Shown: positions 1 to 33,975 of the stretch, in pieces
Layout: the number at the start of each line of letters is the position of its first letter
Position numbering within the stretch: position 1 is the stretch's first letter
Source: Alcaligenaceae bacterium 429
GTDB taxonomy: Bacteria > Pseudomonadota > Gammaproteobacteria > Burkholderiales > Burkholderiaceae_B
NCBI GenBank assembly: GCA_004791645.1
Contig: SRSN01000011.1
Location: 1 to 33,975, forward strand
Direction: 5' to 3'
DNA length: 33,975 bases
Made by a program: the position numbers and the translations under genes
Notes under the pieces: generated by a model
Database searches by the model: none
Told to the model about the DNA's origin: nothing
The model's input: only the letters and a program-made list of their open reading frames with translations

Positions 1-143
1 GGCTGTCTGGTTGCTGACAGGTAACCGAAGAAAAAGCGATGTCATCGTGAATAGGGTATAGCTTAAGTCTTAGCTGGTGCTTTCAAAAGAGCCACTTGTG
101 ATGGATTATAGAGAACCATTACCGTACCACTTCGCTAGGGTAG
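1..143. other. Left-edge segment with no recognisable gene
   Basis: No coding sequence can be supported here. One frame stays open from base 2 to a stop at 59-61 (about 19 codons) and could be the tail of a gene entering from the left, but the residues match nothing I recognise. A short CTGTC/GACAG inverted repeat (3-20) lies at the very edge. The segment ends at the terminator of the leftward dehydratase operon. Confidence 0.4.
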
Positions 144-180
144 GAAAAAAGCCCCTACATAGGCCATGCTAGGTAGGGGC
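144..180 (-). terminator. Rho-independent terminator of the leftward dehydratase operon
   Basis: Read on the minus strand, a GC-rich stem (GCCCCTAC at 151-158 pairing with GTAGGGGC at 173-180) is extended by a short inner TAG/CTA pairing and followed directly by a run of T (A run at 145-150 on the plus strand). It lies 43 bases past the dehydratase stop codon, as expected for an operon end. Confidence 0.9.
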
Positions 181-223
181 GAAGACGGAGAATTACGGCG
201 TAAGCGGCCAGTGGCCCGTGGCA

Positions 224-2005
224 TCAGTGGTTGTGTCGAGGTAGCGACGCACTGATATTAATAAAGGGCACAGCGCTTTCTAATACAGCACCCGTATTCA
301 ATTGACCTACATCGTCTCTGTAGATTTTTTGCCATGGTGTAGCGGTAGGCACCACAGGAGGCACGAAGCCTGCTTTGCGGCGGGCGATTTCAGTTGGTTC
401 TACCAAGGCATCGCAGCGTCCGGTGTTAAGGTCTACACGGATGATGTCGCCCGTTTGTAGCCAAGATAAGCCACCGCCAGCGGCACTTTCTGGTGAAGCA
501 TGCAAGATAGAGGGGCTGTCCGATGTACCTGATTGCCTACCGTCGCCCAGCGTGGGGAGACTGGTAATACCTTTTTGTAGCAAGGCTTTTGGGGGCTGCA
601 TATTGACCACTTCTGCAGCACCCGGCCAACCTAGGGGGCCAGTACCGCGTATGACCAAAATGCAGTTTTCATCAATGTTCAGTGTGGGGTCATCAATGCG
701 TTGATGGTAGTCTTCGGAGCCCTCAAATACGATGGCACGGGCCTCAAAGACGCCTTCGTGCCCAGGGCGACGTAGGTATTGTGCAGCGAAGGCTTCCGAG
801 ATCACGCTGGTTTTCATGATGGCAAACTCAAACAAATTACCCGACAGCACACGGAAGCCTGCATGGTGTTTGAGTGGTGCCGCATACGGAAGAATGACCT
901 GCCGGTCAGTGCTTTCTCGGTTGTGCAGAGCTTCGCTGAGAGGCTTGCCGTTGACGGTAATGGTTTGTTCATCCAGCTTGCCGTGCTGCCATAACTCCCA
1001 CATGATGGCGGGCACACCGCCGGCGCGGTGGAAGTTTTCACTTAGGTATTCCCCTGCAGGTTGTACGTTGGCGAGCAACGGAATGTCGTAGCCGTAGGTT
1101 TGCCAGTCTTCAGGAGCCAATTCCACGCCTGCATGTCTGGCCATGGCTACCAGATGGGGTTGCGCATTAGTAGAGCCGCCAATGGCAGCGTTAACACGTA
1201 TAGCATTCAAAAATGCGGTGCGTGTCATCACGTCCAGAGGGCGTATATCTTCGTGTACTAACTCTACTGCGCGTTTACCTGTGCGGTAGGCCATTTGTGA
1301 ACGTTCACGGTATGCCGCAGGAATAGCAGCACAACTTGTGAGTGACATGCCTAAGGCTTCGGCCATTGCGTTCATGGTGGAAGCGGTACCCATGGTATTG
1401 CAGTGCCCGACGGACGGGGCGGAGTCCAATGCTCGTTGGAAAAACTCTTCTTTATCAATTTCACCAGCCGCGTAGGCGCGGCGTGATTGCCAGATGACTG
1501 TGCCTGAGCCTACGCGTTTGCCCTCGTGCCAACCATCTAGCATGGGGCCTCCTGACAGCACAATGGCGGGAATGTTGACGGTGGCTGCAGCCATGAGGGC
1601 AGAGGGTGTGGTTTTGTCGCAGCCTGTGGTTAACACCACACCATCAATGGGATAACCATACAAAATCTCTACTAGCCCCAAATAGGCTAAGTTTCTATCC
1701 AGTGCAGCGGTGGGGCGTTTGCAGTTTTCAAAAATGGGATGAGTGGGGAATTCCATGGGAATCCCTCCTGCATCACGGATTCCATCACGTACCCGTTTGA
1801 CCAACTCTATATGTACACGGTTACAGGGAGTGAGGTCGCTACCGCTTTGGGCTATACCAATAATAGGTTTGCCAGACCGCAGCTCTTCAGGGGTAATGCC
1901 GTAGTTCATAAACCGCTCCATATACAGAGCGGCTAGATCTACGTGTTCGTGATTGTCGAACCAGTCCTGCGAGCGTAAACGCTTAGGAGAGGTGTGGTTG
2001 GTCAT
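224..2005 (-). CDS. IlvD/EDD-family dehydratase, probably for a sugar acid
   Basis: This 593-residue protein belongs to the IlvD/EDD family of Fe-S, Mg-dependent dehydratases, which convert 2,3-dihydroxy acids into 2-oxo-3-deoxy acids. The three cluster cysteines are visible at C61 (in TPCN), C129 (in TTGCDKTTP) and C202 (in GHCNTMGTAST). K131 in the CDKTTP motif is the Mg-site lysine. Length and sequence style resemble the arabonate/xylonate/fuconate dehydratase branch more than biosynthetic IlvD (dihydroxy-acid dehydratase) or Edd (6-phosphogluconate dehydratase). It is the third gene of a tight leftward operon, 3 bases after the preceding dehydrogenase, and is followed by a strong terminator. 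Neighbouring hydroxy-acid dehydrogenases and a TRAP transporter point to catabolism. The exact substrate cannot be read from the sequence. Confidence 0.9.
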   Translation of the reverse strand: MTNHTSPKRLRSQDWFDNHEHVDLAALYMERFMNYGITPEELRSGKPIIGIAQSGSDLTPCNRVHIELVKRVRDGIRDAGGIPMEFPTHPIFENCKRPTAALDRNLAYLGLVEILYGYPIDGVVLTTGCDKTTPSALMAAATVNIPAIVLSGGPMLDGWHEGKRVGSGTVIWQSRRAYAAGEIDKEEFFQRALDSAPSVGHCNTMGTASTMNAMAEALGMSLTSCAAIPAAYRERSQMAYRTGKRAVELVHEDIRPLDVMTRTAFLNAIRVNAAIGGSTNAQPHLVAMARHAGVELAPEDWQTYGYDIPLLANVQPAGEYLSENFHRAGGVPAIMWELWQHGKLDEQTITVNGKPLSEALHNRESTDRQVILPYAAPLKHHAGFRVLSGNLFEFAIMKTSVISEAFAAQYLRRPGHEGVFEARAIVFEGSEDYHQRIDDPTLNIDENCILVIRGTGPLGWPGAAEVVNMQPPKALLQKGITSLPTLGDGRQSGTSDSPSILHASPESAAGGGLSWLQTGDIIRVDLNTGRCDALVEPTEIARRKAGFVPPVVPTATPWQKIYRDDVGQLNTGAVLESAVPFINISASLPRHNH

Positions 2006-2008
2006 AGG

Positions 2009-2896
2009 CTATCTCTCCTTGGGATTCAAACGTTCAATTTGTAATAGCAGGGCGCTGTGATCTAACTCGGCACCACCGTCTTCGCATAATTCACCGAACA
2101 GTTCAGTCACCGCGTTGGTGAGTGGTAGTTGTAGGTGGTGCAATGCCATTTGCGACTGTATATTGCGTAGGTCCTTGTACTGGTGTTTGCAAGGGCCGCC
2201 GGGTTCAAAGTGACGGTTGATCATACGTTCGCCGTGCAAGGCCAAAATAGTGCTTTCGGCAAAGCCGCCACGTATGGCGTCTCTAAAGGCGGCAGCCGAA
2301 CCACCAGAACGCGATACTAGTGTCATGGCTTCAGCGATAGCGCCAATGGTGATTGCGACGATTTGCTGATTAGCTAGCTTGGCAACCTGACCTGCGCCGT
2401 GATCGCCTACGTGGGTTAAGCGTCCTAATGCCGAAAATACAGGGGCCAAAGACTCAATCAGGGCAGCCGGGCCACCCGCCATCAAGGCTAATGTGCCTTC
2501 TTGTGCACCTTTGACGCCGCCAGATACAGGGCAGTCCACAAACTGTAATTGGTGTTCAGCCAATGCTGTCGCTAACTTCTTAGCAGTGGCTGGGCGGGTT
2601 GAACTGCTATCGATAAAGACAGTACCGGAGTGTGCAGCCGCAAGGATGGCAGGGTCTAACACCATACTTTCTACGGCCTCGTCATTGCTGAGCATCGTAA
2701 AGACTACATCGGCATGGCTGACAGCTTCGGCGGCGCTGTGTGTTACGGTAGCGCCTAGTGGGGCCAAGGCTTGGGCTTTTTCTGGGCTGCGATTCCAAAC
2801 GGTCAGAGTAAAACCGTGCTTGAGTAAGTTGGCACACATAGGTGCTCCCATCAAACCGGTGCCTAGAAAAGCGATACGTGGTTGTGTTGTTGTCAT
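2009..2896 (-). CDS. NAD(P)-dependent beta-hydroxyacid dehydrogenase (HIBDH/LtnD/GarR family)
   Basis: A 295-residue member of the 3-hydroxyisobutyrate dehydrogenase family, which also includes tartronate-semialdehyde reductase (GarR/GlxR) and L-threonate dehydrogenase (LtnD). The N-terminal Rossmann motif GTGLMGAPM (about residues 12-20), the substrate-binding DCPVSGG motif and the catalytic lysine in GQVAKLANQ are all intact, and the length is normal. The start codon overlaps the stop of the upstream DenD-like gene by 4 bases (ATGA), so the two are translationally coupled. Pairing with a DenD-like enzyme recalls the tetronate (threonate/erythronate) systems described in Cupriavidus. However, the OtnK, OtnC and OtnI partners of that route are not here, so LtnD activity is only a possibility. 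Confidence 0.85.
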   Translation of the reverse strand: MTTTQPRIAFLGTGLMGAPMCANLLKHGFTLTVWNRSPEKAQALAPLGATVTHSAAEAVSHADVVFTMLSNDEAVESMVLDPAILAAAHSGTVFIDSSSTRPATAKKLATALAEHQLQFVDCPVSGGVKGAQEGTLALMAGGPAALIESLAPVFSALGRLTHVGDHGAGQVAKLANQQIVAITIGAIAEAMTLVSRSGGSAAAFRDAIRGGFAESTILALHGERMINRHFEPGGPCKHQYKDLRNIQSQMALHHLQLPLTNAVTELFGELCEDGGAELDHSALLLQIERLNPKER

Positions 2897-3876
2897 GCTC
2901 CAGCCCTCATTTCGTTGTCGATATATTGTTGAATGATCTCATCGAAATTTTGCTCAGCTCTGAATCCCAGCGCAAGTGCACGGGTGGCTTCAAATCCGGG
3001 GGCCCAGCCTGTGACCATTTTTTGTATATCTGGATTAGGTTGGTACTGAATTAGGCGAGTGACATCGTCACCGGCAATGCGTCGCAAGGCTTGGATTTGC
3101 TCATCGACGGTGACGCTGACACCTGGCATGAATAAGGAACGTCTAGCACCCAGCGGAGCGGTATCCATAGTGGCAGCATGCACAAAGAACTGGACGGCAG
3201 AACGTGGTGAGGCATGCCAGTGTCGCACGCTAGGGTCAACCGGCAAAATCGCCGTTTGACCATGTAGGGGTTCGCGGATAATAGAGGAGAAAAACCCTGA
3301 AGCTGCAGCATTGGGTTTGCCAGGGCGTACGCAAATAGTGGGTAAACGTATGCCTACACCGTCCATAAAACCACGGCGCGAGTAGTCGGCTAACAATAGC
3401 TCGGTAATGGCTTTTTGTGTGCCATAACTGGTGAGGGGAGTAAGGTGGAACTCATCAGGAATGGGGAAAGGCAAAGGGGCACCCACTACGGCGATAGACG
3501 AGGCAAATACCATACGTGGGTAGTAGCCTTCCTGCAGGTGCAAATGCCGTATGGCTTCAAATAATTGATGGCTACCAGCCAAGTTGATGGCATAGCCTTT
3601 TTCAAAATCTTTTTCAGCCTCACCCGAGACAATAGCGGCTAAGTGGATGATGACATCAGGACGATCGCGTACAACTTGATCGGCTGCTTGGGGGCTGGAT
3701 AAGTCAATACGATGATACTGATAACGGTCTGATGCTAAGGGCATGGGCAAGGTTGGGCTCACGTCATACAACTGCAAAGACTGTATGGGTGGGCTGGCAG
3801 GTAGGCCATTTTGTAGCAGGTGCTGGGCCAGCTTAAAACCTATCATTCCAGCGGCGCCGATGATGGCAATACGCAT
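2893..3876 (-). CDS. NAD-dependent epimerase/dehydratase-family protein, DenD-like (possible D-erythronate dehydrogenase)
   Basis: A 327-residue extended-SDR protein. It opens with a Rossmann glycine motif (GAAGMIG, residues 7-13) and carries the catalytic SYGTQK (YxxxK) motif near residue 150. The overall style matches the Gne-like/DenD group, whose characterised members include D-erythronate 2-dehydrogenase. It is the first gene of the leftward operon. The ATG at 3876 has a good AGGAG site about 9 bases upstream. It is divergent from the FAD dehydrogenase gene across a 147-bp region with a GntR-type palindrome. A sugar-acid or aldose dehydrogenase role fits the neighbours, but a nucleotide-sugar epimerase cannot be excluded from sequence alone. 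Confidence 0.8.
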   Translation of the reverse strand: MRIAIIGAAGMIGFKLAQHLLQNGLPASPPIQSLQLYDVSPTLPMPLASDRYQYHRIDLSSPQAADQVVRDRPDVIIHLAAIVSGEAEKDFEKGYAINLAGSHQLFEAIRHLHLQEGYYPRMVFASSIAVVGAPLPFPIPDEFHLTPLTSYGTQKAITELLLADYSRRGFMDGVGIRLPTICVRPGKPNAAASGFFSSIIREPLHGQTAILPVDPSVRHWHASPRSAVQFFVHAATMDTAPLGARRSLFMPGVSVTVDEQIQALRRIAGDDVTRLIQYQPNPDIQKMVTGWAPGFEATRALALGFRAEQNFDEIIQQYIDNEMRAGA

Positions 3877-3941
3877 GTTGTATGTCTCCTCTTAGGGTAA
3901 AACCTGATTAGAGTCATCAGGATTTTTTTTCTATAGTTAAG

Positions 3942-3952
3942 TTGTCTGACAA
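3942..3952. promoter_or_regulatory. Probable FadR-type GntR operator in the divergent promoter region
   Basis: TTGTCTGACAA is a perfect palindrome around a central base and fits the TNGTNNNACNA pattern typical of FadR-subfamily GntR operators. It lies between the leftward dehydratase operon and the rightward FAD-dehydrogenase operon. On the plus strand it overlaps a plausible -35 (TTGTCT, 3942-3947) spaced 17 bases from TTTAAA (3965-3970). A TATGAT also follows at 3953-3958. Binding here would control both operons. The regulator at 5567 is the obvious candidate (inference). Confidence 0.6.
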
Positions 3953-4023
3953 TATGATGTCTGGTTTAAAAGTGCAGGTCAATCACAAAATGACCACACC
4001 TCATCCTTACAGGAAAGAAAAAA

Positions 4024-5493
4024 TTGAATGCACCGGTTTCCTCATCTGCTGTACCTGAAGTGCCTGTAAAAAGGCACGATGTTGCTACTGTTTTAGAGCA
4101 GTTACGACGAGTGGTTGGCGACGATTTTGCATGGTCAGGGGGTGACACTAAAGCTGAGCCGTACTTGCGTGATTGGCATGGTGATCACGTTGCTGCTGCG
4201 TTGGCTGTGGTGATGCCAGCCACCACTGCGCAAGTGCAAGCCGTGGTGCGGTATTGCGCAGCGCAAGGCGTAGCAGTGGTGCCGCAAGGGGGCAATACCG
4301 GTTTGGTATTGGGGGCGCTGCCGCTGGATACCGGTGATAGGGTGATTGTGCTGGGGCTAGGGCGCATGAACGCTATACGCCATATAGATCAGGGCAATTA
4401 CTCCATGACGGTAGAGTCTGGCTGCATTCTGCAAACCGTACAGGAAGCAGCGGCTACAGCAGGTTTTTTATTCCCGGTGTCATTGGGGGCAGAAGGTAGC
4501 TGCCAAATAGGGGGCAACATCAGCACCAATGCGGGTGGAGTCAATGTGCTGCGTTACGGCATGATGCGTGAACAGATCTTGGGTTTAGAAGTGGTGCTGC
4601 CTGATGGCAGCGTTATGCACAACCTCAAAGGCTTGCGTAAAGATAATCGCGGTGTAGATGTTAACCAGTTATTTATTGGTGCCGAAGGAGTTTTAGGCAT
4701 TGTGACGGCGGCCTCGTTACGTCTCTCGCCCTTGCCACAAAATGTAGTGACGGCATTGTTGGCGTTGAATTCAGTAGACGATGCGGTGCAACTGTATTTG
4801 CAAGCTCGAAAACGTTGCGGTGATTTGATGACCGCTTTTGAACTCATGCCGCAAAACGTATTAACGCTGGCGCAAGAGGCCTTACCGGATACCGTCGCGC
4901 CTATGTCGCTAGAGCATTCTACGTATGTATTGGTGGAGTTCTCAGGAGCGGAACTAGTAGATGTGGCAGGTATTTTGGAACGTTTCCTAGAGCACGTCAT
5001 GGAAGATGGCATATTGCAAGATGCTGTCATCGCACACTCTCACGCGCAGGCAGCAACCCTGTGGCGTTATCGTGAGGCCGTGAACGAGGCGCAAGCTTTG
5101 CGAGGATTGCATTTACGTTCGGATGTGTCGGTATCTATTTCACGCATGGCGGAATTTATTGAGCAGGTAGAGCACCGTTTGCAAGAGGCCTTTCCTAATT
5201 CATTAGTGGTGGGGTATGGCCACATTGGTGATGGCAATGTGCATGTCAATGTTTTGCCGCCTGCTGACTTTTCTACAGCACAACGTTTGGCTCTTATAGA
5301 TGCTGGGAGCAGCCTCATTACAGAGTGCGTCATGGCATTTGATGGCAGCTTTAGTGCTGAGCATGGTGTGGGCCGTTTAAAGAAAAGTACCTTCAACCAC
5401 TACGCCGATGCGGCGCAAAGGGATGTGTTGCACAAACTGAAGTTGTGCGTAGATCCAAAAAACATCATGAACCCCGGTTGTTTGTTGTCTTGA
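4024..5493 (+). CDS. FAD-binding D-2-hydroxyacid dehydrogenase (GlcD/D2HGDH family)
   Basis: A 489-residue flavoprotein of the PCMH-type FAD family that includes glycolate oxidase subunit GlcD, D-lactate dehydrogenase and D-2-hydroxyglutarate dehydrogenase. The FAD-binding segments PQGGNTGLV and SLGAEGSCQIGGNISTNAGG are visible in the N-terminal half. The C-terminal domain has the metal/substrate motifs GYGHIGDGNVHVN and SAEHGVGRLKK. These enzymes oxidise a D-2-hydroxy acid to the 2-oxo acid and pass electrons to a quinone or another acceptor. The start is a TTG at 4024. No in-frame ATG is near, and AGGA at 4011-4014 gives normal spacing. It heads the rightward operon with the GntR regulator and a TRAP system. 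Confidence 0.88.
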   Translation: MNAPVSSSAVPEVPVKRHDVATVLEQLRRVVGDDFAWSGGDTKAEPYLRDWHGDHVAAALAVVMPATTAQVQAVVRYCAAQGVAVVPQGGNTGLVLGALPLDTGDRVIVLGLGRMNAIRHIDQGNYSMTVESGCILQTVQEAAATAGFLFPVSLGAEGSCQIGGNISTNAGGVNVLRYGMMREQILGLEVVLPDGSVMHNLKGLRKDNRGVDVNQLFIGAEGVLGIVTAASLRLSPLPQNVVTALLALNSVDDAVQLYLQARKRCGDLMTAFELMPQNVLTLAQEALPDTVAPMSLEHSTYVLVEFSGAELVDVAGILERFLEHVMEDGILQDAVIAHSHAQAATLWRYREAVNEAQALRGLHLRSDVSVSISRMAEFIEQVEHRLQEAFPNSLVVGYGHIGDGNVHVNVLPPADFSTAQRLALIDAGSSLITECVMAFDGSFSAEHGVGRLKKSTFNHYADAAQRDVLHKLKLCVDPKNIMNPGCLLS

Positions 5494-5518
5494 CTGGACG
5501 CTATATGCGCTTACAGGG

Positions 5519-5544
5519 CACACTCGCTATTTTCAGCTAGTGTG
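5519..5544. repeat. Inverted repeat between the FAD dehydrogenase and GntR genes
   Basis: CACACTCGCT and AGCTAGTGTG form 10-base arms with one mismatch around a 6-base loop. There is no T run, and the repeat ends a few bases before the ribosome-binding site of the GntR gene. It could be a weak intercistronic hairpin or a regulator-binding site. Confidence 0.45.
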
Positions 5545-5566
5545 AACCCAAGGAGAAATGTCAGTC

Positions 5567-6310
5567 ATGGCGATTTTTGATCAGATCCAGCGTGTGGAAA
5601 GTTTGCCTGCAATGATTGCCCGCCAGATCTACGACAAAGTGGTACAGGGACAGTTGAAAGCAGGGGACAGACTACCTACAGAAAGTGAGTTGTCAGAAAG
5701 TTTTGGAGTAAGCCGGACGGTGGTGCGCGAAGCCATTGCACAGTTGCGCCACGAAGGTCTGGTAGAAACACGACGTGGGGTGGGGGCGTTTATTACCGAA
5801 CCTGAGCGCCGTCAGTTTTTACGTCTGGATGACTTGTCGTTGAATGACCCCGAGTCGTTCCGCAGTTTATTCCAGCTACGTAGTGTGTTGGAAGTGGAGG
5901 CCGCAGGTTTGTCAGCGCAGCACCATACCGAGGAGGAAATGGCGCGCATTGATGATGCCTTAAATCGCATGATTCATGCAGACAAGTGGAGTGACGATGG
6001 TGTAGTAGCTGATTTGGATTTTCACTATGAGGTAGCCAGTTCAACGGGTAATGAATATTTCCCGCTGTTCATTGGTTTTATCAGTGAAAAGATGCATCAG
6101 GCTATGAATACTTCTCGTACTTATTATGAACGCGACGAAATCGTCAAAATCACTATAGACGAGCACGTTGCAGTACGTGATGCCATTGCAAGACGGGATG
6201 TGGAGGGAGCCCGCAAAGCGATGGAAGCCCATATTTTAGGAGGGGCGCAGCGCGTCAAATTGCAGGCAGAAGACAAAGCGGCACTCTATAAGCCGCGCAG
6301 CGAGCTGTAG
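5567..6310 (+). CDS. FadR-type (FCD) GntR transcriptional regulator of the sugar-acid locus
   Basis: A 247-residue regulator with an N-terminal winged helix-turn-helix of the GntR type (GDRLPTESELSESFGVSRTVVREAIAQL is split across about residues 29-56) and a C-terminal all-helical FCD effector domain. Likely metal/effector ligands of FCD are seen in DLDFHYEVA, in DEHVAVRDAI and in MEAHI. An upstream in-frame ATG exists at 5558, but the AGGAG at 5551-5555 is too close to it (2 bases). ATG 5567 has usable spacing and is preferred. The gene lies between the FAD dehydrogenase and the TRAP genes on the same strand, so it is probably an autoregulated member of the operon. Repression via the TTGTCTGACAA site is inferred. 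Confidence 0.9.
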   Translation: MAIFDQIQRVESLPAMIARQIYDKVVQGQLKAGDRLPTESELSESFGVSRTVVREAIAQLRHEGLVETRRGVGAFITEPERRQFLRLDDLSLNDPESFRSLFQLRSVLEVEAAGLSAQHHTEEEMARIDDALNRMIHADKWSDDGVVADLDFHYEVASSTGNEYFPLFIGFISEKMHQAMNTSRTYYERDEIVKITIDEHVAVRDAIARRDVEGARKAMEAHILGGAQRVKLQAEDKAALYKPRSEL

Positions 6311-6381
6311 GTTTTCTTCATGCCAAGACGGTAGGGAGAAGCTGCAGATGCACCGATATAAACATAAAGGAGTCAAGGTAC

Positions 6382-6900
6382 ATGCAGTGGATAATAGATT
6401 GGTTTTACCGTTTTCTTGGCCTAGTGCTGACCATTTTGCTTGCTGGTATGGTGGTCATGGTATTTGGGAACGTGGTGCTGCGTTACGCGTTCAATACCGG
6501 CTGGATGATTTCTGAGGAACTGTCCCGCTTCTTCTTTGTGTGGCTAACCTTTATCGGTGCTGTGCTGACTTTCAAAGAGCATAGCCATATGGGTATAGAG
6601 ACACTGACTTCACGGCTGTCGCGCCGTGGGCAGTTGTTATGCATGGCGGCTACTAACCTGATCATTATGGCGTGTGCCTATATTTTTGCTGCTGGCACAT
6701 GGGAGCAATTAGAGGTAAATGCCACCATGTATGCCCCCGTTACTGGCCTGTCATTGGCTTGGGTATATGGCATAGGCATGTTTACAGGTGTTGGGGTGTT
6801 CGCTATTGCTGCCTACCGTTTGTTTACGGTGCTGACCGGTAAAGTCAGCGAAACAGAACTAGACCGCTTTGCTGGCGGCCACGGGGCTAGCGCGGAGTAA
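6382..6900 (+). CDS. dctQ: TRAP transporter small permease subunit (DctQ type), system 1
   Basis: A 172-residue inner-membrane protein with about four hydrophobic segments and the DctQ-style motif around EELSRFFFVWLTFIGAVLTF followed by HMGIE. DctQ subunits partner the large DctM permease in Na+- or H+-driven, binding-protein-dependent uptake of organic acids. A strong ribosome-binding site (AAAGGAG, 6366-6372) precedes the ATG. The gene is followed almost at once by dctM and then dctP, so the order is Q-M-P. The flanking hydroxy-acid enzymes suggest a sugar-acid or hydroxycarboxylate substrate. Confidence 0.92.
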   Translation: MQWIIDWFYRFLGLVLTILLAGMVVMVFGNVVLRYAFNTGWMISEELSRFFFVWLTFIGAVLTFKEHSHMGIETLTSRLSRRGQLLCMAATNLIIMACAYIFAAGTWEQLEVNATMYAPVTGLSLAWVYGIGMFTGVGVFAIAAYRLFTVLTGKVSETELDRFAGGHGASAE

Positions 6901-6907
6901 CTTCACC

Positions 6908-8185
6908 ATGACATTACTGATTTTTGTGGCTTCTTTATTAGGGGCCATGGCCATAGGCGTGCCTGTTGCTTTCGCTCTGATCTTCTGTTCTCTGATGCTT
7001 ATGCTGCAATTGGACATGTTTAATGCCCAAATCGTGGCGCAAAACATGATCTCGGGTGCAGATACATTTACCTTGCTCGCTATCCCATTTTTCCTCTTGG
7101 CCGGTGAGTTGATGAACTCAGGCGGGCTATCTAGACGCATCATCGATTTTGCATTGGCGTGTGTGGGTCACATCAAAGGTGGATTGGGCTTGGTAGCCAT
7201 CGTGGCTGCTGTGATTATGGCCAGTTTGTCTGGTTCTGCTGTTGCCGACTCTGCCGCCTTAGCTGCCATTTTGGTACCTATGATGCGTGAGGCGGGCTAT
7301 AACGTACCTCGCTCGGCCGGTGTGATTGCGGCGGGAGGTGTGATTGCTCCTGTGATTCCGCCTTCTATGGCCTTCATTATTTTTGGGGTGGCAGCCAACG
7401 TTTCTATCTCGCGCTTGTTTATGGCGGGGATTGTGCCTGGTCTGATGATGGCTTTGACGCTGGTTGCCATTTGGATGGTGGTGGGTCGCAATAGTGCCAG
7501 TACAACGTTGCCTAAACGCTCAGGTAAAGAACGCCTGCAAGCTACGGCGCGCGCCTCATGGGCGTTAGGTATGCCTGTGATTGTGCTGGGCGGCATACGT
7601 ATGGGCATGGTCACACCTACCGAAGCGGCAGTTATCGCTGCTGTATATGCCTGGTTGGTGGGAACCTTTGTGTACAAAGAGCTGCGTCTACGAGATTTGT
7701 ACACCGTGTTATTGCGCTCTGCCAAAACCACCGCTGTGGTGATGTTCTTGGTGGCGGCAGCTTTGGTATCAGCATGGTTAATTACGGCAGCGGATATTCC
7801 GGCTGAGTTGGGTGGTTTTCTAGAGCCTTTTATTGAGCATCCAAAGTTGCTGATGTTGATCATGATGTTGCTGATCTTTGTGATTGGTACCGCATTGGAT
7901 TTGACCCCAACGATATTGATTCTGACCCCCGTGTTGTTGCCTATCGTGAAAATGGCAGGCATAGACCCGGTGTATTTCGGCGTGATGTTTGTGATGAATA
8001 CCTGCATTAGTTTGCTGACCCCGCCTGTAGGCGTGGTGCTGAATGTGGTCAGTGGTGTAGCCAAAGTGCCATTAGGGAAGGTCATTGTGGGCGTAGGGCC
8101 ATTCTTGTTGGGCTATTTCCTGTTGTTGATGCTGTTTGTTGCAGTCCCTGAACTCATTACCGTACCGATGAAGTGGCTGTATTGA
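6908..8185 (+). CDS. dctM: TRAP transporter large permease subunit (DctM type), system 1
   Basis: A 425-residue polytopic membrane protein of the DctM family with around 11-12 hydrophobic segments. Recognisable family blocks include GLGLVAIVAAVIMASLSGSA, VIPPSMAFIIFG and the C-terminal LLTPPVGVVLNV. It forms the solute-translocating part of the TRAP system. I start it at ATG 6908, 7 bases after dctQ ends, because GGAG at 6894-6897 (overlapping the end of dctQ) is well spaced for it. A longer in-frame version from 6869 would overlap dctQ and adds 13 residues without family character. Confidence 0.93.
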   Translation: MTLLIFVASLLGAMAIGVPVAFALIFCSLMLMLQLDMFNAQIVAQNMISGADTFTLLAIPFFLLAGELMNSGGLSRRIIDFALACVGHIKGGLGLVAIVAAVIMASLSGSAVADSAALAAILVPMMREAGYNVPRSAGVIAAGGVIAPVIPPSMAFIIFGVAANVSISRLFMAGIVPGLMMALTLVAIWMVVGRNSASTTLPKRSGKERLQATARASWALGMPVIVLGGIRMGMVTPTEAAVIAAVYAWLVGTFVYKELRLRDLYTVLLRSAKTTAVVMFLVAAALVSAWLITAADIPAELGGFLEPFIEHPKLLMLIMMLLIFVIGTALDLTPTILILTPVLLPIVKMAGIDPVYFGVMFVMNTCISLLTPPVGVVLNVVSGVAKVPLGKVIVGVGPFLLGYFLLLMLFVAVPELITVPMKWLY

Positions 8186-8232
8186 AGCTTGTCCTAGAAG
8201 ACAGGCAGATTCTGAACCAAGGAGACAATGAA

Positions 8233-9240
8233 ATGAAAAAGATAGTAGTAAGCAGCATGATGGCTCTGTTAGGTATAAGCGTGGCTTTGCCTGCACAAGC
8301 AGATTTCACTAAACGCAATATCCGTATTTCCAATGGTTTGAATGCTGAGCATCCTGTAGGCAATGGTGTTGAGGCTTTTAATGCCTGCTTACAAGAGAAG
8401 TCAGGCGGTCAAATGAAGTTGACGGCGTATTGGAGCGGCTCGCTAGGAGGCGATATTCAAGCCACTCAAGCTCTGCGCTCCGGCACGCAAGAGGCTGTGA
8501 TTACGTCGTCATCACCTTTAGTAGGCTTGGTGCCAGCGCTAGGGGTCTTTGACTTACCTTTCTTGTTTGCTAATGATCAGGAGGCCGATGCCATTCAGGA
8601 TGGTGCATTTGGTGATTTCATCAACGAGAAGTTAGCAGAACAAGGTTTGGTGAACTTGGCGTATTGGGAAAATGGGTTCAGACAGTTCAGTAACTCAAAG
8701 CGCCCGGTTGAAAAATGGGAGGACTTCGATGGCATCAAACTACGTGTGATGCAGAACAATATCTTCTTGGATACCTTTAATAATTTGGGGGCGAATCCTA
8801 CCCCTATGGCCTTTGGAGAAATTTTCTCGGCATTAGAAACGGGGGCTATTGATGGTCAAGAAAACCCGTTTGTGACCATCGATACCTCTAAGTTTTATGA
8901 GGTGCAGAAATATGTGTCAGTCACTAACCATGCTTATACGCCTTTCTTGGTACTGTTTTCCAAACGCATTCTGGATAAATACTCCCCTGAGGAGCAAGCA
9001 GCATTGCGTGAATGTGCCATCGTAGGGCGTGATGTACAGCGTCAAGCTATTCGTGATTTGTCTGCGCAGTCGCTGGCCACTATTAAAGCAGCGGGTGTGC
9101 AGGTGAATGAGCTAACACCCGAAGAACAGAAGCGTATGTTGGAAAAATCCCAGGCAGTGTATGAGAAGCACAAGTCTGAAATTGGTGAAGACGTCGTGCA
9201 GCGCGTGCAAGAGTCATTAGCAGCGTTGCGTAACCAGTAA
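8233..9240 (+). CDS. dctP: TRAP transporter substrate-binding protein (DctP type), system 1
   Basis: A 335-residue periplasmic binding protein. The N terminus is a typical Sec signal peptide (charged MKK, hydrophobic core, cleavage likely after PAQA near residue 23). Family motifs include GIKLRVMQN (the conserved arginine region that holds the substrate carboxylate), GANPTPMAFGEIFSALETGA and DGQENP. ATG 8233 is chosen over the in-frame start at 8173 because it gives a proper signal peptide and has AAGGAG at 8219-8224. It follows dctM by 47 bases. The ligand is an organic acid of unknown identity. Confidence 0.93.
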   Translation: MKKIVVSSMMALLGISVALPAQADFTKRNIRISNGLNAEHPVGNGVEAFNACLQEKSGGQMKLTAYWSGSLGGDIQATQALRSGTQEAVITSSSPLVGLVPALGVFDLPFLFANDQEADAIQDGAFGDFINEKLAEQGLVNLAYWENGFRQFSNSKRPVEKWEDFDGIKLRVMQNNIFLDTFNNLGANPTPMAFGEIFSALETGAIDGQENPFVTIDTSKFYEVQKYVSVTNHAYTPFLVLFSKRILDKYSPEEQAALRECAIVGRDVQRQAIRDLSAQSLATIKAAGVQVNELTPEEQKRMLEKSQAVYEKHKSEIGEDVVQRVQESLAALRNQ

Positions 9241-9291
9241 TCACACAACTATAGCCGGTGCGTGAGTGCCGGCTATCAGCAGGAGTGCAGC

Positions 9292-10023
9292 ATGATGCTT
9301 CAAGGAAAAGTGGTACTGGTGACGGCGGCGGCGCATGGTATAGGCCAAGCGTCGGCACTGGCGTTTCAGCGTGCAGGTGCAGTTGTACATGCCACAGATA
9401 TAGATCTGGTCGGGCTAAAGGCCTTACAAGCTTCGCAGCCTGCTATCACTATACATTGTATGGATGTACGAGATAGAGCGCAGATCAATACGGTGGTGAA
9501 ACAAGTAGGTGTGGTGGATGTCTTATTTAACTGTGCGGGTTATGTGCAAAACGGCACGGTATTAGAAGCCACCGAAGATGATTTTGATGTGGCTTTTGAT
9601 CTGAATGTGAAATCCATGGTGCGCATGGTACAGGCGGTATTGCCTGGCATGTTGGAGCGCGGTGATGGCTGCATCATTAACGTGGCTTCAGTAGTGAGCT
9701 CACTTAAAGGCGTGATTAATCGTTGCTCGTATGGTACCTCCAAGGCGGCGGTGATAGGGCTAACCAAGTCCATTGCTGCCGATTACGTTACCCAAGGTAT
9801 ACGATGCAATGCGATTTGTCCTGGAACGGTGCAAAGTCCATCGTTAGAGCAGCGTTTGGCGGCTACGGGTGACTATGATGCTGCGCTTAAGGCGTTTATT
9901 GCCCGCCAGCCTATGGGTAGATTAGGTACAGCAGAAGAAATCGCTGATTTGGTGGTGTATTTGGCCACTGCACGATACACCACAGGGTCGGTGTATGGCA
10001 TAGACGGAGGTATGTTGATCTGA
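9292..10023 (+). CDS. BDH2/DHRS6-like short-chain dehydrogenase, possible 2-keto-3-deoxy-sugar-acid 4-dehydrogenase
   Basis: A classical SDR of 243 residues (start ATG 9292 or 9295; AGGAG at 9281-9285). The cofactor motif is the unusual TAAAHGIG instead of TGxxxGIG, as in human BDH2 (DHRS6). Further blocks are also BDH2-like (LFNCAGYVQNGTVL, SSLKGVINR, KAAVIGLTKS, IRCNAICPGTV). The catalytic Ser-Tyr-Lys set is present (SVVSS, YGTSK). Bacterial relatives in this SDR group include 2-keto-3-deoxy-L-fuconate and -L-rhamnonate 4-dehydrogenases. That fits an IlvD/EDD dehydratase at the other end of the locus, which would supply a 2-keto-3-deoxy acid. The specific substrate is inferred. It is the last gene before a terminator. 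Confidence 0.87.
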   Translation: MMLQGKVVLVTAAAHGIGQASALAFQRAGAVVHATDIDLVGLKALQASQPAITIHCMDVRDRAQINTVVKQVGVVDVLFNCAGYVQNGTVLEATEDDFDVAFDLNVKSMVRMVQAVLPGMLERGDGCIINVASVVSSLKGVINRCSYGTSKAAVIGLTKSIAADYVTQGIRCNAICPGTVQSPSLEQRLAATGDYDAALKAFIARQPMGRLGTAEEIADLVVYLATARYTTGSVYGIDGGMLI

Positions 10024-10032
10024 CCACAGGTC

Positions 10033-10043
10033 TGGCCTGACCA
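10033..10043. promoter_or_regulatory. Auxiliary copy of the second GntR operator motif
   Basis: TGGCCTGACCA, identical to the core of the site at 10265-10275, lies 9 bases past the SDR stop and before its terminator. It lacks the third half-site seen at promoter copies. Additional partial half-sites lie just upstream (TGACCA at 10021-10026). It is 232 bases from the promoter-proximal copy and may be an auxiliary site. Confidence 0.5.
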
Positions 10044-10075
10044 GTGCATGAAATTTGAGTCCGTTAGTAAGGTTG

Positions 10076-10105
10076 CCCCACGACATCCGTTGTGGGGTTT
10101 TTTTT
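10076..10105 (+). terminator. Rho-independent terminator after the SDR gene
   Basis: CCCCACGAC pairs with GTTGTGGGG (one G-T wobble) around an ATCC loop and is followed by eight T (10098-10105). It closes the rightward operon that runs from the FAD dehydrogenase to the SDR. Confidence 0.93.
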
Positions 10106-10262
10106 ATGTATTGTCATCAAGATCGCAGTCAAATCTGCGGAGCTGATGCTTTTTTCGTTATTATTCTGGGTCAGTATGAGGAGAAGTGGCCATTAGTTAC
10201 TGATGGTTAACCCTAGGTTTGAGTTTTTTTTCTTGATTAATTGCCGTGGTATCAGGTAGCTT

Positions 10263-10283
10263 AGTGGCCTGACCACTAGGCCA
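10263..10283. promoter_or_regulatory. Operator at the promoter of the second GntR-TRAP-lyase operon
   Basis: AGTGGCCTGACCACT (10263-10277) is a near-perfect palindrome, followed in register by a third half-site (TAGGCCA, ending 10283). The 19-bp unit TGGCCTGACCACTAGGCCA recurs almost unchanged at 14893-14911 and 20343-20361. It lies about 20-40 bases upstream of the GntR start, just after a weak -35/-10 pair (TTGATT 10233-10238, TAGCTT 10257-10262). A bound repressor would block initiation. Confidence 0.7.
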
Positions 10284-10301
10284 GAATAATGTGGAACAAT
10301 C

Positions 10302-11027
10302 ATGAGCGTTTTTGAAGCCGTCGCAGTGCCGCGTTTGTATCGGGTTATCGCCGATCAAATTGCCTCAAAAATCCAGCAGGGCGAGTTTCCTGTAGGAAGT
10401 AGGCTGCCGTCTGAGCGCGAATTGGCAGAGCAGCTACAAGTTAGCCGTGCCTCCATCCGCGAAGCGTTGATTGCATTGGAATTGGAAGGGTATGTAGCGG
10501 TACGTGTGGGTACAGGGGTATTTGTACTGAGCGACCAGCAACGTCACCTGAATCAAAGCTCCGATGTGAGTCAACCAGCTCAAGTAGACAATGATTTTGG
10601 TCCCTTTGGTTTGTTGGAAACCCGTTTGTTGTTAGAGCCAGAAAGTGCCGAATTGGCCGCTGCGCTCGCCACGGAAGAACAACTGCAAGCCATTCAGGCT
10701 GCGTACGAAAGCATGGAAGGTAGTTCCACGCCCGCGCGCGAAGATAGAGCGTTTCACATGGCCATTGCCGCCGCCTGCGGTAACAGCGCCTTGGCGGCTA
10801 CGATCGCGCACGTATGGGAACTCGCGCTGCACAGCCCCATGTTCTCCCGTATGGAAAGACACTTTGTAGATGCCAATGTTTGGGAAAAAGCCCAGCTTGA
10901 ACATGGCCGTATTTTGGATGCCATCAAGTCTCGCGACAAGGTGCGAGCTCGATCTGCGATGCATGACCACTTGGTTAGCATCTTGGCGCGTTTACGCGTC
11001 GATTTTGGAAATGAAGGTATAGGTTAG
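10302..11027 (+). CDS. FadR-type (FCD) GntR transcriptional regulator, second locus
   Basis: A 241-residue GntR regulator. The winged helix-turn-helix occupies about residues 10-75 (GSRLPSERELAEQL, then VSRASIREALIALELEGYVAVR). The C-terminal FCD domain has the usual acidic/histidine ligand set (DRAFHMAIA, LEHGRILDAI, MHDHLVSIL). It is the first gene of an operon with dctP-dctQ-dctM and the CitE-like lyase, only 33 bases before dctP. The repeated TGGCCTGACCA-type motif just upstream of its start suggests autoregulation and control of the other units carrying the motif. It differs clearly in sequence from the regulator at 5567, matching the different operator. Confidence 0.92.
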   Translation: MSVFEAVAVPRLYRVIADQIASKIQQGEFPVGSRLPSERELAEQLQVSRASIREALIALELEGYVAVRVGTGVFVLSDQQRHLNQSSDVSQPAQVDNDFGPFGLLETRLLLEPESAELAAALATEEQLQAIQAAYESMEGSSTPAREDRAFHMAIAAACGNSALAATIAHVWELALHSPMFSRMERHFVDANVWEKAQLEHGRILDAIKSRDKVRARSAMHDHLVSILARLRVDFGNEGIG

Positions 11028-11060
11028 CCACCTTATTTAGGCTGTTCTTAGGAGAAGGGA

Positions 11061-12044
11061 ATGAGACTGAAGAAATCCTTATTCGGTTTAGTCATGACAG
11101 GCGCATCGCTGTTGGCGATGGCTCCAGCACACGCATTGGATATCAAACTGGGCCACGTGTTGGCACCTAACCATAGTTGGGGCGTGGCAGCAGACGGGTT
11201 TGCTCAAGAAGTTAAAGAGCGTACAGATGGTCGCGTTAATTTCGTGACTTACCCTAGCGGTCAGCTTGGTAATGAAAAAACCATGCTGGAAGGCCTGCAA
11301 ATTGGTAGCCAAGGCGCAGCGATTATTGGTAGCGGTTCCCTGCAACCTATTGATGCCAAATTCGGTATCGTAGAACTGCCTTACACATGGGCTAACGTTC
11401 AACAAGCGTACAACGCGTACGATGGTGAACTGGGTGAGCAATTGGCTGAATTGGCCGAAAAGCGCAACTTGGTTATCGTATCTTGGTGGGAAAACGGTTT
11501 CCGTCACATGACAAACAACCGCGGCCCTATCAATACACCAGCTGACATGGTTGGCCTGAAAACACGTGTGACTCCAGACAAAATGCGTTTGGATACCTTC
11601 ACTGCGTTAGGCGCAAACCCAGCTCCTTTGGCATTCGGTGAGTTGTACTCCGCTTTGCAGCAAAAAGTGTTTGATGCACAAGAGAACCCTCTGTCCATCA
11701 TCTACACATCGTCTTTCTTTGATGTGCAGCAGTACGCTTCGTTGACAGGCCACGTATGGGGTCCTGCCAGCTTGATTATCTCCAAACCTATCTGGAAGAA
11801 AATCTCTGACGAAGACAAAGCAATCATTCTGGAAGCTGCCGCTACATGGCGTGACAAACAGCGCGAGATGGTTCAAGAAGGCGAATTGGAGTTTGTTCGT
11901 CTGTTAGAAGAAAAAGGTATGAAAGTGAATACGGTTGACCCAGCTCCATTCATGGAAGCGGTACAACCAGTGTGGGCTGAGTACGAGAAAGTATTTGGTC
12001 AAGACCTGATGGATACTTTGCAGAAATACCGTCAGGAGAACTAA
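11061..12044 (+). CDS. dctP: TRAP transporter substrate-binding protein (DctP type), system 2
   Basis: A 327-residue periplasmic binding protein with a signal peptide (MRLKKSLFG start, cleavage likely after AHA at residue 25). Family motifs include GLKTRVTPDKMRLDTFTALG (the ligand-binding arginine region), GANPAPLAFGELYSALQ and DAQENP. It follows the GntR gene by 33 bases with an AGGAG site and is followed by dctQ after 3 bases, giving the order P-Q-M. It is clearly diverged from the DctP at 8233, so the two systems probably recognise different ligands. Codons are of the highly expressed type (CGT, GGT, GAA, AAC frequent), consistent with an abundant binding protein. Confidence 0.94.
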   Translation: MRLKKSLFGLVMTGASLLAMAPAHALDIKLGHVLAPNHSWGVAADGFAQEVKERTDGRVNFVTYPSGQLGNEKTMLEGLQIGSQGAAIIGSGSLQPIDAKFGIVELPYTWANVQQAYNAYDGELGEQLAELAEKRNLVIVSWWENGFRHMTNNRGPINTPADMVGLKTRVTPDKMRLDTFTALGANPAPLAFGELYSALQQKVFDAQENPLSIIYTSSFFDVQQYASLTGHVWGPASLIISKPIWKKISDEDKAIILEAAATWRDKQREMVQEGELEFVRLLEEKGMKVNTVDPAPFMEAVQPVWAEYEKVFGQDLMDTLQKYRQEN

Positions 12045-12047
12045 ATA

Positions 12048-12533
12048 ATGGTTATACGGCGACTAATCGCCGGTTTGTCCCACGCCTGCCTGTACTTGGC
12101 AGCGCTTGGGGCAGCCCTAATGGCGGTGTTGATCAGTTATGTGGTGGTGCTGCGTTTCGGCTGGCATCAGACCCCACATTGGGCAGAAGAATTGCCTCGC
12201 TTCATCTTGGTATGGAGTGCTTTCTTAGGCGGCGTGGCATGTACTTACCGTCGTTCTCATTTAACAGCAGGTTTGCTGTCTACCATCCTGCCTGACGGTC
12301 CATTGCAAAATGCCGTACGTAAGGTTGGGGATGTTGCCATGATTTTTGGTCTGGCCGTATTGGGTTACGCCGGCTGGGAACTGAGTGAATTGACAATGGG
12401 ACAACCTTTGCCCGCCATTGGCGTGGACGCAGGGTATGTCTACTTAGCATTACCCGTGGCATGTGCTGCCATGGTGATCGTTCAGCTGGGACAATTGTTC
12501 GGGCTGGTTTCGGATGAAGCGAAGGAGAGCTGA
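12048..12533 (+). CDS. dctQ: TRAP transporter small permease subunit (DctQ type), system 2
   Basis: A 161-residue membrane protein with four hydrophobic segments and the DctQ signature around EELPRFILVWSAFLGGVACTYR. It begins 3 bases after dctP and ends 2 bases before dctM. The ribosome-binding site lies inside the end of dctP (AGGAG just before its stop), indicating tight translational coupling in the operon. Confidence 0.93.
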   Translation: MVIRRLIAGLSHACLYLAALGAALMAVLISYVVVLRFGWHQTPHWAEELPRFILVWSAFLGGVACTYRRSHLTAGLLSTILPDGPLQNAVRKVGDVAMIFGLAVLGYAGWELSELTMGQPLPAIGVDAGYVYLALPVACAAMVIVQLGQLFGLVSDEAKES

Positions 12534-12535
12534 TC

Positions 12536-13819
12536 ATGTCGTTAGGTGCTTTAGCGCTTCTTGGTATTTTTGCTGTAACCCTATTAATCGACGTGCCAGT
12601 GGCCTTCGGCCTGGTACTGGCTTCCGTAGCCTACTTGCTGTTGTTTGATGCCGCACCTACGATGGTTGCCGCCCAACAGTTTGTTTCCGGTTTAGATAGT
12701 TTTACATTGCTCGCCATCCCGCTGTTTGTGTTGGCGGCGCAGTTAATGAACAGTGCTGGTCTGACACAACGTATCGTACGTTTGTGTGCAGCCATCGTGG
12801 GCGATGTTCCCGGTGGTCTGGCGATCGTAGCTGTTCTGGCTTGTATGATGTTTGGTGCATTGTCCGGTTCGGGCGTGGCTGACGTAGTGGCTATTGGTAG
12901 CTTGATGCTGCCAACGATGGCGCAGCGTGGCTATGATCGCGGCTTTAGTGCAGCGCTGATTGGGTGTGCTGGGGCGAGCTCCACCATTATTCCTCCTAGC
13001 ATTGTGCTGATTGTTTACGGCACGATTACCGATACCTCTGTTGGCAAGCTGTTCATGGCCGGTATTGTTCCAGGCGTGTTGCTGGGCGTGTCCTTGATCG
13101 TGGTAGCGGTTTGGATGTCTCGTAAACATGGCTGGAGTGGTGGTCAACCTTTCAATGCTAAAGAACTGCGTGCATCCTTCATTGATGCGTTGCCTGCATT
13201 GATGGTGCCTGTGCTGATTATTGGTGGTATTAGGTTCGGTATTTTTACCGCAACTGAAGCTGCGTCTAGCGCGATTGTGTATGCCCTGTTGATTGGTGCA
13301 TTCTGGTACCGTTCTTTGTCCCTGAAAAAACTGTGGAACGACCTGAAAGTTACAGCTGAAATCAGTGCATCTATTCTGTTGATTATCGGTGCAGCAGCGT
13401 TGTTCGCATGGATTCTGATTGCAGAGCAGTTGCCACACAGCTTGGCGCAATTCTTGGTGAACTTCACGGATAGCAAATACGGCGTATTGCTGTTGATCAT
13501 GGCTGTACTGCTGGTGTTGGGTACTTTCATGGAAGCTATCGCGCTGATCATTATCGTGGCTCCTGTTGTGATGCCTGCGATTCACCACTTCGGTATTGAT
13601 CCTGTGCACTTTGGTATTTTGTTGGTGGTTAACTTGGCGATTGGTGCTAACACACCACCGTTGGGTGTGGACTTGCTGGCAGCGTGTCGAATCGGTGGTA
13701 TTCGTATGGTGCAAACCCTACGTCCGCTGTCGTGGATGGTGCTGGCCATGTTGTCCGTCTTGATGCTGTTGATGTTCGTGCCATCCCTAGTGATGTTCTT
13801 GCCGAACACCGTAGCGTAG
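12536..13819 (+). CDS. dctM: TRAP transporter large permease subunit (DctM type), system 2
   Basis: A 427-residue polytopic membrane protein of the DctM family. Typical blocks are SGLDSFTLLAIPLFVLAAQLMN (split over two helices), GALSGSGVADVVAIG, IIPPSIVLIVYG and NTPPLGVDLLAACRI near the C terminus. It follows dctQ with a 2-base gap and an AAGGAG ribosome-binding site inside dctQ, and is followed 10 bases later by the CitE-like gene. The AGGAG site of that gene overlaps the dctM stop, so the lyase is expressed together with the transporter and probably acts on its substrate or a product. Confidence 0.94.
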   Translation: MSLGALALLGIFAVTLLIDVPVAFGLVLASVAYLLLFDAAPTMVAAQQFVSGLDSFTLLAIPLFVLAAQLMNSAGLTQRIVRLCAAIVGDVPGGLAIVAVLACMMFGALSGSGVADVVAIGSLMLPTMAQRGYDRGFSAALIGCAGASSTIIPPSIVLIVYGTITDTSVGKLFMAGIVPGVLLGVSLIVVAVWMSRKHGWSGGQPFNAKELRASFIDALPALMVPVLIIGGIRFGIFTATEAASSAIVYALLIGAFWYRSLSLKKLWNDLKVTAEISASILLIIGAAALFAWILIAEQLPHSLAQFLVNFTDSKYGVLLLIMAVLLVLGTFMEAIALIIIVAPVVMPAIHHFGIDPVHFGILLVVNLAIGANTPPLGVDLLAACRIGGIRMVQTLRPLSWMVLAMLSVLMLLMFVPSLVMFLPNTVA

Positions 13820-13829
13820 GAGACCAAGC

Positions 13830-14738
13830 ATGACACAAGCGTTCTCATTGTTACGTCGTCCGCCAGCATTGCGTCGTTCCTGGCAGTTTGTGCCAGGAAT
13901 GGATCAAGCTGCCCACCAAGCTGCTGTAGAAGGTATGGCTGATGTGGTGGTGGCGGATCTAGAAGAGTTCACTCGTCCAGAAGACCGACCTGTAGCACGC
14001 CAACGTCTGCATGACCTGTTCGCCGCTTGCAAAGCGGCGGGCAAGGTTGCCGCAGTGCGTATTAATAAGTTGGAAGAAGACGGTCACGACGATTTGGCAG
14101 GCATTATGGCTGCGGCACCGCACGCTATCTTGTTGCCTCACTCCGAGCATGCTGCACAGATCGCTGCATTGGACGCAGCCATTACTGAGTGGGAGGCTAA
14201 GTGTGGTCTGACAGCAGGCCAAACCGAGATCATTCCTACGTTGGAATCTGCGTTGGCATTGGTGAATTGCACGGCAGTGCTGAAAGCCTCATCACGTGTA
14301 TCGGCTTGCTTGTTGGCAGCAGAAGACCTTAGCGCTGACTTGTGGTTGGAACGTAGTGCTACTGGCACGGCGCTCTATGCCATTCGTCAACGCTTTGTGA
14401 TCGAATGTCGTGCGGCTGGTGTGGTCGCTATTGATTGCCCCTTCAACTTCAAAAATGAAGACGCATTCAAAGCTGATCTGGCGTGGGCTCGCAGCGTAGG
14501 TTTGCAAGCTAAATGTGTAGTGAATGTGCGTCAAACACCCGTGGTGCACGAGTACTTCTCTCCCTCGGCTGCAGATGTAGCAGCGGCCGAAGCGTTGCTG
14601 GCTAAAGCTGCCAGCCAAGATGCTTCCACACCGGATAATCAATGGGTAGATGGTCCGGTAGCGGCAACGGCAAGACGTGTAGTAATGCGCGCTGCGTTGT
14701 TTGCAGGCTATGAGCAGGATGTACGTGGCGGAGCCTAA
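13830..14738 (+). CDS. HpcH/HpaI aldolase/CitE-like lyase family protein
   Basis: A 302-residue protein of the CitE/HpcH superfamily of TIM-barrel C-C lyases, which cleave citryl-, malyl- or citramalyl-type substrates or perform aldol reactions with pyruvate or acetyl units. Visible are RRSWQFVPG (CoA/substrate arginine region, R15-R16), DLEE (43-46, usually DLED), RIN (77-79), and the Mg ligands E139 (in IPTLES) and D166 (in AAEDLSADLW). The lysine of the usual LLPK motif is histidine here (LLPH, H104), so it may not be a standard CoA-ester lyase. It is the last gene of the GntR-TRAP operon. Substrate unknown. Confidence 0.82.
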   Translation: MTQAFSLLRRPPALRRSWQFVPGMDQAAHQAAVEGMADVVVADLEEFTRPEDRPVARQRLHDLFAACKAAGKVAAVRINKLEEDGHDDLAGIMAAAPHAILLPHSEHAAQIAALDAAITEWEAKCGLTAGQTEIIPTLESALALVNCTAVLKASSRVSACLLAAEDLSADLWLERSATGTALYAIRQRFVIECRAAGVVAIDCPFNFKNEDAFKADLAWARSVGLQAKCVVNVRQTPVVHEYFSPSAADVAAAEALLAKAASQDASTPDNQWVDGPVAATARRVVMRAALFAGYEQDVRGGA

Positions 14739-14739
14739 C

Positions 14740-14750
14740 TGGCCTGACCA
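14740..14750. promoter_or_regulatory. Auxiliary operator copy directly after the lyase stop codon
   Basis: TGGCCTGACCA occurs within ACTGGCCTGACCACT (14738-14752), starting at the final base of the lyase stop codon. The core is identical to the copies at 10033 and 10265. No third half-site follows. It is 153 bases upstream of the promoter copy for the ThDP enzyme. Confidence 0.5.
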
Positions 14751-14767
14751 CTCGTAAGTAGTACGAA

Positions 14768-14802
14768 GCCCCTGTATGCGTTAAACATAACCGTGCAGGG
14801 GC
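14768..14802 (+). terminator. Possible weak terminator after the CitE-like gene
   Basis: GCCCCTG (14768-14774) can pair with CAGGGGC (14796-14802), but the loop is long and no T run follows. It is placed where the GntR-TRAP-lyase operon should end. Partial read-through into the next gene is possible. Confidence 0.35.
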
Positions 14803-14872
14803 GCTAACGCCTCAGTCCTTGCTGGCTTTAGCGTAATTAACAGGTTTTTTTATACGTTGTAGCAAACAAACC

Positions 14873-14911
14873 TGCTATGATTGTAATTAAGGTGGTCTGG
14901 CCACTAGGCCA
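14873..14911 (+). promoter_or_regulatory. Extended -10 promoter overlapped downstream by the GntR operator
   Basis: TGCTATGAT (14873-14881) is a good extended -10 element, placing the transcription start near 14888. The element TGGTCTGGCCACTAGGCCA (14893-14911) follows immediately, in the position expected for repression of initiation or escape. It has the same three-half-site layout as the copies at 10265-10283 and 20343-20361. Confidence 0.65.
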
Positions 14912-14978
14912 CTTGTAAGAATATGCCATGGCGTACCGGTAGAGCAGCGGTAGCCATCATTGTTTATAGGGAATGGAA

Positions 14979-16634
14979 ATGAGCAATAACCGTCACGCTG
15001 GTAAAGCCATCGCAGAGAGCTTGGCCCTACATGGAGTTGATCGTGTGTTTGTAGTGCCGGGTGAAAGCTACCTGGCCGTGCTGGATGGTTTGTACGACAC
15101 AAACATCCAAAGCGTGGTGTGCCGTCATGAAGCCGCTGCAGCCTACATGGCTGATGCGTACGGCAAATTCACTGGCAAACCTGGTGTTGCCATGGTGACT
15201 CGTGGCCCTGGTGCCGCTCAAGCTTTCACTGGCATTCACACAGCATGGCAAGATGGCGTGCCTATGGTGTTGTTCGTAGGTTTGATCCCTGTAGCAGACC
15301 GTGAGCGCGAGTCGTTCCAAGAGTTTGATCCTAAAGCATGGTTTGGTTCACAGTGCAAACGTGTGTTTGTATTGGATAGCGCCGAGCGTGCTTCTGAAGT
15401 TGTTGCTGAAGCATTCTTCGCCGCTATGGAAGGTCGTCCAGGCCCAGTAGTGGTAGGCTTGCCTGAAGACATCATCCGTGAAGAATTTACGCGTGAGTTG
15501 CAACCTGTGTTGCCAGTGGCACAAGGTGCTGTAGGCCAAGACGAATTGGCAGCGCTGACAGCAGCGTTGGCATCCGCTAAAAAACCAATGTTGTTCGTAG
15601 GTGGTCAGAACTGGGATAGCGAAGCATCCCGTCAATTGACTCACTTTGCTGAGCAAAACCGTATTCCTGTGCTGCACGATTGGCGTGCTGCTGATCGCAT
15701 TCCTTTTAACTCACCTGCGCATGCTGGTTACTTGGGTTATGGCCGTGATGACGCAACTGCTGCGTTGTATGCTGAATCCGACGTGCTGGTTGCTGTAGGT
15801 GTGGTACCAGGCGACGTGTCTACTGATGGCTACACATTGCGTCAAGATACCTCCGCTATTACGTACCAAGTGAATCTGGACACCAGCTTGCGTGGTCGCA
15901 GCGGTGCAATGACTCACCAAATCTTGGCAAACCCTAAAGTGTTTGCTCGTACTGTAGAGACACTGGAGTTGGCCGGTGCAGAGCAGCGTCAAGCATGGTT
16001 TGACCGTTGTCACGCTGTTCAGCGCGAATACTCCCGTTTCCCAACAGAGTTGCCACGTACTGCACCTGGTACAGCACATATGACAGCGCTGATGGAATCC
16101 ATCGTGAAGCGTTTGCCTGACGATGCGGTATACAGCTTTGGTGCAGGTAACCACTGCATTTGGGCACAACGCTATTTGCCTACTAACGTATTCCCAAGCC
16201 AATTGAGTGCCCGTAACGGTGCAATGGGTTACAGCGTTCCAGCCGGTATCGTGGCGTCGTTGCAATCACCTGAGCGTGTGTCGGTAGTGATCGCTGGTGA
16301 CGGTGAGTTCTTTATGAACGAAGCTGAGCTGTCCACCGCAGTGACTTACGGCGCACCAATCTTGGTAGTCATGATGGACAACCAGCAGTACGGCACAATC
16401 CGCCTGCACCAAGAGCAGCATTACCCAGGCCGTGTGTCTGGTACACAGTTGCAGAACCCTAATTGTGAATTGTTGGCACAAGCCTTTGGTGCATACGGTG
16501 CGCGTATTACCGATGACTCTCAAATTGAAGCAGCTGTAGAAGCCGCATTCAAAGCAATTCTGGAAGAAAAACGACCTGCAATTCTGCAGATCGTGACGGA
16601 TCAGGCTTTGGCATTGCCAGAGTCTGTAGCATAA
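14979..16634 (+). CDS. ThDP-dependent decarboxylase/acetolactate synthase-like enzyme
   Basis: A 551-residue enzyme of the acetolactate synthase/2-oxo acid decarboxylase superfamily. The order is an N-terminal PYR domain (catalytic glutamate in CRHEAAAAYMADAYG), a middle Rossmann-like domain, and a C-terminal PP domain with the ThDP/Mg motif GDGEFFMNEAE running to MMDNQQYG. The usual closing NN pair of the ThDP motif is DN. A glutamine is present in ESFQEFD, as in ALS-type enzymes. The catalytic Glu argues against glyoxylate carboligase, which has Val there. ATG 14979 is chosen over 14973 because AGGGA at 14968-14972 is better spaced. It has its own promoter and operator and ends at a strong terminator. 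Likely role: decarboxylation or carboligation of a 2-oxo acid, with the aldehyde passed to the nearby aldehyde dehydrogenases (inference). Confidence 0.85.
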   Translation: MSNNRHAGKAIAESLALHGVDRVFVVPGESYLAVLDGLYDTNIQSVVCRHEAAAAYMADAYGKFTGKPGVAMVTRGPGAAQAFTGIHTAWQDGVPMVLFVGLIPVADRERESFQEFDPKAWFGSQCKRVFVLDSAERASEVVAEAFFAAMEGRPGPVVVGLPEDIIREEFTRELQPVLPVAQGAVGQDELAALTAALASAKKPMLFVGGQNWDSEASRQLTHFAEQNRIPVLHDWRAADRIPFNSPAHAGYLGYGRDDATAALYAESDVLVAVGVVPGDVSTDGYTLRQDTSAITYQVNLDTSLRGRSGAMTHQILANPKVFARTVETLELAGAEQRQAWFDRCHAVQREYSRFPTELPRTAPGTAHMTALMESIVKRLPDDAVYSFGAGNHCIWAQRYLPTNVFPSQLSARNGAMGYSVPAGIVASLQSPERVSVVIAGDGEFFMNEAELSTAVTYGAPILVVMMDNQQYGTIRLHQEQHYPGRVSGTQLQNPNCELLAQAFGAYGARITDDSQIEAAVEAAFKAILEEKRPAILQIVTDQALALPESVA

Positions 16635-16706
16635 GGTGCAGCCACTCGCCGAAGAGCGATGAACCTTGCCACACTACGGCTAAAAGCTGTTGAGCACCTA
16701 GGAACG

Positions 16707-16739
16707 GCCCGAATCTGTGAAAGCAGGTTCGGGCTTTTT
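16707..16739 (+). terminator. Rho-independent terminator after the ThDP enzyme gene
   Basis: GCCCGAATCTG pairs with CAGGTTCGGGC over 11 positions with one wobble, followed by five T. It lies 73 bases past the stop codon and ends the single-gene transcription unit. Confidence 0.92.
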
Positions 16740-16973
16740 CTTTGTGCGGGAAAGGAGGGCGATGCGGCTTTATGCCTCGTTGCATAGTTATCTCTTTGTG
16801 GGCGTAGATAATGAGCGGGGCTTTGTTTCTTGGTAGTGTGGCTACGGCAAGTACAGCATCTTCTCAGACTGGTGAGGCGCTGCTATGACGATAAATGGGA
16901 ACGCTGGGTGGGTGGTTTATGCCAGCACCAATCAAAACGTGCTGTAGAGGCGCAGAATAGGCCTTGGAGGGGT
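16740..16973. other. Gene-free stretch between two convergent units
   Basis: About 380 bases separate the ThDP enzyme stop from the end of the convergent aldehyde dehydrogenase gene. Besides the terminator at 16707-16739 and the inverted repeat at 16974-17007, I see only a 25-codon open frame from ATG 16811 to 16888 without a good ribosome-binding site, and a small TATGC/GCATA repeat (16771-16786). No RNA gene is recognisable. Confidence 0.5.
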
Positions 16974-17007
16974 ATGCTTTCGTGCAAGGTCTCTCGCACG
17001 AAAGCAT
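16974..17007. repeat. Perfect 12-bp inverted repeat next to the aldehyde dehydrogenase stop
   Basis: ATGCTTTCGTGC (16974-16985) and GCACGAAAGCAT (16996-17007) are perfect complements around a 10-base loop. It lies 9 bases past the stop codon of the leftward aldehyde dehydrogenase gene. No T run follows on either strand, so it is not a standard intrinsic terminator, though it could stabilise the mRNA 3' end. Confidence 0.75.
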
Positions 17008-17016
17008 GGGTACTAC

Positions 17017-18513
17017 TTACACAGTCAGATCAATCCAGGTGGATTTCAAGCTGGTGTATTTGTCTATAGCGTGTATGGACTTGTCACGACCAAAGCCGGA
17101 CTGTTTCACACCGCCAAATGGCATAGCAATATTGCCATTGAAGTAGCAGTTCACCCAGACCAAGCCAGCTTCCAACTCGCGGCCCATGCGGTGCGCGCGA
17201 CTGATGTTGCTGGTCCACAGGCCGGCACCTAAGCCGAACTCGTGATCGTTAGCCATGTGCAGAACTTCTTCTTCGGTGTCGAATACCGTTACCGCCAACA
17301 CCGGCCCGAAGATTTCTTCACGAATGATGCGTACATCTTGTGAAGGCACTTCAAAAATGGTGGGCTCAATGTAGTAGCCGCCAGTTTCGGTGCGAACTTG
17401 CTGGCCGCCAGTGAGCAGCGTGGCTTGTTCGCAGCCAGAGGCAATGTAGCTCATCACTGTGCCCATGTGCTGCTGTGTCACCATAGCGCCCATTGCAGTT
17501 TTGGGATCCAAAGGATTACCCGGCTGCATGGTTTTGGCGTGAGCAATCAGCTTCTCTTTGAAGCTTTCGTAGATGCCACGTTGTACGTACAGGCGTGAAC
17601 CTGCAATACATACTTCGCCTTGGTTGTTGAAAATGCCAACGGCAGCCATCAATGCAGCTTTGTCCAAATCAGGGCAGTCATCAAACACGATGTGTGGAGA
17701 TTTACCACCGCACTCCAACCAGATTTGTTTCAGGTTGGACTGGCCGGAGTACTGCATAAAGCGTTTACCGGTCATGGTGGAACCGGTAAAGGTCAGGCAA
17801 TCTACGTCTGGGTGCAAGCCCAATGCTTGACCCGCACCGGGGCCTGTGCCGGGCACAATGTTCAACACGCCTGGAGGCAAACCTGCTTCCAGCGCCAACT
17901 CACCCAAACGAATAGCGGTCAGCGGTGTGGCGTCAGCGGGTTTCAAGATAACGCTGTTACCCGCTGCTAGTGCAGGAGCCACTTTCCACGATGACATCAT
18001 CAGTGGGAAGTTCCAAGGCACCACAGCAGCTACTACACCCAAGGGGTGGCGTGTGATGGTGGCCAGAGCGTTGTTATCGGTAGGAGCGATTTCATCGTAT
18101 TGTTTGTCGATGAGTTCGCCGTACCACGCGTAAGCAGTGGCGGATTCTGGAATATCAAATTGCGTGGTTTCACTGATGGGTTTACCCATGTTCAGCGTTT
18201 CCAACAGCGCGATATCGTCCAGGTTTTCACGAATCAGTTGCGCCAAGCGTTGCAGAATTTCTTTGCGCTTTACGCGAGGCATATTGCGCCAAACGCCAGA
18301 TTTAAAGGCGCGGCGAGCAGATTGAACGGCTACATCAATATCCGCTTCGTTGCAGGAGGCAACTTGGGCCAAAACTTGACCGCTTGCAGGGTTAACAATG
18401 TCCAGAACGTCGCCATTGCCTTGGTAGGCTTTACCATCAATGATGGCTTGGCTGCGGAACGACAACTGGGCTGCCCGTTGTTCCCAGTCCTGCAGGGTGA
18501 GGGGTGTAGTCAT
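17017..18513 (-). CDS. NAD(P)-dependent aldehyde dehydrogenase, PuuC/KauB-like
   Basis: A 498-residue aldehyde dehydrogenase. The cofactor motif PWNFPL, the general-base glutamate in WLECGGKSP, the catalytic cysteine in NNQGEVCIAGSRLYV and the C-terminal PFGGVKQSGFGRDKS are all present. Across its length it resembles E. coli PuuC (gamma-glutamyl-aminobutyraldehyde dehydrogenase) and the Pseudomonas KauB type, which oxidise omega-amino or omega-guanidino aldehydes. It is the third gene of the leftward cupin-M20-ALDH unit, but a terminator-like hairpin lies between it and the M20 gene. GGAAG about 8 bases upstream serves the ATG. The natural aldehyde could be the product of the ThDP decarboxylase (inference). 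Confidence 0.9.
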   Translation of the reverse strand: MTTPLTLQDWEQRAAQLSFRSQAIIDGKAYQGNGDVLDIVNPASGQVLAQVASCNEADIDVAVQSARRAFKSGVWRNMPRVKRKEILQRLAQLIRENLDDIALLETLNMGKPISETTQFDIPESATAYAWYGELIDKQYDEIAPTDNNALATITRHPLGVVAAVVPWNFPLMMSSWKVAPALAAGNSVILKPADATPLTAIRLGELALEAGLPPGVLNIVPGTGPGAGQALGLHPDVDCLTFTGSTMTGKRFMQYSGQSNLKQIWLECGGKSPHIVFDDCPDLDKAALMAAVGIFNNQGEVCIAGSRLYVQRGIYESFKEKLIAHAKTMQPGNPLDPKTAMGAMVTQQHMGTVMSYIASGCEQATLLTGGQQVRTETGGYYIEPTIFEVPSQDVRIIREEIFGPVLAVTVFDTEEEVLHMANDHEFGLGAGLWTSNISRAHRMGRELEAGLVWVNCYFNGNIAMPFGGVKQSGFGRDKSIHAIDKYTSLKSTWIDLTV

Positions 18514-18530
18514 GTATAACTTCCGTAGAG

Positions 18531-18557
18531 CAAAAAGGGCTGCCGTGTGGGCAGCCC
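18531..18557 (-). terminator. Intercistronic terminator-like hairpin before the aldehyde dehydrogenase gene
   Basis: On the minus strand GGGCTGCC pairs with GGCAGCCC (8 perfect GC-rich pairs, 5-base loop; plus-strand arms 18537-18544 and 18550-18557) and is followed by TTTTTG. It lies in the 50-base gap between the M20 hydrolase stop and the aldehyde dehydrogenase start, so it probably lowers read-through into the latter. Confidence 0.8.
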
Positions 18558-18563
18558 GAATAA

Positions 18564-19820
18564 TTAGCAGACTTTAGCCTGCTCCAGCATTGCGCCCAGC
18601 AACACGTTGGCACCGATGGCTACGTGTTCAGGTTTAGCGTCTTCGATTTCGTTGTGGCTGATCCCGTCTTTGCAAGGGATGAAGATCATGGATGTGGGGT
18701 GTTTGCTTGCAACGAACACCGCATCGTGGCCAGCGCCAGTCACGATATCTTGGTGAGAGTAACCACGAGCCTCAGCTTGTGCACGCACGCTGTTGATCAG
18801 GTGAGGAGCAAATGGGGTTGGTGGGAACTGTTGAATATCAGTGATAGAGATATCGGTGGTGTAGCCTGTGTGTTCGCCTTGGGCAACGTCTGCGCACAGT
18901 TTGCGGAAACGTGCTTCCATTTCATCCAGCAACGCGCTGTCTTCGTGGCGCAGGTCAACACTGAAGCTCACTTTGCCAGGGATTACGTTACGGGAAGATG
19001 GGTATACGTCCAACACACCAACCGTACCGCGGCCTTGAGGGGCGTATTCACGGGCGATATCAATCACACCTTGAACAATGTAAGACGCAGAGTACAACGC
19101 ATCTTTACGCAATTCCATTGGAGTAGGGCCAGCGTGCGCTTCCATGCCTGTTACCGCTACGTCGTACCAACGTAGACCCAACGAGCCTGTGACCACACCG
19201 ATCACATTGTCGTTGGCTTCCAATACAGGGCCTTGCTCAATGTGAGCTTCGATGTAGCTGCCAAAGGCGTGGCCTGGTACGGGGTAGTCACCGTCGTAAC
19301 CGATGTTTTTCAATTCTTCGCGTACTGATTTGCCATCCAGATCCACGGCGTCCAGCGCAGTTTCAATAGGGAATACTTGGCAGAATGCTCCGGAACCCAT
19401 CATCACAGGCACAAAGCGTGTGCCTTCTTCGTTAGTCCAGATGATCAACTCCATTGGAGCTTCTGTCTCGATGTTGTTCTCGTGCAAGGTGCGCATGACT
19501 TCCAAACCAGCCATTACGCCAAAGCAACCATCGAACCTGCCGCCTGTGGGCTGTGTGTCGATGTGGCTACCTGTGGCAACGGGGGGGAGGCTTGGGTTAC
19601 GGCCAGGGCGGCGACCAAAGATGTTACCCACCTGGTCGACGGTAATGGTCATCCCCGCCTCACGCATCCAGCCGCAAACCATGTCGCGTGCCTGGCCGTC
19701 TAGTGCCGTCAACGCCAAACGGCAGTTACCGCCTTTGGGTGTGGCACCAATTTTGGCCAGATCCATCAACGATTGCCAGAGGCGTTCGCCGTTGATGTTT
19801 AGGGAGGTGATGTCGGTCAT
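18564..19820 (-). CDS. M20-family Zn-dependent amidohydrolase (N-carbamoyl-L-amino acid hydrolase/allantoate amidohydrolase type)
   Basis: A 418-residue enzyme of the carbamoylase branch of peptidase family M20, which includes N-carbamoyl-L-amino acid hydrolase, beta-ureidopropionase and allantoate amidohydrolase. The two-metal site is intact: H86 (GSHIDT), D97 (GGRFDG), E131-E132 (NEEGTRF), H193 (EAHIEQG) and a C-terminal histidine in GISHNE. Such enzymes remove a carbamoyl (ureido) group, giving the amine, CO2 and ammonia. It follows the cupin gene by 34 bases with an AAGGA site. Hydantoinase and allantoinase partners are absent, so a ureido acid formed inside the cell or imported is the more likely substrate (inference). 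Confidence 0.87.
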   Translation of the reverse strand: MTDITSLNINGERLWQSLMDLAKIGATPKGGNCRLALTALDGQARDMVCGWMREAGMTITVDQVGNIFGRRPGRNPSLPPVATGSHIDTQPTGGRFDGCFGVMAGLEVMRTLHENNIETEAPMELIIWTNEEGTRFVPVMMGSGAFCQVFPIETALDAVDLDGKSVREELKNIGYDGDYPVPGHAFGSYIEAHIEQGPVLEANDNVIGVVTGSLGLRWYDVAVTGMEAHAGPTPMELRKDALYSASYIVQGVIDIAREYAPQGRGTVGVLDVYPSSRNVIPGKVSFSVDLRHEDSALLDEMEARFRKLCADVAQGEHTGYTTDISITDIQQFPPTPFAPHLINSVRAQAEARGYSHQDIVTGAGHDAVFVASKHPTSMIFIPCKDGISHNEIEDAKPEHVAIGANVLLGAMLEQAKVC

Positions 19821-19854
19821 GAGATTTTCCTTGCTGCAAAAAAAACGATGATTC

Positions 19855-20151
19855 CTAGCGTTTGAACTCGATCTCTACGAATACAAATGGCTCGGGACCA
19901 GGATTAATAACGTTGTGTTGCACACCGGCTTGCCGGCAATAACTTTGACCCTGAGTAAGAGCATTGCTATGACGAGTACCGTCAGGAAGTTCCAACTGCA
20001 GAGTGCCGGTAGTCATTGGTACTACTACATAGTCCATGTCGTGGCCGTGCCAGCCGGTTTCGGCTCCGGGCTCGAAGTACCATTCGGTGACACGAGTGAA
20101 ATCGTTGTCAATTTGTACGGTAGGGCGGGCTGCTGGTCGTTGCTGGTTCAT
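19855..20151 (-). CDS. Small single-domain cupin protein
   Basis: A 98-residue protein that is essentially one cupin beta-barrel. Metal-binding histidines are seen at H35 and H37 (WHGHDMDYV) and H79 (QHNVINPG). The glutamate that usually follows the HxH pair is not present; D40 or Y41 lies there. It is the first gene of the leftward unit with an AAAGGA site, 34 bases before the M20 hydrolase. Such small cupins are isomerases, epimerases, dioxygenases or sensors, and the sequence does not decide. It is much shorter than the two-cupin ureidoglycine aminohydrolase, so it is not a standard AllE. Confidence 0.75.
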   Translation of the reverse strand: MNQQRPAARPTVQIDNDFTRVTEWYFEPGAETGWHGHDMDYVVVPMTTGTLQLELPDGTRHSNALTQGQSYCRQAGVQHNVINPGPEPFVFVEIEFKR

Positions 20152-20449
20152 AGACTGTCCTTTGGTTGGTAATCACTTTCTACATCATGGTCATGGTGCT
20201 GAAGAAAAAAGCTTTTTGCATTCAGTCATGGGGCCATTTAGGGTGGTATGATTTTTATAACCTTCAACCATCACCGGTAGAAAGCGTTTCTATTCATAGG
20301 CAACGCATTCCCTGGTGTGGGTGTTTAGGTTTAGTATTCAGGTGGTCAGGCCACAAGACCAGTTTAATGGAAAATTACCAAAAAAGGTGCATGGTGTTTT
20401 CCATAGGTGCTGCCTGTCCCCAAAAGCGTATGTGTGATGAGACAGAAAA
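20152..20449. promoter_or_regulatory. Divergent regulatory region between the cupin operon and the MocR gene
   Basis: This region of about 300 bases has no gene. It holds the 19-bp GntR element (20343-20361) plus the ribosome-binding site of the cupin gene (20158-20164, minus strand). I cannot pick a convincing promoter on either strand. The element lies 89-107 bases before the MocR start and about 190 bases before the cupin start. Confidence 0.55.
20343..20361. promoter_or_regulatory. Third promoter-type GntR operator copy
   Basis: TGGTCAGGCCACAAGACCA repeats the three-half-site design of 10265-10283 and 14893-14911: the palindromic core (TGGTCAGGCCA, the reverse complement of TGGCCTGACCA) plus a third half-site ending in ACCA. 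This links the cupin-M20-ALDH unit and/or the MocR gene to the second GntR regulator (inference). Confidence 0.65.
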
Positions 20450-21934
20450 ATGATCGCAAGCGTATTGCATGAGTTGCTTTTACAACGTCTGGAGCGAGAT
20501 AGCGGGAAGCCTTTATCCCGTCAGGTCTACGAGGCGTTTAGCGCGTTAATTTTGCAGGGTGATCTGCGTGCGGGTACTAAGCTACCCGCTAGCCGTGTTT
20601 TGGCCAGAGACATGGGCTTGTCCCGCAACACAATTATTGCGGCGTATGAACAGTTAAATGCCGAAGGGTATGTGATCACTATCACGGGTAGTGGTACCTT
20701 CGTGTCCGACACTGTGCCGGTGATGGTGGGGCAGGTCATGCCCTTAGACGCCGAACTGGTGCAGCCAGTGACAGGTGATGGGCTATTGTCTGAGCGTGGT
20801 TCTGCATTAGTAAGTACCGCTCAAGCCTCACGCCATCAGTGGGGGCCATTTATTCCGGGTGTGCCGGATGTCACGATGTTTCCCAGTAAAGTATGGATGC
20901 GTTTGCAACGCCGCTATTGGCGTGAGCCCATTCCATCGTTAATGACCTATGCGCACGGCGCCGGGTATAAACCGTTACGTAGAGCCTTGAGTGAACATTT
21001 ACGCTTGGCGCGTTCGGTGCAGTGCGACCCTGAACAAGTGGTGATTACCTCTGGTATTCACCAGTCGCTGGATTTAATTGCTAAGTTGCTGGGCGACAAA
21101 GAGTGTCTAGCGTGGATGGAAAACCCCGGTTATTGGGGAGCCAGTACCGTGCTGACATCGGCGGGCATACATTTGCGTTCCATTAATGTGGACGAAGAAG
21201 GCATGAGCCCCACGCCTGAGCAAATGCAGCAAGACGTGCCTAAGTTTATTTTCGTGACGCCTTCGCACCAGTACCCGCTGGGTAATGTGATGAGTTTGGC
21301 CAGACGCCGTATGTTGCTGGAATATGCCAACCAGTGCGGCGCATGGATTATTGAAGACGATTACGACAGTGAGTTCCGCTTTGGCGGTCGTCCTATTGCG
21401 TCCTTGCAAGGGCTGGATAGTTATGATCGAGTCATTTATCTAGGCACGTTTTCCAAAACCTTGTTCCCTAGCATGCGTATGGGGTTCATGGTGTTGCCCA
21501 AAGCTATTGCTAGGGCAGCATCGGTAGCACTGTCTGAGTTGTATCGAGAAGGTAGGTTGATGGAACAAGCTGTATTGGCTGATTTCATCGCCGAAGGGCA
21601 CTATGCCGCGCATATCCGCAAAATGAAAGCGGTGTATGCACGACGCCAAACTATCTTACGTGATGCCATTAGTGAGCATTTTGGCCCGCAATGGCCGTTG
21701 TCTAACCAAGAGGCTGGCTTGCATCTAGTGATGCATTTGCCTGAAGGGACGGATGACGAGGCTATTACCAAAGCCGCCCACGAGGCAGGTATTTGGGTGC
21801 GACCCTTAACGCGTTATTACGCGGGCGAGCGCAAATCGCCAGGCTTGCTTTTTGGTTATGCAGCGGTAGAAAATGAAGACGACATTCGTCCTGCTTTTGC
21901 ACAGTTGGCAGAATTGATAAAAGCAGCGTTGTAA
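20450..21934 (+). CDS. MocR-type PLP-dependent transcriptional regulator (GabR/PdxR-like)
   Basis: A 494-residue fusion of an N-terminal GntR-type winged helix-turn-helix (about residues 15-85, with LPASRVLARDMGLSRNT and LNAEGYV) and a C-terminal fold-type-I aminotransferase domain (about 130-494). The PLP-binding lysine is in GTFSKTLFPSMRMG, and the aspartate and tyrosine region EDDYDSEFR is also visible. MocR regulators sense an amine or amino acid through PLP. It is divergent from the cupin-M20-ALDH unit and upstream of a GabD-like gene on the same strand. GabR-like sensing of GABA or a related omega-amino acid is therefore plausible, but TauR- or PdxR-type roles cannot be excluded. Confidence 0.9.
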   Translation: MIASVLHELLLQRLERDSGKPLSRQVYEAFSALILQGDLRAGTKLPASRVLARDMGLSRNTIIAAYEQLNAEGYVITITGSGTFVSDTVPVMVGQVMPLDAELVQPVTGDGLLSERGSALVSTAQASRHQWGPFIPGVPDVTMFPSKVWMRLQRRYWREPIPSLMTYAHGAGYKPLRRALSEHLRLARSVQCDPEQVVITSGIHQSLDLIAKLLGDKECLAWMENPGYWGASTVLTSAGIHLRSINVDEEGMSPTPEQMQQDVPKFIFVTPSHQYPLGNVMSLARRRMLLEYANQCGAWIIEDDYDSEFRFGGRPIASLQGLDSYDRVIYLGTFSKTLFPSMRMGFMVLPKAIARAASVALSELYREGRLMEQAVLADFIAEGHYAAHIRKMKAVYARRQTILRDAISEHFGPQWPLSNQEAGLHLVMHLPEGTDDEAITKAAHEAGIWVRPLTRYYAGERKSPGLLFGYAAVENEDDIRPAFAQLAELIKAAL

Positions 21935-22129
21935 GGCCCGCAGCGCATAGGTAGAAATATCAGGTACTTGGGAATGGCACTGTGAATCGTTGAGCCAATG
22001 GCTCTAGGTTATTTGCCTATTCTGGTGTATCAATGTAGGCCAGTTGCTCAATCCGCCAGTTACATGCAATGTAGCTAGGGGTAGGTGGTAGTAAATAATG
22101 AAATTGATTTTTGCTCGTGGAGTACACAA

Positions 22130-23581
22130 ATGAAACTGACGCGTCCTGAGCTGTTTAAGCAGCAAGCGTATATTAATGGCCAGTGGGTAAACGCTGATTC
22201 CGGTGAGACACTGGAAGTGCAAAACCCCGCAACCGCTGAAGTTATCGGCACTATCCCTAAAATGGGTGCTGCTGAGACACGTCGCGCAATCGAGAGTGCT
22301 GCTGAAGCGTTCAAATTGTGGCGTGCTAAACCTGCTAAAGCGCGTGCAAACATTCTGCGTAAATGGTTTGACTTGGTTATGCAAAACCAAGAAGACCTGG
22401 CAACAATCATGACCATCGAGCAAGGTAAGCCTATTGCCGAGTCTCGCGGTGAAATTGCTTACGGTGCTTCCTACTTGGAATGGTACGGTGAAGAAGCCAA
22501 ACGTGCTTACGGTGATGTGATCCCCGGCCCAGCTGGCGACCGTCGTATCGTGGTAACTAAAGAGCCAATCGGTGTATGTGCAGCGATTACTCCTTGGAAC
22601 TTCCCATCCTCCATGATCACACGTAAAGTGGCTGCTGCTTTGGCTGCTGGTTGTTCTATCGTTGTGAAACCTGCTACACAAACACCGTACTCCGCATTTG
22701 CGCTGGCTGTGTTGGCTGAAGAAGCTGGTGTACCTGCTGGTGTGTTCTCTGTGTTGACAGGTTCCGCTTCCGCTATCGGTGGCGAAATGACCTCCAACCC
22801 AACTGTGCACAAACTGAGCTTCACTGGTTCCACAGAAATCGGCCGTTTGCTGATGAAGCAAAGTGCTGAGCAGATCAAAAAAGTATCGTTGGAATTGGGT
22901 GGTAACGCTCCTTTCATCGTATTTGAAGATGCGGATCTGGACGCTGCTGTTGAAGGCGCGATGGCCAGCAAATACCGTAACACCGGACAAACTTGCGTAT
23001 GTGCAAACCGCTTCTACGTACACGACAGCGTGTACGATGCGTTTGCTGAGAAATTCGTTGCCGCAGTGAAAAAACTGAAAGTAGGTAACGGGATGGACGA
23101 CGGCGTGACTCAAGGTCCGCTGATCGAGCAAAGCGCTGTAGATAAAATCCGTGAACACATTGCTGACGCTGTATCCAAAGGCGGTAAAGTGTTGACTGGT
23201 GGTGAGTCCGACGAGAAAGGCGGTCTGTTCTTCCAACCTACTGTTGTGGCTAACGCTACAGCAGACATGATCGTTGCTGGCGAAGAAACATTTGGTCCTT
23301 TGGCACCATTGTTCCGCTTCAAAACAGACGAAGAAGTGATCGCTCTGGCGAACAACACTATCTACGGTTTGGCAGCGTACTTCTACAGCCGCGATTTGAG
23401 CCGTGTATGGCGCGTAGCTGAAGGTCTGGAATACGGCATGATCGGTATTAACTCCGGCATCCTGTCCAATGAAGCAGCACCATTTGGTGGTGTGAAACAG
23501 TCTGGCGTAGGTCGTGAAGGTTCCTTCTACGGTCTGGACGACTACATGACTGTTAAATACATGTTGATGGGCGGCATTTAA
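22130..23581 (+). CDS. gabD: NAD(P)-dependent succinate-semialdehyde dehydrogenase-like enzyme
   Basis: A 483-residue aldehyde dehydrogenase, close in length and sequence to E. coli GabD. The general base E255 (SLELGGNAP) and the cysteine pair C289/C291 (QTCVCANRFYV) are present. In GabD this CVC pair holds the catalytic cysteine and its redox partner. It oxidises succinate semialdehyde to succinate. Glutarate semialdehyde dehydrogenase (DavD) is a close alternative. ATG 22130 is preferred over GTG 22085 because GGAG (22119-22122) is well spaced and the shorter form matches the family. All arginine codons I checked are CGT or CGC, a sign of high expression. No gabT aminotransferase gene is in the window. 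Confidence 0.87.
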   Translation: MKLTRPELFKQQAYINGQWVNADSGETLEVQNPATAEVIGTIPKMGAAETRRAIESAAEAFKLWRAKPAKARANILRKWFDLVMQNQEDLATIMTIEQGKPIAESRGEIAYGASYLEWYGEEAKRAYGDVIPGPAGDRRIVVTKEPIGVCAAITPWNFPSSMITRKVAAALAAGCSIVVKPATQTPYSAFALAVLAEEAGVPAGVFSVLTGSASAIGGEMTSNPTVHKLSFTGSTEIGRLLMKQSAEQIKKVSLELGGNAPFIVFEDADLDAAVEGAMASKYRNTGQTCVCANRFYVHDSVYDAFAEKFVAAVKKLKVGNGMDDGVTQGPLIEQSAVDKIREHIADAVSKGGKVLTGGESDEKGGLFFQPTVVANATADMIVAGEETFGPLAPLFRFKTDEEVIALANNTIYGLAAYFYSRDLSRVWRVAEGLEYGMIGINSGILSNEAAPFGGVKQSGVGREGSFYGLDDYMTVKYMLMGGI

Positions 23582-23604
23582 GCCTCTGTCACTGTGTGAT
23601 TAAA

Positions 23605-23636
23605 AACCTGCTCGCTTAGGCGGGCAGGTTTTTTTG
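23605..23636 (+). terminator. Rho-independent terminator after gabD
   Basis: AACCTGCTCGC pairs with GCGGGCAGGTT (one T-G wobble) around a TTAG loop, followed by a run of T. It lies 24 bases past the gabD stop. Confidence 0.94.
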
Positions 23637-23828
23637 TGCCTGAGTGCTAGTGCTAATGTTGTTGTGACGGTGCAGACAGCGCGTGCTCAGGTCGCTGGGT
23701 AATTGCTGAGTACTGGCGCAGTGTGTTGTGGAGGTTGTGGCATTCTGGCATCTGGCTTGCACGGCCCTTGGTGGGACACCATAATCAATGGCTTTACTAA
23801 TGAATAATTGTTCAACAAGGTGTGTGGC

Positions 23829-24737
23829 GTGAGTACCCATAATCCAGCTTCTATAGCAGGCGTTATTTTCTCTATTTCGTCCTCTGTGCTCTTTGGAGTG
23901 CTGTACTACTATTCCACCTTGTTGGCGCCGTTAAACGGCATACAAATCTATGGTTGGCGTATTCTGCTTACCATCCCATGCCTCACTCTCTTTCTAATCG
24001 TGACACGTCAAGCTAAAGACGTGACCGCCATCTGGAAACGGTTAAAACACGAGCCATGGTTGTGGTTGGCGTTGCCAGTATCGTCTTTCTTGGTGGGCGT
24101 GCAGTTGTGGCTGTTTCTATGGGCACCTGTAAACGGCTATGCCTTAGACGTGTCGCTCGGCTATTTCTTGTTGCCTCTTACCTTAGTGCTAACTGGCAGG
24201 TTGGTGTTTAAAGAGCGCATCACCACATTGCAGAAAATAGTATGTGCGATTGCAGGCGTAGGGGTAGCCAATGAGCTATTGTTTGCACCGCAAGTATCGT
24301 GGCCAGCCTTCATGGTGGCACTAGGCTATCCGTTTTACTTTGCTTTACGTCGCATTCTCAAAACCAGCAACTTAGGTGGCATGTGGTTTGATTTGCTGTT
24401 GAGTGCGCCTGTAGCAGCATGGTTTATTGTAGAAACCAGTAAAGCCTTACCTGAAGGCACCTTTACCGCCACCCTGTTGTGGTTGATTCTGGGTTTGGGT
24501 GTTTTGAGTGCCACGTCGTTGGGCTTGATGGTATTGGCTAACCACCGTTTACCGTTGGGACTATTTGGGCTGCTAGCCTATGTAGAGCCAGCCTTGTTGG
24601 TCGTGGTGGCCCTGTTGCTAGGTGAGCGCATAGAAAATATGCAGTGGATCACTTACGGGTGCGTGTGGACGGCTATTTTGCTGCTGATTCTTGATGGTGT
24701 GCGGTCCATGCGGAGAGAGGTGAGTGTTAAAGAGTAG
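23829..24737 (+). CDS. rarD: RarD/EamA-family permease
   Basis: A 302-residue membrane protein with about ten hydrophobic segments, matching the RarD branch of the drug/metabolite transporter superfamily. The N-terminal block (SSVLFGVLYYYSTLL, then GIQIYGWRI) and the central YFLLPLTLVLTGRLVFKERIT are characteristic. GTG 23829 is chosen as start because AAGG at 23817-23820 is well placed, and the in-frame TTG at 23808 has no such site. It stands alone between two terminators. The transported substrate is not known for most RarD proteins. Confidence 0.87.
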   Translation: MSTHNPASIAGVIFSISSSVLFGVLYYYSTLLAPLNGIQIYGWRILLTIPCLTLFLIVTRQAKDVTAIWKRLKHEPWLWLALPVSSFLVGVQLWLFLWAPVNGYALDVSLGYFLLPLTLVLTGRLVFKERITTLQKIVCAIAGVGVANELLFAPQVSWPAFMVALGYPFYFALRRILKTSNLGGMWFDLLLSAPVAAWFIVETSKALPEGTFTATLLWLILGLGVLSATSLGLMVLANHRLPLGLFGLLAYVEPALLVVVALLLGERIENMQWITYGCVWTAILLLILDGVRSMRREVSVKE

Positions 24738-24764
24738 TGGTTAGACTACAGATCTCTCTATGTC

Positions 24765-24799
24765 AAAAAACCGCTGCAGCAACCTACAGCGGTTTTTTT
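24765..24799. terminator. Bidirectional terminator between rarD and the carbonic anhydrase-like gene
   Basis: AACCGCTG (24769-24776) pairs with CAGCGGTT (24787-24794), flanked by A on the left and T on the right. It can therefore serve rarD on the plus strand and the leftward gene ending at 24858. Confidence 0.88.
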
Positions 24800-24857
24800 G
24801 TGCCAACGTATGCTTTGTTTTGTATGTAAGTTAGCTACTAACACATAGTGTTGTGCT

Positions 24858-25379
24858 TCATAGTTTCTGTAAGGCGGTTTTGTAGTGTGCGGAACGTTCT
24901 TGGTAGGTCGTGGCATTGCGCTGTAGGTTCGCTACTTCTTCGTCGCTAAGCGTACGTACGGCTTTAGCGGGTGAGCCAATGATTAAGGATCGTTCTGGGA
25001 AGGTTTTGCCTTCGGTGACCAATGCGCCAGCCCCTACTAGGCTGTTTTTACCGATGACGGCACCGTTTAACACTACGGCTTGAATGCCGATGAGGCTGCC
25101 TTCTTCCACCGTACAGCCGTGCAGCATCGCTTGGTGGCCAATAGTGACGTTCGTGCCTATAGTGAGTGGGTAGCCGGGGTCTGTGTGCAGTACGGCACCT
25201 TCTTGCACGTTAGAGCCCGTGCCTATGTGTATAAGTTCATTATCACCACGCAGAATCGCACCCGACCAGACGCTGGTGTGGGCATCAAGCTGCACCTTGG
25301 CGATCAATACGGCCTCTTCGGCTACATAGGCGCTGTCATGTACGTTAGGGCTGTTATCATCAAGTTTATATTGTGTCAT
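24858..25379 (-). CDS. Gamma-carbonic anhydrase-like hexapeptide-repeat protein
   Basis: A 173-residue left-handed beta-helix protein made of hexapeptide repeats, in the YrdA/PaaY/CaiE gamma-carbonic anhydrase-like group. The three zinc-ligand histidines are recognisable in VLHTDPG, IGHQAM and MLHGCT. Members may hydrate CO2 or act as thioesterases, and many have no proven activity. ATG 25379 (GGAAG 6 bases upstream) is preferred to the TTG at 25403. It is divergent from rsmB. Confidence 0.9.
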   Translation of the reverse strand: MTQYKLDDNSPNVHDSAYVAEEAVLIAKVQLDAHTSVWSGAILRGDNELIHIGTGSNVQEGAVLHTDPGYPLTIGTNVTIGHQAMLHGCTVEEGSLIGIQAVVLNGAVIGKNSLVGAGALVTEGKTFPERSLIIGSPAKAVRTLSDEEVANLQRNATTYQERSAHYKTALQKL

Positions 25380-25516
25380 GCCACGCTTCCCAGATTGGAC
25401 CAAACTACGATCGTAGCACCAACTGTATAAAAGCTGTATCGCACTACATAAAAGATGTTACAGTTTCTCGTGCCCAACTATAAAAGGGCAGGCTGTTTTT
25501 TTAGTGTTTTTTTGCC

Positions 25517-26854
25517 ATGTCTTCTACTACTCCTTCCCTATCTACTGTATTGCTGGCCAGCGCCCAGCTCGTGCAAGGAGTCTTGGCAGGAAAATCTCTC
25601 ACCGAATGCTTAACGCAAACCCCCGCTACTGTACGTGCTGCGGCTCAGGCCGTGAGCTTTCACAGTTTGCGACGTCTGGGCTTGGCAAAGCAGTTGCTTA
25701 GCCAATTAGTAAGCCGTAAAGCCCCATCAGGGTTAACCGAAGCGTTATTGCTGGTGTCGTTAGCGGTATTGGATAGCGCCGCTGAAGTACAAGAAAACGA
25801 AGACGCCTTTGCTGATCAGCCAGATGTTCCTGTTTATGCTCCACACACCGTCGTAAATCAAGCGGTACAAGCCGCCGCTGATCATCGTTTGCTGCGTGTG
25901 TACAAAGCATTGATTAACGCCGTGCTGCGCCGCTATTTGCGAGAGCGCACCGAGTTATTAGCTGAAGCGAATAGCCACCCTGAAGCACGTTGGAATTTCC
26001 CCAACTGGTGGATTAAACAAATCAAAAAAGCGTACCCACAAGAGTGGGAAGCTATCTTGCAACACTCTAATCGTCCCGGCCCTTTAACCTTACGTGTAAA
26101 CCAACGACGTTGTTCGGTGGCGCGTTTGCTGGCGCTGTTTGAAGAAGCTGGCATTGCGTGTTGGGCACCAGGTGGTCAAGCCGTGGTGTTGGCTGAGGCA
26201 TTACCTGTGCAGCAGTTGCCTGGGTTCGAGCAGGGGTGGTGGTCAGTGCAGGATTACGCAGCTCAACAAGCAGGCGCCTTGTTACCGGTAGAAGATGGTA
26301 TGCATGTGTTAGATGCGTGTGCCGCTCCCGGTGGTAAAACGGCGCATCTGTTAGAGCGTGCTGATATTTCGTTAGTGGCTTTGGACTCCGACGCCACACG
26401 ACTACAGCGTGTACCGCAGAATTTACACAGGCTGGGTCTGGATTCAGACCAGGTCAAAATACAAGCAGCAGATGCTGCTGATATACAGCAGTGGTGGGAC
26501 GGTAAGCCCTTTGATGCGATCTTGGCCGATGTGCCGTGTACAGCATCGGGTATTGTGCGTCGTCACCCAGACATACGCTGGTTGCGTCGCCCGCAAGACG
26601 TGGCGGCTACGGCAGCCTTGCAAGCCAATATTGCGGATGCTTTATGGCTGACTTTAAAACCCGGCGGGTATATGCTGTATGTCACTTGCTCTATCTTCCC
26701 TCAAGAAGGTATAGAGCAAAGCAAAGCATTTTTGGCTAGGCATTCTGATGCGGTTGCATTGCCTAGTCCAGGACAAGTATTGCCACAGCCCGTTGAAAGC
26801 GGGCAGCCATGTGGCGATGGGTTCTTTTATCAGTTATTGCGTAAAGAGGCATAA
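25517..26854 (+). CDS. rsmB: 16S rRNA m5C967 methyltransferase RsmB
   Basis: A 445-residue protein with an N-terminal NusB-like RNA-binding domain (about 1-150) and a C-terminal SAM-dependent RNA cytosine-C5 methyltransferase domain. Motif I is ACAAPGGKTAHLLE. The two cysteines of the family are in DVPCTASGIVRRHPD (motif IV) and YVTCSIFPQEG (motif VI). It methylates C967 of 16S rRNA. It heads an operon with a DUF4390 gene and ntrY-ntrX, an arrangement known from Burkholderiales. An AT-rich region with TATAAA at 25479-25484 may supply the promoter. Confidence 0.93.
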   Translation: MSSTTPSLSTVLLASAQLVQGVLAGKSLTECLTQTPATVRAAAQAVSFHSLRRLGLAKQLLSQLVSRKAPSGLTEALLLVSLAVLDSAAEVQENEDAFADQPDVPVYAPHTVVNQAVQAAADHRLLRVYKALINAVLRRYLRERTELLAEANSHPEARWNFPNWWIKQIKKAYPQEWEAILQHSNRPGPLTLRVNQRRCSVARLLALFEEAGIACWAPGGQAVVLAEALPVQQLPGFEQGWWSVQDYAAQQAGALLPVEDGMHVLDACAAPGGKTAHLLERADISLVALDSDATRLQRVPQNLHRLGLDSDQVKIQAADAADIQQWWDGKPFDAILADVPCTASGIVRRHPDIRWLRRPQDVAATAALQANIADALWLTLKPGGYMLYVTCSIFPQEGIEQSKAFLARHSDAVALPSPGQVLPQPVESGQPCGDGFFYQLLRKEA

Positions 26855-26863
26855 ACGTAGACC

Positions 26864-27532
26864 ATGAGAGCGGGTAGATCTTTCAACCGGTTTGTTCGCA
26901 AGGCAGGGCTAGCATTAGCTTTGTGTCTTGTGGTGCCTGTTGGTTCTGCCCAAGGTTTACGTGTCACGGATGCAGTGACTGACGATACGCCTACGATGGC
27001 CACAGTGGTGGACACGGGGCAGCAGGGCACTACAGAAGAAGTAGTACGTGTAGAGCCTGTAATACGAGATGGTCGTCTGTACATAGACGCCGATGTGGAT
27101 TTTGAGCTAAGTCCTGAACTTCAGGACGTAGTCTATAAAGGGATTCCCCTGTACTTCACTGTAGATGTGGAGATACGTAGTACACGCTGGTGGTGGTTTG
27201 ATAAAACAATAGTGGATGCCAATCAAACTTGGCGGGTCACCTACAATGCGTTAACCAGACAGTGGCGTGTGGGCTCGGGGGAGCTATTATTGCCAGAAAG
27301 CAGTCTCAACGAAGCCTTGGCGTCATTGCGCCATATTCGAGGCTGGGCTGTGGCACCAGTAAGTGATTTTGATAAAAACACCGAACTGTATGGACGGATG
27401 CGTTTGCGTCTGGATACCTCTTTATTGACTAGGCCCTTCCAAGTAGATGCGATGAATCGCCGCGCTTGGACGTTGTCCACCCCATGGAAAAACTTCACTT
27501 TTTCGATTTCCGACGCCGAGCACCAGCCGTAA
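26864..27532 (+). CDS. DUF4390 protein, exported
   Basis: A 222-residue protein with a signal peptide (basic start, hydrophobic core LALALCLVVPVGSA, cleavage near residue 29). The mature part is a beta-rich domain of unknown function. It corresponds to the DUF4390 family, which in betaproteobacteria lies between rsmB and ntrY. It starts 9 bases after rsmB and its end overlaps the start of ntrY by 49 bases, so a functional link with NtrY signalling in the envelope is possible but unproven. Confidence 0.85.
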   Translation: MRAGRSFNRFVRKAGLALALCLVVPVGSAQGLRVTDAVTDDTPTMATVVDTGQQGTTEEVVRVEPVIRDGRLYIDADVDFELSPELQDVVYKGIPLYFTVDVEIRSTRWWWFDKTIVDANQTWRVTYNALTRQWRVGSGELLLPESSLNEALASLRHIRGWAVAPVSDFDKNTELYGRMRLRLDTSLLTRPFQVDAMNRRAWTLSTPWKNFTFSISDAEHQP

Positions 27533-29832
27533 TTCGCTGGGTGCTGCGTATAGCCCTGATCATCGCTGCGATTAGTGCAGTGGCGTTGCTGGGCTTATTG
27601 GTGTGGTCCACGGCTAACGCTTCACGCTATAACGAATACTACGATGTGCTGTTGGTGCTCAACGGCATCTTGGCTGTCGCCCTGGTTTTTTGGGTGGTAT
27701 TGTTGGGCGGTCGTTTATTTAGGCAAGTAAAGAAGCGGCAGTTTGGCGCCAGAATGACGGCACGCTTTGCCCTGTATTTCACCCTTATCGGTATATTGCC
27801 GGGCACGTTGATTTATGTGTTGTCCGTGCAGTTTATGTCGCGCTCTATTGAGTCGTGGTTTAACGTGCGGGTAGACCGCGCCTTGGAGTCGGGTTTAGAT
27901 TTGGGTAGGGCTGCTCTGGATGGGCGATTAAGTGATCTGAAAAAGCGTGCAACCAGTCTGGCGGTAATGCTCAACGAAAGTCACGTAGAGCCAGGTTTGG
28001 TGCTAAACAGTTTGCGTGAGCGCGCAAATATTGGTGATGCCATGATTTTCACCAGTGCGGGTAGGTTGATTGCGTATTCTTCCACTCGTTTTGATATGTC
28101 ACTGCCAGAGATACCCAAACAAAATGTGCAGAACTACTTACGCGTAGCCAAAGAGTATGCCTCGGCAGAGTTGGATGATAGCCAAGGAGTGGGTTCTACT
28201 GGCTTGCGTTTACGTGTGGTGATTCCCTTAGACAGTAGCAATAGTTACCTAGGTCAGTTTACGCAGCCTAGTGATAAGCGCTGGTTGCAAGTGACAGAAC
28301 CTGTTCCTGAAAACATTGCACGCCATGCGATGCTGGTGGAAGAGGGGTACCGAGATTACCAAGAACTGGCATTGTCCAGACAAGGCCTGCGTAAGCTCTA
28401 TGGCATCATCCTGACGCTGGCGTTGATTCTTGCTGTGTTTGCTGCGATGGCTGCGGCGATTGCGATTTCTCGTCGATTGGTGCGTCCGTTGTTGGCGCTG
28501 GCGGCCGGTACTCAGGCGGTGGGTGTGGGGGATTACCGTCCTTTGCCAGAGAATTCTGATAAAGATGAAGTAGGGCAACTGACACGATCCTTTAATATGA
28601 TGACCCGACAATTGGACGATGCTAGACGTACGGTAGAACGCAACCGTCAGCAACTAGAACGTTCCAACTTGTATCTGGAGTCGGTGTTAAGTAGTTTGTC
28701 ATCAGGCGTTTTGGTGTTTGATGATGCCTTTTGTGTGACTATGTTCAACCAAGCGGCGCAGAATATTTTGCGTGCTGATTTGAACTTGGTTAAAGGCAAG
28801 CCCTTGGAAGAAGTGGTTGACGATAACGGTTTTGCAAATCAATTACGTCATGCGTTTGCAGAGCACTCAGCCGTGGGTGCGCGCGAATATTGGCAGCAAC
28901 AATTTGAATTAAGCTTTGGCAGTAGGCATGATATGCGTGCTGTTATTATTACTTTGCTGGCGCGTGGCATGGAGCTTCGTATAGGTAAGAGCTCCAGCGG
29001 CTATTTGGTGGTGTTTGATGATATCAGTGATATTATTTCTGCCAACCGACTAGTCGCGTGGGGAGAAGTTGCCCGACGCTTAGCGCACGAAATTAAAAAT
29101 CCATTAACGCCCATACAGTTGTCAGCGGAGCGTTTGGCCTTAAAGCTGGAACCTAAGCTGGATGAAAACGATGCTGCGATGCTGAAGCGTGCAACCACCA
29201 CCATTGTGAATCAGGTGGGATCGCTGAAGCAGATGGTGGACGACTTCCGAGAGTATGCTCGGGTGCCACAAGCGCAGATGCAGGAATTGGATATAAATGC
29301 GTTACTGCATGAAGTACTGACTTTGTACGGATGGGATCCGGAAAGTGCTTCTGCAGAAAACAGCGGACGTGTAAACTGGGAAGTATCGCTAGGAGCGGGG
29401 GTGCCCGCCGTAGAAGGTGATCCAACACAGTTGCGTCAAGTGATTCATAATCTGTTGGCCAATGCTGTGTATGCGGCCACTCAAGGGCGCGAGCCTAGCG
29501 AGGGAGTCATCACAGTAAAAACCTCCTGTACCATTCATGATGCAGAACAGGGCATACATGGGGTACGATTGGTGGTGGCGGATAATGGCCCAGGTTTTGA
29601 TGAACAATTGTTGGCTCGAGTATTTGAACCCTACGTAACAACAAAGGCGACAGGTACTGGTTTGGGGCTAGCCATTGTGAAAAAGATCATAGAGGAACAT
29701 GGCGGTAAGATAAGCGTGACGAATCAACGTGAAGGGGGCGCACGCATCACCATCCTCTTGGCCCGCTTGGCAGGATCAAAAGTAGTAGCTGATTCTGTTG
29801 AAGGTAATGATAATAGCGTAAAAAGCTCGTAG
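27484..29832 (+). CDS. ntrY: NtrY-like membrane sensor histidine kinase
   Basis: A 782-residue sensor kinase. Hydrophobic segments lie near the N terminus (about 20-45, 55-80, 95-120), with an extracytoplasmic sensor region up to a further transmembrane helix at about 300-325. Then come HAMP, PAS (ERSNLYLESVLSSLSSGVLVF is the start) and HisKA with the phosphorylated H535 in RRLAHEIKNPLTP. The HATPase domain has the N box (HNLLANAVYA), G1 (DNGPGFDE) and G2 (GTGLGLAIVKK). It is partnered with NtrX, 9 bases downstream. ATG 27484 lies inside the DUF4390 gene and has no strong ribosome-binding site, suggesting translational coupling. NtrYX systems act in nitrogen, redox and envelope control in proteobacteria. 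Confidence 0.92.
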   Translation: MEKLHFFDFRRRAPAVIRWVLRIALIIAAISAVALLGLLVWSTANASRYNEYYDVLLVLNGILAVALVFWVVLLGGRLFRQVKKRQFGARMTARFALYFTLIGILPGTLIYVLSVQFMSRSIESWFNVRVDRALESGLDLGRAALDGRLSDLKKRATSLAVMLNESHVEPGLVLNSLRERANIGDAMIFTSAGRLIAYSSTRFDMSLPEIPKQNVQNYLRVAKEYASAELDDSQGVGSTGLRLRVVIPLDSSNSYLGQFTQPSDKRWLQVTEPVPENIARHAMLVEEGYRDYQELALSRQGLRKLYGIILTLALILAVFAAMAAAIAISRRLVRPLLALAAGTQAVGVGDYRPLPENSDKDEVGQLTRSFNMMTRQLDDARRTVERNRQQLERSNLYLESVLSSLSSGVLVFDDAFCVTMFNQAAQNILRADLNLVKGKPLEEVVDDNGFANQLRHAFAEHSAVGAREYWQQQFELSFGSRHDMRAVIITLLARGMELRIGKSSSGYLVVFDDISDIISANRLVAWGEVARRLAHEIKNPLTPIQLSAERLALKLEPKLDENDAAMLKRATTTIVNQVGSLKQMVDDFREYARVPQAQMQELDINALLHEVLTLYGWDPESASAENSGRVNWEVSLGAGVPAVEGDPTQLRQVIHNLLANAVYAATQGREPSEGVITVKTSCTIHDAEQGIHGVRLVVADNGPGFDEQLLARVFEPYVTTKATGTGLGLAIVKKIIEEHGGKISVTNQREGGARITILLARLAGSKVVADSVEGNDNSVKSS

Positions 29833-29841
29833 GGACGGTTT

Positions 29842-30561
29842 ATGGCCAGAATTCTGGTAGTTGATGATGAAATCGGAATCCGTGAACTCTTGTCTGAGAT
29901 TCTGTATGACGAGGGGCATACGGTAGAAGTCGCAGAAAATGCCGCACAGGCGCGTGCTGCCCGTTTACGGGCACGGCCTGATCTGGTACTTCTGGATATC
30001 TGGATGCCGGACACGGATGGCGTTAGCCTATTGAAAGAATGGGCATCACAAGGTTTGCTAGACATGCCTGTAGTCATGATGAGTGGTCATGCCACCGTTG
30101 ACACAGCACTGGAAGCTACACGTATAGGGGCGGTGGATTTCCTAGAAAAACCCATCACTATGCAGAAGCTATTGCAAACAGTGGCCTCCGGTTTAGAACG
30201 GGTGGTTGTGCCTCCCAAAGTACCAGCCATGGCTGCTGCACCACGAGTTGGTGGGGCACCTGCGGTAAGTGCTGATGTGGGAGTGGTAGCCAATGCCCAA
30301 AACCGCATGCAAGCGCCTGCTTCAGCCATACAAGGTGAGCAAGGTGGTTCGCACTTGGGCAGCATTTCGTTAGAGCTGCCTTTGCGTGAAGCACGAGATG
30401 AGTTCGAACGTATTTATTTCGAATACCATCTAGCCCGTGAAAATTACAGCATGACACGTGTGTCAGAGCGTACAGGGTTAGAACGTACTCACTTGTACCG
30501 TAAGCTGAAGCAACTGGGTATTGATGCGTCGGCTCGCCGTCGTAGTCACAATAACCAGTAA
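29842..30561 (+). CDS. Short NtrX-like response regulator without AAA+ domain
   Basis: A 239-residue response regulator. The receiver domain (about 1-120) has acidic residues D8-D9, the phosphorylation site D52 (LLDIWMPDTDG), S81 and K103 (EKP). A linker of about 70 residues, rich in Ala, Pro, Gly and Val, follows. A Fis-type helix-turn-helix closes the protein (FEYHLARENYSMTRVSER, then RTHLYRKLKQLGI). The sigma-54-interacting AAA+ domain of full-length NtrX (about 450 residues) is absent, so it cannot drive sigma-54 open-complex formation by itself. Gene order with ntrY makes it the cognate regulator. Confidence 0.9.
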   Translation: MARILVVDDEIGIRELLSEILYDEGHTVEVAENAAQARAARLRARPDLVLLDIWMPDTDGVSLLKEWASQGLLDMPVVMMSGHATVDTALEATRIGAVDFLEKPITMQKLLQTVASGLERVVVPPKVPAMAAAPRVGGAPAVSADVGVVANAQNRMQAPASAIQGEQGGSHLGSISLELPLREARDEFERIYFEYHLARENYSMTRVSERTGLERTHLYRKLKQLGIDASARRRSHNNQ

Positions 30562-30579
30562 GCGACGCAGAATAAATTG

Positions 30580-30610
30580 ACCGCGCCATTCCAATTAGGA
30601 GTGGCGCGGT
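30580..30610. terminator. Long hairpin between convergent ntrX-like and methyltransferase genes
   Basis: ACCGCGCCATTCC pairs with GGAGTGGCGCGGT over 13 positions with one wobble and an AATTA loop. No clear T run follows on either strand. Its place between two convergent stops suggests a bidirectional transcription end. Confidence 0.7.
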
Positions 30611-30632
30611 TATGTACGTGTGATTCTATGAA

Positions 30633-31535
30633 TTAGTTGCGTTTGCGGCTAATGCTGGAAATAGGAATACGCACTTCACCACTTTGGGTATCACGCAACG
30701 TTGTTGCGCGCCATGCATGCCCGTACGCAATCTCCAAGCTCAGATGAATAGTGCCATCCATGTGGCGCTGGGCATTGAGTGCGTCTACCAAACGCTTGTG
30801 CCACGCTTTTCCTGCCAAACCTTTTCTACGTAAAGTGCTGGCATTACCACCCAGTACGTACACGTCTTGCAGTAGTTTTTCGGCCGATTGGTATGTCAGG
30901 GTAATGACCTCTTGATCCATGACGGGATCAGTAAAGCCATTTTGCAGCAGTTGATCTCCATAATCATGCATGTCCACAAACGCCAAAGTTTGGGTTTGAG
31001 CGTCAGCGGCTTCCATAGCATTGCGCAATTCTAAAAAAGTACCGGGGCCTGGCACAGAAAACATCACCAACCCGTTAGACGCTAGGATGCGTCGCCATTC
31101 TTGGAATACTTTTTGTGGATCAGGCTGCCATTGCAGTGATAGATTCGACCAGACCAAGTTTTGGCTTTCAGGGGGCAATTGCGTATTGGCCATATCCGCC
31201 AACACAAAGTTGTTGTTGGTGCTTGGCTTATTACGCAGTCGCTCCCACAAACCGGGGCGATGAGTGTGGCGCTCTTTAGCTACTTCCAGTAAGCGCGGGC
31301 TGATATCTACGCCGGTATACACCATGTCTGGGTAGCGCGAGCGTAGAGGATCTATTGCATGCCCAGCGCCGCATCCTGCATCAAGCACTGTGTGTACGTC
31401 GAGGCGTACATAGCCAAGGCGTGCCAACATGCGTTGGGCTATTTCACCGTACAAGAACTGTGGCGCATCTAAGGGTGCGCGACGATCAAATTGTTGTTGT
31501 ACGTGCTGTAGGCTAAGAGGAAGAGGGTGTGACAT
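30633..31535 (-). CDS. SAM-dependent methyltransferase, BioC-like
   Basis: A 300-residue class I methyltransferase with motif I DAGCGAGHA near residue 52, an acidic residue ending strand 2 (YTGVDIS), and the NLVWSNLSLQWQPDP block typical of BioC (malonyl-ACP O-methyltransferase, the first step of pimeloyl synthesis for biotin). The C-terminal extension is somewhat long for BioC, and no other bio genes are near, so another small-molecule or quinone methyltransferase is possible. It is divergent from comF with 72 bases between the starts. Confidence 0.75.
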   Translation of the reverse strand: MSHPLPLSLQHVQQQFDRRAPLDAPQFLYGEIAQRMLARLGYVRLDVHTVLDAGCGAGHAIDPLRSRYPDMVYTGVDISPRLLEVAKERHTHRPGLWERLRNKPSTNNNFVLADMANTQLPPESQNLVWSNLSLQWQPDPQKVFQEWRRILASNGLVMFSVPGPGTFLELRNAMEAADAQTQTLAFVDMHDYGDQLLQNGFTDPVMDQEVITLTYQSAEKLLQDVYVLGGNASTLRRKGLAGKAWHKRLVDALNAQRHMDGTIHLSLEIAYGHAWRATTLRDTQSGEVRIPISSISRKRN

Positions 31536-31607
31536 GATTGCGCAATAGAACCCCGCCAGCCACGTATGGCCGCTAGAGTGTAAGTTTGGTTAGAGCAAGG
31601 CACTATT

Positions 31608-32354
31608 ATGGCGCATGCATTTCGCTTAGGCGACCTTTTACAGCCACTCTGTCAGGTTATACATATTCCACGGCCGTGTTTGGTATGTGGGCAGCGAGCG
31701 TGGCGTTATGGTGTGTGCCAAATGTGTTTATGCGAGCTTGCACAGCAACGGCAGCAGGGAAGGCGCTGTGAACGTTGTTGGGTGCAACTACCTGTTATAG
31801 GTGGCTGTAGAGACTGCTCAGCACGTCCTCTGGACGTGGAACAGGTATTTGTGGCGTGGGACTACCTTGATGCGGCTGAGCTGCTGATACAGGCGTATAA
31901 GGCTCGTCAGCAGCAATGGTTAGCGGCAGTAATGGCGAATGCTGTGTATCAGCAAATTGTGAGGCAGTGGCCTGAGAGACCTGAACAGATATTGCTGCTG
32001 TCTGTGCCGTCTTCTAGGGCGGCGCTGATTCGTAGAGGCTTTAATCCTGCGGCCGAAATCGCTAAATTAGTGGCAAAGCAATTACGACAACCTTATTTGG
32101 TGGGTGGGCTGTACAGTGTGAGCGCACAGATAACAGAGACACAGAAGCAGCGCAGTCGTCAGCAACGATTGAAGGCTACAGCGCCTGCTTGGCAATGTGC
32201 GACGTTGCCAGCAGACAGCACCGTATTAGTAGTTGACGATGTACTCACCACCGGCAGTACACTTCAGCATGCCGCACAATTATGCCGGCTTGCAGGGGCG
32301 TACCGCGTGTATGCAGCACTGGTTGCTCGTACGCCTTGGCGTGATCATTTTTGA
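31608..32354 (+). CDS. comF: ComF-family phosphoribosyltransferase-like protein
   Basis: A 248-residue protein with an N-terminal zinc-finger region holding paired cysteines (CLVCG, CQMC, CERC, CRDC within about residues 26-72) and a C-terminal phosphoribosyltransferase domain with the PRPP motif VLVVDDVLTTGSTL. ComF proteins are needed for inward DNA transport during natural competence in some bacteria, but are also widespread in species not known to be competent. It precedes trmL by 15 bases, so the two are probably co-transcribed. Confidence 0.9.
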   Translation: MAHAFRLGDLLQPLCQVIHIPRPCLVCGQRAWRYGVCQMCLCELAQQRQQGRRCERCWVQLPVIGGCRDCSARPLDVEQVFVAWDYLDAAELLIQAYKARQQQWLAAVMANAVYQQIVRQWPERPEQILLLSVPSSRAALIRRGFNPAAEIAKLVAKQLRQPYLVGGLYSVSAQITETQKQRSRQQRLKATAPAWQCATLPADSTVLVVDDVLTTGSTLQHAAQLCRLAGAYRVYAALVARTPWRDHF

Positions 32355-32369
32355 ATTCATCAGGTTGTT

Positions 32370-32837
32370 ATGTTCCACATTATTCTGGTTTCTCCGGAAA
32401 TCCCGCCCAATACGGGCAATGCTATTCGTTTGGCGGCTAATACTGGCGCTCAATTGCACTTGGTTAAACCCTTGGGTTTCGAGTTGGAAGACAGTAAGTT
32501 AAAGCGCGCAGGGCTGGATTATCACGAATGGGCGCAAGTCAAAGTGCACGAAAACTTACCTGCTGCACTGGACGCTATAGGGGCGAGTCCAGACCGCTGT
32601 TTTGCGCTAACCACTAAAGGCCAAACTCTGGACAAACCCGTGTTTAAAGCTGGCGATGTATTTGTGTTTGGCTGCGAGACTGCCGGGATGAATGCGGAAC
32701 AAATGGCACTCTTTGCAACAGAACAACGTTTGCGATTGCCTATGCGCCCAGAGCAGCGTAGTTTGAATCTTTCTAATGCCGTAGCGGTGACTGTGTTTGA
32801 AGCATGGCGCCAGTTGGGCTACGAAGGTGCAGTGTAA
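32370..32837 (+). CDS. trmL: tRNA (cytidine/uridine-34-2'-O)-methyltransferase TrmL
   Basis: A 155-residue SPOUT-class methyltransferase, very close in length to E. coli TrmL. The conserved N-terminal block [20 protein letters not shown] and the C-terminal knot segments VFGCETAGM and [18 protein letters not shown] are all present. It methylates the wobble ribose of two leucine tRNAs. It lies between comF and the MOSC gene. Confidence 0.95.
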
Positions 32838-32867
32838 AGATTGATGCTTTTCTGGGTGGAATAGGCC

Positions 32868-33734
32868 ATGAGTGTTCGTATTAGCGCGTTATACAGTTAT
32901 CCCATTAAATCGTGTGCGGCAGTGCAGCTCTCGCGCAGTGCTATTTCACCCTCTGGGTTGGAGTGGGATAGGCAATGGGTGATGGTGAATGCTGAGGGTG
33001 AAAAAATGACCCAACGCACTATTCCACGCATGGCCTTAATACAACCCACTATCGAAGCCGAACACATGCGCCTGCAAGCGCCAGGCATGCCAGATATTTT
33101 GGTAAGTCTACAGCGTGTAGAGCAGCCCCCCATCGTAGATGTGCAAATCTGGGCTGATTGGACACGAGGCCAAGACGAAGGTGATGCTGTTGCTGAATGG
33201 CTATCTACCTTTTTGGGGATGTCGTGTAGGTTATTGCGTGTGCACCCTACCGCGCATAGGGCAGTGAGTGCTACATGGTCACGTAAGTGGGCTGATAGGT
33301 CAGGTGAAAGCGCCGAGTTTTTACAGAAAGGGATGTTCGGCTTTGCCGACGGTTTTCCTTTTTTGATTTGTAATGAAAGCTCGTTAGATGAGTTGAATAG
33401 CGAGATACGCCTACAGCAAGGCACTGATATACGTATCAATCGTTTCAGGCCCAATATCGTGGTGCAGGGGTTAGATGCATACGAGGAAGACTACGTGCAA
33501 AGCTTGCAGGGTGGTGGCCATTATTTTGCACGCTTGAAAAACTGCACCCGTTGTCCGTTGCCTAACGTGAATCCGGAAACTGCCGAGGTAGGAGACCAGC
33601 CAAGTAAAGCCTTGGCTAGCTCTAGACGTTCAGAGGCAGGGATATTGTTTGGGATTAATATGGCGCTGTATCAAGCCAGCGAAAGCCCATTCATTGAGGT
33701 AGGGCAAACGCTGGAAGTAGAGTACGACGTGTAA
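32868..33734 (+). CDS. MOSC domain protein, YcbX-like
   Basis: A 288-residue protein with an N-terminal MOSC beta-barrel (ISALYSYPIKSCAAVQL at 4-20) and a MOSC domain (about 120-280) carrying INRFRPNIVV and the cysteine region NCTRCPLPNVNPETAEVG. MOSC proteins bind the molybdenum cofactor and deliver or use its sulfur. YcbX acts with CysJ or another reductase on N-hydroxylated compounds. The C-terminal 2Fe-2S ferredoxin domain of E. coli YcbX is missing, so an external electron donor would be needed. It is the third gene after comF and trmL and is convergent with gpsA. Confidence 0.88.
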   Translation: MSVRISALYSYPIKSCAAVQLSRSAISPSGLEWDRQWVMVNAEGEKMTQRTIPRMALIQPTIEAEHMRLQAPGMPDILVSLQRVEQPPIVDVQIWADWTRGQDEGDAVAEWLSTFLGMSCRLLRVHPTAHRAVSATWSRKWADRSGESAEFLQKGMFGFADGFPFLICNESSLDELNSEIRLQQGTDIRINRFRPNIVVQGLDAYEEDYVQSLQGGGHYFARLKNCTRCPLPNVNPETAEVGDQPSKALASSRRSEAGILFGINMALYQASESPFIEVGQTLEVEYDV

Positions 33735-33975
33735 TTACGCGCTTTCTTTGCGCGGATCACGCGCTAACAGGGTTTGCACCGCCTGACGGGGGGGTAAGCC
33801 TTGTTGCAGCACCTGATATACGGCCTCGGTAATGGGGGCGTGTACATTTAAGCGCAAAGCAATGGTGCGAGCGGCTTCAGCGCAACGCACACCTTCGGCA
33901 GTCATGCCGGAGCTTAATATTTTTTGCAGATCTTCGCCTTGGCCTATGGCCAATCCCACTCGTCTGTTTCTAGAC
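33735..33975 (-). CDS. gpsA: NAD(P)H-dependent glycerol-3-phosphate dehydrogenase, C-terminal fragment
   Basis: Only the last 79 or so codons are in the window and the gene continues past the right edge. The visible segment SRNRRVGLAIGQG matches the C-terminal conserved block of GpsA, followed by AEGVRCA and HAPITEAVYQVL, both typical of the family. GpsA reduces dihydroxyacetone phosphate to sn-glycerol 3-phosphate for phospholipid synthesis. The stop lies directly after the MOSC gene stop on the opposite strand, with no room for a terminator between them. Confidence 0.93.
   Translation of the reverse strand, partial: SRNRRVGLAIGQGEDLQKILSSGMTAEGVRCAEAARTIALRLNVHAPITEAVYQVLQQGLPPRQAVQTLLARDPRKESA

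Follow-up and report, generated by a model that had tools for sequence, protein, structure and literature searches.

Regulators of the FadR subfamily of the GntR family are described, in the excerpts of the literature used here, as binding palindromes of the form TKGTNNNACMA, next to which an extra adjacent half-site, called weaker, may lie 7–12 nt from the centre (Suvorova et al. 2015, PMC4494728). From similar excerpts, DhdR of Achromobacter denitrificans represses its own operon and is released by a hydroxy acid (PMC8651671; PDB 9jpj-9jpl), and the FCD-type regulator NanR of E. coli recognizes an operator made of three GGTATA repeats (PMC8012715). Likewise, the part of the work on GabR regulons of Bordetella that was consulted lists gabT paralogues, a dipeptide ABC transporter, a COG2334 kinase, and argE (PMC5320631).

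The locus considered here lies in a window of 33,975 nucleotides from the draft genome of Alcaligenaceae bacterium 429. It encodes a GntR/FCD regulator which very probably, as judged from conservation, binds a set of palindromes spread over several promoters of the same window.

The regulator encoded at 10302

The gene at 10302–11027 (+ strand), assigned from Pfam domains, homologues, and fold comparison, codes for a GntR/FCD transcriptional regulator that is proposed as the binder of the palindromes. A sequence-only reading had placed a FadR-subfamily GntR regulator at this position, and both expected domains score above their cut-offs: the N-terminus is a GntR winged helix-turn-helix (PF00392, 70.4 bits, cut-off 27), and the C-terminus is an FCD domain (PF07729, 86.1 bits, cut-off 24.3) whose fold matches FCD structures. 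Across 24 homologous sequences, conservation of the helix-turn-helix is strong; no change is seen at H152, H201, or H223, and D148 is nearly invariant. We take these four residues to be the likely metal ligands of the FCD domain (Asp-His-His-His set).

In the fold comparison DhdR ranks first (inducer domain 9jpk: Z 20.3, rmsd 1.9, 131 aligned, 30% identity), and in the sequence ranking it is second to 6az6. The 10302 protein does not qualify as a DhdR orthologue, since the operators differ and identity in the structural alignments is 28–34%; the DhdR operator given in the excerpt, GTTATCAGATAAC, is unrelated to the palindromes found here (PMC8651671). The best-scoring named regulators are the NCBIfam equivalogs ExuR and UxuR, with 149.3 of 396 and 135.1 of 442 bits, both scores thus falling well short of the cut-offs.

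Sequence and architecture of the putative operators

In the window scan, the palindrome TGGCCTGACCA is found exactly at 10033, 10265, and 14740 on the + strand; its reverse complement, TGGTCAGGCCA, stands at 20343, and position 14893 carries TGGTCTGGCCA. All five had been located by the sequence-only reading and all lie outside the ORFs taken as genes, but the site at 14893, previously regarded as a variant on the other strand, is not a reverse complement and differs from TGGCCTGACCA by one mismatch. Allowing up to one mismatch, the window holds 9 matches to TGGYCWGRCCA, whereas 100 shuffles averaged 2.46 and never exceeded 7.

The five sites had been treated as equivalent operator copies; all five exist, but three are full 19-bp operators and two look like auxiliary palindromes. 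The 19-bp form, an addition to the earlier account, consists of three half-sites, TGGYCWGRCCA-CWA-GRCCA. It is present in the primary operator before the GntR/FCD gene (10265–10283, +, TGGCCTGACCA CTA GGCCA), before the ThDP-enzyme gene (14893–14911, +, TGGTCTGGCCA CTA GGCCA, with two substitutions in the near relative G008), and in the divergent cupin/MocR region (20343–20361, +, TGGTCAGGCCA CAA GACCA, kept in G008 and in the diverged congener G010). The remaining two sites lack the third half-site and both follow stop codons: the palindrome at 10033–10043 (+) begins 10 nt past the stop of an SDR gene and 232 bp upstream of the primary operator (230 bp for its counterpart in G008), and that at 14740–14750 (+), which has one mismatch in G008, begins 2 nt past the CitE stop codon and 153 bp upstream of 14893. 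A weak partial palindrome, TGATCTGACCA (10016–10026, +; two mismatches in G008), overlaps the SDR stop codon. A constant helical phasing of the paired sites was considered and dropped, as the spacing is 100–101 bp in 42 sequences, 230–232 bp in the window and G008, and 56–106 bp in three others.

Candidate promoter elements, assigned by eye, precede each of the three full operators on the + strand. The putative −10 box TAGCTT (10257–10262), with a −35 box TTGATT at 10233–10238 and an 18-nt spacer, ends 2 nt before the primary operator; a putative extended −10 element, TGCTATGAT (14873–14881), lies 11 nt before the operator of the ThDP-enzyme gene; and a putative −10 box TAGTAT of the MocR gene (20332–20337) lies 5 nt before the operator there. 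A promoter scan returned a sigma-70 match in none of the three operator regions. An intrinsic terminator-like hairpin (10075–10098, +) separates the auxiliary site at 10033 from the primary operator.

The comparison with the FadR subfamily, as far as it is set out in the excerpt of PMC4494728, brings out both likeness and difference. Shared are the GntR helix-turn-helix joined to a helical C-terminal domain, the 3 nt between the inner half-site pairs, and the position of the extra half-site, 11 nt from the palindrome centre and hence within the reported 7–12 nt. Against the form TKGTNNNACMA, agreement extends to the spacing and to one half-site, but a strict match is seen in none of the five, because one half of each is GC-substituted, TGGCC in place of TGGTC. 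Moreover, the third half-site is strong here, being perfect in 72 of 95 homologues, whereas the additional boxes of the subfamily are called weaker. Three operator elements are common to this locus and to NanR, with one inverted pair and one half-site here (PMC8012715, in part).

Occurrence in the genome and in a near relative

In the source genome (a draft of 3.54 Mb in 391 contigs, 89.1% complete), TGGYCWGRCCA occurs exactly 12 times, against 7 for the reversed-pattern control, and 5 of these copies fall on this 34-kb contig, a concentration with a binomial chance of 6e-8 for at least 5 of the 12. All five are intergenic, even though the intergenic share of positions 224–24737 is only 8.2%, and the other seven all lie inside ORFs. 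The near relative G008 presents the same picture, with 12 palindromes (control 2), of which four are at this locus and the other eight are inside ORFs. The genome scan thus bears out the operator proposal, which a motif common in unrelated intergenic DNA would have undermined: neither genome has another intergenic exact copy.

Exact 19-mers in the source genome are those at 10265, 14893, and 20343 only. With two mismatches there are nine further 19-mers against three for the reversed pattern (six against three for an alternative pattern); these were not counted as targets, and since they exceed the control, weaker targets may exist among them. One such 19-mer, TGGTCTTACCACTTTACCA, at G000:C335:16081 of the source genome and identical at G008:C2:75789, is intergenic and upstream of a 501–508-aa ORF, whose N-terminus suggests, on visual inspection, a glycolate-oxidase-type FAD protein; the element might serve a different FCD regulator.

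Conservation across the family

The survey covered 268 family genomes, of which 67 hold an orthologue at E ≤ 1e-60; no more than 10 first-look candidates were scored in each genome, and some paralogues may therefore have escaped. The exact 19-mer is present in 56 of these 67 genomes, absent from the other 11, and present in one of the 201 without an orthologue. Family-wide there are 74 exact 19-mers against three for the reversed pattern, and the surroundings of all 74 were inspected: 69 are directly upstream of the orthologue, three precede a MocR gene (source genome, G008, and G010), one precedes the ThDP gene of the source genome, and one (G191:C11) is inside a 690-aa ORF. Within the genus, 8 of 11 genomes have neither the regulator nor the exact 19-mer.

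A closer view comes from 95 homologues of at least 46% identity, all of which carry the palindrome (up to one mismatch) within 450 bp upstream, against five hits across 42,750 bp of gene-body sequence from the same homologues. As many of the genomes are closely related, the site counts given here and above cannot be treated as independent. The nearest upstream site is TGGCCTGACCA in 88 of the 95. GRCCA at offset +14 matches at four or five of its five positions in 85, with 30 for the next-best GRCCA offset; the nearest-site tally is the unbiased count of the third half-site, as the spacing tally picked the primary site partly by that half-site. TGGYC-type half-sites (four or five of five positions) also appear at +13 in 50 of the 95 and at +12 and −8 in 30, in part because they overlap GRCCA at +14. 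Among the more distant homologues, of 39–42% identity, four of the five in the collection lack a site and one has TGGTCTAACCA; two of 39–41% identity, L057 and L059, omitted by the tblastn cut-off of 1e-40, are preceded by TGGTAAGGCCA and TGGTCAGACCA, respectively. The ORF lists compiled for GC-rich loci include antisense ORFs and served mainly to choose genes.

The motif is thus conserved in relatives, as the operator proposal demands: the 19-mer tracks the orthologues across genera, and the site at 20343 is kept as an island inside an otherwise diverged region of G010. Because homologues carry the palindrome upstream and genomes with an orthologue carry the 19-mer, the 10302 protein is the predicted binder. 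Among the 268 genomes, those outside the genus showed no exact site at a second promoter; since exact 19-mers there lie almost only at regulator promoters, the multi-promoter regulon appears to be a feature of a small clade, and the case for the predicted wider regulon comes from three related genomes.

Alternative explanations

Another GntR-family regulator is encoded in the window, at 5558–6310, and the five sites could in principle belong to it. Most of its product aligns with the FCD-type models NanR and LldR, with scores under their cut-offs; the gene is 4 kb away, and the cluster to which it belongs runs as far as the SDR gene next to site 10033. However, the divergent promoter of that cluster has a different perfect palindrome of its own, TTGTCTGACAA at 3942, which is kept in G008 and unique in the source genome; a separate match to the 5558 protein was found only in G008 among 16 stretches compared, whereas TGGCCTGACCA follows the 10302 orthologues across genera. 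Binding by the 5558 regulator was rejected on these grounds and is very improbable. Even less credence can be given to the notion that the palindromes are a dispersed repeat or a terminator-related element instead of operators. Two of the five do come closely after stop codons and a hairpin stands between 10033 and 10265, but this hairpin is a sequence distinct from the palindromes, the sites track one regulator family, and all other exact copies (12 in total in each of the two genomes) are inside ORFs; this reading, too, was rejected.

Autoregulation through 10265 only, with 14893 and 20343 being fortuitous and no multi-promoter regulon, fits the other genera, where every exact site, bar the one copy inside an ORF, belongs to a promoter of the regulator or of a paralogue. 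It is nevertheless improbable, as both 14893 and 20343 show the complete 19-bp form, of which the genome has no exact copy besides these two and 10265, and 20343 persists as the conserved island in G010.

Proposed regulation and candidate pathway

With good confidence, we favor an autoregulated FCD repressor acting on the TRAP/CitE genes, the ThDP enzyme, and a MocR regulator located beside M20, ALDH, and succinate-semialdehyde dehydrogenase genes. The 10302 protein would be a FadR/FCD-subfamily GntR repressor whose dimer recognizes TGGYCWGRCCA, with the third half-site GRCCA, 3 bp further on, strengthening the operators. Seated just downstream of the putative −10 boxes of its own gene (with TRAP-CitE behind), the ThDP-enzyme gene, and the MocR gene, it would keep its own synthesis, the catabolic genes, and a further regulator under repression and leave the DNA once a small carboxylate inducer had bound in the FCD domain. 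The sites at 10033 and 14740, upstream of the first two promoters, may assist by cooperative binding or looping. The operator arrangement is conserved and of a familiar kind, and looks real; an uncharacterised regulator thereby gains a clear candidate operator and a bounded, testable target list. A literature search by site strings gave no operator description among the matches listed, and one by gene combination matched MocR work only; it is from these searches that we consider the regulon undescribed.

The genes concerned begin with the TRAP transporter (DctP 11061–12044, DctQ 12048–12533, DctM 12536–13819, all +) and a CitE-like HpcH/HpaI-family lyase (13830–14738, +), followed by a ThDP-dependent enzyme of the PRK08199 subfamily (14973–16634, +; 558 bits, cut-off 539). 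A divergent group on the − strand (17017–20151) includes a cupin (19855–20151), an M20 amidohydrolase (18564–19820), and a PuuC-like ALDH (17017–18513). Beyond it are the MocR-type regulator (20450–21934, +), assigned from profile models, and succinate-semialdehyde dehydrogenase (22085–23581, +; TIGR01780, 738 bits, cut-off 646). The sites had been said to tie three gene groups together, which is supported insofar as the regulator operon, the ThDP gene, and the MocR gene carry full operators; the target of the site at 20343 is most likely the MocR gene, and regulation of the divergent cupin-M20-ALDH operon from there is less certain. In other genera, the regulator has M20, ALDH, ThDP, CitE, and TRAP genes clustered around it, and the CitE-like lyase, ThDP enzyme, M20 hydrolase, and MocR regulator may belong to a single candidate pathway that recurs in several genera of the family.

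As for the substrate, a GABA-linked compound is a candidate and only a lead. The MocR protein exceeds the PdxR cut-off (426.8 bits, cut-off 320), which does not favor it, and falls below that of GabR (323.6 of 600); its score with the rhizopine MocR model, 493.2, is higher than with PdxR but under that model's own cut-off of 650. Genes comparable to those of the Bordetella GabR regulons surround the GntR and MocR genes in G010; control by a GntR/FCD protein is absent from the features of MocR/GabR regulons described in the excerpt (PMC5320631). A more elaborate scenario is doubtful: in the Paenalcaligenes clade, the MocR and ThDP genes might have been captured by an FCD repressor whose three-half-site operator is strict, creating a two-tier cascade (an FCD sensor over a MocR sensor) in which the asymmetric operator loads more than one dimer, paired upstream sites 95–232 bp away form loops, and an undescribed pathway links the import of a hydroxy acid through the TRAP transporter to GABA-type catabolism. 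PDB sequence matches of DctP, CitE, and the ThDP enzyme gave families and no substrate, and the fold comparison of DctP returned many TRAP binding proteins of similar Z, including a sugar-acid binder (7bbr, Z 40.0) and the SiaP sialic-acid binders.

Operator sites and their anatomy

The operator set assigned to the GntR/FCD regulator encoded at 10302..11027 (+) is real and conserved; the regulon it marks in this clade is small, and the system is of an already known type. The sequence-only reading had proposed a GntR regulon built on five palindromes, and this interpretation is supported with corrections of detail, such as the length of three of the sites.

The five TGGYCWGRCCA palindromes are present at 10033, 10265, 14740, 14893 and 20343, where they had been placed, and none lies within the ORFs taken as genes. 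The draft genome of Alcaligenaceae bacterium 429 holds 12 copies (reversed-pattern control, seven), five on the window contig and the remaining seven all within ORFs, i.e., the motif is not common in unrelated intergenic DNA. The near relative G008 repeats this picture, with 12 sites, four at the locus and the other eight all within ORFs.

Three of the palindromes, those at 10265, 14893 and 20343, have another half-site three bases further on (TGGYCWGRCCA-CWA-GRCCA), so that these sites extend beyond their earlier description. They are the only exact 19-mers in the genome; allowing up to two mismatches adds nine, one of which overlaps the 10265 site, versus three for the reversed pattern. The sites at 10033 and 14740, which lack the third half-site, start 10 and 2 nt past stop codons, with a full operator 232 and 153 bp downstream, respectively. 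The operators at 10265, 14893 and 20343 start 2, 11 and 5 nt past putative −10 elements picked by eye (10257-10262, an extended −10 at 14873-14881, and 20332-20337), and a consensus scan of these three regions found no promoter; a position of the operators just 3′ of −10 boxes is therefore weakly supported.

Conservation with the regulator

The pattern TGGYCWGRCCACNNGRCCA has 74 exact matches in 57 of 268 family genomes (reversed control, three matches), spread over 7 of the 43 genera, and the surroundings of all 74 were inspected. Sixty-nine lie directly upstream of a 10302 orthologue, three precede a MocR gene (own genome, G008 and the diverged congener G010), one precedes the ThDP-enzyme gene (own genome, 14973..16634 (+)), and one falls inside a 690-aa ORF (G191:C11). 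Orthologues (E ≤ 1e-60) occur in 67 of the 268 genomes, and 56 of these 67 carry the exact 19-mer versus 1 of the 201 others, the exception (G034) carrying a more distant homologue. The expected conservation in relatives is thus borne out, with the reservation that genome and homologue counts are not independent events, many genomes being closely related.

From 100 distinct homologous genes, the 95 with at least 46% identity all have a site (≤1 mismatch) within 450 bp upstream, in a scan that reached 15 nt into the gene and had only 320 bp available in one case; the gene bodies of the same homologues gave five matches in 42,750 bp. The five genes set aside (41-42% identity) have no site upstream, except one with TGGTCTAACCA, and another two distant homologues below the collection cut-off (L057 and L059) are preceded by TGGTAAGGCCA and TGGTCAGACCA. 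The 11-bp palindrome also precedes a 46%-identical homologue in G081, from another family of the same order.

When the site closest to the start codon is used for each of the 95 genes, GRCCA at offset +14 matches at four or five of its five positions in 85 and perfectly in 72, the runner-up offset reaching 30. Suvorova et al. (PMC4494728) describe such an extra half-site in FadR-subfamily operators, 7-12 nt from the palindrome centre, compared with 11 nt in the present sites; the architecture is thus already known, and only its strength is notable here.

At least two sites lie within 450 bp in 50 of the 95 genes. In 42 sequences two exact sites stand 100 or 101 bp apart; the spacing is 230-232 bp in G008 and the window, and three other sequences have values of 56-106 bp. 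In G010 the upstream neighbour, 95 bp away, has one mismatch. These second sites are read as auxiliary operators, and the paired sites may act through DNA looping.

In genus g4 (G101-G141), many genomes encode the regulator twice, as paralogues whose sites differ in distance from the start: roughly 100-190 bp for one and about 27-44 bp for the other, which often has M20 or ThDP genes behind it.

Regulator, probable target genes and a possible inducer

The 10302 product has GntR and FCD domains, both over Pfam cut-offs. Its structure model (mean pLDDT 82.7, pTM 0.57) matches FCD regulators, with the inducer domain of the Achromobacter denitrificans repressor DhdR ranked first; by sequence, the closest solved relative is 6az6 and DhdR is second. 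Alignment shows conserved D148, H152, H201 and H223, which we take to be the FCD ligand pocket. Given this pocket, operators near promoters, and the precedent of DhdR, the 10302 protein is most likely an autoregulated repressor, which would bind operators near promoters, including its own, and repress. DhdR is a relative described as such a repressor (PMC8651671).

The 20343 site lies in a divergent region between the cupin-M20-ALDH genes (17017..20151 (−)) and the MocR gene (20450..21934 (+)). The equivalent region of G010 is largely diverged, with GTGGTCAGGCCACAAG-CCAGTTTAATG kept except for one base. MocR, at 70% identity, again follows the site, and the genes running the other way encode a dipeptide-type ABC transporter, ALDH and M20, the last in pieces. 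Across other genera, the regulator gene has varying sets of M20, ALDH, ThDP, CitE and TRAP genes beside it, and all five adjoin it in G042 (L051). The functional link proposed between the gene sets is therefore supported by gene neighbourhood in other genera and G010, rather than by expression. The G010 M20 gene (L136, G010:C5, about 5165-6400) gives three overlapping tblastn pieces, pointing to a frameshift in the gene or to errors in the sequencing.

As for the substrate, a gabT-type transaminase gene (TIGR00700, 620 bits against a cut-off of 507) is transcribed divergently from the regulator gene in G010, where a PRK06148-like gene pair and a second dipeptide ABC transporter lie farther downstream; the window MocR gene precedes an SSADH gene (22085..23581 (+)). 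Together with the PuuC-like ALDH and M20 genes, this content resembles Bordetella GabR regulons (PMC5320631). The window MocR gene falls below the GabR cut-off and passes that for PdxR, which weakens the connection, so that a link of the substrate to GABA or polyamines is only a lead.

Other sites and clusters

Window positions 224-10023 form a sugar-acid catabolic cluster comprising an IlvD-type dehydratase, a GarR-like reductase, a GlcD-like oxidase, a GntR regulator, a TRAP transporter, an SDR and a D-erythronate dehydrogenase over its NCBIfam cut-off. A perfect palindrome, TTGTCTGACAA, lies at 3942-3952, in the promoter region from which the D-erythronate-dehydrogenase gene and the GlcD-like gene diverge. 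It is unique in the genome and conserved in G008, and likely serves as operator for the window's other regulator of the GntR family (5558-6310). Elsewhere, the intergenic TGGTCTTACCACTTTACCA, with three half-sites, is identical at G000:C335:16081-16099 (L185, own genome) and G008:C2:75789-75807 (L186); it lies upstream of an ORF resembling, by eye, a glycolate-oxidase-type FAD protein, and is perhaps a site of a GlcC-like regulator.
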